64,000 nt of DNA from Alcanivorax sp. Its GTDB lineage: Bacteria > Pseudomonadota > Gammaproteobacteria > Pseudomonadales > Alcanivoracaceae. The stretch spans positions 1-64,000 of the forward strand of contig JAKUPL010000015.1 in NCBI GenBank assembly GCA_022449455.1, given 5' to 3'. The notes beneath the pieces are model-generated. The model searched no databases, was not told where the DNA came from, and saw only the letters and a list, made by a program, of their open reading frames with translations. A program made the translations under genes and the position numbers. Shown here in pieces: positions 1 through 64,000 of this stretch; the first letter of the stretch is position 1; every line of letters begins with the position of its first letter.

Positions 1-120
1 GTGGACATCCTGGTGGAGCTGGGCCGCCGCCGCATGGTCGGTGGCCAGGAAGACATGATCGTCGACGTCGCCCTGGACATGCTCAAACATCGTCAATCGG
101 AGACCGACCATGCCGGATAA
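1..120 (+). CDS. mhpE: 4-hydroxy-2-oxovalerate aldolase, C-terminal fragment
   Basis: Only the last 39 codons lie in the window; the reading frame is open from base 1 and stops at 118-120. The residues [19 protein letters not shown] followed by a short tail match the very conserved C-terminus of DmpG/MhpE-type aldolases. These enzymes cleave 4-hydroxy-2-oxovalerate to pyruvate and acetaldehyde at the end of meta-cleavage pathways and usually pair with an acylating acetaldehyde dehydrogenase, which would lie before the window. The stop overlaps the next gene by 11 bp, so the two are probably translated together. Function is assigned from the tail only. Confidence 0.8.
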
Positions 121-913
121 GAAACTGCCCGAGAACGCCGATATCCAGGCCATGGCCGAGCGGGTCGACGACGCCGCCCGGCGCGCCGCCGCCATCGATC
201 AGTTCGCCGCCGGCAGCCTGACCGTGGAGGACGCCTACGCGGTGCAGGCCGCCTCGGTGGCGCGCCGCGTCCAGCGCGGCGAGGCGCCCATCGGCATCAA
301 GCTGGGCTTCACCAGCCGCGCCAAGATGGTACAGATGGGCGTGGAAGACCTGATCTGGGGCCGGCTCACCGACGCCATGCTGGTGGAGGAGGGCGGCGAG
401 ATCGACCTGGCCGCCTACGTGCACCCGCGGGTGGAGCCGGAACTGGCCTTCCTGATCGACAAGCCGCTGGCCGGGCGCGTGACGCTGCCCCAGGCGCAGG
501 CGGCCATCGGCGCGGTGGCGCCGGCCATGGAGATCATCGATTCCCGCTACCGGGACTTCAAATTCGACCTGCCCAGTGTGATCGCCGACAACGCCTCGTC
601 CTCCGGGCTGGTGATCGGCGCCTGGCGGCGGGCCGACCTGGACATCGCCAATCTGGGCATGGTCATGAGCCTGGACGGCGAGGTGCGTCAGGTCGGTTCC
701 TCCGCCGCCATTCTCGGCCACCCGCTGCGTGCCCTGGTGGCCGCCGCCCGGCTGGTGGCGGAGGCCGGCATGAGCCTGCAGCCCGGCGACGTGGTACTGG
801 CCGGCGCCGCCACCGCCGCCGAGGCGCTGCGCCCGGGGCAGCATGTGGACCTGCGGGTGCAGTACCTGGGCGGCGCCGAGTTCCATGTGGCCGGCCCGGG
901 AGGCGCGTCATGA
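110..913 (+). CDS. dmpH: 4-oxalocrotonate decarboxylase (DmpH/NahK/AmnE type)
   Basis: A 267-residue member of the fumarylacetoacetase-fold hydratase/decarboxylase family. The stretches [15 protein letters not shown] and [24 protein letters not shown] are typical of 2-oxo-3-hexenedioate decarboxylase and separate it from the related hydratase. It would decarboxylate 4-oxalocrotonate to 2-oxopent-4-enoate using a divalent metal held by the E-x-E motif near residues 108-110 (VEPELAF). It lies between the aldolase and the aminomuconate deaminase with overlaps on both sides, which supports a role in the 2-aminomuconate branch of meta cleavage. A hydratase function is the alternative but fits the sequence less well. 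Confidence 0.85.
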
Positions 914-1356
914 GTGAGCAACCCCGGGACGCTTCGGCGTCGCAGAGCAAGACCCTGGCCCACAAGGCCAAACCCCGGGGCCGTTTTCCCCATGTGAAGC
1001 GGGCCGGCGACTTCCTGTTCGTCTCCGGCACCAGCTCGCGCCGCCCGGACAACAGCTTCGTGGGCGCCGAGGTGGACGACATGGGCGTCACCCGGCTCGA
1101 TATCGAGGCCCAGACCCGGGCGGTGATCGACAACATCGCCGACATCCTCAAGAGCGTCGACGCCGGCCTGGAAGACCTGGTGGAAGTGGGCTGCTTCCTG
1201 GTCAATATGAACGACTTCGGCGGCTTCAACCGGGTCTGGGGCGAGTATTTCGACGGCGACGGCCCCACTCGCACCACCGTGGCGGTCCATCAATTGCCCC
1301 ATCCCCTGCTGCTGGTGGAAATGAAGGCGGTGGCCTACAAGCCGCTGCCTCGCTGA
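910..1356 (+). CDS. amnD: 2-aminomuconate deaminase (RidA superfamily)
   Basis: 148 residues, RidA/YjgF fold. The block [20 protein letters not shown] followed by RRPDN, and the segment [18 protein letters not shown], are characteristic of AmnD/NbaF deaminases rather than generic RidA. The enzyme converts 2-aminomuconate to 4-oxalocrotonate with release of ammonia, which is the substrate of the decarboxylase encoded just upstream. The start codon overlaps the upstream stop by 4 bp (ATGA). Together with the two preceding genes it indicates catabolism of 2-aminophenol, 3-hydroxyanthranilate or a related amino-aromatic; the ring-cleavage dioxygenase and semialdehyde dehydrogenase would be upstream of the window. 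Confidence 0.88.
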
Positions 1357-1380
1357 CACTCTCCCTTCCTGCCCCTCTTC

Positions 1381-1402
1381 GCGGAGCGCCGTCGCGCTCC
1401 GC
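1381..1402 (+). terminator. Rho-independent-like terminator of the aminomuconate operon
   Basis: A perfect 8-bp stem, GCGGAGCG / CGCTCCGC, with a 6-nt loop lies 25 bp after the deaminase stop. It is followed by a pyrimidine-rich tract with TTCCTTTT around 1407-1414. The position and strong stem fit an operon terminator; the T-run is interrupted, so efficiency is uncertain. Confidence 0.6.
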
Positions 1403-1578
1403 CCACCTTCCTTTTCCGCCCCCTCTTCACACATTTGCGCCCCCCGGGTATGGAAACCGCGCGCCAGGGAGTTTTAAATGGTGGGACGGTCGGTGTGCCG
1501 GCGTCCGGGTTGTCCTGCCCGCCCGGCCGGTCCCGACGGCTTGGATTTTCAGCCCGACCCACTTTCCGGAACACAACA

Positions 1579-2358
1579 ATGAACAACAACGACAACACTT
1601 CCTCGCTGGACCGGATCCTGGACATCATGCTGATGTTCGCCGGCCACGGCCGGGTGGTGACCCGCAGGGAGATCGAACGGCGCTTCGGTCTGTCGCGCAG
1701 CTCCGCCTACCGTTACCTGCACAGCCTGCGCCGGCGCGGCCTGATCACCGCCATGGCGCGCAGCGGCGAGTTCGTGCTCAGCCCCGGCTTCGTGCGCCTG
1801 GTGGCGCTCACCGAGGAATACGGCCGCGACATGTCCGAGATCGCCGCGCCGATCCTGCGCGAGCTGGCCGGCATCACCGGCGAAAGCGCCATGATTACCC
1901 ATCGCGCCGGCGACCGGGTGCTTTGCGTGCGTTTCCAGGACGGGCCGAGGGCGGTAAGGGTGGGGCTCGGCCCCGCCGCCAATACGCCTCTGTACCGGGG
2001 TGCCTCGGCCAAGGTGCATCTGGCCCATATGAACGACGCTGACATTCGCGACGTACTGGAGTACTGCCGCACGCTGCCGGAGGATGAGTTTCCCCGTCCG
2101 GTGGAAGACCTGGAGCACGAGCTGGGGGAAATCCGTGAGCGCGGCTACGCCACCAGCGCCGGCGAGCTGGAGGCCAGCGTGGTCAGTGTGGCGGTGCCGA
2201 TCATCGGCTCCGATAACAATCTGCTGGGTGTGGTGGCGGTGGCCTCCGTGGGGGAGCGCGCCCGGCACCCGGCAGAGGGTCTACTCGACCATCTGCGCAT
2301 CGCCGCCGTCCGTATCGTCCGGGAGTGGGATCGCGCCAAGCCCCGGGATTTGTTCTAG
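1579..2358 (+). CDS. IclR-family transcriptional regulator
   Basis: 259 residues from the ATG at 1579. An N-terminal winged helix-turn-helix (about residues 8-65, with RREIERRFGLSRSSAYRYLH as recognition region) is followed by the IclR effector-binding domain with the usual C-terminal pattern around SVVSVAVPIIGSDNNLLGVV. The open frame extends upstream to 1435, but the extra residues show no family similarity and run through GC-rich non-coding sequence. An 8-bp palindrome TTCCGGAA sits 7 bp before the ATG and may be part of an autoregulatory site. It precedes the amidohydrolase by 20 bp, so it probably controls the amidohydrolase/ABC transporter genes downstream. Confidence 0.88.
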   Translation: MNNNDNTSSLDRILDIMLMFAGHGRVVTRREIERRFGLSRSSAYRYLHSLRRRGLITAMARSGEFVLSPGFVRLVALTEEYGRDMSEIAAPILRELAGITGESAMITHRAGDRVLCVRFQDGPRAVRVGLGPAANTPLYRGASAKVHLAHMNDADIRDVLEYCRTLPEDEFPRPVEDLEHELGEIRERGYATSAGELEASVVSVAVPIIGSDNNLLGVVAVASVGERARHPAEGLLDHLRIAAVRIVREWDRAKPRDLF

Positions 2359-2378
2359 ATCGACCCTCAGGGGGATGA

Positions 2379-3743
2379 ATGACCACCACATTGTTTAAAG
2401 GGGGCCGGGTCCTGACGCTGGATGCGGACGGCAACGATTACCGGGACGGCTGCGTGCTGGTCCGCGACGACCGGATTGAATACGTGGGTCCTGGCGACGG
2501 TCTACCCGCGCAGCCCGTGGACCACACTCTGGATGTCAGGGGTAAGTTGGTGATGCCCGGGCTGGTCAACGGCCATACCCACCTAAGCATGGTGTTCGGC
2601 CGCACTCTGGGCCCGGAAAAGCGACTGATGCAGTGGCTCGATCAGCAGCTGCCGATCATCGAGGCGTTTGACGAAGAAGCCATGTATGTGGCGCAGCTGC
2701 TCGGCTGCCTGGAAAACCTCAAGAACGGCAACACCACCCTGGTGGAAAACCTGGTGGCGCCGCACCCGCCCGGCTATACACCGGAGCAAGCGGTGCTGCA
2801 GGCGATGCGTGACGCCGGCGTGCGCGCCACCCTGGCGCCCGGATTTCTCGGGCGTAATTTCCGGCCCAGCTACACGGAAAGCCTGGACCTGCAGGCGCGA
2901 CGCATTACCGACCTGGCCCACGAGTGGCACGGCGCCGACAACGACCGGCTGCGTCTGGCCACGGGTCCGCTGCTGCCCTGGTGCATGGACGAAACCATGT
3001 TTCGCCAGACCCGGGCGCTGGCGGACAATCTGGGCATCACCCTGCACATGCACGGCGCCGAGACCAAGGAATTCAACGCCTTGATCGCCCAACATTTCGG
3101 GCGCGAAATCCGTCAGGTGGAACTGCTCGCCGAAACCGGCTGCCTGGGTCCGGACGTGCAACTGGCCGCGGTGTACGACATCTCACCGAATGAGGTCAGG
3201 TTGCTTGCCGAGAGCGACACCCGCGTGTTGCTCGACCCGCCCACCCGACTGTTCTGGGGCTCCGGCTTTCCGCCGATTCATCCGTTCCTGGAGGCCGGTG
3301 TTACCTGCGGACTGGCCACCAATGGGCCCGCCGCCAATTGCGGTCAGGACCTGTTTGAAAGCATGAAATACGCCTGTGCCACGGCCAAGACCGCCAAAGG
3401 GGATCCGGACGCCCTGGACGCGGCCCGCGCCTTGCGGATGGCCACCTCGGAGGGGGCGCTGGCGATCGGTCGTGAAGGCCAGGTGGGGGCGCTGGTAACG
3501 GGCATGAAGGCGGACATCATCACCCTGGACCTGCGGCAGCCGCACCTGGCGCCGACGCTGGATGTAAAGGCCGCGCTGGTGTACAGCGCCCGAGGCACCG
3601 ACGTACGCGATGTGATGGTGGACGGTCGTTTGTTGATAGAAAACCGCCGCGCTCGGTTCCTTGATGAGGACGCTCTGTTGGAGCAGGCCGGACATCTGGC
3701 CCGGCGCTGCGCCAGGGAGGCCGGCATCCAACTGCCCGGCTAG
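2379..3743 (+). CDS. Amidohydrolase of the TRZ/ATZ (cyclic deaminase/chlorohydrolase) type with altered active site
   Basis: 454 residues with the composite beta-sandwich/TIM-barrel layout of ATZ/TRZ-like amidohydrolases. The first metal motif HTH (residues 66/68) and the beta-5 motif HMHGAE (about 223-228) are intact. In the beta-6 region, where the family normally has a histidine (as in AHCVHL), the sequence reads LAAVYDIS (262-269). The beta-8 aspartate of the usual GTDG motif is asparagine (ATNG, N315). Substrate cannot be read from sequence; deamination or dechlorination of an N-heterocycle is typical of the family. The gene sits between an IclR regulator and a taurine/nitrate-type ABC importer, suggesting it acts on the imported compound. 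It could have an atypical mechanism. Confidence 0.8.
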   Translation: MTTTLFKGGRVLTLDADGNDYRDGCVLVRDDRIEYVGPGDGLPAQPVDHTLDVRGKLVMPGLVNGHTHLSMVFGRTLGPEKRLMQWLDQQLPIIEAFDEEAMYVAQLLGCLENLKNGNTTLVENLVAPHPPGYTPEQAVLQAMRDAGVRATLAPGFLGRNFRPSYTESLDLQARRITDLAHEWHGADNDRLRLATGPLLPWCMDETMFRQTRALADNLGITLHMHGAETKEFNALIAQHFGREIRQVELLAETGCLGPDVQLAAVYDISPNEVRLLAESDTRVLLDPPTRLFWGSGFPPIHPFLEAGVTCGLATNGPAANCGQDLFESMKYACATAKTAKGDPDALDAARALRMATSEGALAIGREGQVGALVTGMKADIITLDLRQPHLAPTLDVKAALVYSARGTDVRDVMVDGRLLIENRRARFLDEDALLEQAGHLARRCAREAGIQLPG

Positions 3744-3779
3744 GGGGCAAGCGGCGCGAATGATAAGAAGGAAAGCGCT

Positions 3780-4523
3780 GTGCTGTTAAAACTGGGATCG
3801 ATGCTGGCCGTGGTGGCGGCCTGGTTCGGGTTGTCCCTGCTGCTGCCGGCCACGGTGCTGCCGGGCCCCTGGCAAACCCTGAACGTACTGATCGAAAATG
3901 TCGTCGACGGCCAGGTGCATCAGCATTTGCTGGCCACTCTGGGGCGGGTGGCCGGCGGCCTGGCGCTGGCCATGGCGGTGGGCGTGCCGGTGGGCATCGT
4001 CATGGGGCTCAACCGGTTCGCCGAGAAAACCCTGGATGTGTGGGTGATGGTGGCGCTGACCGTGCCCAGCCTGTGCTATGCGATCCTCGCCTTTATCTGG
4101 ATCGGCCTCAACGAAACCGCCGCCATCGTCGCCATCGGGCTCACCTCGGCCCCCTCCATCGCCATCAATCTGTGGGAAGGCGTCAAGAACATCGACACCC
4201 GCCTGTTCAAAATGGCGCGGGTGTTCAACGCCTCGCGCTGGGTGATCGTGCGCCGGGTGCTGTTTCCCCAGGTGCTGCCCTACATCATGGCGTCCCTGCG
4301 TTTCGGCCTGGGCATCGTGTGGAAGATCACGGTGCTGGTGGAGCTGCTCGGTCGCCCGGACGGCGTCGGCTTCCAGCTGTTCTACTGGTATCAGTTGGCG
4401 GACATGGGGCAGGTGCTGGCCTGGACCCTGCTGTTCACCCTGGTGATGCTGTTTATCGAACTGGTGATTCTGCAACGGCTGGAGCGCCGGCTGTTCGCCT
4501 GGCGACCGGAGGTAAGGCTGTGA
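3780..4523 (+). CDS. ABC transporter permease (SsuC/TauC family)
   Basis: 247 residues, about six membrane helices, with the binding-protein-dependent permease EAA-type loop near residues 140-175 (APSIAINLWEGVKNIDTRLF, then KMARVFNAS). The start is a GTG preceded by AAGGAAAG about 4 bp upstream; an ATG at 3760 hits a stop after nine codons and is rejected. Members of this family form the membrane channel for taurine, alkanesulfonate, nitrate, thiamine-precursor or riboflavin importers. It overlaps the ATPase gene by 4 bp (GTGA). With the two downstream binding proteins it forms a complete importer. Confidence 0.9.
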   Translation: MLLKLGSMLAVVAAWFGLSLLLPATVLPGPWQTLNVLIENVVDGQVHQHLLATLGRVAGGLALAMAVGVPVGIVMGLNRFAEKTLDVWVMVALTVPSLCYAILAFIWIGLNETAAIVAIGLTSAPSIAINLWEGVKNIDTRLFKMARVFNASRWVIVRRVLFPQVLPYIMASLRFGLGIVWKITVLVELLGRPDGVGFQLFYWYQLADMGQVLAWTLLFTLVMLFIELVILQRLERRLFAWRPEVRL

Positions 4524-5323
4524 GCCGAGAAGCGACCGACAATGGCATTCTGGTGGAAGGGCTGATCAAGGAGTTTCCCGGCCAGCGGGTGCTCGACGGC
4601 CTGGACCTGACCGTCGCCAGCGGCGAGTTCGTCTGTCTGCTGGGCCCGTCCGGCTGCGGCAAATCCACCCTGCTTAATATCCTCTCCGGCCTGGACGGCG
4701 ATTATCGGGGCACCGTGCGCTTCGGCGGCCGCGCCATGGCGCCCGGCGGCAAGCCGCCGCTGACCATCGGCTATCTGTTCCAGGAGCCGCGCCTGCTGCC
4801 CTGGCTCACCGCCGAACGCAATGTGGATTTCGCCCTGGAGAATTCCCGGGTACCCCGGGCGCGCTGGGCGGCGATCAAGGACCACTACTTCGCGCTCACC
4901 GGTCTGCAGGCGTTCCGTCACTATTACCCTCACCAACTGTCCGGTGGCATGGCCCAGCGGCTGTCGCTGGTGCGGGCCCTGGCCATCGAGCCGGACGTGC
5001 TGTTCATGGACGAACCGTTCAGCGGCCTGGACGAACTCACCGCCCGGCGGCTGCGGGTGGACCTGCTCGATATCTGGCGGCAGACCGGCAAGACCATTCT
5101 TTTCATCACCCACAACAGCTACGAAGCCACCTTTCTGGGTGACCGGGTGGTGGTATTGTCCCGAGGGGGCATCCGCAATCAGATCACCGTGGACGTGCCG
5201 CGTCCCCGGGACTATGACGACGCCGCCCTGTTTCAGGTCGGCAAGACCGTTTCCGCCACCTTTATCGAAGCCGCCGAGGCGGCGGAGCGAGGCCGTTCGG
5301 AGGGAACGGCTCACCCTGACTAA
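4520..5323 (+). CDS. ABC transporter ATP-binding protein (SsuB/TauB family)
   Basis: 267 residues. All nucleotide-binding motifs are present: Walker A GPSGCGKST, Q-loop LFQEPRLLPW, signature LSGGMAQRLS, Walker B VLFMDEPFSGLDE and the H-loop FITHN. The GTG at 4520 overlaps the permease stop and is the first start that leaves a normal N-terminus; the frame is open 160 codons further upstream but that part is antisense-like noise inside the permease gene. The C-terminal 50 residues extend past the ATPase core as in other family members. It energises the importer encoded by its neighbours. Confidence 0.92.
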   Translation: MSREATDNGILVEGLIKEFPGQRVLDGLDLTVASGEFVCLLGPSGCGKSTLLNILSGLDGDYRGTVRFGGRAMAPGGKPPLTIGYLFQEPRLLPWLTAERNVDFALENSRVPRARWAAIKDHYFALTGLQAFRHYYPHQLSGGMAQRLSLVRALAIEPDVLFMDEPFSGLDELTARRLRVDLLDIWRQTGKTILFITHNSYEATFLGDRVVVLSRGGIRNQITVDVPRPRDYDDAALFQVGKTVSATFIEAAEAAERGRSEGTAHPD

Positions 5324-5346
5324 CAACAACGACAAAGGAGAACACC

Positions 5347-6348
5347 ATGGATAAGGCAAAGAGATGGGGGTACGGCTTTAAGGGGGCGCTGTTCGGTGTG
5401 TTGATTTCGGTGATGGCAACCAGTGCCCGCGCCGACGCGCCGGAAGTACGAATGGGGGATATGCCCCAGTCGCTGATTACCGTGGTCTATCAGGTGATCG
5501 TTGACCAGGGTTTGGATGAAAAGCACGGTATTCGGGTGGACCGCCAGGCCTATCCGACCATTGAAGGCTTGTTCAACGCGGTACGCGGCAAGCAGGTGGA
5601 CGTGGGGTTCGGTGGCTGGACCGCCTTCGCCCAGTTCCGGGCCCAGGGTTATCCAGTGCTGAACGTGTATCCGGTGGGGCGCGGCGCGACCCTGGATGTG
5701 CTGGTGCCGGTGGATTCCGAGCTCCAGAACCTGGAAGACTTGAAGGGCAAGCGGGTCGTGTCCTTCGCTGGCGCGGCGGGCACGGGAACGGTGCTTTTGA
5801 GAGTGCTGCTCAACGATTTCTACGGCTTTGATCCCGCCGAAACTGGTGACCTGCAATACGCCGGCCCCGGCGTCATTCCCGGTTTGTTGGAAAGCGGCGA
5901 TGTGGCCGCCGGCTTGCTGTTCGACCCCATGGCCGCCAAAGCCATTGCCTCCGGGAAATTCCGCAGCATCGGCAATCTGGGCGAGCTCTATAAAGACCGA
6001 ACCGGTGATGATTTTCTCTGGATCGCCATGATTACCAACGAGGAATTCGCGGACCGTCACCCCGATGCCATGGCCGGTTTCTTGCAGGCCTGGGTGGAGG
6101 CGCTGGCTTACGTCCGCCAACACCCGGAGGTGTTCAAGGCGTTCGGCGAACAGATGGGCCTGGACGCGACGGGCATTGAACTGCTGGCGGAACGGGCCCT
6201 CCTTGATTACGACACCTCGCCTTGGAATCGTCGCTATATCGACGGCCTGATGGGGTTCGCCGAACGGGCCCGGCGGGTCATGGGCAAGGGTTACCTGGAG
6301 ACGGTTCCCGAGGACGCCTTCAGCACCCGGTTCGTACCGACTCAATAA
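5347..6348 (+). CDS. ABC transporter substrate-binding protein 1 (NMT1/SsuA-like)
   Basis: 333 residues with a Sec signal peptide (hydrophobic segment about 13-26, cleavage after TSARA). The mature part follows the periplasmic binding protein type 2 fold seen in nitrate/sulfonate/taurine and thiamine-precursor binding proteins, for example GLFNAVRGKQVDVGFGGW and LEDLKGKRVVSFAGAAGTGT. It lies 23 bp after the ATPase with AAAGGAGAA as ribosome site. The next gene encodes a close paralogue that aligns along the whole length almost without gaps. Ligand unknown; the neighbouring amidohydrolase suggests a small nitrogenous ring compound, which is inference. Confidence 0.88.
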   Translation: MDKAKRWGYGFKGALFGVLISVMATSARADAPEVRMGDMPQSLITVVYQVIVDQGLDEKHGIRVDRQAYPTIEGLFNAVRGKQVDVGFGGWTAFAQFRAQGYPVLNVYPVGRGATLDVLVPVDSELQNLEDLKGKRVVSFAGAAGTGTVLLRVLLNDFYGFDPAETGDLQYAGPGVIPGLLESGDVAAGLLFDPMAAKAIASGKFRSIGNLGELYKDRTGDDFLWIAMITNEEFADRHPDAMAGFLQAWVEALAYVRQHPEVFKAFGEQMGLDATGIELLAERALLDYDTSPWNRRYIDGLMGFAERARRVMGKGYLETVPEDAFSTRFVPTQ

Positions 6349-6418
6349 CGACCGGCCGCCACCGAAATACTACTTAACGGGTTTAATGACATAACGACAA
6401 AGCTGGGAGGAGAGTTCC

Positions 6419-7414
6419 ATGAACGTTCAAGGTTTGATGAAAAAGTCTTTGCTGGGGGCGCCGCTGCTGGTGGTGACACTGTGCGCGCTGGCGCTGAGCG
6501 CGCGGGCCGCGGACACCGAGATTCGTATCGGTGACATGGCGCAGTCGCTCAACGGCATCGCTTCGCACGTGATGATCGACCAGGAGTTCGACCACAAATA
6601 CGGCGTCGATCTGAAATATCAGGGCTACCCGACACTGGACGGCCTGTTCAACGCGATCCGTGGCAAGCAGGTGGATGTGGGCTTCGGGGGTTGGACTGGC
6701 TTCGCCCAGTTCCGTGCCCAGGGTTTCCCGGTGTTCAACATCTTCCCGGTGGGTCGTGGCACCAGCCTGGACGTGCTGGTGCCGGCGGATTCCGATATCC
6801 AGACGCTGGAAGATCTGAAGGGCAAGCGGGTGGCCTCCTACGCCGGTGCCGCCGGCACCGCCACGGTGCTGCTGCGGGTGGTACTCAACGATTTCTACGA
6901 GTTCGACCCGGCCAAGGACGGTAATCTGCAGTACGTGGGCCCGGGCATCATTCCCACCCTGCTGGACAGCGGGGATATCGAAGCTGGTCTGCTGTTCGAT
7001 CCGCTCGCCGCCAAGGCCATCGCCTCGGGTAAATACCGCAGCATCGGCAACCTGGGTGATATCTACAAAGAGAAAACCGGGGACGACTTCCTGTGGATCG
7101 CTCTGGCCACCAACGACGAGTTCGCCGAGGCCCATCCGGAGGCGCTGTCCGGCTTCCTGAAAGGCTGGGTGGAATCGGTGGACTATGTGAAGAGCCATCC
7201 GCAGGTGTTCCAGGCCTACGGCGAAAAACTGGGCCTCGACCAGGCCGGCATCGACATGCTCGCCGAGCGGGTCACCCGGGACTACGCCACCACCTGGAAC
7301 GATGAGTACATCGACGGGCTCAAGGCGTTCGCGGAGCGCGCCAACCGGGTGATGGACAAGGGCTATCTGGACGAACTGCCGGACGACGCCTTCTCCACCC
7401 GCTTCGTGCCCTGA
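6419..7414 (+). CDS. ABC transporter substrate-binding protein 2 (paralogue of the preceding gene)
   Basis: 331 residues, signal peptide about 1-30 (hydrophobic LLGAPLLVVTLCALAL, cleavage after SARAA). It aligns end to end with the upstream binding protein; well over half of the residues are identical by eye, including DVGFGGW, FAQFRAQG, LEDLKGKRV, AAKAIASGK and DDAFSTRFVP. This marks a local gene duplication. Differences cluster in the segment just after the signal peptide (VVYQVIVDQGLDE versus IASHVMIDQEFDH), which may alter ligand choice. GGGAGGAGAG precedes the start. The last 52 bp overlap the end of a gene on the other strand. Confidence 0.88.
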   Translation: MNVQGLMKKSLLGAPLLVVTLCALALSARAADTEIRIGDMAQSLNGIASHVMIDQEFDHKYGVDLKYQGYPTLDGLFNAIRGKQVDVGFGGWTGFAQFRAQGFPVFNIFPVGRGTSLDVLVPADSDIQTLEDLKGKRVASYAGAAGTATVLLRVVLNDFYEFDPAKDGNLQYVGPGIIPTLLDSGDIEAGLLFDPLAAKAIASGKYRSIGNLGDIYKEKTGDDFLWIALATNDEFAEAHPEALSGFLKGWVESVDYVKSHPQVFQAYGEKLGLDQAGIDMLAERVTRDYATTWNDEYIDGLKAFAERANRVMDKGYLDELPDDAFSTRFVP

Positions 7415-8928
7415 TCGTCCGATCGGGGGCGCAGCCTCCAGGCGGTGAGCAGGGCGGTGGCGGTGACGATCGCCGCGCCCACCGCCGCGTTGGTGTGCAG
7501 GGCCGCGTTGAAGGCCGCCCGGGCGGCGGCCATCAGCGGCTCGGCGAGGGTCGGTGGCAGGGTGGTGCTGGCGCCCAGGGCGCCGCCCAGGGTGTCGCCG
7601 GCGGCCAGCGCCTGGTCCGGGGCGAGCCCGTCGGGCAGGGCGGTCAGCATATGGCGGCGGTAGACCGCCGCTCCCAGACTGCCGATCACCGCCACGCCCA
7701 GGGCCATGCCCAGCTCGCTGGCGGTTTCCGAGGTGGCGGAGGCGGCACCGGCCTTTTCCGGCGGCGCCGCGCCCACCACCATATCGGTGCCGAGAATCAT
7801 CATCGGCATGACCCCCAGCCCCATCACCGTCATGCCGGCGATCAGCAGCCACAGGTCGCCCAGACCGCTGACGCCGACCATCGCCAGAAAGCCGAACACC
7901 GCCACCCCCAGGCCGCCGCTGACCAGTTGCCAGCGGGGCAGATAGCGGGTGAGGCGCGGAATCAGTAACGAAAACACGGTTTGCAGCACCGCCGGCGGCA
8001 GCATGGTCAGCCCGGCGTGCAACGGCGACAGCCCCAGCACCCCCTGCAGATACTGAAACACCATCAGCCAGGCGCCGGAGAGCGCCAGGATGGTAAGCAT
8101 CATGGCGCCCACGGAGGTGCTGAAATCCCGGTTGGCAAACAGGGCCAGGTCGAACATGGGCGTGGCCAGACGCCGCTGGCGGCGCACGAACAGGGCGCCG
8201 AGCAGCAGGCCGGCGAGGATCGCCGCCAGCGGCAACAGGCCGGCGCCGTTACGGGCCAGGTCCTTGAGGCCGAAGATCAGCGCCACCACCGTGGCCACCG
8301 ACAGCAGGGCGCTGGTCCAGTCCTGGCGACCGGCCTGCGGGTCGCGGAACTCCGGCAGCAGCCAGGGCCCGGTGAGCAGCAGCAGGGCCATCACCGGCAC
8401 GCCAAGCAGAAACACCGACCCCCACCAAAAGAACTCCAGCAGGGCGCCGCCCACCAGCGGGCCGATGGCGCTGCCGACGATAAAGCCGGTCATCCATACG
8501 GTGATCGCCAGGGTCCGCTCGCTGTCCACCTGGAACATATTGCGCAGTAACGACAGGGTGGAGGGCATCAGGGTGGCGCCGGCCACGCCCAGCAGCGCAC
8601 GGGCCAGGATCAGGGTTTCCGCGCTCGGCGCGAACGCCGCCATCACCGAGGCCAGGCCGAAGGCGGTGGCGCCGCCCAGCAGCAGCCGGCGGCGGCCGAT
8701 GCGGTCGCCCAGGGTGCCCATGGTGACCAGGAAGCCGGCGATCATGAAGCCATAGATATCCAGGATCCACAGCAGCTGCGAGCTGGTGGGGCGCAGGTCC
8801 GCGCTGAGGTGCGGCGCCGCCAGATGCAGCACCGTCATATCCAGTGCCAGCAGCACGGTGGGCAGCATCAGGACCGCCAGGCCCAGCCATTCACGGCGGC
8901 CGGCGGGGGCGGGTTGCGGGCGGGTCAT
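7363..8928 (-). CDS. MFS drug efflux transporter, DHA2 family (SmvA/QacA-like)
   Basis: 521 residues with about 14 predicted membrane helices. The N-terminus contains the DHA2 signatures LDMTVLHLAAPHLSADL, WILDIYGFMIAGF and the loop GDRIGRRRLL; similarity to SmvA-type quaternary ammonium/methyl viologen pumps is clear. Start ATG has CAGGAG 7 bp upstream. The last 17 or so codons (a serine-rich, non-membrane tail) are read antisense to the end of the second binding-protein gene. It is transcribed towards the ABC operon and has its own upstream region shared divergently with the Tat-exported reductase gene. Confidence 0.88.
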   Translation of the reverse strand: MTRPQPAPAGRREWLGLAVLMLPTVLLALDMTVLHLAAPHLSADLRPTSSQLLWILDIYGFMIAGFLVTMGTLGDRIGRRRLLLGGATAFGLASVMAAFAPSAETLILARALLGVAGATLMPSTLSLLRNMFQVDSERTLAITVWMTGFIVGSAIGPLVGGALLEFFWWGSVFLLGVPVMALLLLTGPWLLPEFRDPQAGRQDWTSALLSVATVVALIFGLKDLARNGAGLLPLAAILAGLLLGALFVRRQRRLATPMFDLALFANRDFSTSVGAMMLTILALSGAWLMVFQYLQGVLGLSPLHAGLTMLPPAVLQTVFSLLIPRLTRYLPRWQLVSGGLGVAVFGFLAMVGVSGLGDLWLLIAGMTVMGLGVMPMMILGTDMVVGAAPPEKAGAASATSETASELGMALGVAVIGSLGAAVYRRHMLTALPDGLAPDQALAAGDTLGGALGASTTLPPTLAEPLMAAARAAFNAALHTNAAVGAAIVTATALLTAWRLRPRSDDQGTKRVEKASSGSSSR

Positions 8929-9077
8929 CGAACGGCTCCTGCTGAAAGGCGATCACGGTATGTGCACGGGCATCGGGCGACTGTGACCACCGGGCGAAGC
9001 ATTCTACGCCAAATCGCGGTCAATCCTGTGACACGATAACGACAGAATGGACATCCCCGGCGGGGAAAGGAGGCAAC

Positions 9078-10001
9078 ATGGTTTCACGTCGTGATTTTCT
9101 CAATGGCGCTTTGTGGGGCGGCGCGGGTCTGGCGCTGGCGCTGCAGGGCACGGCCCGGGCGGCCACCGGCGGGTCCGCCGCGCTGCGTACCCGGGCGATC
9201 CCGGCCGGCGGCGAGACCGTGCCGGTGATCGGCGCCGGCACCTCCGGCAGCTTCGTGGCGGAGATCGGCTCCGACAAGTACCGCCGGCTCAAGGAAGCGA
9301 TGACGATCTTCTTCGACAGCGGCGCCACCGTGTTCGACACCAGCCCGAACTACGGCGGCGCGGACCGGGTGCTGGGCGCCTTGCTGGAAGAGGGCGGCTG
9401 GCGGGACCAGTGCTTCCTGGCCACCAAGATCGCCGCCGACAGCCGCGCCGCCGCCGAACGGCAGTGGGCACGGTCGCTGGAGGCGCTGCGCACTGACCAT
9501 GTGGAACTGCTGCAGGTGCACAATCTGCGTGACTGGAAAACCCAGCTGCCCTACGCCCGGGAATTGAAGGAGCAGGGCAAAACCCGGTACGTGGGCATCA
9601 CCCACTACCTGGAACGGGGCCTGGACGAGATGGCCGCCATTCTGCGTAGCGAGCCGCTGGATTTCATCCAGATCAATTATTCGGTGAACGCGCCGCAGGC
9701 CGCCAAGGAAGTGCTGCCGCTGGCCCGGGACAAGGGCGTGGCGGTACTGATCAATCGGGCTTTCGACGACGGTTCGCTGTTCTCCACCGTGAAAGGCCGT
9801 CCGCTGCCGGACTGGGCCGCCGAGGTAGGCGCGCAAAGCTGGGCGCAGCTGTTTCTCAAGTTCGCCCTCAGCCACCCGGCGGTGACCGCGGTGATTCCCG
9901 CCACCAGCAAGCCGGAGCACCAGCGCGACAACCTCAATGCCGGCCGGGGCGAACTGCTCAGCGAGGCCCGGCAGCGTGAACTGATGGCCATGGACTGGTA
10001 A
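9078..10001 (+). CDS. Aldo/keto reductase with twin-arginine export signal
   Basis: 307 residues. The N-terminus VSRRDFLNGALWGGAGLALAL is a Tat signal (SRRDFL motif, AxA-like cleavage near residue 28), so the enzyme is exported folded, presumably with bound NADP(H). The remainder is a TIM-barrel aldo/keto reductase: catalytic residues fit DTSPNYG (Asp, Tyr), ATKI (Lys) and LQVHN (His). The C-terminal NADP-binding part ends with IPATSKPEH. AAAGGAGGC precedes the ATG. It ends 2 bp before the next start codon, suggesting co-expression with a membrane transporter-like protein. Substrate unknown. Confidence 0.88.
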   Translation: MVSRRDFLNGALWGGAGLALALQGTARAATGGSAALRTRAIPAGGETVPVIGAGTSGSFVAEIGSDKYRRLKEAMTIFFDSGATVFDTSPNYGGADRVLGALLEEGGWRDQCFLATKIAADSRAAAERQWARSLEALRTDHVELLQVHNLRDWKTQLPYARELKEQGKTRYVGITHYLERGLDEMAAILRSEPLDFIQINYSVNAPQAAKEVLPLARDKGVAVLINRAFDDGSLFSTVKGRPLPDWAAEVGAQSWAQLFLKFALSHPAVTAVIPATSKPEHQRDNLNAGRGELLSEARQRELMAMDW

Positions 10002-10003
10002 CC

Positions 10004-11311
10004 GTGGCCTCTTCGCATCCACTGCCGCGCCTGGCGGCGCGGCTGTTCAACATCCGCGTGGAGGAAGCGCCGGCGGTGCTGGCCGGGCTGGCGCTGTTCT
10101 TTCTGCTGTTCACCGGCTACTTCATGCTGCGTCCGGTGCGCGAAACCATGGGCGTGGCCGGTGGCGTGGACAATCTGCAGTGGCTGTTCACCGGTACCTT
10201 TCTGGCCACCCTGGCGGTGCTGCCGCTGTTCGGCTGGCTGGCCTCCCGGGTGGCGCGGCGGCGCATCCTGCCCGCCGCCTACGGGTTCTTCGTGGCCAAC
10301 CTGCTGCTGTTCGCGGCCCTGTTCGCCGGCACCGCCGACAACGTCTGGGTGGCGCGCACCTTTTATATCTGGCTGTCGGTGTTCAACCTGGTGGTGGTGT
10401 CGTTGGCCTGGAGCGTGTTGGCGGACGTGTTCAGCATCGCCCAGGGCAAGCGGCTGTTCGGCATGATGGCCGGCGGCGCCAGCCTGGGCGGCCTGGTGGG
10501 GCCGGGGCTGGGTACGCTGCTGGTGGTGCCGGCGGGCCACGCCGGCCTGGTGCTGCTGGCCGCGCTGTTGCTGACCGGCAGCGCGGTGGCCGGCCTGTGG
10601 TTGTACCGCTGGCGCGACCAACATCCGCTGAACGAGGAGGCGGAGCCGGCCCGGGCGGAACGGGGCCGCGCGCTGGGCGGCAACCCCTTGGACGGCGCCC
10701 TGGAAGTGCTGCGCACGCCGTTTCTGATGGGCATTGCCCTGTTCGTGGTGCTGCTCGCCAGCGTCAGTACCTTTCTGTATTTCGAGCAGGCGCGGCTGGT
10801 GGCGGAGACCTTTCCGGACCCCACCCGCCAGACCCAGGTGTTCGGCCTGATCGATACGGTGGTGCAGTTTCTCGCCATTCTGACGCAGCTGTTTCTGACC
10901 GGGCGCATCGCCCAGCGGTTGGGCATCGGCGTGTTGCTGACCGCGGTGCCGCTGCTGATCGCCGCCGGTTTTGTGTGGCTGGCGCTGTCGCCGGTGTTTT
11001 CCGTGTTCGTGGTGATCATGGTGGCGCGCCGGGCCGGTGAATACGCGTTGGTGCGGCCCGGTCGCGAGATGCTCTATACCTCGGTGCCACCGGAGCAGAA
11101 GTACAAGGCCAAGAACTTTATCGACACCGTGGTGTACCGTGGTGGCGACGCCCTCAGCGGCTGGCTGAAGCGCGGCCTCGACCTGCTCGGCGAGCTGCCC
11201 GGCCTGGCCATGCTGATCGGCGCCGGCATCGCCCTGGCCTGGGCCGGCACCGGTTTTCTGCTGGGGCGGGCGGAGCGCCGGCGCGAAGGTCTTGACGAGC
11301 GCGCCGGCTGA
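10004..11311 (+). CDS. MFS-fold membrane transporter (NTP/NDP-exchange-like proteobacterial family)
   Basis: 435 residues, 11-12 membrane helices, GTG start 2 bp after the upstream stop. The motif FMLRPVRETMGVAGGVDNLQ near residue 45 is typical of a proteobacterial family often annotated as MFS or NTP/NDP-exchange transporter. Residues around 150-175 (GKRLFGMMAGGASLGGLVGPG) and 355-380 (RPGREMLYTSVPPEQKYKAK) are the other conserved loops. No experimentally supported substrate is known to me for this bacterial subgroup. Tight linkage to the exported aldo/keto reductase suggests a joint role. Confidence 0.75.
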   Translation: MASSHPLPRLAARLFNIRVEEAPAVLAGLALFFLLFTGYFMLRPVRETMGVAGGVDNLQWLFTGTFLATLAVLPLFGWLASRVARRRILPAAYGFFVANLLLFAALFAGTADNVWVARTFYIWLSVFNLVVVSLAWSVLADVFSIAQGKRLFGMMAGGASLGGLVGPGLGTLLVVPAGHAGLVLLAALLLTGSAVAGLWLYRWRDQHPLNEEAEPARAERGRALGGNPLDGALEVLRTPFLMGIALFVVLLASVSTFLYFEQARLVAETFPDPTRQTQVFGLIDTVVQFLAILTQLFLTGRIAQRLGIGVLLTAVPLLIAAGFVWLALSPVFSVFVVIMVARRAGEYALVRPGREMLYTSVPPEQKYKAKNFIDTVVYRGGDALSGWLKRGLDLLGELPGLAMLIGAGIALAWAGTGFLLGRAERRREGLDERAG

Positions 11312-11323
11312 ATCGGGCCCGGT

Positions 11324-12076
11324 TTACAGAAACACGCCGCCGGCCACTTCGATACGCTGGCCGTTGACCCAGCCGTTGCCCGGTGACAGCAGCGCGGCGA
11401 TGGCGCCGCCGATGTCGTCCGGCAGGCCGACGCGGCCGAGGGCGGTGGCGCCGGCCACCTGGGCGTTGGCCTCCTGGTTGTCACGGATCACGCCGCCGCC
11501 GAAATCGGTTTCGATGGCGCCCGGGGCCAGGGTATTGACGGCAATGCCACGCTCTCCCAACTCCTTGGCCAGATAACGGGTCAGCACCTCGATGCCGCCT
11601 TTCATGGTGGCGTAGGCGGCGAAGCCCGGCATGCAAAAGCGTGCCAGCCCGCTGGAGATGTTGACGATGCGCCCGCCATCGGCGATCAGCGGCAGCAACC
11701 GCTGGGTCAGAAAGAACGGCCCCTTCAGGTGAATCCGCATCAGCGTATCGAACTGCTCTTCGCTGGTGTCCGCGAACGGCGTATTGATGCCGATGCCGGC
11801 GTTGTTGATCAGGTGATCGAACCGGTCGGTTTGCCAGGTCTCCCGAAGGGCGGCGCTCACCTGCTCCACGAAGGCGGGGAAGGTGGCGCTGTCGGCCACA
11901 TCCAGCAGCAACGCCACGGCGCGGCGGCCCTTGGCCTGGATGTCCTCGACCACCTGGTCGGCGGCCTGCCGGTTACGCTGATAGGTCAGGATTACATCGC
12001 TGCCCTGGTTGGCCAGATGCAGGGCCGCGCTGCGGCCCAGGCCGCGGCTGGCGCCGGTGATCAGTGCAATGGTCAT
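11324..12076 (-). CDS. Short-chain dehydrogenase/reductase (classical SDR)
   Basis: 250 residues, Rossmann fold. Cofactor motif TGASRGLG (residues 7-14), NNAG at about 89-92, and catalytic Ser and YATMK (Y-x-x-x-K) at about 143-160 are intact; the fold ends with the usual NGQRIEVAGG. It resembles 3-oxoacyl-ACP reductase-like SDRs, but the substrate cannot be assigned. GGAGAT precedes the ATG. It is divergent from a LysR regulator across 121 bp that contain two inverted repeats, the standard layout of a LysR-controlled target gene. Confidence 0.88.
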   Translation of the reverse strand: MTIALITGASRGLGRSAALHLANQGSDVILTYQRNRQAADQVVEDIQAKGRRAVALLLDVADSATFPAFVEQVSAALRETWQTDRFDHLINNAGIGINTPFADTSEEQFDTLMRIHLKGPFFLTQRLLPLIADGGRIVNISSGLARFCMPGFAAYATMKGGIEVLTRYLAKELGERGIAVNTLAPGAIETDFGGGVIRDNQEANAQVAGATALGRVGLPDDIGGAIAALLSPGNGWVNGQRIEVAGGVFL

Positions 12077-12115
12077 GGGTTATCTCCATTAGACGTTAAG
12101 CAGGAACACGTCCAC

Positions 12116-12142
12116 TTTATTGGTTGAGAATGTTCCAATAAA
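12116..12142. promoter_or_regulatory. Candidate LysR operator between SDR and LysR genes
   Basis: A perfect 8-bp inverted repeat, TTTATTGG / CCAATAAA, with an 11-bp spacer. The dyad and its T-N11-A geometry fit LysR-type binding sites. It lies 40 bp upstream of the SDR start and 56 bp upstream of the LysR start, in an AT-rich island within otherwise GC-rich DNA. Confidence 0.6.
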
Positions 12143-12162
12143 TCGCTTAAATCCGGAATCCC

Positions 12163-12181
12163 TGTTCACAAATGGCGAACA
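12163..12181. promoter_or_regulatory. Second inverted repeat close to the LysR start
   Basis: TGTTC-N9-GAACA, a perfect 5-bp dyad ending 16 bp before the LysR ATG. It may be an autorepression site. It is shorter than the neighbouring 8-bp dyad, so chance is not excluded. Confidence 0.35.
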
Positions 12182-12197
12182 ATAGACGAGGCCGGCC

Positions 12198-13103
12198 ATG
12201 GACCGTTTTCAGGATCTGCGCGTGTTCACCCGGGTGGCGGAGCTGGCCAGCTTCACCGCCGCCGCCGATCAGCTGGGCTTGCCCAAGGCCAGTGTGTCCA
12301 CCGCCGTCAAGCGGCTGGAGGAAGGCCTCGGCGTGTTGCTGCTGCAGCGCACCACCCGGCGGGTGCGGCTGACGCCGGAAGGGCGGGCGTTCTACGAGCG
12401 CGGCAAGGACCTGCTGGCGGACCTGGATGAGATGACCTCCATGTTCGAAGTGGGCGGCGAGACGCTCACCGGGCGGTTGCGGGTGGACATGCCCAGCAGC
12501 ACCGCCCGCAAGTTCGTGATCCCGCGCCTGCCGGAGTTCCTGGCGGCGCACCCCTTGCTGGAGGTGGAACTGAGTGCCACCGATCGGCGCGTGGACCCGG
12601 TGCGCGAAGGCTTTGATTGCGTGATGCGGGTGGGGGAAACCGGCGATGTCAGTCTGTTCGCCCGCAGCCTGGGCGCCTTCGCCATCATCAACGCGGCCAG
12701 TCCGGCCTACCTGGCCCGCCACGGCACCCCGCGCACCCTGGCGGACCTGGCCGGGCACCGTTTGATTCATTACGTGCCCGGCCTGGGCGGCCGCTCGCCC
12801 GGGTTCGAGTACCCCCAGGGCGACGGCTTCGCGGCGCTGCCCATGGGCGGCGCGCTCACCGTCAACAGCGCGGACAGCTACGAAGCCGCCTGTCTGGCCG
12901 GGTTGGGCATCGTGCAGGCGCCGGAGTCCGGCTTGCGGGCGCATCTGAAGGCCGGACGTCTGGTGGCGATTCTCACCGATCTGCAGGCGGAACCGATGCC
13001 GGTCACTCTGCTGTACCCGCAACGGCGTCATTTGCCGCGCCGCACGGCGGTGTTCATGGACTGGATCCAGGGCATCATGACGCCGTACCTGGAGCCCCGT
13101 TGA
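12198..13103 (+). CDS. LysR-family transcriptional regulator (CrgA-like)
   Basis: 301 residues. N-terminal winged helix-turn-helix (residues 1-60; FTAAADQLGLPKASVSTAVK) is followed by the type 2 periplasmic-binding-like effector domain (about 90-295). The wording TTRRVRLTPEGRAFYERG and the overall length match the CrgA-type subgroup. The ATG is preceded by GAGG at about 9 bp. It is divergent from an SDR gene, which is its most likely target. The effector is unknown. Confidence 0.9.
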   Translation: MDRFQDLRVFTRVAELASFTAAADQLGLPKASVSTAVKRLEEGLGVLLLQRTTRRVRLTPEGRAFYERGKDLLADLDEMTSMFEVGGETLTGRLRVDMPSSTARKFVIPRLPEFLAAHPLLEVELSATDRRVDPVREGFDCVMRVGETGDVSLFARSLGAFAIINAASPAYLARHGTPRTLADLAGHRLIHYVPGLGGRSPGFEYPQGDGFAALPMGGALTVNSADSYEAACLAGLGIVQAPESGLRAHLKAGRLVAILTDLQAEPMPVTLLYPQRRHLPRRTAVFMDWIQGIMTPYLEPR

Positions 13104-13108
13104 GCGGT

Positions 13109-13164
13109 GCGCCGCACAAATGTTCCAGACCGGCCCGGGCCGCCGGTGTAGACTTGCGGGTTCC
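13109..13164 (+). promoter_or_regulatory. Conserved AraC/LysE promoter element, copy 1
   Basis: Starts with GCGCCGCACAAATG then TTCCAGAC, and continues after 19 bp with AGACTTGCGGGTTCC. The same two blocks recur at identical spacing upstream of the lysE-type gene at 14003-14057. It ends 17 bp before the AraC start codon, so it probably overlaps that promoter and mediates autoregulation. Confidence 0.55.
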
Positions 13165-13181
13165 GTGCCGGAGACTCGTCC

Positions 13182-14027
13182 ATGTCCGTGTCATCCAACA
13201 GTGAAAACTGGGTCCGTTTCGCCCGCGACCGGGACACCGGCATTGAAACCATCCGTGCCCATTTCGAGGGCCACGCCTACGACCCCCACTGGCACGACAC
13301 CTATGCGGTGGGCGTCACCGAGCAGGGGGTGCAGCGTTTTCATGTGGGCCGGGTGCGCCACGAGAGCGTGCCCGGAAGGGCCATGCTGCTGGAGCCGGGG
13401 CAGGTCCACGACGGTCTGGGCCCGGTGCCCGGCGGCTTCACCTACCGGTTGCTGTACCTGGACCCGCACTGGCTGCGCGCCGAGCTGTCGCGGTTGTTTG
13501 AACAGGTGCCCGCCCATTTCGAGCTGAGTTTCGCCGCCACCCTGTGCGACGACCGTCGTGTCACCCGCGCCATTGGCGAGGCGTTCGAGGCGCTGCAGGA
13601 CGGCGAGATGCGCATGCTGCGCCAGGCCGCCGTGGACCGGCTGCTGGCGCGGCTCACCGACCACGCCCGCTGGCGCACGGCGCCGGAGCGATTACCGATG
13701 GCGGCGCCCGCCGCCCAACGCGCCCGTGAGTATCTGCACGCGCACCTGGCCGAGGACATCGGCATGGACCATCTGGCCGCCGCCGCCGGCGTCGATCGGT
13801 TCCGGCTGTCGCGGTCGTTCAAGGCCGCCTTCGGGGTACCGCCCCACGCCTACCTGGTGCAGCTGCGGCTGGTGCGCGCCCGTCGCCTGCTGGCCGCCGG
13901 CGGCAGCCCCGCCGAGGTGGCCGCGGCGGTGGGCTTCGCCGACCAAAGCCATTTGGGGCGCTGGTTCCGGCGTGCCTATGCCATGACCCCGGCGTACTAC
14001 CGGCGCCGCACAAAGCTTCCAGACTGA
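13182..14027 (+). CDS. AraC-family transcriptional regulator
   Basis: 281 residues: an N-terminal cupin-type sensing domain (about 15-165, with HDTYAVGVTEQGVQ and LLEPGQVHDG) and a C-terminal double helix-turn-helix (about 180-275; VAAAVGFADQSHLGRWFRR and FGVPPHAYLVQLRL). This architecture is typical of AraC regulators adjacent to LysE exporters, which they usually activate in response to amino acids. The coding sequence itself contains the promoter element of the next gene: its last codons overlap the 14003-14057 repeat. Confidence 0.9.
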   Translation: MSVSSNSENWVRFARDRDTGIETIRAHFEGHAYDPHWHDTYAVGVTEQGVQRFHVGRVRHESVPGRAMLLEPGQVHDGLGPVPGGFTYRLLYLDPHWLRAELSRLFEQVPAHFELSFAATLCDDRRVTRAIGEAFEALQDGEMRMLRQAAVDRLLARLTDHARWRTAPERLPMAAPAAQRAREYLHAHLAEDIGMDHLAAAAGVDRFRLSRSFKAAFGVPPHAYLVQLRLVRARRLLAAGGSPAEVAAAVGFADQSHLGRWFRRAYAMTPAYYRRRTKLPD

Positions 14028-14057
14028 CGCGTGCGCCGGCGTCAGACTGGCGATTCC
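14003..14057 (+). promoter_or_regulatory. Conserved AraC/LysE promoter element, copy 2
   Basis: GCGCCGCACAAAGC then TTCCAGAC, 19 bp, then AGACTGGCGATTCC. It repeats the element at 13109-13164 with the same internal spacing. The first block codes for the last residues of the AraC protein; the element ends 19 bp before the LysE-family start codon. Confidence 0.55.
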
Positions 14058-14076
14058 TTTCGCTGCTCTGAATGCC

Positions 14077-14667
14077 ATGGAATCGCTGCTGCCCTTCGTT
14101 CTGTTCGCGCTCGTTGCCTCGATCACGCCCGGCCCCACCAATGTGCTGGTGCTCGCCTGTGCGTCCCGCCATGGGCTGGCGGCGGCGTTGCCCATGGTGG
14201 TCGGCGCCGCCGGTGGCGCCGCCTCGGTGTTGCTGCTGGTAGGCACCGGGCTGGCCCGGCCCCTGGCGGCCCATCCCACGGTTCGCCTGCTGATGGCGGC
14301 GGTCGGGCTGGCCTGGTTGACGGTGCTGGCGGTGCTGTTGTGGCGGGCGGCGCCGGCGGTGCGGCGGAGCGATGACGGGGATCGGCGCGGCCGCCTGGGG
14401 GTGATCGCCACCGCCGGGCTGCAATGGGTGAATCCCAAGGCGTGGATGATGGCACTGGCCGCCACCGGTGTGTTCGCCGGCAAGGGGTGGCCGATCACGG
14501 TGCTGGCGGGGGTGTTCCTGCTGGTGGCGCTGCCGTGCGTGCTGGCCTGGGCGGGGTTGGGGGCCGGCGCGGCGCGTTGGATCGATGACCCGCGCTGGAT
14601 GCGGCGCTTCAATCGGGGGATGGCGTTGCTGTTGCTGCTGTCCGCCTGGGCGGCGGCGTTCTGGTAG
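14077..14667 (+). CDS. LysE/RhtB-family amino acid exporter
   Basis: 196 residues, about six membrane helices. The N-terminal signature ITPGPTNVLVLACASRHG is the hallmark of the LysE superfamily, and QWVNPKAWMMALAATGVF is the second conserved loop. Such proteins export amino acids or their analogues. It follows its presumed AraC activator by 49 bp and carries the same promoter element. A weak ribosome site precedes the ATG. Substrate is not predictable; lysine/arginine, homoserine/threonine or cysteine exporters share this fold. Confidence 0.88.
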   Translation: MESLLPFVLFALVASITPGPTNVLVLACASRHGLAAALPMVVGAAGGAASVLLLVGTGLARPLAAHPTVRLLMAAVGLAWLTVLAVLLWRAAPAVRRSDDGDRRGRLGVIATAGLQWVNPKAWMMALAATGVFAGKGWPITVLAGVFLLVALPCVLAWAGLGAGAARWIDDPRWMRRFNRGMALLLLLSAWAAAFW

Positions 14668-14670
14668 AGA

Positions 14671-14698
14671 GCGGGCCTCGCCGATCGGCGAAGCCCGC
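14671..14698. terminator. Bidirectional hairpin between convergent genes
   Basis: GCGGGC-c-TCGCCGATCGGCGA-a-GCCCGC forms an almost perfect long stem between the LysE stop (14667) and the porin stop (14714). No strong T-run follows on either strand, so it may act as a barrier with other factors. Confidence 0.55.
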
Positions 14699-14713
14699 GC
14701 CGGAGAAGGCGAC

Positions 14714-15769
14714 TCAGAACTTGAAGCGCGCGCCCACGCCGTAGGTGGAGCCGGTGCCCACATCGTCGATGTCGTCGTGCAGGTACATGGCGTACAGGTC
14801 GAGCTGGCTGTTCACCACGTAATCGTAGCCCGCCGCCCAGGTGTCGCGCTGGTAGTCCACGGCGCCGCTGAAGTCGGAGTTGGCGTAGGACGCCAGCACG
14901 TTGCCCGGGCCCACCGGGACCGCCACGCCGGCCTGCCAGGTGTCGGTGTCCACGTCACCGGCGGTGGTGTCGGTTTCCAGGGTCATGTACTGGCCGTACA
15001 GCGTGGCCACGCCGAAGTTGTAGGACAGCCCGGCCATGGCCGCGTCCTGATCGGTGGCGCCCGGAATGTTGCCGCGCTCGCCGGCGCCGCCACCGTTGTC
15101 CAGGGTGCCCTCGCGCACGCGCATCGCCGATACCGTCGCCACCAGGCCGCCCTGGCGATAGATCAGGTTACCACCGACCTTGTTTTCGCCGCTTTCGCCT
15201 TCTTCCTCGCCGAAGGCGTACACCAGGTTGGCCTTGAGGCCGCCGACGCTCGGCGTGGTGTAGTTGATGCTGTCGTTCCAGGTGGTGTCGCCCATCACCG
15301 CGCCGCCGTTACCACCGTTGTAGGTGTGCAGCATCATCGGTGAGAAGGCGAAGGAGTCTTTCACCGAATTGGTGATTACCATGGGAATGAAGAACGGCGA
15401 CTTGGTGCGGCCCGCTTTCAGTTCACCCCAGGTCTGGCTGGACGCGCCGATGTAGGCGTTGCGGCCGAAGAACTCGTCGCCGTTGTAGCGACCGTCTTCG
15501 CCGGTGTCCGGACGCAGAAACATCTCGGCCACGCCGAAAAAGGTCACGTCATCGTTCACCTTGTAATCGACGCGGGCGCCCAGGAAGGAGGTGGACATGC
15601 CACCGCCGGCCAGTTGCGCGGTGTTGTCCTGGTCCGCCGGTTTCTCGATGCTGCCGGCCCACAGGTCCAGCAGGCCGTAGAACTTGGCCTGGGGCTGGGC
15701 GGCGCTGGCGGCGCCGGACAGCATCAGGCCGCCGGCCAGAATGGCGAGAGTGTTGTTGTTCAGTTTCAT
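14714..15769 (-). CDS. Outer-membrane porin (Gram-negative trimeric type)
   Basis: 351 residues. Signal peptide about 1-23 (cleavage after ASAA), then alternating beta-strand sequence rich in Gly, Asp and aromatic residues, ending in a C-terminal Phe (GARFKF) as required for outer-membrane assembly. Sequence style (FYGLLDLWAG, GELKAGRTKSPFFIP) resembles OmpC/PorB-type 16-strand porins. AAGGGAA precedes the start. It lies downstream of the LigI-like operon on the same strand but is separated by a terminator and a 369-bp AT-rich region, so it probably has its own promoter. It may admit the small acids handled by the neighbouring pathway. Confidence 0.88.
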   Translation of the reverse strand: MKLNNNTLAILAGGLMLSGAASAAQPQAKFYGLLDLWAGSIEKPADQDNTAQLAGGGMSTSFLGARVDYKVNDDVTFFGVAEMFLRPDTGEDGRYNGDEFFGRNAYIGASSQTWGELKAGRTKSPFFIPMVITNSVKDSFAFSPMMLHTYNGGNGGAVMGDTTWNDSINYTTPSVGGLKANLVYAFGEEEGESGENKVGGNLIYRQGGLVATVSAMRVREGTLDNGGGAGERGNIPGATDQDAAMAGLSYNFGVATLYGQYMTLETDTTAGDVDTDTWQAGVAVPVGPGNVLASYANSDFSGAVDYQRDTWAAGYDYVVNSQLDLYAMYLHDDIDDVGTGSTYGVGARFKF

Positions 15770-16080
15770 TGCTGATTCCCTTTTTCAAGCACAAACCGCC
15801 CCGGGACGCCGAGGAGGGCGTCTTTTCAGATCGTTGCTGGAAACGGATTCGGGCGGATTCGTTATCGGATTATTGTGTGGATGACTCCTGATTGTTTTCT
15901 TCGGAGGCGCACTAAAAGTACGCACCCTTGCAGGTTACTTTGTCGTTATGGTGCATCCGGGGCAATGGTAAAAAAAAGAAAAAGTCCACGATATAGACGA
16001 TAAGAGTTCATGAAATTGAACGACCGGAAAAGCCTGAAAAATAAGGTATATGCCGAGATTGGAGTGAATGTTAAGGGCAC
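15770..16080. other. AT-rich intergenic region upstream of the porin
   Basis: No coding frame can be supported here. The segment is markedly richer in A/T than its surroundings, contains a long A-run near 15971-15978, and a near-repeat GCGCAC/CGCAC around 15907-15925. It must hold the porin promoter on the minus strand; I could not identify -35/-10 elements with confidence. Confidence 0.4.
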
Positions 16081-16110
16081 AAAAAAAGGCCCGGTTAAAA
16101 ATGCCGGGCC
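16081..16110 (-). terminator. Rho-independent terminator of the leftward TctC/RidA/hydrolase operon
   Basis: On the minus strand a perfect 7-bp stem GGCCCGG / CCGGGCC with a 9-nt loop is followed by seven T. It starts 28 bp after the stop of the LigI-like gene. This is a textbook intrinsic terminator. Confidence 0.88.
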
Positions 16111-16138
16111 GAGGTTTGGGAGAGATTGAAACAGCGCG

Positions 16139-17014
16139 TCAGTCGTCGTAACCGAACAGTTTGGCCGGGTTGTCGACAAGAATTTTCTGCCGTTCGCCGG
16201 CGTCCGGCGCGTAGCGGTAAAGCAGTTCCAGCAGCTCGGCGTCGTTGGGCGGCGGTGATTTGGAAAGCGGGTGCGGCCAGTCGCTGGCCCACACCACCCG
16301 ATCCGGCGCCGCGTCGATGTAGGCACGGGCAATCGGCAGCACATCGTTCCAGGGATGACCCTGGGTGGAGATCTTTTCGCCCAGTGACAGCATCACCCAG
16401 AAGTTGCCCTTCTTGAGCAGCTCAATGGTTTTTTGCACGTTCGGATCGTCCACGCCCAGGTTGGCGTCGGCGCGGCCCAGGTGGTCGATCAGCACCGGGA
16501 TATCCAGGTTTTGGTACAGCTCCACGCTGCCCAGGATGCCGTCCTTTTCCGGCTGGATTTTCACGTACCAGCCGAGTTCCTTGAGCCGGTCGGCGGCACG
16601 CTGGAATTCCCGGGGCGACAGGCCCACGCCCAGTTCCTTGCGGAAGGTAAAGCGGGCGCCGCGCACACCGGCGTCGTGCAGTTCCTCGATGTAGCCGTCG
16701 TCGCGCTCCTTGAGCGCGATGGCGTTGGCGCAGCCCCGATAGTCCGGGCCGGCTTTTTTCAGCGCGTCCACCACCACGCTGTGGTCGGAGCCATAGGTGG
16801 TGGCCTGGACGATCACGCCACGCTCGATGCCCAGCGCACGGTGCATTTTCAACGCCGCGTCGATGGTGGCGGACGGCATCTTGAACGGTGCTTCCGGCCG
16901 CGGCGGATACACCGCCGGGTCGCCGAACACGTGGAACTGCGCGTCGCAGGTACGGGCCGGCGGCGCTTCCACCGGGGCCCGCGGGTCCGGGTTGAATGGG
17001 TAATACTCAGGCAT
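16139..17014 (-). CDS. Amidohydrolase-2 family hydrolase, LigI-like (2-pyrone-4,6-dicarboxylate lactonase type)
   Basis: 291 residues from the ATG at 17014, chosen because AGGAG lies 6 bp upstream; a second ATG at 17029 lacks such a site. The protein follows the LigI/COG3618 pattern: FHVFGDP near the N-terminus, ERGVIVQATTYGSD, GVRGARFTFRK, LIDHLGRAD, VVWASDWPHP and LVDNPAKLFG at the end. LigI has a D-x-H-x-H motif on strand 1; here it reads DAQFH, so the first histidine is glutamine. Metal-independent lactone hydrolysis is the family role closest in sequence. It is the last gene of the leftward operon with a RidA protein and a TctC binding protein. Exact substrate unknown. Confidence 0.75.
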   Translation of the reverse strand: MPEYYPFNPDPRAPVEAPPARTCDAQFHVFGDPAVYPPRPEAPFKMPSATIDAALKMHRALGIERGVIVQATTYGSDHSVVVDALKKAGPDYRGCANAIALKERDDGYIEELHDAGVRGARFTFRKELGVGLSPREFQRAADRLKELGWYVKIQPEKDGILGSVELYQNLDIPVLIDHLGRADANLGVDDPNVQKTIELLKKGNFWVMLSLGEKISTQGHPWNDVLPIARAYIDAAPDRVVWASDWPHPLSKSPPPNDAELLELLYRYAPDAGERQKILVDNPAKLFGYDD

Positions 17015-17071
17015 GGTGGCTCCTGCCATGGAAAATCAGAGGGCCGCGCGGGCGGCCCGTATCAAGGACTG

Positions 17072-17467
17072 TCAGCCCCGGGCGCCGGCGATCACCGCCA
17101 GCACGTCACACTGAATCAGGAATTTGGATTCCACCGGGTTCTGAATGGCATGCCGCGCCGGGCGGGAATCCGCATCGGGAAACATGCTCAGCCATTGCTC
17201 GTTGAGCACGTCGCGCTGGGAGCGGTCCTGCATCCAGACGGTCATCTTCAGGATGTCGTCGGTGCTGCCGCCGGCGGCCTCGACGATATTGCGCACGTGC
17301 TGGAACATGAACGCGCACTGCGCCTTCAGATCGGCGCCCAGTTCTCCGGTGGCCGGGTCGGTGCCGTTGATCACGCCGGTGGCCATCAGATCCCCGATCC
17401 GGCTGGCCGCCGGGATCGGGTTCTGGTGGGAGAAGCCGGCGCTGTGAACGCTCTGGCGTCGTGACAT
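17072..17467 (-). CDS. RidA-family protein (YjgF/YER057c/UK114)
   Basis: 131 residues. The RidA fold is recognised from GDLMATGVINGTDPATGEL, the central AQCAFMFQHVRNIVEAAGGS and the C-terminal arginine region RPARHAI that carries the family's catalytic-type Arg. AAGGA lies 8 bp before the ATG at 17467. In catabolic clusters such proteins hydrolyse enamine/imine intermediates or act as dedicated deaminases. Between a LigI-like hydrolase and a TTT binding protein it probably removes nitrogen or a reactive intermediate in the same pathway; this is inference from position. It is not close to the AmnD protein at 910-1356. Confidence 0.85.
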   Translation of the reverse strand: MSRRQSVHSAGFSHQNPIPAASRIGDLMATGVINGTDPATGELGADLKAQCAFMFQHVRNIVEAAGGSTDDILKMTVWMQDRSQRDVLNEQWLSMFPDADSRPARHAIQNPVESKFLIQCDVLAVIAGARG

Positions 17468-17496
17468 TGTTGCGGTCCTTCTGCGTTGAAAGCGGC

Positions 17497-18462
17497 TTAA
17501 CGGTGGATGTTGGCGCCGCGGATCAGGGTGCCCCAGCGGTCGTATTCCTTCTGCAGGAAGGACTGGAAGTCGGGCACGCTCATGGCGCGCGCGTCGGCGC
17601 CGGCGGTCTCGAACTTCTCCACCACCGCGGGATCGGCGAGGATTTTTTCCAGCGCCTGGTTCAGTTCGTTGACGATCTTGTCCGGGGTGCCGGCGGGGGC
17701 GAACAGGCCGGTGAAGGTCTCGGACACCGCGTCTTCGTAGCCCAGCTCTTTCAGGGTGGGCACGTCGGGCAGGGCATCCAGGCGCTCCGGAGAGGTCACC
17801 GCCAGGGCGGTCAGTTTGCCGCTGGTCACGTACTGCTTGGCCACGGTGAGCTGATCGAAGTTGAAGTCCACGCGGCCGCCCAGCAGGTCGGTGGTGGCCG
17901 GGGCATTGCCCTTGTAGTGCACGGTCAGCCACTCGGTTTTGAGCAGGCGCTGCATCATTTCGCTGATCAGATGGTTCTGGGTGCCGGCGCCGGGGGAGGC
18001 CATGGCCAGCTCACCGGGATGCTCCTGGGCGTACTTGAACAGTTGTTCGGCGCTGTCCATGCCCAGTTCCGGGTTGGCCTGCAGCACCAGCGGCACGAAC
18101 GAGATCGAGCCGATCGGCGCGAAATCGTCTTTCCAGTAGTAGTTGTCCTTGCGGAACAGCATGGGGCTGAACAGCACCGGGCCGTTGGGGGCCACGAACA
18201 GGGTGTAGCCGTCCGCGTCGGACTTGACCACGTAGGAGGCGGCGATCATGCCACCGGCGCCGGGGCGGTTCTCCACCACGAACGGCTGTCCGAATTCCTT
18301 TTCCAAGCCGTCGGCCACGATGCGCGCGGCCAGGTCCACGTTGCCGCCGGGCGGGTAGGGCACCACCAGGTGAACGGGTTTGGAGGGCCAGTTCGCGGCC
18401 TGAGCGCCCACGCCCAGGCAGAGCAGCATCAACAGAGTGGTCAAACGTTGGAATAAACGCAT
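17497..18462 (-). CDS. tctC: Tripartite tricarboxylate transporter substrate-binding protein (TctC/Bug family)
   Basis: 321 residues with a signal peptide (cleavage near AQAAN, residue 23). The mature start WPSKPVHLVVPYPPGGNVDLAARIV, the block VVENRPGAGGMIAASYV and the conserved FAPAGTPDKIVNELNQAL are diagnostic of Bug/TctC proteins, which bind carboxylates in the periplasm. AGGAAGGAG precedes the ATG. The membrane subunits TctB and TctA are encoded at 23377-25336 on the other arm of this divergent locus. It is the first gene of the leftward operon, directly beside the two operator-like repeats. Confidence 0.92.
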   Translation of the reverse strand: MRLFQRLTTLLMLLCLGVGAQAANWPSKPVHLVVPYPPGGNVDLAARIVADGLEKEFGQPFVVENRPGAGGMIAASYVVKSDADGYTLFVAPNGPVLFSPMLFRKDNYYWKDDFAPIGSISFVPLVLQANPELGMDSAEQLFKYAQEHPGELAMASPGAGTQNHLISEMMQRLLKTEWLTVHYKGNAPATTDLLGGRVDFNFDQLTVAKQYVTSGKLTALAVTSPERLDALPDVPTLKELGYEDAVSETFTGLFAPAGTPDKIVNELNQALEKILADPAVVEKFETAGADARAMSVPDFQSFLQKEYDRWGTLIRGANIHR

Positions 18463-18584
18463 GGTTTTTATTCTCCTTCCTGTGCTCGGCGTCCAAAGGC
18501 GGCGCCGGCTTCAAGTGGTTGTGCGGGTGAAGAGGTACTTTCCTGAATCCGGCGCCGGGGCGGCAACCGCTAAATCCCGCGAAG

Positions 18585-18599
18585 GTCCACATAATGGAC
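18585..18599. promoter_or_regulatory. Candidate IclR operator, left copy
   Basis: GTCCA-CATAA-TGGAC, a perfect 5-bp inverted repeat with a 5-bp AT-rich centre, 123 bp upstream of the tctC start. The same format recurs at 18691-18705. The 15-bp size and AT-rich centre resemble known IclR-family sites. The centres are 106 bp apart, close to ten helical turns, so looping is possible. Confidence 0.6.
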
Positions 18600-18690
18600 G
18601 CCGGCGTTCATCACCCGATGACTGTGCCACGCAGGATACTCGGAAATGCGCTTATACCGGCCCATGGCGAAGACCGGTTATGATTAAAAC

Positions 18691-18705
18691 GTCCATATGA
18701 TGGAC
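18691..18705. promoter_or_regulatory. Candidate IclR operator, right copy
   Basis: GTCCA-TATGA-TGGAC; with one more base pair on each side of the centre the dyad reads GTCCAT-ATG-ATGGAC. It lies 93 bp upstream of the flavin reductase start. The 336-bp gap 18463-18798 around both copies holds no gene and must contain the two divergent promoters. Confidence 0.6.
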
Positions 18706-18798
18706 ACTATGGTCAGCGCCGTGTTGATTCCCCACAGGCTCCCTCTTAGCTTTCCTGCTACCCCATCGAGCGGCCGGTCGACTGCCAGGAGAATAAAT

Positions 18799-19428
18799 AT
18801 GCAAATCGACACTGATTCCCTGTCGCCTCAGGAATGCTACCGCCTGATCAGCGGCATCGTGGTTCCCAGGCCGATTGCCTGGATCACCACCCAGTCTCCG
18901 GAGGGCGTGGTCAATCTGGCGCCTTTCAGTTGCTTTACCTTCGTATCCAACAGCCCGCTGATGGTGGGCATCAATATCGGCCGCAAGGCCGGTCGCGAGA
19001 AGGATACCGCCCGCAATATCCGTGCCCTGGACCAGTTCGTGGTCAACATCGCCGACTGGACCATGGTCGAGGACGTGCACGCCAGCGCCGTGGAATACGA
19101 CGCCCATGAAAGCGAGGTGGAAAATCTCGGCCTGACGGCGCTGCCCTCGGTGACGGTTACCCCGCCGCGTTTGGAGAAGGCGCCGATCAGCCTGGAGTGC
19201 AAGCTGCACAGCGTCACCGGTTACGGCAACACCGGCGCCGAGTTCTTCGTCGGCCAGGTCACCCGCATCCACGTCAGCGACCGCCTCTACGAGGACGGCC
19301 GCATCGACACCCGTGCCCTGCAACCGGTGTGCCGCATCGCCGGCGCCAACTACGCCACCCTGGGCGAGATCCGCCAGCTTAAACCCGTGGCGCAGACGCC
19401 CAAGAGCATCATCGAGCCGGGATCATGA
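18799..19428 (+). CDS. Flavin reductase-like FMN-binding protein
   Basis: 209 residues. The split-barrel flavin reductase-like domain is seen in SGIVVPRPIAWITTQSPEG, NLAPFSCFTFVSNSPLM and RNIRALDQFVVNI. The start at 18799 has CAGGAG 8 bp upstream; the frame is open further upstream but that would translate through the operator region. Members supply FMNH2/FADH2 to two-component monooxygenases or act as flavoenzymes themselves. No oxygenase gene is present in this locus, which leaves its partner open. The stop overlaps the next gene by 4 bp (ATGA), making this the leader gene of the rightward operon. Confidence 0.85.
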   Translation: MQIDTDSLSPQECYRLISGIVVPRPIAWITTQSPEGVVNLAPFSCFTFVSNSPLMVGINIGRKAGREKDTARNIRALDQFVVNIADWTMVEDVHASAVEYDAHESEVENLGLTALPSVTVTPPRLEKAPISLECKLHSVTGYGNTGAEFFVGQVTRIHVSDRLYEDGRIDTRALQPVCRIAGANYATLGEIRQLKPVAQTPKSIIEPGS

Positions 19429-20273
19429 GACGCGACGACGGCCTGCCACCGGACACCGACGTGGTGGAACCGCCCCGTGCGGAGGCCGGCGAGGGCGGCA
19501 AGACCCTGGGCGCGCGCAGCATCCGGCGGGCGGTGGCGATCCTGCGTATTCTCGCCACCGGCCAGGAGCACGGTGTGCGGATCACCGACATCGTCCACCA
19601 GACCGGCCTCAACCGGCCCACGGTGCACCGCATTCTGCGCGTGCTGATCGAGGAAGAGGCGGTGGAGCAGGATCCCAACACCCGCCGCTACATGGTCGGG
19701 CCGGAAGTGTCCCTGCTGGGCCTGTCCCGGGCCGCCCGGGTGCCGGTGAAATCGGTGGCCGAACCCTACCTGCGGCACATTGCCGAGCAGTGTGGCGACA
19801 GCGTGTTCCTGACCATCCGGAGCGGCTTCGATTCCATCTGCGTGGACCGCAAGACCGGCAATTACCCGGTCAAGGTGCTGTCCATCGAGGTGGGCGCGCG
19901 CCGGCCGCTGGGTGTCAGCGTGTCCGGTCTGGTGCTGCTGGCCTTCGCCGAGCCGGATGACAGCGAGGAAGTGCTGCTGGGCAATGAGCAACGCCTGGTG
20001 AGCCATAGCCTGAAGCTGGACGAAGTGCGCCGCCGTATTACTGAAACCCGTTCCCTGGGCTACGCCTACAGCGAGGTGGGCGTGGTGCCCGGCACCCGCG
20101 CGCTGGCGCTGCCGGTGTTCGACGCCGACCAGCAGCTGGTGGCGTCGGTGGCGGTGTCGGCCATGGCCGACCGCCTGAGCCCGGAGCGCCTGGCCATTCT
20201 GGTCCCGCTGATTCGTCGCCAGACCGAACTGATTGCCCAGCGGCTCAGTGAAATTCATACCCGCCGCCGTTAA
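19425..20273 (+). CDS. IclR-family transcriptional regulator of the hpa/TTT locus
   Basis: 282 residues. After a 25-residue leader, a winged helix-turn-helix (about 28-85; GVRITDIVHQTGLNRPTVHR) and an IclR effector domain (about 100-275) are present. It is co-transcribed within the operon (ATGA overlap with the gene before, 17 bp before hpaG1), so autoregulation is likely. The two GTCCA-N5-TGGAC repeats in the divergent promoter region are the best candidates for its binding sites. The effector is probably the imported dicarboxylate or a pathway intermediate (inference). Confidence 0.9.
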   Translation: MRRDDGLPPDTDVVEPPRAEAGEGGKTLGARSIRRAVAILRILATGQEHGVRITDIVHQTGLNRPTVHRILRVLIEEEAVEQDPNTRRYMVGPEVSLLGLSRAARVPVKSVAEPYLRHIAEQCGDSVFLTIRSGFDSICVDRKTGNYPVKVLSIEVGARRPLGVSVSGLVLLAFAEPDDSEEVLLGNEQRLVSHSLKLDEVRRRITETRSLGYAYSEVGVVPGTRALALPVFDADQQLVASVAVSAMADRLSPERLAILVPLIRRQTELIAQRLSEIHTRRR

Positions 20274-20290
20274 CGACTTCAGGAGAAACC

Positions 20291-20977
20291 ATGACATCCG
20301 TGACCCTGCGCCCCGGAGGGCGCTTGCTGAGCGGCGCCGTTTACGGCTGCCTGCTCAACGTGCAGGACGAACTGGACCGGCTCGGTGACGCCATCAATGA
20401 GGCGCCCTACAACGGCGCGCCCACCGGCCCGGTGATGTACGTAAAAACCCCGAACACCCAGGTGGCCGATGGCACCCCGGTGGTGTTGCCCGCCGACGTG
20501 GACCAGGTGCGCGTCGGGGCCACCCTGGGCGTGGTGATCAAGGACACCCTGACCCGCGCCAGCGCCGATCAGGCCCGCGCCGCCATCGCCGGCTATACGC
20601 TGGTCAACGACCTCACCGTGCCCCACGACAGCCTGTTCCGGCAGCCGCTCAAGCAGAAGTGCCGGGACGGTTTCTGCCCGATCGGCCCGTGCCTGGTGGA
20701 CGCCGCCGACCTGCCGGACCCGGACGGTCTTACCGTGCGTGCCCTGGTCAATGGTGAATGCCGTCAGCAATGGAGCCTGGCCGAACTGGTGCGCCCGGTG
20801 GCCACGCTGCTGGCCGACATCTCCGATTTCACCAGCCTTTATCCCGGCGATCTGATCCTGGTGGGCATGTCCCCGGACGCGCCGCTGGCCGGCGCCGGTG
20901 ACACCGTGGCGGTGGAAATCGACGGTTTGGGTCGTCTTGAGAATCCGCTGATCAGCGAAGGGGAGAGCGCCCGATGA
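20291..20977 (+). CDS. hpaG1: HpaG N-terminal-type decarboxylase/isomerase subunit
   Basis: 228 residues of the fumarylacetoacetase C-terminal fold. It corresponds to the N-terminal half of the E. coli HpaG fusion: the block KCRDGFCPIG is shared, as are AGYTLVNDLTVP and YPGDLILVG. In the homoprotocatechuate pathway HpaG decarboxylates 5-oxopent-3-ene-1,2,5-tricarboxylate and isomerises the product. Here the two halves are separate genes overlapping by 4 bp. CAGGAG precedes the ATG. This half has lost some of the metal-ligand glutamates typical of FAH enzymes (ATLGVVI instead of E-x-E), as in other N-terminal halves. Confidence 0.85.
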   Translation: MTSVTLRPGGRLLSGAVYGCLLNVQDELDRLGDAINEAPYNGAPTGPVMYVKTPNTQVADGTPVVLPADVDQVRVGATLGVVIKDTLTRASADQARAAIAGYTLVNDLTVPHDSLFRQPLKQKCRDGFCPIGPCLVDAADLPDPDGLTVRALVNGECRQQWSLAELVRPVATLLADISDFTSLYPGDLILVGMSPDAPLAGAGDTVAVEIDGLGRLENPLISEGESAR

Positions 20978-21720
20978 AACAAGCACGTATCGCCTTCGAG
21001 GGTCGCGTTCAGCAGGCCTGGGAAGACAACGGCAAGGTGCGGCTGGCGGACGGCCGCCGCCTGGACGAAAGCGAAGTGACCTGGCTGCCGCCGGTGACCC
21101 CGGGCACGATTCTGGCTCTGGGGCTGAACTACGCCGACCACGCCGCCGAGATCGCCTCCCAGGCGCCGGAAGAACCGATGGTGTTCCTCAAGGGCGCCAA
21201 CACCCTGGTGGGCCACCGCGCCTTCACGCCGCGCCCCACCGACGCCACCAACATGCACTATGAGTGCGAGCTGGCCATCGTCATCGGCAAGCCGGCGCGC
21301 AACGTGGCCAAGGCGGATGCCTACGACTACATCGCCGGCTACACCGTGGCCAACGATTACGCCGTGCGCAATTACCTGGAAGGCTTCTACCGGCCCAACT
21401 TCCGCATCAAGAGCCGCGACAACTGCACGCCCATCGGCCCCTGGCTGGTGGACGCGGCGGACATCGCCGACCCGATGAACCTGCGGCTGACCACCCGCGT
21501 CAACGGCGAGACCACCCAGGAAGGGTCCACCAAGGACATGATTTTCGACGTGCCCTTCCTGATCGAATATTTCAGCGCCTTCATGACCCTGCAGCCGGGT
21601 GACGTGATCCTCACCGGCACCCCCAAGGGCACCGTCAACGTGATGCCCGGTGACGAGGTGGTCACCGAAATCGAAGGCGTGGGCGCGCTGCACAACACCA
21701 TTATCGAGAGGAAGGCCTGA
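20974..21720 (+). CDS. hpaG2: HpaG C-terminal-type isomerase/decarboxylase
   Basis: 248 residues. Strong similarity to the C-terminal half of Hpa[31 protein letters not shown] with the E-x-E metal ligands, [32 protein letters not shown] and the end [12 protein letters not shown]. It would catalyse decarboxylation/isomerisation to 2-oxohept-3-enedioate together with hpaG1. ATGA overlap upstream and a 1-bp TGATG overlap downstream indicate translational coupling of hpaG1-hpaG2-hpaH. Confidence 0.9.
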
Positions 21721-22523
21721 TGCTGGATGATGCCGCTATTCGTGACGCGGCGGAGCGGCTCGACCGCGCCGAACGCGAACGTACCCAGATCGACCATCTG
21801 ACCCTGCAGTACCCGGACATCGGCTTCCCCGAGGCCTACGCCATCCAGCGCCAGTGGGTGGACATGAAGGTGGCCCGTGGCCGCCGGGTGATGGGCCACA
21901 AGATTGGCCTCACGTCCCGGGCCATGCAGATGTCCGCGCGCATCGATGAGCCGGACTATGGTGTGCTGCTCGACGACATGTTCTTCGAGGACAACGCCGA
22001 GATCGAAGTGGACCGCTTTATCGTGCCGCGTCTGGAAGTGGAGCTGGCGTTCGTTCTGAAAGAGGACCTCAGTGGCCCGGATTGCACCGTGCTGGACGTG
22101 ATGCGCGCCACCGAATACGTGATCCCGGCACTGGAGATCATCGACGCCCGGGTGCGTCAGGTGGACCCGGCCAGCGGCGCGCCGCGCAAGGTGTTCGACA
22201 CCATTTCCGACAACGCCGCCAACGCCGGCGTGGTGCTGGGCGGGCGCACCATCCGCCCGTTCGACATCGACCTGCGCTGGAGCGCGGCGGTGTGCAGCCG
22301 CAACGGCCTGGTGGAAGAAACCGGCGTGGCCGCCGGGGTGCTCGGCCATCCCGCCAAGGGCATCGCCTGGCTGGCCAACAAGCTGGCCCCCCACGGTGTC
22401 ACCCTGAAAGCCGGCGAGATCGTGCTGGCCGGTTCCTTCACCCGTCCGGTGGCGGCGTCCGCCGGCGATACCTTCCACGTGGACTACGGCCCGCTCGGCG
22501 CGCTGGGTCTGCGCTTCGTCTGA
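21720..22523 (+). CDS. hpaH: 2-oxohept-3-ene-1,7-dioate hydratase
   Basis: 267 residues, closely following HpaH along its length: [47 protein letters not shown] (metal E-x-E), [20 protein letters not shown] and [13 protein letters not shown]. The enzyme hydrates 2-oxohept-3-enedioate to 4-hydroxy-2-oxoheptanedioate, the substrate of the aldolase encoded next. It is distinct from the related decarboxylase at 110-913, which shares the fold but not these blocks. Confidence 0.92.
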
Positions 22524-22534
22524 CAGGAGGCGTC

Positions 22535-23332
22535 ATGGATCTTCCGGTCAATACCTTCAAACAGGCGCTGCTCGAAGGCCGCACCCAGATCGGTCTGTGG
22601 TGCGCCCTGGCCGATGCCTACGGCACCGAGATCGGCGCCGCCGCCGGTTTCGACTGGCTGCTGATCGACGGTGAACACGGCCCCAACGATGTGCGTTCGA
22701 TCCTGGCGCAACTGCAGGCGGTGGCGCCGTACCCGACCCACCCGGTGGTGCGCCCGGTGAACGGTGACGCGGACACTCTGAAACCGCTGCTGGACGCCGG
22801 CGTGCAAACCCTGCTGGTGCCGATGGTGGAAAGCGCCGATCAGGCGCGGGCCATCGTCGAGGCCACCCGCTACCCGCCCCACGGGCGCCGGGGCGTGGGC
22901 GCCGGCCTGGCGCGGGCGTCGCGCTGGGGCCGGGTGCCGGATTACGTGCACCACTGCCACGAACAACTGTGCGTGCTGCTGCAGGTGGAAAGCCGTGCCG
23001 GCCTGGACAACCTGGATGAAATCGCCGCCGTGGACGGTGTCGACGGCGTGTTCATCGGCGCCGCCGATCTGGGCGCCGACCTGGGTTATCTGGGCCAGCC
23101 GGGCCACCCGCAGGTGAACGCGGCGGTGCTGGACGCCTTCCGGCGCATTCAGGCAGCGGGCAAGCCCGCCGGGGCGCTGACCGTTAACGAGGACCTGGCC
23201 CGCGAGCATCTCGATGCCGGCTGCCGGTTTCTCGCCGTGGGCGCCGACGCCGCTCTGCTGGCCCGCGCCACGGACGCGCTGTCGCGCCGCTTCAAGGACC
23301 ATTTGTCGCCGTCCCAGGCCGGCGGTTACTGA
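22535..23332 (+). CDS. hpaI: 4-hydroxy-2-oxoheptanedioate aldolase
   Basis: 265 residues, class II pyruvate aldolase of the HpcH/HpaI family. The blocks [43 protein letters not shown] and [16 protein letters not shown] contain the catalytic His/Arg and the Glu/Asp metal ligands. The product pair is pyruvate and succinate semialdehyde. CAGGAGG lies directly after the hpaH stop, 5 bp before the ATG. Strong overall similarity to E. coli HpaI. Confidence 0.92.
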
Positions 23333-23376
23333 CTCTATTCTCACAACGCGCGTTGCGCCTCGGAGGAGAATAATAA

Positions 23377-23820
23377 ATGGCACGTTCCATTAACTGGTTG
23401 CAGGTGGGCGCGGCGCTGCTGCTCGGCCTGCTTGGTCTCTACGTGATTGTCCAGGGTAGCGGCTACGACATCGGGTCGTTGCGCCGCATGGGCCCCGGCT
23501 TCTTCCCGGTCATGATCGGCTCGGTACTGGTGCTGTTCGCCGTGCTGCTGGTACTGGAAGTGTGGCATTCGGAGAAAGAGAAGGATTTCTGGATTCCGCG
23601 GCCCATTCTCACCATCACCGCCGGCTTCGTGGCCTTCGCCGCGTTGCTGGAACGGGCCGGGCTGGTGCCCGCCACGGTGGCGCTGGTGCTGCTGGTGTCG
23701 CTGGCGGAAAAACCGGTGCGGCCGGTGGCGGCGGTGGCCACCGCGGTGGGCCTGAGCGTGCTCGGCGTCCTGGTATTCATTTACGGCTTCGGCATTCCGG
23801 TGTCGGCGTTCGAGTGGTGA
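23377..23820 (+). CDS. tctB: Tripartite tricarboxylate transporter small membrane subunit (TctB)
   Basis: 147 residues with four membrane helices (about 8-27, 40-60, 78-98, 105-140). The segment RRMGPGFFPVMIGSVL between helices 1 and 2 is characteristic of TctB. CGGAGGAGAAT precedes the ATG. It forms the integral membrane unit with TctA, encoded 4 bp downstream; the binding protein TctC is on the opposite arm of the locus. Confidence 0.9.
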   Translation: MARSINWLQVGAALLLGLLGLYVIVQGSGYDIGSLRRMGPGFFPVMIGSVLVLFAVLLVLEVWHSEKEKDFWIPRPILTITAGFVAFAALLERAGLVPATVALVLLVSLAEKPVRPVAAVATAVGLSVLGVLVFIYGFGIPVSAFEW

Positions 23821-23824
23821 TCTG

Positions 23825-25336
23825 ATGGATATCCTTAATAACCTGGCGCTTGGCGCCGAGATCGCGTTTTCCTGGCAGGGCCTGCTGTTCTGTTTCGTGG
23901 GCGTGCTGGTGGGCACCTTCGTGGGCGTGCTGCCCGGCATCGGACCGCTGGCGGCCATCTCCCTGGCCCTGCCGATGACTTATTACCTGTCTCCGCCGAT
24001 CGCGTTGATCATGCTGGCCGGTATTTTCTACGGGGCCCAGTACGGCGGCTCCATCGCCGCCATTCTGCTCAACCTGCCGGGCACCGCCTCGGCGGCGGTG
24101 ACCTGTATCGACGGCAACCAGATGACCAAGCAGGGCCGCGCCGGCGTGGCCCTGTTCACCGCCGCCATCTCGTCGTTCTGCGGTGGCATCGTGGCGATCT
24201 TCATGGTGCTCGGGTTCACGCCCATGATCGCGTCCTTCGCCATGGACTTCGGCTCAATGGACTATTTCTCGATCATGCTGCTGGGCCTGGTGGCGGCGTC
24301 CACCCTGTCGGTGGGCTCGCCGCTCAAGGGCATGACCATGGTGATGCTGGGCATCGCCCTGGGCCTGGTGGGCACCGACGACACCTCCGGCACCGAGCGC
24401 TTTACCTTCGGCGTGCTGGCCTTGTCCGATGGCATCAGTCTGGTGGCCCTGGCCATGGGGCTGTTCGGGGTGGGGGAGATCCTCGCCAACCTGGGCCAGG
24501 AAAAGCGCGCCCCGCTCAAGGCCAGTGGCCTGACCTTCAAATCCATGCTGCCCAAGCGGCACGAATGGAGCGGCCTGTGGAAGACTATCCTGCGCGGTTC
24601 CGGTATCGGCGCCTTCGTCGGCGCGCTGCCTGGTTCCGGCCCGGCGATTGCCGCCTTCATGGCCTATGCGTCGGAAAAGAAACTGGCCAGGAACCCGGAG
24701 AAATTCGGCCAGGGTGAGCTGCGTGGCGTGGCCTCCCCGGAATCCGCCAACAACGCGGCGGTGCAGGCGGCGTTCATTCCGACCCTGAGCCTGGGCATTC
24801 CCGGCGACGCGGTGATGGCGGTGCTGCTGGGCGCCATGATCCTGCACGGCATCAGCCCCGGGCCGGAACTGGTGACCAGCAATCCGGAGATGTTCTGGGG
24901 CCTGGTGGTGAGCTTCGGCGTCGGCAACATCATGCTGCTGGTGCTGAATCTGCCGCTGATCCGGGTGTGGGTGCGCATGTTGTCGATTCCCTACCACGTG
25001 CTGTACCCGGCGATGCTGTTCTTTATCTGCATCGGTGTGTTCTCGGTGCGCTCCAGCGTGTTCGACGTCTACACCGCGCTGTTCTTCGGGGTGATCGGCT
25101 ACTTCCTGATTCGCCTGCGTTTCCCGGCGGCGCCGCTGCTGCTCGGCTTCATTCTCGGGCCGATGATGGAGGTGCACTTCCGCCGCGCGCTGCTGCTGTC
25201 CCGGGGCGATTACTGGACCTTCTTCGACAGTATTCCGAGTACCGTTTTTCTGATCCTCACCGCGCTGTTCCTGGTGCTGCCGCTGTGGGCCGCGTTCCGC
25301 AAGCGCACCGCGCGCACGGCCAACCTGGGAGATTGA
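23825..25336 (+). CDS. tctA: Tripartite tricarboxylate transporter large membrane subunit (TctA)
   Basis: 503 residues, about 12 membrane helices. The family signature GVLPGIGPLAAISLALPMTY near residue 35, the repeat-related GALPGSGPAIAAFMAY near 262 and SLGIPGDAVMAVLLGAM near 319 are all present. TctA uses the proton or sodium gradient to import carboxylates delivered by TctC. It follows tctB at 4 bp and precedes the aldehyde dehydrogenase at 6 bp, so the transporter is part of the same operon as hpaG1-G2-H-I. Confidence 0.93.
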   Translation: MDILNNLALGAEIAFSWQGLLFCFVGVLVGTFVGVLPGIGPLAAISLALPMTYYLSPPIALIMLAGIFYGAQYGGSIAAILLNLPGTASAAVTCIDGNQMTKQGRAGVALFTAAISSFCGGIVAIFMVLGFTPMIASFAMDFGSMDYFSIMLLGLVAASTLSVGSPLKGMTMVMLGIALGLVGTDDTSGTERFTFGVLALSDGISLVALAMGLFGVGEILANLGQEKRAPLKASGLTFKSMLPKRHEWSGLWKTILRGSGIGAFVGALPGSGPAIAAFMAYASEKKLARNPEKFGQGELRGVASPESANNAAVQAAFIPTLSLGIPGDAVMAVLLGAMILHGISPGPELVTSNPEMFWGLVVSFGVGNIMLLVLNLPLIRVWVRMLSIPYHVLYPAMLFFICIGVFSVRSSVFDVYTALFFGVIGYFLIRLRFPAAPLLLGFILGPMMEVHFRRALLLSRGDYWTFFDSIPSTVFLILTALFLVLPLWAAFRKRTARTANLGD

Positions 25337-25342
25337 TCGACC

Positions 25343-26773
25343 ATGCGTAACAACTTTATCGCCGGCGCCTGGACCCGGGGCGCCGGCGCCCGGCCCGACA
25401 TCAATCCGTCCGATACCCGCGATGTGATCGACGAGTACGCCCAGGCCGACGCCGACCAGACCCGCCAGGCCATCGCCGCCGCCCGGGCCGCCTTTCCGGC
25501 CTGGCGCCGGGGTGGCATTCAAGCCCGCGCCGAGGCGCTGGACTTCATCGGTCTGGAGCTGGCCGCCCGCAAGGACGAGCTAGGCCGGCTGCTGGCCCGG
25601 GAGGAGGGCAAGACCCTGCCCGAAGGCATCGCCGAGGTGAACCGGGCGGCGCAGATCTTCCGGTTCTTCGCCGGCGAAGTGCTGCGTCCCGGCGGCGAGA
25701 CCCTGCCGTCGGTGCGTCCGGGCATGGACGTGCACATCACCCGGGAACCGGTGGGCGTGGTGGGCATTATCACGCCCTGGAATTTCCCGATCGCGATCCC
25801 CGCCTGGAAGATCGCGCCGGCCTTGGCGTACGGCAACTGCGTGGTGTTCAAGCCCGCCGACCTGGTGCCCGGCTCGGCCTGGGCGCTGGCCGAGATCATC
25901 AGCCGCAGCGGTCTGCCGGAGGGCGTGTTCAACCTGACCATGGGGCGCGGCAGCGTGGTCGGCCAGACCCTGCTGGAAAGCCCCGACGTCAACGCCATCA
26001 CCTTCACGGGTTCCGGCACCACCGGTGCCCGGGTGATGGCCACCGCCGGCGCCCGCTTCGCCAAGCTGCAGCTGGAAATGGGCGGCAAGAACCCGCTGTT
26101 GGTGCTGGATGACGCCGAGCTGGAGCGGGCCGTGGAAGTGGCGGTGCAGGGCGCCTATTTCTCCACCGGTCAGCGTTGCACCGCCTCATCCCGGTTTATC
26201 GTCGAGAAGGGCATCTACGGCCGCTTCGTGGACGCCGTGCAACAGCGCCTGGCCGGCTTGAAGGTGGACCACGCCCTGGGCGAGGGCACCGACATCGGCC
26301 CGGTGGTGGACCAGAGCCAGCTCGACCAGGACCTGGGCTACGTGGACATCGGCCGCGAGGAAGGCGCCCGTCTGGTGTGCGGCGGCGAACGTCTGCAACG
26401 GGACAGCGACGGTTTCTACATGGCGCCGGCCCTGTTCGCCGACGCCGCACCGGACATGCGCATCGCCCGGGAGGAAATCTTCGGCCCGGTGGCCTGCGCG
26501 ATTCCGGCGGACGATTACGAGCACGCCCTGGCGTTGGCCAACGACACCGAGTTCGGCCTGTCGGCGGGCATCTGCACCTCGTCCCTGAAACACGCCACTC
26601 ATTTCCGCCACCACGCGGAGGCCGGCATGGTGATGGTCAACACCCCCACCGCCGGCGTCGACTTCCACGTGCCCTTCGGCGGGCGCAAGGGCTCCAGCTA
26701 CGGCTCCCGGGAGCAGGGCCGTTACGCCGCCGAGTTCTTTACCACGGTGAAAACCGCCTACGTGGCGCCCTGA
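25343..26773 (+). CDS. Aldehyde dehydrogenase (semialdehyde/ketoglutarate-semialdehyde type)
   Basis: 476 residues. NAD(P)-binding and catalytic motifs of the ALDH superfamily are intact: TPWNFPIAIPAWKIAPALA, FTGSGTTG, catalytic Glu in LEMGGKNP and catalytic Cys in GQRCTASSR. The last two resemble alpha-ketoglutarate-semialdehyde and related semialdehyde dehydrogenases more than the HpaE-type 5-carboxymethyl-2-hydroxymuconate semialdehyde dehydrogenase. It is last in the operon, so oxidation of the succinate semialdehyde released by the aldolase is the simplest role (inference). Confidence 0.88.
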   Translation: MRNNFIAGAWTRGAGARPDINPSDTRDVIDEYAQADADQTRQAIAAARAAFPAWRRGGIQARAEALDFIGLELAARKDELGRLLAREEGKTLPEGIAEVNRAAQIFRFFAGEVLRPGGETLPSVRPGMDVHITREPVGVVGIITPWNFPIAIPAWKIAPALAYGNCVVFKPADLVPGSAWALAEIISRSGLPEGVFNLTMGRGSVVGQTLLESPDVNAITFTGSGTTGARVMATAGARFAKLQLEMGGKNPLLVLDDAELERAVEVAVQGAYFSTGQRCTASSRFIVEKGIYGRFVDAVQQRLAGLKVDHALGEGTDIGPVVDQSQLDQDLGYVDIGREEGARLVCGGERLQRDSDGFYMAPALFADAAPDMRIAREEIFGPVACAIPADDYEHALALANDTEFGLSAGICTSSLKHATHFRHHAEAGMVMVNTPTAGVDFHVPFGGRKGSSYGSREQGRYAAEFFTTVKTAYVAP

Positions 26774-26865
26774 GCCGCCACCGGCTTTCCCCGGGGGGCT
26801 TCGGCGGCGCGGCGGTAGATGGTAAGCTGCCGTTCCCGCCCCGAAGCCCCCAAGGAACGCACGGC

Positions 26866-27492
26866 ATGGACGACCGCAGGACCTTCACGGTGTGCTCCGC
26901 GATTCTGCTGGTGGTGATGGCGGCGCTGGCGGTGGCGCCGGTGGAACGGGAAACCTGGCTGATGGAAAACGCCGTGGTGGCCCTGTTCCTGGCGGCCCTG
27001 TGGGGCACGCGCCGGTGGTTCCGGTTTTCCGCGGGCAGCTATGGATGGATCACCCTGTTCCTGGTGCTCCACGAAATCGGCGCCCACTACACCTATTCGC
27101 GGGTGCCCTACGACGCCTGGGCCCGGCAATGGGCGGGCTTCAGCATCGACCAGCTGTTCGGCTGGCAGCGCAATCAATACGACCGTCTGCTGCATCTGCT
27201 CTATGGCGTGCTGCTGGTGCTGCCGCTGCGTGAGCTGTGCCGGCGCGGCGTCGGCCTGCGCGGCGCCTGGGCCGGCGTCTTCGCGTTTTCCCTGATCCTG
27301 GCCTCGTCGATGATCTATGAGCTGATCGAATGGGGCGCGGCGGTGACCTTCGGCGACGGCAGCGACGCCTTCCTGGGCACCCAGGGGGACCCCTGGGACG
27401 CCCAGAAGGACATGGCCCTGGCGCTGCTCGGCGGCTTGATCGCCCTGGCCTTGGCGGCGCCCCTGCGTGCCCTGCGGGCGCGCCGACGCTGA
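26866..27492 (+). CDS. DUF2238/YjdF-type inner membrane protein
   Basis: 208 residues with about six membrane helices. The conserved features of the DUF2238 family are visible: LVLHEIGAHYTYSRVPYD, RNQYDRLLHLLYGVLL, IYELIEWGAAVTFGDGSDAF and LGTQGDPWDAQKDM. The acidic and His residues in these loops suggest metal or lipid binding but no function is established. The ATG at 26866 has AAGGAA 11 bp upstream. The gene stands alone after the catabolic operon. Confidence 0.8.
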   Translation: MDDRRTFTVCSAILLVVMAALAVAPVERETWLMENAVVALFLAALWGTRRWFRFSAGSYGWITLFLVLHEIGAHYTYSRVPYDAWARQWAGFSIDQLFGWQRNQYDRLLHLLYGVLLVLPLRELCRRGVGLRGAWAGVFAFSLILASSMIYELIEWGAAVTFGDGSDAFLGTQGDPWDAQKDMALALLGGLIALALAAPLRALRARRR

Positions 27493-27572
27493 CCGGCCAT
27501 CCGCCACTTGAAGGGCGCCGGCCCGGTCGGTGTATGCTTGCCGGCCCGAGCGCCCGATGCGGAGCAACGCCC

Positions 27573-27899
27573 ATGGCCTATCAATCCCACTATTCTCCGG
27601 AAACCCTGGACCGCGCCGCCGTGGACGCCCACACCGGCGCCCGGGTGCTGGAGTTCGGCACCAATTGGTGCGGCCATTGCCACGCCGCCCAGCCCCTGAT
27701 CCAGGCGGCCCTGGCCGACCACCCGGACCTGGAACATATCAAGGTGGAGGACGGCAAGGGGCGGCCCCTGGGCCGCTCGTTCCGGGTCAGGCTGTGGCCG
27801 ACGCTGATCTTCCTGCGCGACGGCGAGGAACAGGCGCGGCTGGTTCGACCCCGGGACGAGGCGATGATTGCTGAAGCCCTGGCGCTGATTCTGGATTGA
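27573..27899 (+). CDS. Thioredoxin-family protein
   Basis: 108 residues, no signal peptide, so cytoplasmic. Active-site motif WCGHC at about residues 32-36 within FGTNWCGHCHAAQPLI; the cis-Pro loop is at LWPTLIF (about 77-83). The CGHC motif is more oxidising than thioredoxin's CGPC. The N-terminal MAYQSHYSPETLDRAAVD suits a shortened thioredoxin fold. It precedes the FAN1-type nuclease gene by 49 bp; a functional link is not evident. Confidence 0.82.
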   Translation: MAYQSHYSPETLDRAAVDAHTGARVLEFGTNWCGHCHAAQPLIQAALADHPDLEHIKVEDGKGRPLGRSFRVRLWPTLIFLRDGEEQARLVRPRDEAMIAEALALILD

Positions 27900-27948
27900 A
27901 CCGCCCGGGACGTCTTGTCGCCGGTGGCTCGCGGTTTATACTAGCCAA

Positions 27949-29628
27949 ATGGACAGTATTGCCGCCCCCGCCACCCTGGACGACCCGCTCTATTACCTGC
28001 GCAACTTCGAGGCTGTGCTGGACTGGGTGAGCGAGTGTCACGGGGACCTGCTCGACGCCGCCGAACGGGCCTTCCTGAACGGCATGGCGGCGCTGCCGGT
28101 GGCGCCCAAGGCGCTGCTGACGCGCATGGTGATGCGCAGCGGCGAGCTGTTCCGCGCCGACAAACTCCGTTATCCGGAAATCGGTCCGGCCACGCCGGCG
28201 CTGACGGCGCTGGAAGCGGTGGGTTGGGTACGCCGGGACGGCGACCTGACCCTGGAAGAACTGTTCCGCCTCTACACCAAAGCGGAGCTGGGCCGCGCCC
28301 TGGCTCCCCGCCTGGCCGCCGCCGGCCTCGACCCTCGCGGTCGCAAGGCGGACTGGCTGGCGGCCCTGGGGGAACCGGCGCCGGCGCCCCGCCCGCTGCC
28401 GGCCTGGGACCCGGGCGGCCACCTGCCGGCGGCCTGGCGGCTCACCGTGATGCCGCTGTGCGAACGCCTGCGGCTGATGTTCTTCGGCAATCTCTACCAG
28501 GACTGGCGCGAGTTCGTGCTCACCGAGCTGGGCACCTTCCGCTACGAGCGGGTGCGCCTGGACGCCGGCACACGGCCCTACCGTCACCGTGCCGACCTGG
28601 ACGCCTGGCTGGCGGTGCACGCCTGCCGGGAGCGGTTCGAGGCCGGTGAACCGGTGGCGGCGGTGGTCGCCGATCTGCCCGCCGACGACACCGGCAACCC
28701 CTGGGTGGAGGAGCGCCGCCACAAGCTGCGCTACCAGTTGGCCCGGCAGTGGGAACGGGAAGATCAACTGCAACGGGCCGAAGCTCTGTACGCGCACTGC
28801 CAGCACCCGGACGCCCGCGCCCGGCGGCTGCGGGTGCTGGAGCGCCGCGGCGAATACCGGGCGGCCCTGGCCCTGGCCGACGAGGCCGCCGCCCGCCCGG
28901 AAAGCGAAGCGGAACGCCAGGCCCTGGACCGGTTGCGGCCCCGCCTGCACCGCAAGCTCGGGCTCGCCCGGCCGACCCGGGCGCCGGCCCCGACCACGCC
29001 GGAGTGGTCGCTGACCTTGCCGCTCTTGAATCTGATGCGCGCCGGTCGCGTGGAGGGGGCGGTGGCCGAGCATTTCCATGACGACCGGGCGCCGGTGTTC
29101 TACGTGGAGAATACCCTGCTCACCGGCCTGTTCGGTCTGTTGTGCTGGGAGGCGCTGTTCGCGCCCCTGCCGGGGGCTTTTTTCCACCCGTTCCAGAGCG
29201 GCCCGGCGGACCTGCACCGGCCGGATTTCGTGGCCCGGCGCCGGGACCTGTTCGCCGCCGCCTTCGCCGATCTGGAAAGCGGCCGCCACCGGCGGCGTAT
29301 TCTCGATACCTTCCAGCGCAAGCAGGGCGTGCAATCGCCGCTGGTGCAGTGGGGCACGCTGTCCGAGCCGCTGCTGGAGCTGGCCCTGGAGTGCATTCCC
29401 GCCGCTCATCTGGCCCGCCATGGCGAACGCCTGCTGCGTGACATCAAGGCCAACCGCGCCGGCCTGCCGGACCTGATTCAGTTTTTTCCGGAGCGCGGCG
29501 ACTACCGGATGATCGAGGTGAAGGGCCCCGGTGACCGGCTGCAGGATAACCAGCGCCGCTGGCTGCGCTACTTCGCCGAGCAGGGCATGCCGGCGGTGGT
29601 CTGCAAGGTGGCCTGGGAGGCGGGGTGA
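27949..29628 (+). CDS. FAN1-type structure-specific nuclease (VRR-NUC domain)
   Basis: 559 residues. The C-terminal VRR-NUC domain carries the PD-(D/E)xK active site: GLPDLIQFF (D508), then IEVKGPGDRLQDNQRRWL (E523, K525). The middle part (about 240-340) is rich in Ala/Arg/Leu helices like the TPR region of FAN1, and the N-terminal 150 residues resemble the SAP-containing domain. Bacterial FAN1 homologues cut 5' flaps and unhook interstrand crosslinks. The stop overlaps the helicase start by 4 bp (GTGA), so both act in one repair process. Confidence 0.88.
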   Translation: MDSIAAPATLDDPLYYLRNFEAVLDWVSECHGDLLDAAERAFLNGMAALPVAPKALLTRMVMRSGELFRADKLRYPEIGPATPALTALEAVGWVRRDGDLTLEELFRLYTKAELGRALAPRLAAAGLDPRGRKADWLAALGEPAPAPRPLPAWDPGGHLPAAWRLTVMPLCERLRLMFFGNLYQDWREFVLTELGTFRYERVRLDAGTRPYRHRADLDAWLAVHACRERFEAGEPVAAVVADLPADDTGNPWVEERRHKLRYQLARQWEREDQLQRAEALYAHCQHPDARARRLRVLERRGEYRAALALADEAAARPESEAERQALDRLRPRLHRKLGLARPTRAPAPTTPEWSLTLPLLNLMRAGRVEGAVAEHFHDDRAPVFYVENTLLTGLFGLLCWEALFAPLPGAFFHPFQSGPADLHRPDFVARRRDLFAAAFADLESGRHRRRILDTFQRKQGVQSPLVQWGTLSEPLLELALECIPAAHLARHGERLLRDIKANRAGLPDLIQFFPERGDYRMIEVKGPGDRLQDNQRRWLRYFAEQGMPAVVCKVAWEAG

Positions 29629-31931
29629 GTACCGTGAGCGAAGCGACCACCTACACCGTGGCGGTGCGCGCCCTGTGCGAGTTCACCGCCAAGGCCGGTG
29701 ATCTGGACCTGCGTTTCACGCCGTCGCCCACTGCCCAGGAGGGCATCGCCGGCCACGCCACCGTCACCGGCCGGCGCGGCGAGGGCTACCAGAGCGAGGT
29801 GTCGCTCAGCGGCCATCACCGGCATCTGACGGTGCGTGGCCGCGCCGACGGTTACGACCCGGCCCGCCGGCGGCTGGAAGAGATCAAAACCTTTCGCGGC
29901 GATCTGGCGCGGCAACCCGCCAACCACCGCGCTTTGCACTGGGCGCAGCTGAAAATCTACGGCGCCCTGCTGTGCCGCGAAAAAGGCCTGGAAGAGATCG
30001 AGCTGGCGCTGGTCTATTTCGACGTGGTGAAGCAGAAGGAAACCCCCTTGCGCGAGACCCACGCCGGCGCCGATCTGGAGGCGTTTTTTCAGGATCAGTG
30101 CGAACGGTTTCTGCAATGGGCGGACCGGGAACTGGCCCATCGCCGGGACCGGGACGCCTGGCTGGCCACGCTGTCGTTTCCCCATGCGGATTTCCGGCCG
30201 GGCCAGCGGGTGCTGGCGGAGTCGGTCTATCAGACCGCCTGCACCGGCCGCGCGCTGCTGGCCCAGGCCCCCACCGGCATCGGCAAGACCCTGGGCACCC
30301 TGTTCCCGCTGCTGAAGGCGGCGCCGGGGCGCGCCTTGGATAAAGTCTTTTTTCTCAGTGCCAAGACCCCGGGCCGGCGGCTGGCCCTGGATGCGGTGGC
30401 CACCCTCACCGGGGCGGCGTCGCCCGCGCCCGGCGATCCACCGCTGCGTACCCTGGAACTGATCGCCCGGGAAAAAAGCTGCGAACATCCGGACCGGGCC
30501 TGCCACGGCGAGTCGTGCCCGTTGGCGGCGGGCTTCTACGATCGGCTGCCGGCGGCCCGCGCCGCCGCCGCCGGCGAGCCGATGCTGGATCGGGCACGGC
30601 TGCGCGAGCTGGCCCTGGACCATCAGGTCTGCCCCTACTATCTGAGCCAGGAAATGGCCCGCTGGAGCGACCTGGTGGTGGGCGACTACAACTATTTCTT
30701 CGACCTGTCCGCGCTGCTGCATGGCCTCGCCACCGAGAACCAATGGCGGGCGGCGGTGCTGGCGGACGAGGCCCACAACCTGGTGGACCGGGCCCGGGGC
30801 ATGTATTCCGCGGAGTTGGACCAGATCGCCTTCCGGGCGGTGAAGAGGCAGGTGCCCAAGCCGTTGAAGGGCGCCTTTGACCGACTCCACCGGCAGTGGA
30901 ACGCGCTCAACAAGGACCAGGAAGCGGCGCAGCCGGATCAGGACTACCGGGTGCACGACGATCCGCCCCAGGGTTTTCTGCTGGCCCTGCAGCAGCTGCT
31001 GGCGGCGATCAACGATCACATGGCCGAGCACCCGGAACCGCTGGACGGCGACCTGACCCGGTTTTATTTCGATGCGTTGCACTTTTATCGCATCGCCGAG
31101 CTGTTCGACGGCGACGCCTTTCTGTTCGACAGCGAACAACGAACGCCGGCTCGGGGCCGGCCGGGCTCACGGCTGTGCCTGCGCAATGTGGTGCCGGCGG
31201 CGCTGCTGGCGCCGCGCTTCGAAAGCGCCGCCGCGGCGGTGCTGTTCTCCGCCACGCTCAGCCCGGCCCGTTATTACGCGGACCTGCTCGGCCTGCCGGA
31301 CGGCACCGCCTGGGTGGATGTGCCGTCGCCGTTCCGCGCCGAGCAACTGCGGGTGCGCATCGCCGGGCGCATCTCCACCCGCTATCGGGACCGGCAGGCG
31401 TCCCTGGTGCCCATCGCCACCTTGATCGGCGAGCAGTATCGGCAGCGGCCCGGCAATTACCTGGCGTTTTTCAGCAGCTACGACTATCTGGACCGGGCCC
31501 TGGAGGCGTTCCGCCGGCAGTGGCCGGACATTCCGGTGTGGGCCCAGGAGCGGCGCATGGACGAAACCGCCCGCCAGGCGTTTCTGGACCGCTTCCGGGA
31601 GGAGGGCGAAGGGGTCGGCTTCGCGGTGCTGGGCGGCGCCTTCTCCGAGGGCATCGATCTGCCCGGCCGGCGATTGATCGGCGCCTTCGTGGCGACCCTG
31701 GGATTGCCTCAGGTGAACCCGGTGAACGAACAGTTCAAGGCGCGGCTGGCCGCCCTGTTCGGCGACGGCTACGACTACACCTATTTGTACCCGGGCCTGC
31801 GCAAGGTGGTGCAGGCCGCCGGTCGGGTGATCCGCACCGGTGACGACCAGGGCGTGGTGCATCTGATCGACGACCGCTTCGGCCGCCGCCAGGTGCGCGC
31901 GCTGTTGCCGGCCTGGTGGCGGGTGGATTAG
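29625..31931 (+). CDS. Rad3/DinG-type DNA helicase with N-terminal PD-(D/E)xK nuclease domain
   Basis: 768 residues. Residues 1-170 look like a RecB/Cas4-type nuclease domain: GRADGYDP (D75), then LEEIKT (E86, K88) and HWAQLKIYGALL. The helicase part has Walker A APTGIGKT (215-222), four cysteines C286, C293, C298 and C336 spaced as in the XPD/DinG iron-sulfur domain, and DEAH at 381-384. C-terminal motifs include LFSATLSP, GAFSEGIDLPG and QAAGRVIR. It is predicted to unwind DNA 5' to 3'. Overlap with the FAN1-type gene makes a two-gene repair operon. It also overlaps the convergent HAD gene by 4 bp (TTAG). Confidence 0.88.
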   Translation: MSTVSEATTYTVAVRALCEFTAKAGDLDLRFTPSPTAQEGIAGHATVTGRRGEGYQSEVSLSGHHRHLTVRGRADGYDPARRRLEEIKTFRGDLARQPANHRALHWAQLKIYGALLCREKGLEEIELALVYFDVVKQKETPLRETHAGADLEAFFQDQCERFLQWADRELAHRRDRDAWLATLSFPHADFRPGQRVLAESVYQTACTGRALLAQAPTGIGKTLGTLFPLLKAAPGRALDKVFFLSAKTPGRRLALDAVATLTGAASPAPGDPPLRTLELIAREKSCEHPDRACHGESCPLAAGFYDRLPAARAAAAGEPMLDRARLRELALDHQVCPYYLSQEMARWSDLVVGDYNYFFDLSALLHGLATENQWRAAVLADEAHNLVDRARGMYSAELDQIAFRAVKRQVPKPLKGAFDRLHRQWNALNKDQEAAQPDQDYRVHDDPPQGFLLALQQLLAAINDHMAEHPEPLDGDLTRFYFDALHFYRIAELFDGDAFLFDSEQRTPARGRPGSRLCLRNVVPAALLAPRFESAAAAVLFSATLSPARYYADLLGLPDGTAWVDVPSPFRAEQLRVRIAGRISTRYRDRQASLVPIATLIGEQYRQRPGNYLAFFSSYDYLDRALEAFRRQWPDIPVWAQERRMDETARQAFLDRFREEGEGVGFAVLGGAFSEGIDLPGRRLIGAFVATLGLPQVNPVNEQFKARLAALFGDGYDYTYLYPGLRKVVQAAGRVIRTGDDQGVVHLIDDRFGRRQVRALLPAWWRVD

Positions 31932-32617
31932 GGCTCGAACCGGTCCGCCATCGCCAGCAAATCCGGGAACATGAAATCGTGCTCCTCGGAAAATTGCTTG
32001 GCGGGCCCGGTGGGGCCGTATTCCAGCGGGCGTTTGACGTAGGCGGTGCGCAGGCCGGCGTCGCGGGCCGCTTCCAGGTCATCCTGGTGGGTGGCCACCA
32101 TCAGAACCTCTTGCGGCTCGACCTGGAACGTTTCGGCCACGCCCAGGTACATCCTCGGATCCGGTTTGAAGGTGCCGAAGGTCTCGGCGGAAAGAATCCG
32201 GCTCCAGGGCAGGTCCCCGTGCGTGGCCAGGTCCTCCAGCAGCGACAGGTTGCCGTTGGACAGGGTGCAGGTGGTAAAGCGCTGTTTGAGCCGGTGTAAT
32301 GCCGGCGAACTGTCCGGCCAGGGATCCAGGCGATGCCAGGCCAGGTTCAAATGCCGCTTCTGATCGTCGTCGAGGTCATCGATCCCGAACCGTTGCAGTA
32401 TCTCTTCCAGAATCGAGAAGTGGATGTCGTCGATCAGTGCCCAGGGCGCCTCGCCGGACAGGATCCGCGCCATGGCCGGCTTGTAGCCCTCGCGCCAGGC
32501 GAGCGCGAACTGATCGGCGGGCACTGGAAGATTCAGTGCCCGCGCTTCCCGTTCGATGGAGCCGAACCAATCGACCACCGTCCCGAACACATCGAAGGAC
32601 ATTACCTTAATGTTCAT
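31928..32617 (-). CDS. HAD-type (S)-2-haloacid dehalogenase family hydrolase
   Basis: 229 residues from the ATG at 32617; the longer open frame upstream overlaps the next gene and lacks similarity. HAD motif I is FDVFGTVVDW (nucleophile Asp9), motif II is TLSNGN (Ser/Asn), Lys is in FGTFKPDPRMYL and the acidic motif is VATHQDDLEAA. The wording is that of haloacid dehalogenase type II. Such enzymes release halide from 2-haloalkanoic acids, but many members have other substrates. Convergent with the helicase gene and followed upstream by an acyl-CoA ligase. Confidence 0.85.
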   Translation of the reverse strand: MNIKVMSFDVFGTVVDWFGSIEREARALNLPVPADQFALAWREGYKPAMARILSGEAPWALIDDIHFSILEEILQRFGIDDLDDDQKRHLNLAWHRLDPWPDSSPALHRLKQRFTTCTLSNGNLSLLEDLATHGDLPWSRILSAETFGTFKPDPRMYLGVAETFQVEPQEVLMVATHQDDLEAARDAGLRTAYVKRPLEYGPTGPAKQFSEEHDFMFPDLLAMADRFEP

Positions 32618-32682
32618 TGTCTCGTTCCATGGCTGACCCGGTGTCACGGTACCATGGCGCGGGGCGAGGTGCCGCGTCGGGC

Positions 32683-34206
32683 TTACAGCTTGCCGTACTG
32701 GTCGCGCAGCGCCTTGCGGTTGAGCTTGCCCACGGCGGTCTTGGGAATGGCGTCGGTGAAGATCACCCGGCGTGGTTTCTTGTAGGACGCCACCTTTTCG
32801 GTCACGAAGGCGATCAGGGTGTCCTGGTTCGCGCTCTGGTCCGGCTTCAGTGCCACCACGGCGGTGACCGCCTCCACCCATTTGGCATCCTGGACGCCGA
32901 TCACGGCGCACTCCGCCACCGCCGGATGCGCCATCAGCACGTCCTCCACTTCGCGGGGATAAACGTTGTAACCGCCGGTGATGATCATGTCGGAGGTGCG
33001 GTCCTTGAGATGCAGATAACCGCGTTCATCGAACACCGCCACGTCCCGGGTGCGCAGCCAGCCACCCTCCATGAACATCTCCTGGTTCAGGGCCGGGGCA
33101 TTGTGGTAACCGGCCATCATCGACGGCGCGCGCACCGCGATCTCGCCGGGCTCGCCGGCGGGCACATCGCGCCCGGCCTCGTCCACCAGGCGGATCTCCA
33201 CATCCAGTGAGGGCCGGCCGCAGGCGCCCAACAGGTCGTCTTCGTGGTCCTCCGGGCGCAGTACGGCGATGGTCAGCGGGCACTCGGTCTGGCCGTAGTA
33301 CTGCCAGAACTTTTCCCGGCCCCACAGCTGCATGGCCTGCTCGATCACCGGCCGCGGCATGGGCGAGGCGCCGTAGATCACCTGGCGCAGGTGGCTGACG
33401 TCCGTGGTCACGAAGCGGGGGTGGCCGAGCAGCATCTGCAGCATGGTGGGCACCATGTTCACGGCGGTGATGCGCTCCTTCTCGATCAGATCCAGGAAGG
33501 TGTCCGGCTCGAAGCCGGGCATGATCACGGTGCGCGCGCCGCGCAGCCAGAATGGCAGCACGAACACGCCGGAGGCGTGGATCAGGGAGGCGGCGTGCAG
33601 CATGGCGTCGTCGCGCCGCACATTGACCAGGTTGAGCAGCACGTTGCGGCAGATGCCCGCGTAGGACGCCTGGGTGTGCTGGGCCGCCTTCAGGGTGCCG
33701 GTGGTGCCGGAGGTGAACAGGGTCAGGATCACGTCGTCCGGTTCCACCGCCACGTCCGGCGCCGCCTCGCTGCAGCCCGCGGCGGCGGCCAGCAGATCAT
33801 CGCCCACGGCATCGCCGCCGATGCCATGACAGATCAGCCCGGGGCGGGCGTCGCGCAGAGCCTCGGCCCGCTCCGCCAGGTCGGCGCCGTACAGCAGCAC
33901 CCCGGTGCCGGTTTCCTCCAGCATGCGGGCATGTTCCTCCATGGACAAACGGGCGTTCAGCGGCACGCGGTTGATACCCGCCTTCACGCAGGCGAAATCC
34001 ACCGGCACGCTGTACAGGCCGTTGTTGAGCAGCAGCGCGACCCGGTCGCCCCGCCGCACGCCCCGCTCGATCAGGGCGTGGGCCAATTGGTTGCTCAGCG
34101 TCTGGGTCTCGCCGAAGGTCAGACTCTCGTCGCCGAACACAATGGCGGTGCGCTCCGGGTTGTAGCCCGCGCCGCGGTGAATCAGATCCAGATAGGTCGT
34201 GGTCAT
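32683..34206 (-). CDS. AMP-forming acyl-CoA synthetase
   Basis: 507 residues of the ANL superfamily. Phosphate loop LFTSGTTGTLKAAQH (about residue 166), YGQTE (about 303), the aspartate hinge region around RDVAVFDERGYLHLKDRTSD and the C-terminal catalytic lysine in PKTAVGKLNRKAL are intact. Substrate may be a short, aromatic or branched acid; the sequence is closest in style to long-chain/aromatic acid CoA ligases. It follows the enoyl-CoA hydratase gene by 28 bp on the same strand, forming a two-gene operon divergent from a PaaX-like repressor. Confidence 0.88.
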   Translation of the reverse strand: MTTTYLDLIHRGAGYNPERTAIVFGDESLTFGETQTLSNQLAHALIERGVRRGDRVALLLNNGLYSVPVDFACVKAGINRVPLNARLSMEEHARMLEETGTGVLLYGADLAERAEALRDARPGLICHGIGGDAVGDDLLAAAAGCSEAAPDVAVEPDDVILTLFTSGTTGTLKAAQHTQASYAGICRNVLLNLVNVRRDDAMLHAASLIHASGVFVLPFWLRGARTVIMPGFEPDTFLDLIEKERITAVNMVPTMLQMLLGHPRFVTTDVSHLRQVIYGASPMPRPVIEQAMQLWGREKFWQYYGQTECPLTIAVLRPEDHEDDLLGACGRPSLDVEIRLVDEAGRDVPAGEPGEIAVRAPSMMAGYHNAPALNQEMFMEGGWLRTRDVAVFDERGYLHLKDRTSDMIITGGYNVYPREVEDVLMAHPAVAECAVIGVQDAKWVEAVTAVVALKPDQSANQDTLIAFVTEKVASYKKPRRVIFTDAIPKTAVGKLNRKALRDQYGKL

Positions 34207-34234
34207 TGCGTCTCTCTCCCGTTATCGTTCTTGT

Positions 34235-35014
34235 TCATTCGAATTCACCGTGGCGGCCGGCGCCTTTGGCGAAGCGGTCCGCGCCGGCGATGGCTTCCGC
34301 GAACACGATCGGGTAGCCGCCGGCGCCCTCCCGGCGCAGCGCTTCGGCCAGATCGTGGTCCCATTGGCGGTAAGCGGAGGCGCGATCCGCGTTCATGCAT
34401 TGCTGTGGGAAGCCGGCGATCTGGCGCGCCAGGGCCTCGGCGGACTGCAGAGCCGTGCCGTCGTCCACCACCCGGTTGGCCAGGCCCATTTGCAGGGCTT
34501 CCTCGGCGCCCACCGGGCGGCCGGTGAGGATCATGTCCAGGGCCCGCCCCTGGCCGACGATACGCGGCAGGCGCACCGTGCCGCCGTCGATCAGCGGTAC
34601 CCCCCAGCGCCGACAGAACACGCCGAACACCGCGGAACGCTCCACCACGCGCAGATCACAAAGCAGTGACAACTCCAAGCCACCGGCCACCGCGTGTCCG
34701 GACACCGCCGCGATCACCGGCTTGCTCAGTAGCATGCGGCTGGGCCCCATGGGCCCGGGACCGGTGCCCTCGGGCTCCACCTCGTTGCGGAGTTCGGGAT
34801 CGCCCAGGGCCGCCAGATCGGCGCCGGCGCAGAACGTACCGCCGGCGCCGGCCAGCACCGCCACCCGCGCCTCCGCATCGGCCTCGAACGCCTCGAAAGC
34901 GGCGCGTAACGCGGTGGCGGTGGGACGGTCCACCGCATTGCGTTTCTCCGGGCGGTTGATGATGATCGTGCGGATGGCACCGTTCGTCCGGGTAAGCACG
35001 GGAGATGTCGACAC
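34235..35014 (-). CDS. Enoyl-CoA hydratase/isomerase (crotonase superfamily)
   Basis: 259 residues. The crotonase core is clear: IINRPEKRNAVDR, GAGGTFCAGADLAALG (oxyanion hole), KPVIAAVSGHAVAGGLELSL, then RWGVPLIDGGTVRLPRIVG. In the canonical hydratase the catalytic Glu lies in the segment before GGT; here the local sequence is PLIDGG, so an acid at that point is Asp. The N-terminus starts right after GGGAGCTC. First gene of an operon with the acyl-CoA synthetase, and divergent (94 bp) from the PaaX-like regulator, its likely repressor. Confidence 0.87.
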   Translation of the reverse strand: MSTSPVLTRTNGAIRTIIINRPEKRNAVDRPTATALRAAFEAFEADAEARVAVLAGAGGTFCAGADLAALGDPELRNEVEPEGTGPGPMGPSRMLLSKPVIAAVSGHAVAGGLELSLLCDLRVVERSAVFGVFCRRWGVPLIDGGTVRLPRIVGQGRALDMILTGRPVGAEEALQMGLANRVVDDGTALQSAEALARQIAGFPQQCMNADRASAYRQWDHDLAEALRREGAGGYPIVFAEAIAGADRFAKGAGRHGEFE

Positions 35015-35108
35015 AGGGAGCTCCTCGCCGGGACGGTCGGGCCCCGATCCTATTTGTTACGCATTTCGTTTGTTTGTGTCAGATTAAGATATATTTCAGG
35101 TACTGTCC

Positions 35109-35936
35109 ATGAAAGACAAAAAAGGAAATGTGGGGCCGGCTTCTTCGGACACCGTGCTGAGTGCCACCGATCTGGTGCTGGATTTGCTTGCCACCCACGA
35201 CCGCCACCAATTGTCGGTGGCGGCGCTCTGCCACGCCGGCGAGCTGTTCGGCCTGCGCGCGCAGAATGTACGGGTGGCCCTGAACCGGCTACAACGCCAG
35301 CAACGGGTGGTCAGCCCGGAGCGGGGACTGTATCGGTTGGATACCACCACCGGCGGCCTGTTGGGTGAGGTGGAAGGCTGGCTGCGCCGCGAGCAGCGTG
35401 TGCAGGCGTGGCACGGCGGCTGGGCGGCGGTGCTGGATACCGCGGTGGCGCGCCGCGACAAAACCGCCTGGCGCCACCATGAACGGGCGCTGGCGCTGCG
35501 CGGCTTTCGTCTGCTCGGCGACACCGGGCTGCGGCTGCGTCCGGACAATCTGAGCGGCGGCGTGGCCGGCCTGCGCACGGACCTGGCTGGCCTGGGCCTG
35601 GCCGGGGAGGCGCGGGTGTTCGCGGTCGACGAGCTGTCCAGCGCGGACGATAAGCAGGCCCGGCGCCTCTGGGATTGCCTGGCGCTTAAGCAGCAATACC
35701 GACAAATGACCCGTGAACTGGCCGCCAGCCACAAGACGCTGGCCCGCCGCCCGGAACCGGATGCCGCCACCGAGAGCCTGTTGCTCGGTCGTGCCGCCAT
35801 CCGTCTGATTCTGCTCGACCCGCTACTGCCCGATAGCCTGATCGACAACCGCCCCCGTCACCGCCTGATTGAACGCATGGGCGCCTACCAGCGCGATGCC
35901 AAGGCGATCTGGATGCGGTTGCTGGATCAGTTTTGA
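35109..35936 (+). CDS. PaaX-like transcriptional repressor
   Basis: 275 residues. An N-terminal winged-helix domain (about 18-85; LFGLRAQNVRVALNRLQRQQ) precedes a PaaX central domain with GFRLLGDTGLRLRPDNLSGG and a C-terminal helical domain ending LIERMGAYQRDAKAIWMR. PaaX regulators sense phenylacetyl-CoA or similar thioesters. The divergent CoA ligase/enoyl-CoA hydratase operon would make or consume such an effector, which supports local repression. There is no clear ribosome site before the ATG. The intergenic region is AT-rich (TTAAGATATATT near 35083-35094). Confidence 0.82.
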   Translation: MKDKKGNVGPASSDTVLSATDLVLDLLATHDRHQLSVAALCHAGELFGLRAQNVRVALNRLQRQQRVVSPERGLYRLDTTTGGLLGEVEGWLRREQRVQAWHGGWAAVLDTAVARRDKTAWRHHERALALRGFRLLGDTGLRLRPDNLSGGVAGLRTDLAGLGLAGEARVFAVDELSSADDKQARRLWDCLALKQQYRQMTRELAASHKTLARRPEPDAATESLLLGRAAIRLILLDPLLPDSLIDNRPRHRLIERMGAYQRDAKAIWMRLLDQF

Positions 35937-35967
35937 ACGGGCCGGGCCTTTATCGGAAGTGATTCAA

Positions 35968-36855
35968 TTACCGGAAGTGATTCAGGGCATCCGTGGACGG
36001 CAGCGGAATGCATTCCTGGTCGTCCGCGTCCGGCAGTTTCATGCGGCCCGCTTGCCAGTCTTCCGCCGCCTGACGGAGGCGGTCCTTGGACGAGGACACG
36101 AAATTCCAGAACAGGAAGCGCTCGCCCAGCGGTTCGCCGCCCAGCACCATCACCGTGGCGGGCGCCACCGCGCGTATCGAGGACGCCTTGGGGCTGAGCA
36201 CCGCCATGCCGCCGGCGGTCACCGGCTGGCCGCCCACTTCCACCGCGCCGTCGGCCACGTAGAGGGCGCGCTCGCGGAAGTCGACGGGGATCTCGGCGGT
36301 GGCGCCGCGCTCCATTTGCAGGTGGGCGTAGAACAGCGGCGAGTGGGTGCGCACGCCCGCCGTCAGGCCGTAGGCGCTGCCGGCGATCAGCTGCCCGGCG
36401 ACACCGGCGTCCTGCCAGGCCGGCAAATCGTCACCGGCATGGTTGGAGAACGACGGCGCGGTTTCCTCGTCGGCGGTGGGCAGCGCCACCCAGGCCTGGA
36501 TGCCGTGCACATGGTCGCCGCTGGCGCGGGCCTTTTCGAAGCGTTCGCTGTGGGTGATGCCGCTGCCGGCGGTCATCCAGTTCACCTCCTTGGGGTGGAT
36601 GGCCTGCTCATAGCCCAGGCTGTCGCGGTGCATCACCTCGCCGGAGAACAGGTAGGTGACGGTGGACAGGCCGATGTGCGGGTGGGGCCGCACATCCAGG
36701 CCGCGATCAATGCCCGCCGCCAGGTCCATCGGCCCCATATGGTCGAAGAAAATAAAGGGCCCCACCATGCGCCGCTTGGCGAAGGGCAGCACGCGGCCCA
36801 CCTGCAGGCCGCCGCCCAGATCACGGCGGCGCTGCTCAATCAGCATCTCTATCAT
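35968..36855 (-). CDS. Pirin-family cupin protein
   Basis: 295 residues, two cupin domains. The iron-binding motif of pirins is intact: RPHPHIGLSTVTYLFSGEV gives two His, and NWMTAGSGITHSERF gives His and Glu. FIFFDHMGP before it is also diagnostic. Many bacterial pirins show quercetinase-like activity or modulate other enzymes; no specific role can be assigned. AAGGAGAT precedes the ATG. Upstream on the same strand lies a degenerate isochorismatase-like fragment. Confidence 0.9.
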   Translation of the reverse strand: MIEMLIEQRRRDLGGGLQVGRVLPFAKRRMVGPFIFFDHMGPMDLAAGIDRGLDVRPHPHIGLSTVTYLFSGEVMHRDSLGYEQAIHPKEVNWMTAGSGITHSERFEKARASGDHVHGIQAWVALPTADEETAPSFSNHAGDDLPAWQDAGVAGQLIAGSAYGLTAGVRTHSPLFYAHLQMERGATAEIPVDFRERALYVADGAVEVGGQPVTAGGMAVLSPKASSIRAVAPATVMVLGGEPLGERFLFWNFVSSSKDRLRQAAEDWQAGRMKLPDADDQECIPLPSTDALNHFR

Positions 36856-36895
36856 GTGATCTCCTTGCCGGCCGGTTACGCGGGTGCCGGCGTGT

Positions 36896-37168
36896 TCAGC
36901 AGTTGTTGCTCCCAGAGATAGGCGATGCCGCTGCCAGGGCCACCCAGGTCATCAGGTGGGCGCCGACCGCCGCCATGCGTTGCAGCGCGCCCTGGCGGTC
37001 TTCCCAGGTATTGATGAAGGTGCGGTCGGTCATTTCCTGGCCGGGAAAGACATCGGTGATATGGAGAAAGAGTACCCCGCCCCGCTCGGCGATCACACTG
37101 GTTTGCTGGACGGGCTCACCGAACGGCTGATCGAGTATTTCGAGCAGCAGCCGGATTTCACCGCCGCG
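36896..37168 (-). pseudogene. Degenerate isochorismatase-type hydrolase fragment
   Basis: The minus frame encodes TDRTFINTWEDR followed immediately by GALQRMAAVGAHLMTWVALA. In YcaC/isochorismatase-type hydrolases the first pattern (RxxxNxWED) and the second (DRMxxAGAxLMTW) are about 80 residues apart, with the catalytic Cys between them. Here they are fused, so the core including the nucleophile appears deleted; the tail then ends in a cysteine-terminated random sequence. The frame stays open upstream to about 37240 but without a convincing N-terminus; a GTG at 37096 would give 66 residues. A plus-strand frame from 37061 to 37177 also has coding-like codon use, so the interpretation is tentative. 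The rest of the gap 36856-37242 shows nothing else. Confidence 0.4.
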
Positions 37169-37242
37169 GCCGGCTGAAGCGTTCGCCCGGCGTCGTGCTA
37201 TTGTCCAGGGTTCTTCGCTAGGACTGAACAGGAGTACCTCCC

Positions 37243-37740
37243 ATGTCCGCTTTGCTCGACGCCGCGCCGGCGGCCCTTGGCCGTATCGACACCCGCCCGT
37301 TGTTCGCCATCAAAATGACCGTGGCGCCGCCCCAGGAACTGGGCGAGACGCCGTTCGGTCGCCGTCGGGTGGCGGTGGTCACCGGCGGGGAGTTTGAAAG
37401 CGCGCGGCCGGCGCTCAACGGTCGCGTGCTGACCGGCGGCAGCGATTGGCTGACCTTCCGCGACGACGGCGTGGTCACCCTGGATGTGCGGCTGGTGCTG
37501 GAAACCGCCGGGGGTCTGACCATCGGCATGCACTACAACGGTTACCGGCACGGGCCGGAAGCGGTGATGGCGCGGCTGGCCGGCGGCGAGGACGTGGACC
37601 CCGCCGAGTATTACTTCCGCGCGGCGGTGCGCTTTGAAACCGCCGCGCCGGCGCTGGACGCACTCAACCGGATGGTGGCGGTGGCCACCGGCCACCGCTA
37701 TCCGGATGGCCCCTTGTACCACGTGTTCGAGGTGCTTTGA
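37243..37740 (+). CDS. DUF3237 domain protein
   Basis: 165 residues covering one DUF3237 domain: ALGRIDTRPLFAIKMTV, GRRRVAVVTGGEFESARPALNGRVL, GSDWLTFRDDGVVTLDVRL and a second half with GMHYNGYR and YYFRAAVRFETA. DUF3237 proteins are beta-rich and have no firmly known reaction; they are frequent in aromatic- and fatty-acid-degradation clusters. CAGGAG lies about 10 bp before the ATG. It is convergent with the MFS gene 7 bp downstream. Confidence 0.85.
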   Translation: MSALLDAAPAALGRIDTRPLFAIKMTVAPPQELGETPFGRRRVAVVTGGEFESARPALNGRVLTGGSDWLTFRDDGVVTLDVRLVLETAGGLTIGMHYNGYRHGPEAVMARLAGGEDVDPAEYYFRAAVRFETAAPALDALNRMVAVATGHRYPDGPLYHVFEVL

Positions 37741-37747
37741 GGTCGCT

Positions 37748-39034
37748 TCAGGCGGTGGTCGGGGCATCCGCCTTGCGGATCAGGAACACCGCCGCGGCGG
37801 CCAGCAGGCAGGCGGCACCGGCGGCCACGAACGCCGGTGTGTAGGTGAGCAGCAGGGTGCGCGACAGGCCGGCGCCGTAGGCGGCCAGGGCGCCGCCGAG
37901 CTGATGGCCGGCGAAGATCCAGCCGAACAGCATGCCTGCCCGTTGCGGGCCGAAGGCGCGGCCGGCCAGTTTCACCGTGGGCGGCACCGTGGCGATCCAG
38001 TCCAGGCCGTAGAACAGAGCGAACAGCGACAGGCCGTACAGCGTGAAATCCGAGAACGGCAGCCAGAACAGACTCAGCCCGCGCAGGCCGTAGTACCAGC
38101 ACAGCAGCTTGCGATTGTCGAAGCGATCCGACAGCCAGCCGGACAGAATGGTACCGACCAGATCGAAGGCGCCCATCAGCGCCAGCACCGAGGCGGCGGG
38201 CAGCGGCGACAGACCGAAGTCGCCACAGAAGGCGATAAAGTGAGTCTGGATCAGCCCGTTGGTGCTCAGGCCGCAGATAAAGAAAGTGCCGAACAGTACC
38301 CAGAACACCCGGTTGCGCAGGGCGCCGCGCAGCAGCCGCAGCGGTTCCAGAAACGACATGGGCGCGGTGGCCGGCGGCGTCTCCACCGGGGTGCCGTCGT
38401 CCGGCGCGCCGAACGGCCGCAGTCGCAGCTGGTGCGGATGATCGCGCACCAGCAGCCACACCAGCACCGCCACGCCGGCGCAGCACAGCGCCACCGGCAT
38501 CAGCGCCCAGCGCCAGCCGGCCTGCTCGATCAGCCAGGTGGCCAGCGGCAAAAACAGCAATTGCCCGGTGGCGACACTGGCGGTGAGCATGCCGATCACC
38601 AGGCCCCGGTGCCGTTCGAACCAGCGATTGGCCACCACCGCGCCGAGCACCAGGGCGATCAAACCGGAGCCCAGGCCCAGCACTACGCCCCACAGCAGCA
38701 CCAGATGCCAGAGCCGGGTCATCTGCGTGGACAGCGCCAGGCCGGCGGCCACCAGCAGCAGGGCGCTGGTCATGATGCGACGCAGTCCGAAGCGCTCGAT
38801 CAGCATGGCGGAGAACGGCGCCATCAGACCGAACAGCACGAAGCGCAGCGCCAGCGCCGTGGAGATCTGCTCGGTGTTCCAACCGAATTCGTCGCCCAGC
38901 GGGCGTAAAAAAGCCCCCGGCATGCCCAGCGCCGCCGACGCGGAGAGCATGGTCATAAAGGTGACGCCGGCGATCACCCAGGCGTAGTGAACGCCTCGTT
39001 GTTGCAAACGGGCAGCCAGGGGGGAAGAGAACAT
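37748..39034 (-). CDS. MFS transporter of the oxalate/formate-antiporter (monocarboxylate) type
   Basis: 428 residues, 12 membrane helices. The N-terminus RGVHYAWVIAGVTFMTMLSAS followed by PLGDEFGWNTEQIS is typical of the OxlT/monocarboxylate porter branch of the MFS, and AVVANRWFERHRGLVIGMLT is the conserved loop between helices 4 and 5. Substrate is likely a carboxylate. Its ATG follows the thiolase stop directly (TAAATG), so it is co-transcribed with the thiolase; uptake of an acid that ends in acyl-CoA metabolism is a plausible link. Confidence 0.87.
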   Translation of the reverse strand: MFSSPLAARLQQRGVHYAWVIAGVTFMTMLSASAALGMPGAFLRPLGDEFGWNTEQISTALALRFVLFGLMAPFSAMLIERFGLRRIMTSALLLVAAGLALSTQMTRLWHLVLLWGVVLGLGSGLIALVLGAVVANRWFERHRGLVIGMLTASVATGQLLFLPLATWLIEQAGWRWALMPVALCCAGVAVLVWLLVRDHPHQLRLRPFGAPDDGTPVETPPATAPMSFLEPLRLLRGALRNRVFWVLFGTFFICGLSTNGLIQTHFIAFCGDFGLSPLPAASVLALMGAFDLVGTILSGWLSDRFDNRKLLCWYYGLRGLSLFWLPFSDFTLYGLSLFALFYGLDWIATVPPTVKLAGRAFGPQRAGMLFGWIFAGHQLGGALAAYGAGLSRTLLLTYTPAFVAAGAACLLAAAAVFLIRKADAPTTA

Positions 39035-40168
39035 TTACAGGGCTTCCAGAATCGTGGCCACGCCTTGCCCGCCGCCGATGCACTGGGTGGCCAGGGCGTA
39101 GCGGCCGTGGTGGCGTTGCAGCAGGGCGGCGGCTTTGCCGGTGATGCGCGCGCCAGTGGCCCCCAACGGGTGACCGATGGCCATGCCGCCGCCGTCCAGG
39201 TTGACGGTGGCCGGATCCAGGCGCAGATCGCCGATGCAGGCCAGAGCCTGGGAGGCGAAGGCTTCGTTGATTTCCACCACGTCCAGATCATCGGCGCCGA
39301 GACCGGCGCGGGCCAGGGCTTTTTGCGTGGCCGGGATCGGCCCCAGGCCCATCACGGCCGGATCACAGCCGGCGCTGGCCATGGCGCGGATGCGGGCGCT
39401 GGGCGCCAGGCCGTAACGGGCGGCGAACGCCTCACTGGTAACCAGTACCGCCGAGGCGCCGTCGGTGAGCGGTGAAGAGGTGCCGGCGGTGACCACACCG
39501 TTTTCGTCGAAGGCCGGCGGCAGCTTCGCCAGGGCCTCCAGGGAGGTGGTGGGCCGGATGCAGCCGTCCTCGGCGATCCGGTTTCCATCGCCGATGTCGA
39601 TGCCCACGATTTCGTCGCTCAGCCGGCCCTGTTCCCTGGCGGCGGTGGCTTTGCGGTGGGATTCCAGGGCCATTTGCTCCTGGTCGGCGCGGGGGATCGA
39701 ATAGCGTTTCGCCACGTTCTCGGCGGTCCGGCCCATGGAAATGTAGGCGTCGGTATGCTCACGCAGCCAGGGGTTGGGGGAAAAGTTGAATCCGCCTTGG
39801 GGCACCATGGTCATGGATTCCACGCCCACGCACAGATAGGCGTCGCCCAGGCCGGCTTCGATGTGCGCGGCGGCGATGTGGATGGCGGACATGGACGAGC
39901 CGCAAAAGCGATTTACCGTCATGCCGCCGACCTGCTCGGGCAGGCCGCTGAGCAGGCCGACGATGCGCGCCAGGTTGTTGCCCTGGGCGGCCTCCGGATA
40001 GGCACAGCCGAGGATTACATCCTCAAGCAGCGCCGGGTCCAGGTCGGTGCGCGCCAGCAGGCCACGAACCACCTGGCTGGCCAGGTCGTCCGGGCGGACC
40101 GGGGCGAGCCGGCCTTTGTTGGCGAAATGGAACGGAGAGCGGGCGTAAGCGGCGATCACGGCTTTCAT
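39035..40168 (-). CDS. Acetyl-CoA C-acyltransferase (thiolase)
   Basis: 377 residues. Catalytic residues of thiolase are present: Cys in NRFCGSSMSAIH (about residue 87), His in GGMAIGHPLGATGAR (about 335) and Cys in QCIGGGQG (about 365). Length and the wording VILGCAYPEAAQGNNLARIV match the degradative FadA/PcaF-like group. It catalyses thiolytic cleavage of 3-oxoacyl-CoA, so it could complete the pathway of the acyl-CoA synthetase and hydratase nearby, although these lie in a separate operon. Confidence 0.9.
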   Translation of the reverse strand: MKAVIAAYARSPFHFANKGRLAPVRPDDLASQVVRGLLARTDLDPALLEDVILGCAYPEAAQGNNLARIVGLLSGLPEQVGGMTVNRFCGSSMSAIHIAAAHIEAGLGDAYLCVGVESMTMVPQGGFNFSPNPWLREHTDAYISMGRTAENVAKRYSIPRADQEQMALESHRKATAAREQGRLSDEIVGIDIGDGNRIAEDGCIRPTTSLEALAKLPPAFDENGVVTAGTSSPLTDGASAVLVTSEAFAARYGLAPSARIRAMASAGCDPAVMGLGPIPATQKALARAGLGADDLDVVEINEAFASQALACIGDLRLDPATVNLDGGGMAIGHPLGATGARITGKAAALLQRHHGRYALATQCIGGGQGVATILEAL

Positions 40169-40184
40169 GGTGTGCCTCTCGGTT

Positions 40185-41582
40185 TTAAGGGACCAGTTTC
40201 AGTAAGGGGCCGCCGGGCAATTGGCGCAGCCAGGGCAGGCCGTTGACCAGGGCGATACCGATCAGCGCCGCCACCATGACCGCGCACAGTGCCGCCAGAT
40301 CACCGGGGCGCAGCCACGACATCAGGGTACCGCCGGCGATCAGAATGCCCAGGCGCACGGCACTGCCGAGCAGCGGCCAGGTCATGCGCCCGGCGCCCTG
40401 GCTGGCGAAGTACAGGGCCAGGCCCACGCCCAGGAAGCCGTAGGCCGGCGCCACGGTGCGTAGATAGAGCGCGCCGGTGGCGATGGCCTCGGCGTCGTCG
40501 GTGAACAGCCGCAGCCAGGGTTCGGGAAAGAAAGCGGCGGCCAGCCCCACCACCTCGGTGGCGATAAAGGCCACCGCCGCGCCGGTCCAGGCGATGCGTC
40601 GCGCGCGGTGGGCCTGGCCGGCCCCCAGGTTCATGCCCACCATGGCCACCAGGGCGGTGCCGAAGCCGAACACGATGGGAATCTGCAGGTACTCGATGCG
40701 GATGCCGAGCCCGAAGCCGGCCAGGGCCTCCATGCTGGTGCGCGCCACGAAGAAAGTGGCGGCCATCACGCACAGATTGGAAAGCACCGTGTTCAGCGAC
40801 GACCACAGTCCGACGCCAAGAATAGCGGCGAACAGGTCGCGCCGCAGGGCCAGCCCCCGACGCAGGCGCACGCCACCGTGGCCACGCACCAGCACGGCCA
40901 GCAGGATCAGGGTGGCGACCAGATAGTAAATCGCCAGTGCCAGACCGGCGCCGACGATGCCCAGCGCCGGCAGCGGGCCGACGCCGAAAATCAGTGCCGG
41001 CGACAGCACCAGCAGCCCGGGTACGCCGCCGGTCAGCACCCAGGCGGGGGCGCGCATGTTGCCGGCGCCGCGCAGCACCGCCGACAGGCCGTTCATCAAC
41101 CACAGAAAGGTGACGCCGGAGAACAACGCGGTGGAGTAGGCCACCGCCGCGTCCAGGGCGGCGCCTTCCCCGCCGAGCAGCGCGTACAGCGGCCGCGCGA
41201 AAAGGATCACCAGTGCCGAACACAGCAGGCCGAGGACGGTGGCGATCACCGCGGCGTGCAGGGCCAGGGCGTCGGCGCGCTCGGTGTCGCCGGCGCCCAG
41301 CGCGCGGGCGATGGCCGAGGAGATGCCGCCGCCGATGCCGCCGGCGGACATCATCATCATCAACATCACCAGCGGGAACACCAGGGCGGCGCCGGCCAGG
41401 GCGTCCACGCCCAGCAGCCCCACATAGTAGCTTTCCAGAAAGTTGGCGGTGGCCTGGGCCAGCATCACCACCAGGTTGGGGGCGGCCAGGGCCAGCAGCG
41501 TCGGCAGCACCGGGCCGTGCAGAATGCGCTGGGTGCGTGCCGGCGCGCGGGCGTTGGCCGGGGCGGTGGCGACCTGGCTCAT
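40185..41582 (-). CDS. MATE-family multidrug/cation antiporter
   Basis: 465 residues with 12 membrane helices arranged as two MatE repeats. The N-terminal segment GPVLPTLLALAAPNLVVMLAQ and FLESYYVGLLGVDALAGAAL are typical. These proteins export cationic drugs in exchange for sodium or protons. The gene is 16 bp upstream of the thiolase on the same strand and 10 bp downstream of a PaaI-type thioesterase; together with a TetR regulator further upstream it suggests a locally controlled export operon. Confidence 0.9.
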   Translation of the reverse strand: MSQVATAPANARAPARTQRILHGPVLPTLLALAAPNLVVMLAQATANFLESYYVGLLGVDALAGAALVFPLVMLMMMMSAGGIGGGISSAIARALGAGDTERADALALHAAVIATVLGLLCSALVILFARPLYALLGGEGAALDAAVAYSTALFSGVTFLWLMNGLSAVLRGAGNMRAPAWVLTGGVPGLLVLSPALIFGVGPLPALGIVGAGLALAIYYLVATLILLAVLVRGHGGVRLRRGLALRRDLFAAILGVGLWSSLNTVLSNLCVMAATFFVARTSMEALAGFGLGIRIEYLQIPIVFGFGTALVAMVGMNLGAGQAHRARRIAWTGAAVAFIATEVVGLAAAFFPEPWLRLFTDDAEAIATGALYLRTVAPAYGFLGVGLALYFASQGAGRMTWPLLGSAVRLGILIAGGTLMSWLRPGDLAALCAVMVAALIGIALVNGLPWLRQLPGGPLLKLVP

Positions 41583-41592
41583 GGCGTGGGCC

Positions 41593-42024
41593 TCAGAGAA
41601 GAATCAGGGTGGAGGTGGCGCTGGCGTAAAGCTTGCCGGCGGCATCGGTGAGCCGGGCTTCGGCGAAGGCCAGCCGCCGGCCTTTGGTGACCACCTTGCC
41701 TTCGGCGCGCACCGGGCCGGTGTCCTTGGTCATGGCCCGGTGGTAGGCCACCTTCAGTTCGGCGGTGCTGTAGCCCTGGCCGGCGTCCAGGGTGGAGTGC
41801 ACGGCGCAGCCGCAGGCGGAATCCAGCAGAGTGGCGGCGTAGCCGCCGTGCACGGTGCCGATCGGGTTGTAGACCTTTTCCGTGGGCTGGCCTTCGAACA
41901 CCACCCGGCCTTCTTCCAGCTCCACCAGGGAAAATTCCATGGTGTGGCCGATGCCCCGGTGGGTGTCGTTCTGGAGGGCGTGTTGCAGTACCTGCAGGCC
42001 GGTCATGTCGGAGAGCGTGGTCAT
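41593..42024 (-). CDS. PaaI-family hotdog-fold thioesterase
   Basis: 143 residues, single hotdog domain. The catalytic-type motif is IGTVHGGYAATLLDSACGCAV (His-Gly-Gly, then Asp), followed by ELKVAYHRAMTKDTGPVRAEG. PaaI-type enzymes hydrolyse aromatic or short acyl-CoAs and often rescue CoA from dead-end thioesters. AAAGGAA precedes the ATG. It is followed by the MATE gene and preceded by a TetR regulator, all on the minus strand with short gaps. Confidence 0.88.
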   Translation of the reverse strand: MTTLSDMTGLQVLQHALQNDTHRGIGHTMEFSLVELEEGRVVFEGQPTEKVYNPIGTVHGGYAATLLDSACGCAVHSTLDAGQGYSTAELKVAYHRAMTKDTGPVRAEGKVVTKGRRLAFAEARLTDAAGKLYASATSTLILL

Positions 42025-42045
42025 GGCGTATTCCTTTAAGTCGGT

Positions 42046-42630
42046 TCAGGGTTGGGGCGCGGTAGTGCCGGGCAGTTCGGCCCGCACCGCGTCGAGGATT
42101 TCCCGGGACAGGGCGTCGTCGTCCACCGCCCGGGCCAGAATCAGGCCGCCCACCATGGCGGCGGTGGCGGCCACCGCCTTGCGACGGCGCAGGGCCGCCC
42201 GGCGGCCGGGCAGGGCGCCGTCGATCAGGTCGATAAAACGGCGCACGCTGCGGGTGAAGGCGGTACGCACCGGCGCGCTTTGCCGGGGTGCTTCGCCGGC
42301 CAGGGCGGCCAGCACGCAGCCATCGCCCGCGTGATCCCGGTGGCGCCGGGACAGATAGCGACCGGCGAGGGCGTCCATGGACGGCCCGTCATCGTCGGCG
42401 AGCAGCTTTCGCCAGCGTTTTCCGGTGACGCCGATGGCGTGCTCGCAGGCCTCCGCCATCAGCTGGTCCTTGGACTCGAAGTGCCCGTAAAAACCACCGT
42501 GGGTAAGGCCGGCGCTGTTCATCAGTTCCGCCACGCCGATGCCGTCGAAGCCTCGTTCGCGGAACAGGCGGGCCGCCTGTTCGACGATACGCTCGCGGTT
42601 GGCGGCGGCTTGCTCTCTGCTGACGCGCAT
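42046..42630 (-). CDS. TetR-family transcriptional regulator
   Basis: 194 residues. N-terminal TetR helix-turn-helix (about 8-55; GVAELMNSAGLTHGGFYGHFESK) and a helical C-terminal ligand domain. The pattern GLTHGGFYGHFxSKDQL puts it with the AcrR/NemR-like regulators that sense electrophiles or lipophilic compounds. It leads the minus-strand genes thioesterase-MATE-thiolase-MFS and is divergent from a DoxX gene across 236 bp with two perfect palindromes, one of which is probably its operator. Confidence 0.9.
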   Translation of the reverse strand: MRVSREQAAANRERIVEQAARLFRERGFDGIGVAELMNSAGLTHGGFYGHFESKDQLMAEACEHAIGVTGKRWRKLLADDDGPSMDALAGRYLSRRHRDHAGDGCVLAALAGEAPRQSAPVRTAFTRSVRRFIDLIDGALPGRRAALRRRKAVAATAAMVGGLILARAVDDDALSREILDAVRAELPGTTAPQP

Positions 42631-42644
42631 GGTGCGCTCCCGGT

Positions 42645-42664
42645 TAAATGATGGGTGTCATTTA
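42645..42664. promoter_or_regulatory. Candidate TetR operator
   Basis: TAAATGA-TGGGTG-TCATTTA, a perfect 7-bp dyad with 6-bp spacer, 15 bp upstream of the TetR start codon. Size and AT-rich arms suit a TetR dimer; the position suits autorepression. Confidence 0.6.
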
Positions 42665-42671
42665 TTTATTG

Positions 42672-42685
42672 ATGATGATCATCAT
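42672..42685. promoter_or_regulatory. 14-bp perfect palindrome in the TetR/DoxX intergenic region
   Basis: ATGATGATCATCAT is fully self-complementary without a spacer. It lies 8 bp from the candidate TetR operator. It could be a second operator or part of the same promoter control. The rest of the 236-bp gap shows no further recognisable element apart from AAAGGAGAG before the DoxX start. Confidence 0.45.
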
Positions 42686-42866
42686 GCAAACGATCTGGCC
42701 GGGCAAGGGGCGATTCGGACATCCACCAGGGTGGGAAGCGACGGGCGGCGGCAAGGGAATCATGCATAAAAAGGCGCAAGCGCCGGCCCGTGGCTTTTCT
42801 TTTTTACAGGAAAGCCGTTCAATAGAGCGCGATCAGCCTTCGGTTGGGAACCTTAAAGGAGAGACC

Positions 42867-43250
42867 ATGCAAAACGCGGACGCGGGCAAACTGGTATTGC
42901 GCCTTGCCCTGGGGATCATGATTCTGCTGCACGGCATTTTTAAGCTGCAGCATGGCGTCGGTGGCATCGCCGGCATGCTGCAGGGCGTGGGGCTGCCCGG
43001 TTTTCTTGCCTATGGGGTGTTCATCGGTGAGGTGATCGCGCCGATCATGGTGATCATCGGTTACCAGACCCGCATCGGCGCGGCGATCATCGTCGGCAAT
43101 ATGCTGGTGGCGATCGCCCTGGCGCACATGGGCCAGGTGTTTGCCCTGGGCGGTAACGGCGGCTGGGCCATCGAACTGCAGGGCATGTACCTGTTTACCG
43201 CCGTGGCGCTGTGCTTCCTGGGCGCCGGCCGGTATGCGATGAAAAACTGA
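42867..43250 (+). CDS. DoxX-family membrane protein
   Basis: 127 residues from the ATG at 42867 (AAAGGAGAG 6 bp upstream). Four membrane helices; the family pattern RLALGIMILLHGIFKLQHG, then PGFLAYGVFIGEVIAPIMVI and GYQTRIGAAIIVGNMLVAI, is clear. DoxX proteins are small quinone- or redox-associated membrane proteins, sometimes linked to thiosulfate or oxidative stress responses; function here is not known. Divergent from the TetR gene, so it may be a target of that regulator. Confidence 0.87.
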   Translation: MQNADAGKLVLRLALGIMILLHGIFKLQHGVGGIAGMLQGVGLPGFLAYGVFIGEVIAPIMVIIGYQTRIGAAIIVGNMLVAIALAHMGQVFALGGNGGWAIELQGMYLFTAVALCFLGAGRYAMKN

Positions 43251-43265
43251 GAAGAGCTAAAAAGA

Positions 43266-43372
43266 CGATACAGGTTGCAGGATTCAGGATACAGGCGCGG
43301 GTAAGGCTGTGTAGACGTCGAGCGCCGTGCCCGCGCTTCTCCTGAATCCTGTATCCTGCACCCTGTATCGCG
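43266..43372. repeat. AT-armed inverted repeat element A between convergent genes
   Basis: The left arm (43266-43301) is a degenerate tandem run of CAGGATTCAGGATACAGG-like units ending in GCGCGGG. The right arm (43330-43371) is its imperfect reverse complement starting CCCGCGC. The 28-bp centre is unrelated. It fills the space between the DoxX and TM2 stops. It could fold into a long hairpin. An element of the same architecture but different sequence lies at 51347-51448. Confidence 0.75.
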
Positions 43373-43381
43373 GCGCAGCCG

Positions 43382-43783
43382 CTAAAGCGACCCCTGCATC
43401 ATGTTCTTGGTGCTCACCTGGCCGTTCAGGGTCCAGAAGTCATACAGAACCCCCAGGCCGAACAGGCCGGCGGTGAACAGATAGACGATACCGGTGATCC
43501 ACTTTCCCAGGTAAAAGCGGTGCAGGCCGAAGATGCCCAGGAAGGTCAGCAGGATCCAGGCGATGTTGTAGTCAGTGGGGCCGGAGCGGTAACGCAGGTC
43601 CGCGTCCCGGTCCATGCCCGGGATCAGGAACAGGTCGATGATCCAGCCGATAAAGAACAGCCCCAGGGTAAAGAACCAGATGGTGCCGGTGATCTGGCGG
43701 CCGTAGTAGAAACGGTGCGCGCCCATGAAGCCGAAGATCCACAGGCAGTAGCCGATGATCTTGCTGTGGGTGTCCCGATACAT
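43382..43783 (-). CDS. TM2-domain membrane protein
   Basis: 133 residues with two TM2-type units. Each has the pattern of a helix, GxxGxHRFYxG, and a second helix: YCLWIFGFMGAHRFYYGRQI (about 12-31) and LLTFLGIFGLHRFYLGKWIT (about 77-96). A charged linker (LFLIPGMDRDADLRY) separates them. TM2 proteins have no firmly known role in bacteria. CTCAAGGAGAGG precedes the ATG. A 20-bp repeat array lies immediately upstream. Confidence 0.88.
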   Translation of the reverse strand: MYRDTHSKIIGYCLWIFGFMGAHRFYYGRQITGTIWFFTLGLFFIGWIIDLFLIPGMDRDADLRYRSGPTDYNIAWILLTFLGIFGLHRFYLGKWITGIVYLFTAGLFGLGVLYDFWTLNGQVSTKNMMQGSL

Positions 43784-43800
43784 GAATAACCTCTCCTTGA

Positions 43801-43872
43801 GTTAAACCATGGGCCTTGAGTCAAACCATGGGCCTTGAAGTCAAACCATGGGGCCTTGCGTTAAACCGCGGG
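43801..43872. repeat. Tandem repeat of about 20 bp upstream of the TM2 gene
   Basis: Three to four imperfect units of the type GTCAAACCATGGGCCTTGA, with one-base length changes between units. They lie between the TM2 start and the purT stop. Each unit contains the palindrome CCATGG; on the minus strand each reads CCATGGTTTGA or CCATGGTTTAA, i.e. ATG, one codon, stop, just ahead of the TM2 ribosome site. Possibly an untranslated leader expansion. Confidence 0.7.
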
Positions 43873-43885
43873 CCGGACGTGGATC

Positions 43886-45067
43886 TCAAAGATCCACTTT
43901 GATGGCCGCGATCACCTGGTTCGCTTTGACGCGCGCTTGTTCCACGCTGTCGGCACGGGCCAGGCCCACGCCCAGTCGGCGGCTACCGCTCACCTCCGGT
44001 TTGCCGAACAGGCGCAGGTCGGTGTCCGGCTGCGCCAGTGCCTCTTCCAGGCCGCCGTAGCGCATGTCCTTGGAGTCGCCTTTCACCAGCAACACCGACG
44101 ACGCGCTCGGGCCGCGCTGCTCGATCAGCGGCACCGGCAGGCCCAGGATCGCCCGCGCGTGCAGCGCGAATTCGGACAGGTCCTGTGACATCAGCGTCAC
44201 CAGACCGGTGTCGTGGGGACGCGGCGAGACCTCGCTGAACCACACCTGGTCGCCCTTGATGAACAGCTCCACGCCGAACAGACCGCGCCCGCCCAGGGCG
44301 TCGGTGATGGCGCGCGCCTGGCGCTCGGCTTCCACCAGGGCGGCGTCGTTCATCGGCTGCGGCTGCCAGGACTCCCGGTAGTCGCCGTCTTCCTGGCGGT
44401 GACCGATGGGCGCGCAAAAGCTGGTGCCGCCCACATGGCGCACCGTCAGCAGAGTGATTTCGTACTCGAATTCCACGAAGCCTTCCACGATCACGCGCCC
44501 CTGGCCGGCGCGGCCACCGGACTGGGCATAGTCCCAGGCGGCGTCGATGTCGTGCTCGGTTTTCACCAGGCTCTGGCCCTTGCCGGAGGAGGACATCACC
44601 GGTTTGATCACGCACGGCAGGCCCACTTCCTTCACCGCCGCCAGGTATTCGTCCTTGTCGCCGGCGAAGCGATAGGGGGACGTGGGCAGGCCCAGCTCCT
44701 CGGCGGCCAGCCGGCGGATGCCTTCCCGGTTCATGGTCAGCCGGGCGGCGCGGGCGGTGGGCACCACCGTGAAGCCTTCCTCTTCGAGCTTGATCAGCTC
44801 GTCGGTGGCGATCGCCTCGATCTCGGGCACGATGTAATGGGGCTTTTCCTGCTCCACCACGGCGCGCACCGCCTCGGCGTCGAGCATGTTGATCACGTGG
44901 TGGCGGTGGGCCACCTGCATGGCCGGGGCATGATCGTAACGGTCCACGGCGATCACCTCGCAGCCCAGTCGGGTCAGCTCGATGGTGACTTCCTTGCCCA
45001 GTTCCCCGGAGCCCAGCAGCAATACGCGGGTGGCGCCGGCGGCGTGGGGGGTGCCCAGAGTCGTCAT
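43886..45067 (-). CDS. purT: Formate-dependent phosphoribosylglycinamide formyltransferase
   Basis: 393 residues, the usual PurT length. ATP-grasp fold: N-terminal [24 protein letters not shown]-binding [16 protein letters not shown], and metal/substrate residues in [20 protein letters not shown] followed by PRPHDTG. The enzyme makes formyl-GAR from GAR, formate and ATP in purine synthesis. It shares the window with purL (47452-51339), though not as an operon. Codon use is typical of the host. Confidence 0.96.
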
Positions 45068-45176
45068 GGTGGCGGCTCCTCAATGTCGCGAAGGGTCGCC
45101 GCGGGCGCGCGGCGGGTGAGGGACGATTGTAGCGGAAAGCGGGCGACAAGCGACAAGCTCTCGAGCCGCCGGAGGG

Positions 45177-45227
45177 GCGGCTTTAGCCGCGAAAGCGCGA
45201 AAGCGCTTTGATCGCGGCTGAAGCCGC
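45177..45227. repeat. Pair of REP-like hairpins in opposite orientation
   Basis: Two short hairpins, GCGGCTTTAGCCGC (45177-45190) and GCGGCTGAAGCCGC (45214-45227), with flanks that read GGGGCGGCTTTAGCCGCGAA and, on the other strand, GTAGGAGCGGCTTCAGCCGC. They form an inverted pair between purT and tadA start regions. The GTAGGAGCGGCTT-AGCCGCGA type is a familiar REP-like sequence in gammaproteobacteria. Confidence 0.75.
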
Positions 45228-45264
45228 TCCTACTATGGCCCTCGTTGAACGAGGAAACGAATTC

Positions 45265-45735
45265 ATGGGCGACGACGAGTATTGGATGGACCGGGCGTTG
45301 GCGCTGGCGGAGCGGGCCGGGGCCGAGGGCGAGGTGCCGGTGGGGGCGCTGGTGGTGCGCGACGGCGAGGTGCTGGGGGAGGGCTGGAACCGACCCATCG
45401 GCGCCCACGACCCCACCGGCCACGCCGAGGTCAACGCGCTGCGCGACGCCGCCGCCCGCCAGGGCAATTACCGGCTGCCCGGCGCCACCCTGTACGTGAC
45501 CATCGAGCCCTGCACCATGTGCTTCGGCGCCTTGATGCACGCCCGCATCGCGCGGCTGGTGTACGGCGCCCGGGAGCCCCGCGCCGGCGTCTGCGAGAGC
45601 CAGCTGGGCCTGCCGGAGCGCACCTTCTACAACCATCGGGTGGAGGTGGTGAGCGGCGTGGCGGCGGAACGGGCCGCCGGATTGCTGCGGGCGTTCTTTC
45701 GTGAGCGGCGGGCCCGGGACGCGGATCGCGGCTGA
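45265..45735 (+). CDS. tadA: tRNA-specific adenosine deaminase
   Basis: 156 residues from the ATG at 45265, with GAGGAAAC 7 bp upstream. Zinc ligands and catalytic Glu are in TGHAEVNALRDAA (HAE), and PCTMCFGALMHARI gives the two Cys. The N-terminal YWMDRALALAERAGAEGEVPVGA is typical of TadA. It converts the wobble adenosine of tRNA-Arg(ACG) to inosine and is normally essential. The last codons (about RDADRG and the stop) lie inside a REP-like hairpin, so the C-terminus may have been reshaped by it. Confidence 0.95.
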   Translation: MGDDEYWMDRALALAERAGAEGEVPVGALVVRDGEVLGEGWNRPIGAHDPTGHAEVNALRDAAARQGNYRLPGATLYVTIEPCTMCFGALMHARIARLVYGAREPRAGVCESQLGLPERTFYNHRVEVVSGVAAERAAGLLRAFFRERRARDADRG

Positions 45736-45744
45736 AGCCGCGAT
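45725..45744. repeat. REP-like hairpin overlapping the tadA stop codon
   Basis: ATCGCGGCTGAAGCCGCGAT is a 20-bp near-perfect palindrome of the same family as the pair at 45177-45227. The tadA stop TGA (45733-45735) is its central loop. It may serve as a bidirectional terminator between convergent tadA and mltF. Confidence 0.75.
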
Positions 45745-45759
45745 ATCCGTGGGGGAGAA

Positions 45760-47196
45760 TTATTCGCTGGCCGCCACCAGGGTCTGCCCGTGCCGCTCGG
45801 AATTGTCGGCGCGTACCAGCAGGTCGTAGTAATGGCGGATGTGGCGCACATAGACCGCCGCCTGGCCGCCGGGGGCGGCGCCGTAACGCAGCTGGTTCAC
45901 ATAGGCCGGGTGATCAAGCAGGGTCAGGCGGGTCTTCACGTCCGCCCAGCGGTCCGGGTCGCCGCCCTGGCGCTGGGTCAGCACGCGGGCGTCTTCCAGG
46001 TGGCCCATGCCCATGTTGTAGGCGGCCAGGGCCATCCAGGTGCGGTCCGGTTCCTGGATGCGATCCGGCACCCGGTCGTGCAGCTGGCGCAGGTAGCCGG
46101 CGCCGGCGCGGATGCTCTGGGCCGGATCGGTGCGGTCGCTGACGCCCATTTCCCGGGCGGTGCGGGAGGTCAGCATCATCAGACCCTCGACCCCGGTGGG
46201 GGAGATCGCCTGGGCGTCCCACAGGGACTCCTGGTAGGCCATGGCGGCCAGCAGACGCCAGTCGAAACCGGCGCTGTCGGCGGCCTGGCGGAAGTCGGCG
46301 GTGTAGTTGGGCAGGCGGTCGTCCAGATGGCGGATAAAGCTGCGCGCGGAATACAGATCCATCTGTTCCATCTGCCCGTAGAAGCGCTGGGCCAGGCGCT
46401 CGGCGGTGCCGTCCGCCTTCACCTGGGTCAGGTAGCGCTGGGCGGCCAGATAGAGGGTGCGGTCGCCGCCGTCGTTGAAGGCCCAGGCCAGACCCTGGTC
46501 CCGGTTCAGGGTGAAGCCGGAGGCCAGGTCCGGGAACAGGGCCCGGTGCATGGCGTAGGCATTGGAATTGACCAGGCCATAGTCCGCCTCGCCCTGTTCC
46601 AGCACGGTCAGCACCTGCTCGGCGGAGCCTTTCTCCACCACCGTGAAATCCAGATCCGGGTGTTCGGCGCGGGCCAGGGCGAGCATCTCACCGTGGCGGC
46701 TGCCGGCGCGCAGCACCACGGTTTTGCCGGCCAGGTCGCTGAGCGCGGTGGGGCGGGCGCCGCCCAGCCGGTACATCACCAGGGTGTCGACGATCTGATA
46801 GGGGGTGCTGTAGCGCAGGCCCTGGCTGCCGTCCTCGCCGGCCAGCAGGGCGGCGGCGGCCAGGTCGGCGCGGCCACCGCGCACCGCCTTGCGCAGGGCG
46901 GCGGTGCTGTCCACCTTGAGCAGGGTCAGTTCCACGCCGAGGCGCTCGGCGAAGCCCTTGGCCAGCTCGTACTCCATGCCGGTAAGGCCGTTGGAGTCCC
47001 GATAGACGGTGGTCAGGGAGGGCCGCGTGGCCACGACGAGTTCGCCCCGCGCCTGGATGCGTTCCAGGGCGGTGGGGGCGGGGCGCAAGGCCATGGTGGC
47101 CGCCACGATCACCAACAGGGCGAGCGGCGCCAGCAAATGCCTGGCCAGACTGTGGCGGCCCCCTTGGAAAACAGAGGGTTTAAGCAGTGTGGTCAT
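45760..47196 (-). CDS. mltF: Membrane-bound lytic murein transglycosylase F
   Basis: 478 residues from the ATG at 47196; a GTG at 47226 would add ten residues, and no strong ribosome site separates the two. A single N-terminal membrane/signal segment (LLAPLALLVIVAATMAL) is followed by an extracytoplasmic type 3 solute-binding-like domain (about 45-265, LERIQARGELVVATRPSLTT) and a C-terminal transglycosylase domain (about 290-430) with catalytic Glu in AMAYQESLWDAQAISPTGVE. MltF cleaves peptidoglycan glycan strands to 1,6-anhydro ends. Convergent with tadA and divergent from purL, a common arrangement in gammaproteobacteria. Confidence 0.93.
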   Translation of the reverse strand: MTTLLKPSVFQGGRHSLARHLLAPLALLVIVAATMALRPAPTALERIQARGELVVATRPSLTTVYRDSNGLTGMEYELAKGFAERLGVELTLLKVDSTAALRKAVRGGRADLAAAALLAGEDGSQGLRYSTPYQIVDTLVMYRLGGARPTALSDLAGKTVVLRAGSRHGEMLALARAEHPDLDFTVVEKGSAEQVLTVLEQGEADYGLVNSNAYAMHRALFPDLASGFTLNRDQGLAWAFNDGGDRTLYLAAQRYLTQVKADGTAERLAQRFYGQMEQMDLYSARSFIRHLDDRLPNYTADFRQAADSAGFDWRLLAAMAYQESLWDAQAISPTGVEGLMMLTSRTAREMGVSDRTDPAQSIRAGAGYLRQLHDRVPDRIQEPDRTWMALAAYNMGMGHLEDARVLTQRQGGDPDRWADVKTRLTLLDHPAYVNQLRYGAAPGGQAAVYVRHIRHYYDLLVRADNSERHGQTLVAASE

Positions 47197-47451
47197 GCCG
47201 TGCAGGGTCTCCGATTGTGATCCCACTCACGTTATGCGGGCGGAATTTTGCATGGCAAGTGCTCAAAAATCCAGCAAATCCGCCCCGCCGAGGGGTAACC
47301 AAAGATGTATTGGCCCCATTGACCGCCTCCACAACCGGTGGTTCGGCGAATAGGAATTCCGCCCTCCATCCCTTATCATTGCGGGCCTTGGAGCCCTTGG
47401 CTCCGTCGTCTCCCCGTTTACCCACAGTCACCGATGGAAAAAGCCGATCCT

Positions 47452-50400
47452 ATGCTGATCCTCCCAGGTAGCCCGGCGCTGTCCGCCTTTCGTAAGGAAA
47501 AACTGCTGGAAGCCCTGCCCCAGGTGGCGGCGCTGTCCGCCCGCTATGTGCACTTCGTCGAGGTCGACACCGATCTCGACGAACGGGAACGGCGGGTGCT
47601 GGACAGCCTGCTGCACTACGGCCCGAGCCTGGAAGAGACGGCGGTGGACGGGGACGTCTTCGTGGTGGTGCCGCGGCCGGGCACGGTGTCGCCCTGGTCG
47701 TCCAAGGCCACCGACATCTGCCACAACGCCGGCCTGGACAAGGTGGCGCGGGTGGAGCGCGGCATCGAGTACCGGCTGCGGCTGGACGGCGAGGTGCCGC
47801 GCCGGGAGCTGGCCGCCGCCCTGCACGACCGCATGGTGGAAGCGGTGCTGGACCGGGTGGAGGACGCCGACCGCCTGTTCACCCACCACCAGCCCCGGCC
47901 GCTGACCACGGTGGATGTGATCGGCGGCGGCCGCGAGGCCCTGGCCGAGGCCAACGGCGCCCTGGGCCTGGCCCTGGCGGACGACGAGATCGACTACCTG
48001 GTGGAGCGTTTCACCGCCCTGGGCCGCAACCCCTCGGACGCCGAGCTGATGATGTTCGCCCAGGCCAACTCCGAGCATTGCCGCCACAAGATCTTCAACG
48101 CCGACTGGACCATCGACGGTGAAGCGCAGCCGCTGAGCCTGTTCGCGATGATCCGCAACACGCACAAGCACGCTCCGGACGGCGTGCTCAGCGCCTATAG
48201 CGACAACGCGGCGGTGGTGGAAGGGCCGGTGGCGGACCGCTTCTTCCCGGTGGACCACAACGGCGAGCAGGAATACCGCTACGTCAATGAGCCGGTGCAC
48301 ATGCTGATGAAGGTGGAGACCCACAATCATCCCACCGCCATCGCCCCGCACCCGGGCGCGGCCACCGGCGCCGGCGGCGAGATCCGCGACGAGGGCGCCA
48401 CCGGTCGCGGCGGCAAGCCCAAGGCCGGGCTCACCGGCTTCTCGGTGTCCAACCTGCGCATCCCCGGCTTCGAGCAGCCCTGGGAAGACGACTACGGCCG
48501 CCCCGACCGCATCGCCTCGCCGCTGGACATCATGATCGACGGTCCCCTGGGCGGTGCCGCCTTCAACAACGAATTCGGCCGCCCCAACCTGTGCGGCTAC
48601 TTCCGCACCCTGGAACTGCAGGCGCCGGGCATCAATGGCGACGAGCGCCGTGGCTACCACAAGCCGATCATGATCGCCGGCGGCCTGGGCAACGTGCGCG
48701 ACGGCCATGTGCACAAGAACGACATCCCCGACGGCGCCAAGGTGATCGTGCTGGGTGGCCCGGCCATGCTGATCGGCCTGGGTGGCGGCGCCGCCAGTTC
48801 CATGGCCAGCGGCGAATCCGACGAAACCCTGGACTTCGCCTCGGTGCAGCGCGGCAACCCGGAGATCGAGCGCCGGGTGCAGGAAGTGATCGACCGCTGC
48901 TGGGCCCTGGGCGACGACAATCCCATCGTGTCGGTGCACGACGTGGGCGCCGGCGGCCTGTCCAACGCGCTGCCGGAACTGGTCCACGACCACGACCGGG
49001 GCGCGCGCCTGGATCTGCGCAAGATCCCCAGCGCCGAGCCCGGCATGAGCCCGGTGGAAATCTGGTGCAACGAAGCCCAGGAACGCTACGTGCTGGCGGT
49101 ACTGCCGGAGGACCTGGAGCGCTTCAGCGCCCTGTGCGAGCGGGAGCGCGCACCGTTCGCGGTACTGGGCGAGGCCACCACCGAGGAACACCTGCGGGTG
49201 GGCGACGAGCACTTCGGCGACGCGCCGGTGGACCTGCCCATGGACGTGCTGTTCGGCAAGCCGCCGAAAATGCAGCGCGGCTTTGACCGCGAGGACTTCG
49301 AGCGCCAGCCGTTCAGCACCGACGGCATCGAGCTCAAGGACGCCATCGAGCGGGTCATGCGCCTGCCCACGGTGGCCTCCAAGAATTTCCTGATCACCAT
49401 CGGTGACCGCTCGGTGACCGGCCTGGTGCACCGCGATCAGATGGTCGGGCCCTGGCAGGTGCCGGTGGCCGATTGCGCGGTCACCGCCACTGGCTACAAC
49501 CAGCGCACCGGTGAAGCCATGGCCATGGGCGAGCGCACCCCGGCGGCCCTGGTCAACGCCCCCGCCGCCGGCCGCATGGCGGTGGCCGAGACGCTCACCA
49601 ATCTGGCCGCCGCCCACATCGGCTCGCTGGCCAATATCCGCCTGTCCGCCAACTGGATGGCCGCCGCCGGCCACCCCGGCGAGGACCAGGCTCTGTTCGA
49701 GACCGTCAAGGCGGTGGGCATGGAACTGTGCCCGGCGCTGGGTATCGCCATTCCGGTGGGCAAGGACTCCCTGTCCATGCGCACCCTGTGGCAGGAGCGC
49801 GGCATCGAGAAAAGCGTCACCGCGCCGCTCTCGCTGATCGTGTCCGGCTTCGCCACCGTCACCGACATCGGCCTGACCGCCACGCCGCAGATCCGCACCG
49901 GCATGGACAGCGAGCTGCTGCTCATCGACCTGGGTCGTGGCCAGGACCGGCTGGGCGGCTCGGCGCTGGCCCAGGTGTACGGTCAGGTGGGGGATGAGGC
50001 CCCGGATGTGGATGATCCCCAGGATCTGATCGCCTTCTTCGACACCACCCAGGCGCTGCTCGCCGAAGGCCGCCTGCTGGCCTACCACGACCGTTCCGAC
50101 GGCGGCCTGTTCACCACCCTGGCGGAGATGGCCTTCGCCGGTCGCGTGGGCATCGACATCGTGCTCGACAACATCGCCGGCGACGGCCCGGAAGCGGTGG
50201 CGGCCCTGTTCGCCGAGGAAGCCGGCGCGGTGATCCAGGTGCGCGCCGAGGACGTGGACGCGGTGCGCGCCCGTTACGAGGACGCCGGCCTGGCCGGCTG
50301 CGTGCACCAGGTGGGCACCCCCAACGACGACGACGTGATGCGCCTGCGTCTGGGCGGCGCGGTGCTGCGCGAGCGCCCGCGCTGGGGCCTGCAGCGGCTG

Positions 50401-51339
50401 TGGTCGGAAACCAGCTATCGGATCCAGGCGCTGCGCGACAACCCGGACTGCGCCCGCCAGGAATTCGACGCCGTGCCGGACTCCAACGATCCGGGCCTGA
50501 ACGTGCGGCTGACTTTCGACATGAGCGAGGACGTGGCTGCGCCCTATCTGAACAAAGGAGAGAGGCCCGCCATCGCCGTGCTCCGCGAGCAGGGCGTCAA
50601 CGGCCATATGGAAATGGCGGCCGCCTTCGACCGCGCCGGCTTCCGTGCCGTGGACGTGCACATGAGCGACCTGCTGGCCGGCCGCGTGGACCTGGGCGAC
50701 ATGAAGGGCCTGGTGGCCTGTGGCGGCTTCTCCTACGGCGACGTGCTGGGCGCCGGCGAGGGTTGGGCCAAGACGGTGCTCTACAACGAGAGCCTGCGCG
50801 ACGCCTTCAACCGCTTCTTCTTCCGCGAGGACACCTTCGCCCTGGGCGTCTGCAACGGTTGCCAGATGCTGTCCAACCTCAAGGACCTGATCCCCGGCGC
50901 CGAGCACTGGCCGCGCTTCGTGCGCAACCTGAGCGAGCAGTTCGAGGCACGCACCTCCCTGGTGGAAGTGCAGGATTCGCCGTCCATCTTGCTGCGTGAC
51001 ATGGCCGGCACCCGCCTGCCCATCGCCGTGGCCCACGGCGAGGGCCGCGTTGAGATCAGCGACGACGCCCTCAACCGCAACGAGGAAAACCGCCTGCTGG
51101 CGATGCGCTTCGTGGACACCCTGGGCAACCCGGCGGAACAGTACCCGGCCAACCCCAACGGTTCCGCCCGTGGCGCCACCGGCTTCACCACCCGCGATGG
51201 CCGCGTGACCATCATGATGCCGCACCCGGAGCGGGTGTTCCGTGTGCTGCAGAACAGCTGGATCCCGGACGACTGGCGCCGCTTCGAAAACGGCCCCTGG
51301 TTCCGGATGTTCGCCAACGCGCGTAAGTGGGTGGGCTGA
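47452..51339 (+). CDS. purL: Phosphoribosylformylglycinamidine synthase, single-chain form
   Basis: 1295 residues from the ATG at 47452, the same length as the E. coli enzyme; alternatives at 47434 or further upstream add residues with no similarity, and the family start [12 protein letters not shown] fits here. It has the N-terminal PurS-like domain, two AIR-synthase-like halves with [20 protein letters not shown], and a C-terminal glutamine amidotransferase with nucleophile Cys in [12 protein letters not shown] and His/Glu in [10 protein letters not shown]. It converts FGAR, ATP and glutamine to FGAM. Divergent from mltF over 255 bp in which I found no clear PurR box. Confidence 0.97.
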
Positions 51340-51346
51340 AAATTCA

Positions 51347-51448
51347 GTTGAAAGTTAAAAGTTGAAAGTTAAAAGCGCGGGCAATGCCTTGCCTTCGGCA
51401 CGGCCTCCAACCGCGTTTCAACTTTTCACTTTAAACTTTTCACTTTCT
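51347..51448. repeat. AT-armed inverted repeat element B downstream of purL
   Basis: The left arm (51347-51381) consists of GTTGAAAGTTAAAA tandem units ending in GCGCGGG. The right arm (51411-51447) starts CCGCG and is an imperfect inverted copy (TTTCAACTTTTCACTTTAAA units). The architecture, tandem-repeated AT-rich arms closed by a GC clamp, is that of element A at 43266-43372, but the unit sequence is different. The 29-bp centre has a small GCC-TTCG-GC hairpin. May terminate purL. Confidence 0.75.
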
Positions 51449-51466
51449 TCCCGCATGGACGTCCGA

Positions 51467-52174
51467 ATGACAGAGCAAACCTACAATTACTTCGACCTCC
51501 CCATCGGAGAGTCCCCGGAGCCCACCCCCGTGTCCGAGCAGCGCCGGGCGCTGGCGCGGGAGTTGCTGGCGATCAGCGAGCAGCTGGTGCGGCTGGACGC
51601 GGACGAGGCGGCGCTGGCCGATTACACCGCCCAGGCCCGGGCGTTGCGTGAGCAGCTGGAAGGCCACGGCCACCGCGGCATGCGCGATATTCTGGGGCGG
51701 CTGATCAGTGGCCAGGGCAGCCGCCAGGACGCCCTGGACATGGCCGAGTTCGAGATTCTGTCCGGGCCGGCCAGCCCGTTGTCGCCGCCCATGACCCTGT
51801 GGGTGGACGGCGACACGGTGCGCGGCAGCGCCACCTTCGGGCGGGTGTTCATGGGCCCGCCGGGCAAGGTGCACGGCGGCGTGCTGGCGCTGGCCCTGGA
51901 CATGTTGATGGCCAAGACCCAGGATTTCGTCACCGGCCTGGGCATGACCGGCACCCTCAATATTCGTTACCTGGCGCCCACGCCGCTGAACACGGAGATT
52001 CGCTTCGAGGCGCGAGTGAACCGGTTGGAAGGGCGTAAGCTGTTCACCGAGGCGAAGGTGTTCGCCGGCGACACCCAGACGGTGGAAGCCACCGGCATCT
52101 GGATTTCCGCCCGGGGCGATTACCGTCTGCGTGACCGCTTCGTGCACCTGGCGGAGGCCGACCAGCCGGCCTGA
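51467..52174 (+). CDS. Hotdog-fold acyl-CoA thioesterase (PaaI/THEM4-like)
   Basis: 235 residues if started at 51467 (ATG at 51455 is equally possible; neither has a strong ribosome site). An N-terminal helical region (about 20-110, charged, coiled-coil-like) precedes a hotdog domain with FGRVFMGPPGKVHGGVLALAL and NIRYLAPTPLNTEIRFEARV. The motif HGGVLALALDMLM corresponds to the active-site helix of PaaI/THEM thioesterases. It follows purL and element B, and precedes the NIF3/YqfO-like gene by 33 bp. Substrate unknown. Confidence 0.82.
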   Translation: MTEQTYNYFDLPIGESPEPTPVSEQRRALARELLAISEQLVRLDADEAALADYTAQARALREQLEGHGHRGMRDILGRLISGQGSRQDALDMAEFEILSGPASPLSPPMTLWVDGDTVRGSATFGRVFMGPPGKVHGGVLALALDMLMAKTQDFVTGLGMTGTLNIRYLAPTPLNTEIRFEARVNRLEGRKLFTEAKVFAGDTQTVEATGIWISARGDYRLRDRFVHLAEADQPA

Positions 52175-52207
52175 CGCCACGGGCAACCGTAACGACAGGA
52201 GGCCATC

Positions 52208-52531
52208 ATGACCGTCTACAAGCTCTGCTTTTACGTACCGGAAGACCACGCCGAGGCGGTCAAGACCGCGGTTTTCGAAGCCGGTGCCGGTCGCATCGGC
52301 AACTATGACCGGTGCAGTTTTCAGGTGCGGGGCCAGGGTCAGTTCCGGCCCCTCGAAGGCAGCCATCCCCACCTTGGTGAGCAGGATCAGGTGGAGACCG
52401 TGGACGAGTTCCGCGTCGAGATGATCTGCACCGACGACCACCTCAAGGCGGCCCTTAGCGCGCTGCGTCTTGCCCATCCCTACGAAGAACCCGCCATCGA
52501 TCTGTGGCGGCTTGAGGACCTGCCGGGCTGA
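52208..52531 (+). CDS. NIF3/YqfO-like (CutA-fold) small protein
   Basis: 107 residues corresponding to the insert domain of YqfO/NIF3 proteins: YKLCFYVPEDHAEAVKTAVF, GAGRIGNYDRCSFQVRGQG, FRPLEGSHPHLGEQDQVE and the end LAHPYEEPAIDLW. The stand-alone version forms trimers like CutA in solved family members, but a molecular role is not established. GACAGGAGG precedes the ATG. The stop codon lies at the foot of a REP-like hairpin. Confidence 0.88.
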   Translation: MTVYKLCFYVPEDHAEAVKTAVFEAGAGRIGNYDRCSFQVRGQGQFRPLEGSHPHLGEQDQVETVDEFRVEMICTDDHLKAALSALRLAHPYEEPAIDLWRLEDLPG

Positions 52532-52551
52532 TCGCGGCTTTCGCCGCGATC
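52530..52551. terminator. REP-like terminator hairpin between convergent genes
   Basis: GATCGCGG-CTTTCG-CCGCGATC is a perfect 8-bp stem with a 6-nt loop. Its first bases are the last two of the upstream stop codon (TGA at 52529-52531). It belongs to the same GATCGCGGCT family as the hairpins around tadA and separates the NIF3-like gene from the large surface-protein gene on the other strand. Confidence 0.7.
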
Positions 52552-52563
52552 ACGCCTTCCGTT

Positions 52564-55500
52564 TCACGCGGCGCCCACCCGCCGGCGCCGCAGCGCCAGC
52601 AGGCTCAGCAGACCCACCATCAGTCCACCGGCGGCGCCACCGCCGCCCCACAGGTCCTCCGGACGGGCTTCGTCGGCGCGTTTCACCGCCAGGGTGCCCG
52701 GATCCCGGATCACGCCGTCGGCCTGGCCGTCCGCGTCGTTGGGGCCACCGTCCTGGATCATCAGCCGCACGCAGGCGTCGCCTTCGGTGAGGCCTGGCGT
52801 CCAGCTGTCCGCCGATACCACCGGGCACAGGCCCAGGCCGTTCTTGGGCGCGCTGTGCAGCTGGTTGAACGCATCCTCGAGGAACAAATGCCAGCCTCCG
52901 TTCAGGTACTTGCGCCATACCGCGCCGGCCGGAATCACCGTATCGCCCACCAGCGGAATCGCCACCGGCACGGTTTCGCCGGGTTGATCGAGCGCCTGAA
53001 TCTCGAAGTCGACGGCCACGCCCTGGTGCAGGTAGGCGTTGTCCCGGGGCAGGGAGCCGTCGCTGACGCCCAGGGCGAACTCGCCGCTGGCCCAGGACTG
53101 GTTGCTGCTGGTGGTGCCCAGGGCCAGGCGGAACGGGCCGGCGGTTTCCAGATAGGCCTTCTGCTCGCCGCCGCACAGTGACACCCGGCTGCCGGGGCAC
53201 AGCGCCAGGCGGTGCGGCTCGTCGGCGAACGGGTTGGCGGACGGCGGCACGCGCTGCGCCAGGGCATAGCAGCCTTCCGTCGGGCAGGTTTCCACCACCT
53301 GCAGGGTGGCCAGGGCGACGCCCCGGGTATCGGCGGTGGTGGCGGTTACCGCGATCTCGTAGCTGCCGGCTTCCAGTGTCTCCAGATTGAAGGCGGCCTG
53401 GTTGCCATTGCTGGACAGTGGCAGGTTCTCCGCCTGCCAGTCGTACTGATCGACCTGCGCGCCGCCGGCATCGACGTGGATGATGACGGTGCCTCTATCG
53501 CGGCCCACCACTCGGGTGTCCATGAGCAGCCCCTGGGTCACGGTGAGCTCCAGCGACAGCGGCAGCGGGTCGCTTTGCAGGGTCAGCGCCTGCTGGACCG
53601 GATTGCCGGGCAGGGCGCTGTCCAGATCGGTCAGGTCCACGGCGGCGGTGTCGCCGGCGCCGGTGGGCACCGCCAGTTCCAGGCGCCGCGCATCGTTCTC
53701 GAACAGGCTCACCGACTGGCTCTCGAAGCCCATGTCGCTGCCGTTCAGGGTGGCGGTGACCGGGTATTCGATGGGTTCATCGCTGAGCCACAGGGTCAGG
53801 GCGCTGGTGTCCTCGCGCAGGGCGCGGCGATGGCTGCTGGTGAACGCCAGGTACGGCAACACATCGATGGTCACCTCGGTGATTTCACCGGATACGGCGT
53901 CGCTGAACAGCAGGGTGTAGCGGCCGGTGCGCTCGGCGACGAAGGTGTAGCTGCCGTCCTCGTTGAGCGTCAGCAGGGTATTCATGTCGTCGCCGAACAG
54001 CGGCGCGTCCACGCCGGCGCGCATCAGATACACGGACGACAAGGCTTTTTCGCCGGCACCGCCCTGCAGGCGGAAGCGCACGCTCTCGGCGCTGGCCAGA
54101 GGGCCTTCCTTGTCTTTCTCGGGCTGGGTGGAGGGGAAGATGCCCACCTGCACCGTGCAGCTGGCGGTGAGCGGCGCGGTGGTGATCAGGCCGCCGGCCA
54201 GGGCGGCGCCGCAGCCGTTCACGGTGACGTAGTCGTCGGGGTCGTTGAGCGTCAGCGTGAATTGGGCGGATTGGGTTTGGTACAGGGTCTGGCTGGCCGG
54301 GCTGACCTGTCCCTCGCCCTGCACCACCACGGCGGCGGTGTAGCGGGTGAACTCCTGCCAGACCGCGGTCAGCACCTGATTTGCCGCGGGCATGGTGGCG
54401 GGCACCGCCGGTGACCAGCCCTGGAACACGTGGAATTCCCGCTGCGGCGCCGCCGGTGCGGTGATGGCGGTGCCGTAATCCTGCGTCAGCGGCGCCACGG
54501 CGGTGCCACCGGCGCTGTCGAAGGTGAGGGTATAGGCGTTCACGGACCACTGGGCGGTGACGGTCAGATCCCGGGCCGGCACGGTGGCCGGCAGCGCCGG
54601 GCTCCAGCCGGTGAACGCGTACCCTTTGCGGGTGGGGGCGTCGGGCGCGGTGACGGCGCTGGCGTAATCCAGCGTCAGCGCGTCCACCGCGCTGCCGCCG
54701 TTGCTGTCGAAGGTAATGGTGTATTGATTCACTTCCCACTGGGCGGTCAGGGTCAGGTTCTGAGCCGGCACGGTGGCGGGCACGGACGGGCTCCAGCCGT
54801 TGAAGGTGTGACCTTCACGGGTGGGGGCGGCGGGCGCGGTGACGGCGCTGCCGTAATCCTGGGTCAGCGCACCCACGGCGGTACCGCCGTTGCTGTCGAA
54901 GGTGAGGGTGTACTGATTCACCTGCCACTGGGCGGTGAGGGTCAGGTTCTGGGCCGGTACGGTGGCGGGCACGGACGGGCTCCAGCCGGTGAAGGTGTGG
55001 CCTTCGCGGCTGGGCGCGGCAGGGGCGTTGACGGCGCTGCCGTAATCCTGGGTGAGCGCGCCCACGGCGGTGCCGCCGTTGCTGTCGAAGGTGAGGGTGT
55101 ACTGGTTCACCTGCCACTGGGCGGTCAGAGTCAGATTGCCGGCCGGCACGGTGGCCGGCACCGCCGGGCTCCAGCCGGTGAAGGTATGGCCTTCGCGGGT
55201 GGGCGCGGCGGGGATGGTCACGGCGCTACCGTAATTCTGGGTAATGCCGCCCACGGCGGTGCCGCCGTTGCTGTCGAAGGTCAGGGTGTACTGGTTGACC
55301 TGCCACTGCGCGGTGAGCGTCAGGTCCTGCGCCGGCACGGTGGCGGGCAGCGCCGGGCTCCAGCCCGCGAAAGTGTACCCTTCAAGGACAGGCGCGGTGG
55401 GTGCGGTCACGGCGCTGCCGTAATTCTGGGTAATGGCGCCGACGCTGCTGCCGCCGTTGCTGTTGAAAGTCAGGGTGTACTGGTTGACCTGCCATTGGGC

Positions 55501-57930
55501 GGTGACGGCCAGATCGGTCCTGGGCATGGTGGCGGGCAGGGCCGGCTGCCAGCCGAGGAAGGTGTGGCCTTCCCGTACCGGGGTCGGGGCGTTGATGGTC
55601 GCGTCGGGTGCCAGCTCCAGATCGTCCAGCGCCTCGCCGCCGTCGGTGTCGAAACTGACCGTGTAGACCTCGAGCTGCCACTGGGCGTACAGGGTCTGGT
55701 CGGTGCCGCCCAGGGGCAGACTGTCGGTATAGCCGGTGCCGCTGCCGTCGGAGGCGGTGTTCCAGCCCTCGAGGAGATAGCCGTCCCGCTGCGGCCGGGG
55801 CAGCGGAATGGTGGTGTCGGGGAAGTAGCGGGTGGTCTCCGCCGGATCGCCGGCCTGGGCGTCCAGGGTCAGTGCCACGTTCGGAATCAGGCGCGCCAGA
55901 TTCTGTGCGGGTTGACCGCCCGCGGAGGAAAAGGCGCCGGCCAGATAAAGGCTGTCGCCAGCAATACCCAATCCATTGATTAGCTGGTTAACACTCGTGT
56001 CTGGTTGTTGGAACGTACCGTCTTTAAGAACGTATAAACCGCTATCGCTACCTAAGAACAACGTCTCCTTAAACGATTGCAGGGTTTTTCCAGAACCCAC
56101 GTCGCTGTCGCCGACGTTTGACCATTGACTGCCATCCCAAGCCGCGACGCCACTGGCACTGATGCTTTCGTTCATACGATAGATATTGCCGGTGACATAC
56201 AGAACGTCGTCGTGCACCACCATGCTCTGGACCATGCCGGTGACGGCATCAAGCTCCAGCGGGTACCACTGCTCGCCATCGAATGCGACGACTTTAAACA
56301 GCAGAAAACCCTCCGGATTATAGAATCGACCGCCGACAACCACTTCATCTTGGTACTCGACAACATCCGTTGGCCCATAGTGAACTTGATAAGGAAAATC
56401 AACGCTTAACCACTGACTGCCATCCCAGCGCGCCATGCCAGAGGCGGACTCGCCGCCGGCGGCGCTGAACTCGCCCAGCACCCATAGCTCGTTACCGATC
56501 TCTTTCAGGCGAGTCACGGTACCGTTAACGCCAGCCGCCAGCGGCTGCCAGGTTTGCGCGTCGTTATCCCAACGCGCCACGCCGGTTATCGGGTCGCTGC
56601 CGCTATGATCGAATGCCCCCGCCGCGTAAAGCTCGCCCTGGTAGCTGACGATGCTGGTCACGACACTGTTGAAGCCATCCCCCAGCGCGTGCCATTGCGA
56701 ACCGTCCCAGCGCGCGATCCTGTTTGCCGCCACCCCCGAGATTTGAGTGAAGTCACCGCCGACGATGACATCGCCGTCGTGTTCCGCCGCCACACGGGTC
56801 GGGCCGTCAACGAAGGCCGATTGAAACGCCTGCCACGCGCTGCCGTTGTTCAGGCGCACCAGATTAACAGCGCCGTTTTTATCGAGCAGACCACCCACTA
56901 CGATTTCGTTGTTGAACTTGGTGATGCGGTAGAGACGAATCACCGTACCGGCGTAAAGCCCCAAACCATCACCAACGGCTTGCCAACTGCTGCCGTCCCA
57001 AGCGGCAATACCTAAGCTACTAATGCCGTCGGCCGTTTCAAATTGACCGCCAACATAAAGCCTATCGTTGTCCGCATACAGCGAATAACCGGCATCGGAT
57101 AAACCTCCACCCACCGGTGACCATGTGCTGCCATCCCATACGGCTATGTATGGCAGACCAGAACCTCCAGAGCCCGTAAATTGACCGGTTGCATAGAGTT
57201 TGCCTTGGAACGTAACCGCATCGTTAACGGTGGTATTCAGACCTTCACCCAGACTGGACCATGAGCTACCGTCCCAACGGGTGATGTAGTTATGGTTTTC
57301 ACCATTGACCATATAAAAAGAGCCAACAACAATTAAGTCGCCATTAAATTCCGATACGGAGTTAACCGTACCGTGGTCGGGACCACCCATGGCATGCCAG
57401 TTGCTACCGTCCCAGCGCGCGATGCGATTAACGCTTTGGCCCCCAGCGCTGGTGAAAATACCACCGGCGATCAGCTCGCCGTTGTAGACGGTCAGGTCCA
57501 CCACGCTGGAATTGAGCCCGTCGCCCAGGGGTGCCCATTGCGCGCCGTCCCAGCTGGCGATGCGCAAGGCGCTGACGCCGCTGGCGGTGGTGAAGGAGCC
57601 GCCGACGATCAGTTTGCCGTCGTACACGGTCATGGCGTAGACCGCGTTGTTGACCCCATCACCCAGCTTCTCCCACCGGTAGCCGTTCCAGCGGGCCACG
57701 TAGTAGACCTGCTGGCCGCCGACCTGGGCGAAGGTGCCGCCGACGTACAGGTCGCCCTGATACTCGGCCAGGGCGCGCACCTGGTTATTGGGCGAGCCAC
57801 CGTTGAGGGCGGCGAAGGCTTCCCAGTTGGCGGCACTGAAGGTCTGGGCGGTGGCGGCCTGGGCGATCAGGCACGCAGCGGCCACCAGCAACGCGGACAG
57901 GCCGCGTCGGGCAAAGGACAGGACGGTCAT
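52564..57930 (-). CDS. Large secreted repeat protein with beta-propeller-like and InlB B-type repeats and a GlyGly-CTERM anchor
   Basis: 1788 residues. Signal peptide 1-28 (LSALLVAAACLIAQAATAQ). Residues about 40-680 hold around a dozen units of roughly 45-50 residues with the pattern LYVGGxF...IAxWDGSxWxxLGDG, probably beta-propeller blades. Residues 685-1196 hold eight InlB B/Flg_new-type repeats. Residues 1200-1750 are beta-rich with a few Cys. The C-terminus WGGGGAAGGLMVGLLSLLAL then RRRR is a GlyGly-CTERM signal: processed by rhombosortase after type II secretion in known cases, which implies surface display. Bases 55980-57460 (residues about 157-650) have much lower GC than the rest. 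Adhesion or binding to a polymer is plausible but unproven. Confidence 0.85.
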   Translation of the reverse strand: MTVLSFARRGLSALLVAAACLIAQAATAQTFSAANWEAFAALNGGSPNNQVRALAEYQGDLYVGGTFAQVGGQQVYYVARWNGYRWEKLGDGVNNAVYAMTVYDGKLIVGGSFTTASGVSALRIASWDGAQWAPLGDGLNSSVVDLTVYNGELIAGGIFTSAGGQSVNRIARWDGSNWHAMGGPDHGTVNSVSEFNGDLIVVGSFYMVNGENHNYITRWDGSSWSSLGEGLNTTVNDAVTFQGKLYATGQFTGSGGSGLPYIAVWDGSTWSPVGGGLSDAGYSLYADNDRLYVGGQFETADGISSLGIAAWDGSSWQAVGDGLGLYAGTVIRLYRITKFNNEIVVGGLLDKNGAVNLVRLNNGSAWQAFQSAFVDGPTRVAAEHDGDVIVGGDFTQISGVAANRIARWDGSQWHALGDGFNSVVTSIVSYQGELYAAGAFDHSGSDPITGVARWDNDAQTWQPLAAGVNGTVTRLKEIGNELWVLGEFSAAGGESASGMARWDGSQWLSVDFPYQVHYGPTDVVEYQDEVVVGGRFYNPEGFLLFKVVAFDGEQWYPLELDAVTGMVQSMVVHDDVLYVTGNIYRMNESISASGVAAWDGSQWSNVGDSDVGSGKTLQSFKETLFLGSDSGLYVLKDGTFQQPDTSVNQLINGLGIAGDSLYLAGAFSSAGGQPAQNLARLIPNVALTLDAQAGDPAETTRYFPDTTIPLPRPQRDGYLLEGWNTASDGSGTGYTDSLPLGGTDQTLYAQWQLEVYTVSFDTDGGEALDDLELAPDATINAPTPVREGHTFLGWQPALPATMPRTDLAVTAQWQVNQYTLTFNSNGGSSVGAITQNYGSAVTAPTAPVLEGYTFAGWSPALPATVPAQDLTLTAQWQVNQYTLTFDSNGGTAVGGITQNYGSAVTIPAAPTREGHTFTGWSPAVPATVPAGNLTLTAQWQVNQYTLTFDSNGGTAVGALTQDYGSAVNAPAAPSREGHTFTGWSPSVPATVPAQNLTLTAQWQVNQYTLTFDSNGGTAVGALTQDYGSAVTAPAAPTREGHTFNGWSPSVPATVPAQNLTLTAQWEVNQYTITFDSNGGSAVDALTLDYASAVTAPDAPTRKGYAFTGWSPALPATVPARDLTVTAQWSVNAYTLTFDSAGGTAVAPLTQDYGTAITAPAAPQREFHVFQGWSPAVPATMPAANQVLTAVWQEFTRYTAAVVVQGEGQVSPASQTLYQTQSAQFTLTLNDPDDYVTVNGCGAALAGGLITTAPLTASCTVQVGIFPSTQPEKDKEGPLASAESVRFRLQGGAGEKALSSVYLMRAGVDAPLFGDDMNTLLTLNEDGSYTFVAERTGRYTLLFSDAVSGEITEVTIDVLPYLAFTSSHRRALREDTSALTLWLSDEPIEYPVTATLNGSDMGFESQSVSLFENDARRLELAVPTGAGDTAAVDLTDLDSALPGNPVQQALTLQSDPLPLSLELTVTQGLLMDTRVVGRDRGTVIIHVDAGGAQVDQYDWQAENLPLSSNGNQAAFNLETLEAGSYEIAVTATTADTRGVALATLQVVETCPTEGCYALAQRVPPSANPFADEPHRLALCPGSRVSLCGGEQKAYLETAGPFRLALGTTSSNQSWASGEFALGVSDGSLPRDNAYLHQGVAVDFEIQALDQPGETVPVAIPLVGDTVIPAGAVWRKYLNGGWHLFLEDAFNQLHSAPKNGLGLCPVVSADSWTPGLTEGDACVRLMIQDGGPNDADGQADGVIRDPGTLAVKRADEARPEDLWGGGGAAGGLMVGLLSLLALRRRRVGAA
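54343..55878 (-). repeat. Tandem array of eight InlB B-type protein repeats
   Basis: Eight consecutive units inside the large surface gene. The six central ones are exactly 63 codons (189 bp): YTLTFDSNGG, then YGSAVTAPAAP, GHTFTGW, VPATVPA and LTLTAQWQVNQ. Units 4 and 5 are nearly identical in DNA, so expansion and contraction by recombination are likely; the first (about 70 codons) and last units are diverged. Repeats of this type extend adhesins as rod-like spacers. Confidence 0.88.
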
Positions 57931-58126
57931 GAAGAATTCCCCCCGGAATTGGCGTTCCCACGCCAGCGCTATCGGCTAAGGGGTGCCTTCCAGCGCCCCC
58001 GGTCTAAAGTCGTTATCGACGTTATTGGAGGACAGATTAATCGGATTTTGTGAAGAAGCGTAAGTTTCTTTGCGCGGAATGTTTAAGAATACGCCGTTAT
58101 TCGTAGCTTTTTGGCCGAAAGGGTGT

Positions 58127-58166
58127 TAGGGCCTGTTCGCGATGCAAGGAGTGTGAACAGGCCCTA
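58127..58166. terminator. 12-bp inverted repeat at the end of the NUDIX gene
   Basis: TAGGGCCTGTTC and GAACAGGCCCTA form a perfect 12-bp stem with a 16-nt loop. The right arm contains the complement of the NUDIX stop codon (58164-58166). It can terminate the leftward NUDIX gene. The rest of the 233-bp gap from 57931 is AT-rich and should contain the promoter of the large surface gene. Confidence 0.6.
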
Positions 58167-58730
58167 GAGCGCGTCGTCCAGGGAGGGCTTGCGCCGCAAC
58201 GGCTGGATGTCCTGGGTGCGCACCGGGAAGTCGCCGTCGCCGGCCCGGTCCTGGAAATAGAATTTCAGGGTGCGGCCGATGGTGGGGAAGGCCAGCTCGT
58301 CCCAGGGAATCTGGTCTTCCGTGAACAGGGCGGCGTCGGCGCTTTCTTCACCGACGCCGTAGTCGCCGTTGACCATCTCGCTGAGGAAGAACATGTAGAC
58401 CTGATTGATGTGCGGCAGGTTGAACACCGTGTACAGGTCGCCGATGGCCACGGTGGCGCAGGCCTCTTCCCAGGTTTCCCGGGCGGCCCCTTCCTGCAGG
58501 GTTTCGCCGTTCTCCATGTAGCCGGCGGGCAGGGTCCAGTAGCCGATGCGCGGCTCGATGGCCCGTTTGCAGAGCAGAATGCGGCCCTCCCAGACCGGAA
58601 TGGCGCCGACCACGATCTTGGGATTCTGGTAATGGATGGTGCCGCACTGGTCGCACCAGTAGCGCGGACGATTGTCGCCTTCGGGAACGGAAAACAGGAT
58701 CTCATTGCCACAGTGGCTGCAGTATTTCAT
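58164..58730 (-). CDS. Zinc-ribbon NUDIX hydrolase
   Basis: 188 residues from the ATG at 58730. An N-terminal zinc ribbon (CSHCGN and CDQCG, residues 4-32) is followed by a NUDIX domain with box [20 protein letters not shown] (G-x5-E-x7-RE-x2-EE). The layout recalls NudC-like enzymes and zinc-ribbon ADP-ribose pyrophosphatases; the NADH-specific SQPWPFPxS motif of NudC is absent, so another nucleoside diphosphate derivative is more likely. It is divergent from a second NUDIX gene over 166 bp. Confidence 0.87.
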
Positions 58731-58896
58731 CGAAAGGCTCGGCGGCTCCGGGTCGGCGAACGGCCAGACTACTGACTTGCCGGGGCGTCGGCAATCGTCC
58801 ATGACGTGAACGGGGCGGCCCGGTTCGGCTTGCCCGACGGGCGGCCTCTGTTCAAACTGTTGTTTGAAAAGCAGCGTGTGAATCGATCTCGGGAGC

Positions 58897-59484
58897 GTGG
58901 AAGTGTTGGATCTGTTGCGGCAGCGCATGGCGGCCTACCCCTATAACGACCTGCCGGTGGCACTGCCGGAGGCGGCCGTGCTGATGCCCTTCGTGGATCA
59001 GCCGGAACCGGAACTGATCCTGACGGTGCGCGCCCAGGGCCTGTCCACCCACGCCGGCCAGGTGGCCTTTCCCGGTGGCAAGCGTGATCCGGAGGACCCG
59101 GACCTGAAGGCCACCGCGCTGCGCGAAAGCCTGGAGGAGGTGGGCCTGCCCGATGATCAGGTGGAGGTGGTCGGCAACCTGTCGCCGGTGCCGTCACGCT
59201 TCGGCATCAAGGTGACCCCGTTCGTGGGCCTGGTGCGCCCCGGGGTGTCGCTGGTCCCGGAGCCCGGCGAGATCGAGACCATCTTCCACGTGCCGCTGAG
59301 CTTCTTCCTGGACCAGCCGCCGCGGCTGTCGGCGCCGGTGGAGTTTTACGGCCGCCGCTTGCGCATGCCCAGCTATCATTACGAGGACAAACACATCTGG
59401 GGTCTGACCGCGTTCATGATCCTGGACCTGATCAACCATGTGTACGACGCCGATGTGCGTTTCGACCTGACAGGTGAACAATGA
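58897..59484 (+). CDS. CoA pyrophosphatase (NudL/YeaB-type NUDIX)
   Basis: 195 residues from a GTG at 58897 with CGGGAG just upstream. The NudL signature [19 protein letters not shown] runs into the NUDIX box ([20 protein letters not shown] then EEVG), which in this family cleaves CoA and CoA derivatives to phosphopantetheine compounds and 3',5'-ADP. The second motif [18 protein letters not shown] is also typical. ATGA overlap with the next gene starts a four-gene rightward run (NudL, gamma-carbonic anhydrase, DUF1289, patatin). Confidence 0.9.
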
Positions 59485-60017
59485 TCTATAAATTGGGAGA
59501 TCGCCGCGTGGAGCTGCGCGGCGAGGGGCAGTGGATCGCGCCCGACGCCACCGTGATCGGCTCGGTGGTGCTGGGCGAAAACGTCAGCGTCTGGTTCGGT
59601 GCGGTGATCCGTGGCGATAATGACCTGATCGAAATCGGCGACCATTCCAATATTCAGGAAAATTCCGTGCTGCACGTGGACCCGGGCGTGCCGATGAAGA
59701 TCGGCAAGGGTGTCACCGTGGGCCACAAGGTGATGCTGCACGGCTGCACCATTGGCGACAACAGCCTGATCGGCATCAACGCGGTGGTGCTCAACAAGGC
59801 CCGCATCGGCAACAACTGCATCATCGGCGCCCACGCCCTGGTGCCGGAGGGCATGGACATTCCCGACAACTCCCTGGTGATGGGGGCTCCGGCCAAGGTG
59901 GTGAAGGAGATTTCCGACGGCCATAAGGCGATGCTGACCATGAGCAGCCAGCATTACGCCGCCCATGCCCGCCATTTCGAGGAGCATCTGGAAATCGATG
60001 AGCGCTTCCAGGACTGA
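59481..60017 (+). CDS. Gamma-class carbonic anhydrase-like hexapeptide-repeat protein (YrdA/PaaY type)
   Basis: 178 residues forming a left-handed beta helix. Hexapeptide repeats with zinc ligand histidines are seen in [20 protein letters not shown] and [19 protein letters not shown], followed by [11 protein letters not shown] and a C-terminal helix. The Gln/Asn residues around [20 protein letters not shown] fit the family. Activity as carbonic anhydrase is often low in YrdA-type members; a thioesterase role is known for PaaY. Start overlaps the CoA pyrophosphatase stop by 4 bp, suggesting a shared link to CoA metabolism. Confidence 0.9.
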
Positions 60018-60219
60018 GCCCCGGGTGGTGTCGCCGTGCGTTTCGATCTGCGCGCTGGACGGCGACGATGTCTGCGTGGGCTGCTTTCGCACCGGTCGGG
60101 AAATCAGCTACTGGGGCCGGTTGCCCACGGTTTGGCAGCGCGAAGTGCTGGCGCGCAGCCAGCGGCGCATGGCCGGTGAGGATGCCCCCTGCGTGATGGA
60201 GGAAGTCACCCTTCCGTAG
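59998..60219 (+). CDS. DUF1289 small cysteine-rich protein
   Basis: 73 residues from the ATG at 59998; the start lies 20 bp inside the preceding gene. The family motif [20 protein letters not shown] followed by TGREISYW gives four cysteines (CxxxC and CxGC), likely a metal or iron-sulfur site. The function is unknown. It ends one base before the 14-bp repeat array that leads into the patatin gene. Confidence 0.85.
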
Positions 60220-60287
60220 AAAGATCGTCCATGAAAGAACGTCCATGAAAGATCGTCCATGAGAGAACGCCGATGAAAGCGCCCATG
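60220..60287 (+). repeat. 14-bp tandem repeat array creating a chain of overlapping mini-ORFs
   Basis: Units AAAGATCGTCCATG, AAAGAACGTCCATG, AAAGATCGTCCATG and AGAGAACGCCGATG occupy 60220-60275, followed by a shortened copy to 60287. Each unit ends in ATG. The first three ATGs (60231, 60245, 60259) open 5-codon frames (MKERP, MKDRP, MRERR) whose TGA overlaps the next ATG as ATGA; the fourth ATG (60273) is the patatin start. Confidence 0.85.
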
Positions 60288-61268
60288 AGCCTGCCCGGGC
60301 TGAAAAAAAGCGACGACAAGGATGACAAAAGCGGGCCGGCGCCGGCGCCGCGCCGGCCCCGGGTCGGGCTGGCCCTCGGCAGCGGCTCGGCGCGGGGCTG
60401 GGCGCACATCGGTATTATCCAGGGCCTGGAAGAATTGGGCGTGGACATCGACGTGGTGGCCGGCACCTCCATCGGCGCGTTGGTGGGCGGCGCCTACGTC
60501 AGCGGCGCGCTGGGCGACTTCGGCGACTGGGTCAAGACTCTGACCACGCGCGACGTGTTCAGCCTGATGGACTTCACGTTCTCCGGAGGGGTGGTCAAGG
60601 GCGAAAAGCTGTTCGGTTTCTTCGAGCGGATGCACAGCAACCCGGACATCGAGGACCTGGATAAGCGCTTCGTCACCGTGGCCACCGACATGAAAAGCGG
60701 CCGTGAGGTGTGGATCAGCAAGGGGCCGGTGCTGGACGCCGCCCGCGCCTCCTGCGCGTTGCCGGGGCTGTTCTCGCCGTTCCAGCATCAGACCCGCTGG
60801 ATGCTCGACGGCGGTCTGGTGAACCCGGTGCCGGTGTCCGCCGCCCGCGCCTTCGGCGCCGACGTGGTGATCGCCGTCAACCTGAATGCCCAGCTGGTGG
60901 GTGCCCACCTGAGCCGGCAACGGCCGCCGGACGACGAACACCAGAGCGAGGAAGACCGTAGCCTGTGGCAGAAGATGGCCGGCTATTTCGCCGCCGGTGA
61001 AGGGCAGAACCCGGGCTTTTTCGACGTGGTGGCGTCCAGCGTCAACATCATGCAGGACCGCATCACCCGTTCACGGATGGCCGGCGACCCGCCGGAGATC
61101 ACCCTGATTCCGCTGCTGGAGGACTTCGCCCTGATGGACTTCCACCGCGCCGGCGAGGCCATCGATGAGGGCCGCCGCCTGGTGGATCGCCACGAGGGCG
61201 ACATTCGCGCCTGGATCGGTTCGCCCCACGCGGTGGTGGACGCTTCCCCCGACCGCGAGGATGTCTAG
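60273..61268 (+). CDS. rssA: Patatin-like phospholipase (RssA-type)
   Basis: 331 residues. The lysophospholipase catalytic dyad is clear: glycine-rich oxyanion loop LGSGSARGWAHIG, nucleophile Ser in GTSIGAL (G-x-S-x-G, about residue 69) and Asp in MLDGGLVNPVP (about residue 180). No signal peptide, so cytosolic or membrane-associated. An alternative in-frame ATG exists at 60285. It is preceded by a 14-bp repeat array with three coupled mini-ORFs, an unusual leader. The stop overlaps the convergent CorC-type gene by 4 bp. Confidence 0.9.
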   Translation: MKAPMSLPGLKKSDDKDDKSGPAPAPRRPRVGLALGSGSARGWAHIGIIQGLEELGVDIDVVAGTSIGALVGGAYVSGALGDFGDWVKTLTTRDVFSLMDFTFSGGVVKGEKLFGFFERMHSNPDIEDLDKRFVTVATDMKSGREVWISKGPVLDAARASCALPGLFSPFQHQTRWMLDGGLVNPVPVSAARAFGADVVIAVNLNAQLVGAHLSRQRPPDDEHQSEEDRSLWQKMAGYFAAGEGQNPGFFDVVASSVNIMQDRITRSRMAGDPPEITLIPLLEDFALMDFHRAGEAIDEGRRLVDRHEGDIRAWIGSPHAVVDASPDREDV

Positions 61269-62524
61269 CTGGAAGCCAGTCTGACCCGGGCGGTTTTCAC
61301 CATATTGTCCTTCACCTGGACGATCTCGATCAGGTAGTCGCCGATACGGATCGAGATATTGGCGTCCGGAATGTCTTCCAGATGCTCCAGGATCAGACCG
61401 TTGAGGGTGCGCGGGCCGCCGGTGGGCAGGTCCCATTCCAGGGAGCGGTTGATGTCGCGCAGGTGGGTGGCGCCGTCGATCACGAAGCTGCCGTCCTCCT
61501 GGGGGTGAATATCCTGGCTGCTGGCGGCCAGGTCGGTGGTGAACTCGCCGACGATCTCCTCGAGAATGTCCTCCAGGGTCACCAGGCCCAGCACGTCCCC
61601 GTACTCGTCCACCACGATGCCGATGCGCCGCTTGGCGTTCTGGAAATTGATCAGCTGGCGGTTCAGGGAGGTGCCCTCGGGCACGAAGTAGGGCTCCACC
61701 GTGTACTGCATCAGTTCCGCCTTGTTGATGTCTTCCTTGAGCAGCAGGCGGCTGAGTTTGCGCAGGTGCAGGGTGCCGAGCATGTTGTTCGGGTCGCCCC
61801 GGTACACCGGCAGGCGGGTGTGCTGGCTGGCGCGCAGGGTGCCCATGATCTCGTCCATATCGTCATCGATGTCCACGCCCACCATCTCGTTGCGCGGAAT
61901 CATGATGTCCTCCACCGTGACGCTTTCCAGGTCGAGGATATTGAGCAGCATCTTCTGGTGCTTTTCCGGGATCAGCCCGCCGGCCTCGTTGACCACCGTG
62001 CGCAGCTCCTCCGGGCTGAGGTGATCGTCCTCGCCCTGGCCGGTGGCGGTGCCGGCCAGCCGCAGGAACACCATGCTGACGCCATTGACCAGCCACACCA
62101 GCGGTGCCAGCAGCCACTGCAGCGGCTTGAGCACGAAGCTGGCGGGGAAGGCCACCCGCTCCGGCTTCATGGCCGCGTAGGTCTTCGGCGTGATCTCAGC
62201 GAACACCAGCATCACCAGGGTGATCACCACCGGCGCCACCGCCGCGCCGGAGTCGCCCAGCCAGCGGATCGCCAGGATCGCGGCCACCGTGGCGGCGAAA
62301 TTGTTGACGAAATTGTTACCGATCAGGATTACCGACAGCAGCCGGTCGGTGCGGCGCAGCAGTTCCTCCACCCGCCGGGCGGCGCGGTGCCCCTGCCGGG
62401 CCAGATGGCGCAGCCGGTAGCGGTTGATCGCCACCATGCCGGTTTCACTGCTGGAGAAGAACGCGGACGCGAGAATCAGGATGACCAGGGCGGTGAGCAG
62501 CCACCCGTCGGAGAAACTGTCCAA
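61265..62524 (-). CDS. HlyC/CorC (CNNM-type) transporter-associated protein
   Basis: 419 residues. N-terminal DUF21 domain with four membrane helices (about 5-185; ILASAFFSSSETGMVAINRY), two CBS domains (about 205-335; DIMIPRNEMVGVDIDDDMDE and VDEYGDVLGLVTLEDILEEI) and a C-terminal CorC_HlyC domain. It resembles E. coli YfjD/CorB, linked to magnesium or cobalt efflux. The neighbour at 63433 is a YpjD-type cytochrome c assembly protein; the corB-ypjD pairing is widespread in gammaproteobacteria, here with a LuxR-type gene inserted between them. Confidence 0.92.
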   Translation of the reverse strand: MDSFSDGWLLTALVILILASAFFSSSETGMVAINRYRLRHLARQGHRAARRVEELLRRTDRLLSVILIGNNFVNNFAATVAAILAIRWLGDSGAAVAPVVITLVMLVFAEITPKTYAAMKPERVAFPASFVLKPLQWLLAPLVWLVNGVSMVFLRLAGTATGQGEDDHLSPEELRTVVNEAGGLIPEKHQKMLLNILDLESVTVEDIMIPRNEMVGVDIDDDMDEIMGTLRASQHTRLPVYRGDPNNMLGTLHLRKLSRLLLKEDINKAELMQYTVEPYFVPEGTSLNRQLINFQNAKRRIGIVVDEYGDVLGLVTLEDILEEIVGEFTTDLAASSQDIHPQEDGSFVIDGATHLRDINRSLEWDLPTGGPRTLNGLILEHLEDIPDANISIRIGDYLIEIVQVKDNMVKTARVRLASS

Positions 62525-62599
62525 GAGGGAGTCGTTTGGTTGCTGATTGGCCGGCCATTGTTTGGGCGCCCGGCGGGGCTGTCAAGCGGTAGGGCCGGC

Positions 62600-63382
62600 T
62601 CAGTCGTGGCCCAGCCAGAGGGCGGTCAGTTCGGCGCGGCTGCGCACATTGAACTTGCGGAACAACCCTTTGACGTACTGGTGAGTGGTATGGGGGCTCT
62701 GCGTCATCGCCTCGGCGATGGACTTTTCCGCGCTGCCCCTGAGCAAGTGATTCAGGATACGGCGCTCGGTGGGGGTGAGCGGCGCCTCGGCCACCAATTG
62801 CCCGTAGCTGAGGTGCACCTGGCGATGGAACCAGCTCATGCTGCGCAGCGCGTAGCGGGCCACCTCCAGGTCGTGGCGGGTGAACCCGGGCTCGCCGCTC
62901 AACCGGTCGAACACAAAGTAACTCTCCACGTCCTCGTTCACCGGCATCACCACGAACAGCCGGTCGGTGATGCCGCGGGCCAGATAGTGGTCGAGATAAT
63001 GGTCCCCGGAGTAAAAGGCCTCCGACACATGGTCCTTGAGCAGCACCGCGCGAAAGCGGCCGGCGTTGCGCACATGGTTGGTGGTGGATTCGTCCGGAAT
63101 GCCCTTGTCGAGCCGCTTCACGGTGTCCGTATAGACCTGTTGGTCCGGTGGCAGCTCGCCATAAAAGCAGATCGATCGCGCACGCCAGCCCAGCAGCGGA
63201 TCATTGGGTGCGTCCTCGGCCAGGCGCAGGCTGGCCAGCCAATAGCCGTGGCGGGAGTCGATCAGCGCGCCGATACGCTCGAACAGCAGGCGCAAATTGC
63301 ACTCCGGGTCCGACGCCGGCAGCTCGGCCATCTCGTCCCATAAATGATGAACGCGGGCCCGCGTGGTGTCGTCGATAGTCAT
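62600..63382 (-). CDS. LuxR-type helix-turn-helix transcriptional regulator
   Basis: 260 residues from the ATG at 63382. The C-terminal LuxR/NarL domain (about 195-258) has LTPTERRILNHLLRGSAEKS and TTHQYVKGLFRKFNVRSRAE. The N-terminal 190 residues are a GAF-like or autoinducer-like sensing region with no recognised ligand; it lacks a phosphoreceiver Asp pattern, so it is not a classic response regulator. It lies between corB and ypjD and is read in the same direction. A standalone regulator of unknown target. Confidence 0.83.
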   Translation of the reverse strand: MTIDDTTRARVHHLWDEMAELPASDPECNLRLLFERIGALIDSRHGYWLASLRLAEDAPNDPLLGWRARSICFYGELPPDQQVYTDTVKRLDKGIPDESTTNHVRNAGRFRAVLLKDHVSEAFYSGDHYLDHYLARGITDRLFVVMPVNEDVESYFVFDRLSGEPGFTRHDLEVARYALRSMSWFHRQVHLSYGQLVAEAPLTPTERRILNHLLRGSAEKSIAEAMTQSPHTTHQYVKGLFRKFNVRSRAELTALWLGHD

Positions 63383-63432
63383 GCCCGGAGCCTGCCCGTT
63401 GCGCGCCGGGCTGGCAAGGCGGTGGCGCCCGT

Positions 63433-64000
63433 TCAGGCCCGGTGCAGGATCACTTCCAGGACCAGCTGGGAGCCAAAAAAGGCCACCAGCAGCACCGCGA
63501 AGCCGCTCAGGGTGAAGCGGATCGCGGTGCGCCCGCGCCAGCCCTTGAGGTGGCGGCCGCCCAGCAGCACCGCGAAGATCACCCAGGACACCAGCGTCAG
63601 CACGGTCTTGTGCACCAGATGCTGGGCGAACAGATCGTCCACATAGAGGAAGCCGAACAGGATCGCCACGGTGAGCAGCGCCTCGCCCAGCCAGATGGTG
63701 TCGAACAGCATCGACTCCATCACCTGGATCGGCGGGAACACGCGCATCACGCCGCGAATATGGCCGTCCTTGAGCTGGCGGTGCTGGATCAGCAGCAGGA
63801 TCGCCTGGCAGGCGGAAATCACCAGCACCGAATAAGCCAGAATCGATAGCAGCACATGCAGCCCGATGCCATGTTCCATGGGGCGCGCATAGCCGGTGTG
63901 AATCCACAGGCTGGCGGGCACGATCAGCGCCGAGAACGGAAACACCAGGGCGCCGATCCACTGGAACGGCCGGTACAGGCTGGAGACCACCACCAGGCCG
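63433..64000 (-). CDS. ypjD: YpjD/CcsA-family cytochrome c assembly protein, 5' end missing
   Basis: At least 189 residues are visible; the frame is open to the window edge, and the family is usually about 265 residues, so the N-terminus lies outside. Several membrane helices remain, with the conserved His in GIGLHVLLSILAYSVL and in FAQHLVHKTVLTLVSWVIFA, followed by LGGRHLKGWRGRTAI. CcsA-related proteins handle haem in cytochrome c biogenesis, though YpjD itself is uncharacterised. In many gammaproteobacteria it precedes or follows ffh and corB. Confidence 0.9.
   Translation of the reverse strand, partial: GLVVVSSLYRPFQWIGALVFPFSALIVPASLWIHTGYARPMEHGIGLHVLLSILAYSVLVISACQAILLLIQHRQLKDGHIRGVMRVFPPIQVMESMLFDTIWLGEALLTVAILFGFLYVDDLFAQHLVHKTVLTLVSWVIFAVLLGGRHLKGWRGRTAIRFTLSGFAVLLVAFFGSQLVLEVILHRA

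Follow-up and report, generated by a model that had tools for sequence, protein, structure and literature searches.

This locus raises the question of how a homoprotocatechuate-type lower pathway is fed when no ring-cleavage dioxygenase is encoded beside it. The window, the whole 64,000-nucleotide stretch of an Alloalcanivorax genome that was analysed, carries at this point twelve genes in two divergent arms (Table 1). The forward arm runs in the order FlRed, IclR, HpaG1, HpaG2, HpaH, HpaI, TctB, TctA and ALDH, with junctions of -4, 17, -4, -1, 11, 44, 4 and 6 bp; the reverse arm comprises TctC, RidA and a LigI-like hydrolase, with gaps of 29 and 42 bp. A sequence-only reading of this DNA had every gene that it named in the right place; its "ten-gene locus" has twelve members, and the IclR regulator was absent from its reasoning. 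HpaG2, HpaH and HpaI exceed the curated NCBIfam cut-offs, while HpaG1 falls 5.65 bits short. The importer is complete, with TctA, TctB and TctC all over the Pfam gathering score; the nearest solved chain to TctC is the terephthalate-binding protein 8hka (E 4.5e-56), with BugD close behind (1.6e-55). A promoter scan of positions 15700-27000 returned no sigma-70-like site.

Table 1. Features of the locus, with positions in the window and the supporting matches.
Feature	Position	Strand	Match
LigI-like Amidohydro_2 hydrolase (COG3618 type), candidate ring-opening lactonase	16139..17029	-	PF04909 140.5 bits
RidA-family protein	17072..17467	-	PF01042 44.2 bits
TctC, importer substrate-binding protein	17497..18462	-	PF03401 220.1 bits
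Operator copy 1 GTCCACATAATGGAC, predicted IclR site	18585..18599		
Operator copy 2 GTCCATATGATGGAC, predicted IclR site	18691..18705		
Flavin reductase-like FMN protein (FlRed)	18799..19428	+	PF01613 71.3 bits
IclR-family regulator	19425..20273	+	TIGR02431 105.9 bits, under its cut-off; several IclR-type models
HpaG1, HpaG N-terminal type isomerase/decarboxylase	20291..20977	+	TIGR02305 223.0 bits, cut-off 228.65
HpaG2, HpaG C-terminal type isomerase/decarboxylase	20974..21720	+	TIGR02303 383.6 bits, cut-off 276.4
HpaH, 2-oxo-hept-4-ene-1,7-dioate hydratase	21720..22523	+	TIGR02312 450.5 bits, cut-off 351.5; trees
HpaI, 4-hydroxy-2-oxoheptanedioate aldolase	22535..23332	+	TIGR02311 385.8 bits, cut-off 368.8
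TctB, small membrane subunit	23377..23820	+	PF07331 68.0 bits
TctA, large membrane subunit	23825..25336	+	PF01970 525.6 bits
Aldehyde dehydrogenase (ALDH), best match KGSA dehydrogenase	25343..26773	+	NCBIfam

The families of HpaG1, HpaG2, HpaH and HpaI, and their order, are common to the window and the hpa/hpc meta-cleavage pathway for 4-hydroxyphenylacetate and homoprotocatechuate. In the classical clusters L203 and C9, the latter a contig of the same genome, hpaI is followed by an SSADH gene. In contrast with the hpa/hpc pathway, the twelve genes include no HpaD, HpaE, HpaF or HpaR, and they add TctABC, the LigI-like hydrolase, RidA, FlRed and IclR; the module also occurs in HpaE-free genomes. 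The earlier observation that HpaD and HpaE are absent thus holds for all twelve genes. The lower pathway, described earlier as complete, is not so, because HpaF is missing both from the window genes and from the loci of relatives.

The sequence-only reading had proposed a survey of how far the locus is conserved. Loci of alpha-, beta- and gammaproteobacteria share a core of IclR, FlRed, TctC, RidA, the LigI-like hydrolase, FAH/HpaG (G2) and HpaH; of the 82 loci with 6 kb or more to either side, 75 have this core in full. In family f110 all 13 loci hold the full core and 11 of them also hold HpaI, which is found near only 23 of the 99 module loci. The sample of named loci was taken as the best 80 of 228 and comes mostly from Bradyrhizobium; L187 probably duplicates L053, as their contigs are equally long. 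The LigI-like and RidA genes are neighbours in each of the 99 loci, never more than 193 bp apart, and no RidA gene lies near any of 23 LigI-like paralogues of 34-38% identity (L021-L023, L026, L041, L140-L157; flanks up to 1.5 kb). Neither HpaE nor HpaF was detected in the 99 module loci with four queries each, taken from four classical clusters; among 13 classical rows the same queries recover 12 with HpaE and 11 with HpaF. The four HpaD queries, which cover both dioxygenase types, recover 12 of the 13 classical rows and give a single weak match in the 99 module loci, a glyoxalase-fold extradiol-like gene in L119 (3.7-kb contig) that lies on the opposite strand directly after the LigI-like gene (25% identity, E 5.7e-10).

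Most module loci carry the palindrome GTCCA-N5-TGGAC in their control region, with the strict operator in 81 of 98 control regions, the loose form in 89 and not even a loose site in nine. Inside control regions there are 99 sites in 89,786 bp; outside them, 28 loose and two strict sites are spread over 1,878,427 bp. It is the location alone that is telling and not the genome-wide frequency, as the refined pattern is not commoner than a reversed control in most of 25 genomes (two against three in the window's own). In the search for extra regulon members, two further exact matches of the refined pattern, on contig 24 of G901 and contig 12 of G420, lie inside predicted genes that do not match module proteins. 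A study of IclR regulons (PMC8222616) names COG3618 as a frequent associated member. No title or opening of an abstract in our literature search describes the module; the coverage of that search is partial, and PMC8222616 may already include the regulon.

Over residues 11-293 the LigI-like hydrolase aligns with 4d8l, a 2-pyrone-4,6-dicarboxylate (PDC) hydrolase (E 3.3e-42); it belongs to the same family, across nearly its whole length, as LigI of the protocatechuate 4,5-cleavage pathway. LigI residues H33, R124, H180, R183 and D248 are kept in 100 of 100 LigI-like rows; H33, H180 and D248, which we take to be the catalytic positions of LigI, correspond to H33, H183 and D250 of the LigI-like family. 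In contrast, H31, Y156 and R217, presumably active-site positions of LigI, are replaced by Q31, Q159 and K219 in all 100 rows; LigI is the enzyme reportedly studied by Hobbs in 2012. PDC, one of the substrates considered earlier, is therefore unlikely. The sole NCBIfam model matched is that of 4-sulfomuconolactone hydrolase from the 4-sulfocatechol pathway (NF042924, cut-off 500), which the protein fails at 202.2 bits and which the control L209 passes at 607.2. The Novosphingobium 4-sulfomuconolactone hydrolase is 39.7% identical to the LigI-like protein and differs from it in having H, H and R at the family's Q31, Q159 and K219, and its neighbours include an adenylosuccinate lyase-family gene, maleylacetate reductase and PcaGH. 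The characterised relatives of the LigI-like hydrolase are known as lactone enzymes.

The reading that we favour, with moderate confidence, is that of a self-contained module that can do without a ring-cleavage dioxygenase of its own, in which an imported cyclic carboxylate is opened hydrolytically and enters the homoprotocatechuate lower pathway. Judged from the relatives of the LigI-like enzyme, the carboxylate is probably a lactone. The earlier interpretation as a whole has partial support; its proposal of an imported non-classical substrate opened by this enzyme is the best-supported account. TctABC would take up the cyclic carboxylate, whose ring the LigI-like enzyme would then open by hydrolysis, without oxygen. 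RidA would act directly on the product, either as a keto-enol/imine tautomerase that replaces HpaF or as an enamine deaminase. HpaG1/G2, whose counterpart in other lineages is a single FAH protein, would isomerise and/or decarboxylate the RidA product to 2-oxohept-4-ene-1,7-dioate, which HpaH would hydrate and HpaI would then split into pyruvate and succinic semialdehyde. The ALDH may oxidise the succinic semialdehyde so released, and the IclR protein is predicted to govern both arms through the palindromes. The first product need not always enter this route, since the type-2 loci L160 and L161 keep the LigI-like and RidA genes and are missing HpaH, FAH, FlRed and TctC.

A more specific and rather doubtful form of the favoured reading has as its substrate 3-(carboxymethyl)-2-pyrone-6-carboxylate, a planar pyrone, or a closely related compound. 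The LigI-like enzyme would convert it directly to 5-carboxymethyl-2-hydroxymuconate and RidA would serve as the tautomerase in place of HpaF. Stizolobinic acid and stalled homoprotocatechuate cleavage are candidate sources of such a pyrone. If true, the homoprotocatechuate lower pathway would have a further chemical entry point for which oxygen, HpaD and HpaE are not required, and a RidA-family protein would act as an isomerase. A literature search for homarine gave nothing that fits.

The flavin protein is less readily placed. Its nearest solved chains are 3bpk (NTA monooxygenase component B) and then 4z85 (2-nitrobenzoate nitroreductase), and the earlier remark that it has no partner oxygenase is correct for the twelve genes. 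In the 13 loci of f110 the genes from IclR to the end of the module are spaced too closely to admit an oxygenase partner, except for an unassigned 0.8-kb gap in L179. Relatives of the flavin reductase on plasmids share no common partner in the four of 38 records examined. One Aminobacter relative stands near an HpaB-like oxygenase. A hidden oxygenase was also considered for L117 and L125 and rejected, as the extra gene between FlRed and FAH encodes an MFS permease; L125 is without TctC, and in L117, which has TctC, the nearest model to the permease is an aromatic-acid symporter, below its cut-off.

The main competing explanation places nitrogen in the substrate. An imported lactam, pyridone or amino-lactone would be hydrolysed by the LigI-like enzyme to an enamine from which RidA frees ammonia before HpaG/H/I, and the flavin protein would reduce a nitro group or the ring. 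This is possible and, in our assessment, unlikely. The invariable adjacency of RidA and the LigI-like gene favours it, as do R105, presumably a functional position of RidA imine deaminases and kept in 99 of 99 rows, the nitroreductase as the second-best solved relative of the flavin protein, and the dihydroorotate dehydrogenase-like enzyme and aminotransferase that the type-2 loci bring. However, both matched relatives of the LigI-like protein, PDC hydrolase and 4-sulfomuconolactone hydrolase, are lactone enzymes. The E120 position, where we assume an acid to be functional in RidA imine deaminases, corresponds to D121 in an alignment with PH0854 read by eye and holds D in 86, S in 10, V in two and N in one of 99 rows.

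An ordinary split or duplicated 4-hydroxyphenylacetate pathway, in which the locus merely adds lower-pathway enzymes for homoprotocatechuate cleaved by HpaD and HpaE of C9, is very improbable. HpaG2, HpaH and HpaI do pass equivalog cut-offs, and the suggestion that the upper pathway lies elsewhere is right in so far as HpaE (736.7 bits) and a LigB-type HpaD are encoded on C9. Yet C9 holds a complete classical set of its own, G1-G2-E-D-F-H-I-SSADH (SSADH 684.9 bits, TIGR01780 cut-off 646.35) plus a MarR gene, and its G1, G2, H and I are distinct from those of the window (44-69% identical), which rules the window locus out as one half of a split pathway. The regulators differ as well, with an IclR-family protein at the window and no MarR-type HpaR. 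According to the sequence-only reading, an ordinary split pathway would be indicated by upper genes in another operon with matching operators and induction only by 4-hydroxyphenylacetate. The genome does not bear this out: the C9 cluster is self-sufficient, and the refined operator pattern of this locus is matched exactly nowhere else in the genome. HpaE is above cut-off in only 13 of the 25 genomes carrying the LigI-RidA pair and in none of the other 12. Recent duplication of the genome's own hpa cluster is ruled out by the same low identities and by the position of the window HpaH in a tree clade with Billgrantia and Arhodomonas.

The link to homoprotocatechuate degradation recurs in the phylogenies. 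A common origin of the module HpaH is rejected (p-AU 0.0029), and the window HpaH lies within a starred set of seven module and seven classical rows. In the FAH tree, the alpha/beta module FAH and the FAH of Bradyrhizobium-type HpaE clusters form a starred set, outside which the window's G2 clade falls; separate origins are not forced in the HpaI tree. Homoprotocatechuate-type enzymes have been recruited repeatedly, and module HpaH was taken from homoprotocatechuate clusters at least twice, a recruitment that ties the module chemistry to that pathway.

The identity of the aldehyde dehydrogenase is less clear. The earlier reading is upheld in that the protein is not HpaE (428.4 bits, cut-off 638.35); the protein also fails the cut-offs of both SSADH TIGR01780 (348.3 bits) and KGSA dehydrogenase NF042993 (520.5 bits, cut-off 770), the latter its best match. 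Of the 30 module loci compared, only six, four of them Alloalcanivorax, have an ALDH that reaches 68% identity; that of L179 (71% identical) directly follows HpaH, and that of L186 (68%) lies near the module on the opposite strand. L176 has a true SSADH beside the module (662.3 bits), which speaks for succinic semialdehyde as an end product. The least probable explanation is a sugar-acid pathway, in which an aldonolactonase or lactone isomerase, FAH proteins and HpaI acting on keto-deoxy sugar acids, and an ALDH yielding 2-oxoglutarate would suit the KGSA dehydrogenase match, the 93.8-bit match of the hydrolase to 4mup (which we take to be galactarolactone isomerase) and the sugar-acid enzymes within the FAH and HpaI families, but both the window HpaH and that of L159 pass the curated cut-off for the hydratase, HpaH groups with homoprotocatechuate-cluster HpaH and has more than one origin, and the twelve genes include no sugar-acid dehydratase or dehydrogenase.

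The favoured reading describes a conserved, self-regulated catabolic module of marine and soil proteobacteria, for which a substrate search is feasible with TctC, the LigI-like enzyme and RidA, guided by the palindrome, by Q31, Q159 and K219, and by the link to a known lower pathway. Its identity would tell what one subgroup of the lactonase family does and might show a RidA protein at work in catabolism. HpaG/H/I alone are insufficient ground for annotating such loci as 4-hydroxyphenylacetate degradation. A parallel is provided by the catabolism of lumichrome (vitamin B2), whose end steps are assigned to LumW-LumY-LumX in PMC12746152. As described there, the route has the same logic of pyrone hydrolase, dienedioate hydratase and retro-aldolase, with a putative FAH gene, lumV; it differs in its cobalt-dependent hydrolase and cupin hydratase, in the catechol dioxygenase that makes the pyrone, and in its products, acetoacetate and pyruvate. 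In the type-2 locus L160 the aldolase gene has a cupin gene as its neighbour, which offers no more than a lead.

The locus consists of twelve genes arranged as two divergent arms with 336 bp between them (table). The gene names proposed in the sequence-only reading are borne out by family scans, which place HpaG2, HpaH and HpaI above the respective curated thresholds and HpaG1 5.65 bits under its own, and give strong Pfam matches for TctA, TctB and TctC. HpaE is absent, as that reading held, and the aldehyde dehydrogenase (ALDH) is a different protein; KGSA dehydrogenase is its top-scoring model, yet it lies below the cut-off for each of the 25 models listed. The description of the lower pathway as complete holds for HpaG, HpaH and HpaI and fails for HpaF, an absence from the locus that the reading did not mention. 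A Porin_4 porin adjoins the module at the LigI side and is present in all four full-flank Alloalcanivorax loci (L049-L052), with no porin match in Arhodomonas L053 or Billgrantia L054. Outside the locus, two overlapping long frames of 559 and 768 aa were named by eye as a VRR-NUC-like nuclease and a DinG-like helicase.

Coordinates of the features discussed (L, related loci; C, contigs of the same genome; FlRed, flavin reductase-like protein)
Feature	Record	Position	Strand	Content
Locus	window	16139-26773		two divergent arms
Plus-strand arm	window		+	FlRed, IclR, HpaG1, HpaG2, HpaH, HpaI, TctB, TctA, ALDH, in order; junctions -4 to 44 bp
Minus-strand arm	window		-	TctC, RidA, LigI-like hydrolase
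Palindrome copies	window	18585; 18691		GTCCA-N5-TGGAC
Porin	window	14714-15769	-	Porin_4
Long frames	window	27949-31931	+	nuclease- and helicase-like
Extradiol-type cluster	C13 (L015)	1221-4484		LigB-family genes
Dioxygenase-like gene	L119	1336-2310	-	glyoxalase fold
Type-2 locus	L160	6745-15312		plasmid; hosts of L160 and L161 jointly Roseateles and Rhizobium leguminosarum
Type-2 locus	L161	6607-15279		plasmid; hosts as for L160
Frames after LigI-like gene	L058	10150-16559		Rhodospirillales MAG
Flavin reductase relative	L205	5235-9609		Aminobacter plasmid

Conservation of the locus, for which the earlier reading had advised a survey, was assessed by searching GTDB genomes for relatives of the LigI-like protein and keeping the best 80 of 228, mostly Bradyrhizobium (∼66%); plasmid records gave four further loci (L158-L161) and additional genomes 15 (L174-L188), with L187 probably being L053 counted twice among the 99. 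Counted as tblastn matches at E 1e-6 within 9.5 kb, with flank length varying by locus and sampling by LigI-like similarity weighted towards Bradyrhizobium, RidA is found in 99 loci, IclR in 96, FAH/HpaG2 in 95, FlRed in 94, HpaH in 93, TctC in 92, HpaI in 23, TctA in 10, TctB in 9 and any ALDH in 9. The whole core (IclR, FlRed, TctC, RidA, LigI-like hydrolase, FAH/HpaG2 and HpaH) is present in 75 of the 82 loci whose flanks reach 6 kb or more on each side, the exceptions being L058 without FlRed, L062 and L094 without an HpaH match, L112 and L125 without TctC, and the type-2 loci L160 and L161. Both L117 (with TctC) and L125 (lacking it) encode an MFS permease between FlRed and FAH; an aromatic-acid symporter is the nearest model for the L117 permease, at a score below cut-off. 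Similar-looking reading frames occupy this position in L112 and L079. The full twelve-gene form occurs in four Alloalcanivorax loci, while Arhodomonas and Billgrantia harbor eleven genes, the ALDH being missing. One family of genomes (f110), which we take to be Burkholderiaceae, carries a close LigI-like gene in 13 of 349 genomes, with all seven core genes in each of the 13 and HpaI in 11. In L058, frames after the LigI-like gene resemble, by eye, NADH:flavin oxidoreductase, aldehyde dehydrogenase, phosphotransbutyrylase and butyrate kinase.

The region between the arms contains two copies of GTCCA-N5-TGGAC, which are all that the window has, against 0.11 expected; none of 100 shuffles gave as many as two. 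Of the window and its 99 related loci, 98 allowed control regions to be delimited, defined as -350 to +30 of the TctC, FlRed or IclR starts; the strict palindrome is present in 81 of these and TCCA-N5-TGGA or better in 89, across alpha, beta and gamma groups, and even the loose palindrome is missing from nine of the 98, both type-2 loci included. Control regions account for 99 sites over 89,786 bp, against 28 loose and two strict sites over the 1,878,427 bp outside them, counts that represent non-independent events as many loci are closely related. Matching operators at another operon, which the sequence-only reading associated with an ordinary split pathway, did not appear, the exact refined pattern GTCCAYNWNRTGGAC occurring at two places in the genome, both in the window locus. 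The location of the palindrome is informative and its number is not, because the reversed control occurs three times in the same genome and outnumbers the refined pattern in several of the 24 remaining genomes. The IclR protein is predicted to bind the palindrome.

The closest named genomes are Alloalcanivorax, and the LigI-like gene is 99% identical in A. marinus NMRL4. A check of the 4.22-Mb, 70-contig assembly for hpaD and hpaE, again suggested earlier, revealed a single HpaE above cut-off with an adjoining LigB-type dioxygenase on contig C9. This classical homoprotocatechuate cluster is complete, with hpaG1, hpaG2, hpaE, hpaD, hpaF, hpaH, hpaI, an SSADH that scores 684.9 against a cut-off of 646.35 and a MarR gene; the genome carries two lower pathways. 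Identity between the window and C9 copies is 44% for G1, 59% for G2, 69% for H and 61% for I. The complete second cluster rules out the window locus as the remainder of a split pathway, and the 44-69% identity rules it out as a fresh duplicate. A second extradiol-type cluster, on contig C13, has an aldehyde dehydrogenase next to two LigB-family genes, and frames resembling an ABC permease and an amidohydrolase; a nearby porin-like gene is 52% identical to the window's porin.

Ring-cleavage genes were sought with HpaE, HpaF and HpaD queries from four classical clusters each, covering both dioxygenase types, which recover HpaE in 12, HpaD in 12 and HpaF in 11 of 13 classical rows. The same queries detect HpaE and HpaF in none of the 99 module loci and an HpaD-type match, a weak one, in L119 only. 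This glyoxalase-fold extradiol-dioxygenase-like gene, 25% identical to Bradyrhizobium HpaD (E 5.7e-10), lies convergently on the opposite strand directly after the LigI-like gene on a 3.7-kb alphaproteobacterial MAG contig, and may point to an aromatic precursor. Among 25 genomes with the LigI-RidA pair (15 with wide flanks, the others, apart from the window, 3.9-kb pieces), 13 have an HpaE above cut-off and 12 have none, including G454 from the window's own genus, G202 and ten of the 13 f110 genomes. The module is thus found also in genomes that lack the classical upper pathway.

In the tree of HpaH, a single clade unites the window with Alloalcanivorax, Billgrantia and Arhodomonas; it groups with classical HpaH (a starred set of seven module and seven classical rows), separately from the module rows of alpha and beta lineages. 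A single grouping of all 31 module HpaH rows was rejected (p-AU 0.0029, from a repeat of the tree that left out the distant row L201). In the FAH/HpaG2 tree, which contains long branches, the single FAH protein of alpha and beta modules joins the FAH of five Bradyrhizobium-type HpaE clusters in a starred group, and the window, which uses HpaG1 plus HpaG2, belongs to a starred set that also contains six classical HpaG2 rows and the G1 rows. The HpaI tree is compatible, its starred branches forcing one change only. On the HpaH and FAH/HpaG2 trees, two lineages thus assembled this module with different homoprotocatechuate-type enzymes, and the repeated assembly is read as evidence that the module shares its intermediates with the lower pathway of homoprotocatechuate.

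The LigI-like and RidA genes are neighbors in all 99 loci, with a gap of at most 150 bp in 97 and a maximum of 193. In contrast, none of 23 LigI-like paralogues at 34-38% identity (L021-L023, L026, L041, L140-L157) has a RidA match in flanks of up to 1.5 kb. H33, R126, H183, R186 and D250 are invariant in 100 family rows and correspond to H33, R124, H180, R183 and D248 of LigI, the hydrolase of 2-pyrone-4,6-dicarboxylate, which we take to be its catalytic set; LigI H31, Y156 and R217, presumably substrate contacts, are replaced by Q31, Q159 and K219 in all 100 rows, positions at which a 4-sulfomuconolactone hydrolase has H, H and R. With the catalytic set kept and the presumed contacts changed, the LigI-like enzyme is predicted to be a related hydrolase with another substrate than LigI. 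The absence of HpaF throughout module loci suggests a role for RidA as a tautomerase, and its conserved R105 allows one as a deaminase.

The module reactions are all predicted. Their order resembles the last steps of lumichrome breakdown, which run from a pyrone hydrolase through a dienedioate hydratase to a retro-aldolase (PMC12746152), although the protein families differ. The proposed end products, pyruvate and succinic semialdehyde, are supported by L176, where the module adjoins a true SSADH and another HpaI-like gene, and by the type-2 loci, where LigI-like and RidA genes accompany an HpaI-like aldolase together with an ALDH that is SSADH-like but scores below the SSADH cut-off. L160 also contains a dihydroorotate dehydrogenase-like gene, DUF6282, a cupin gene, an aminotransferase and an ABC importer.

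The nearest solved relative of TctC is named a terephthalate-binding protein, with BugD a close second, a likeness that may weakly favor a planar di-acid. Those of the flavin protein are NTA monooxygenase component B and 2-nitrobenzoate nitroreductase. On an Aminobacter plasmid (L205), a 50% flavin reductase relative lies near an HpaB-like oxygenase, a deacylase and a polysaccharide deacetylase.
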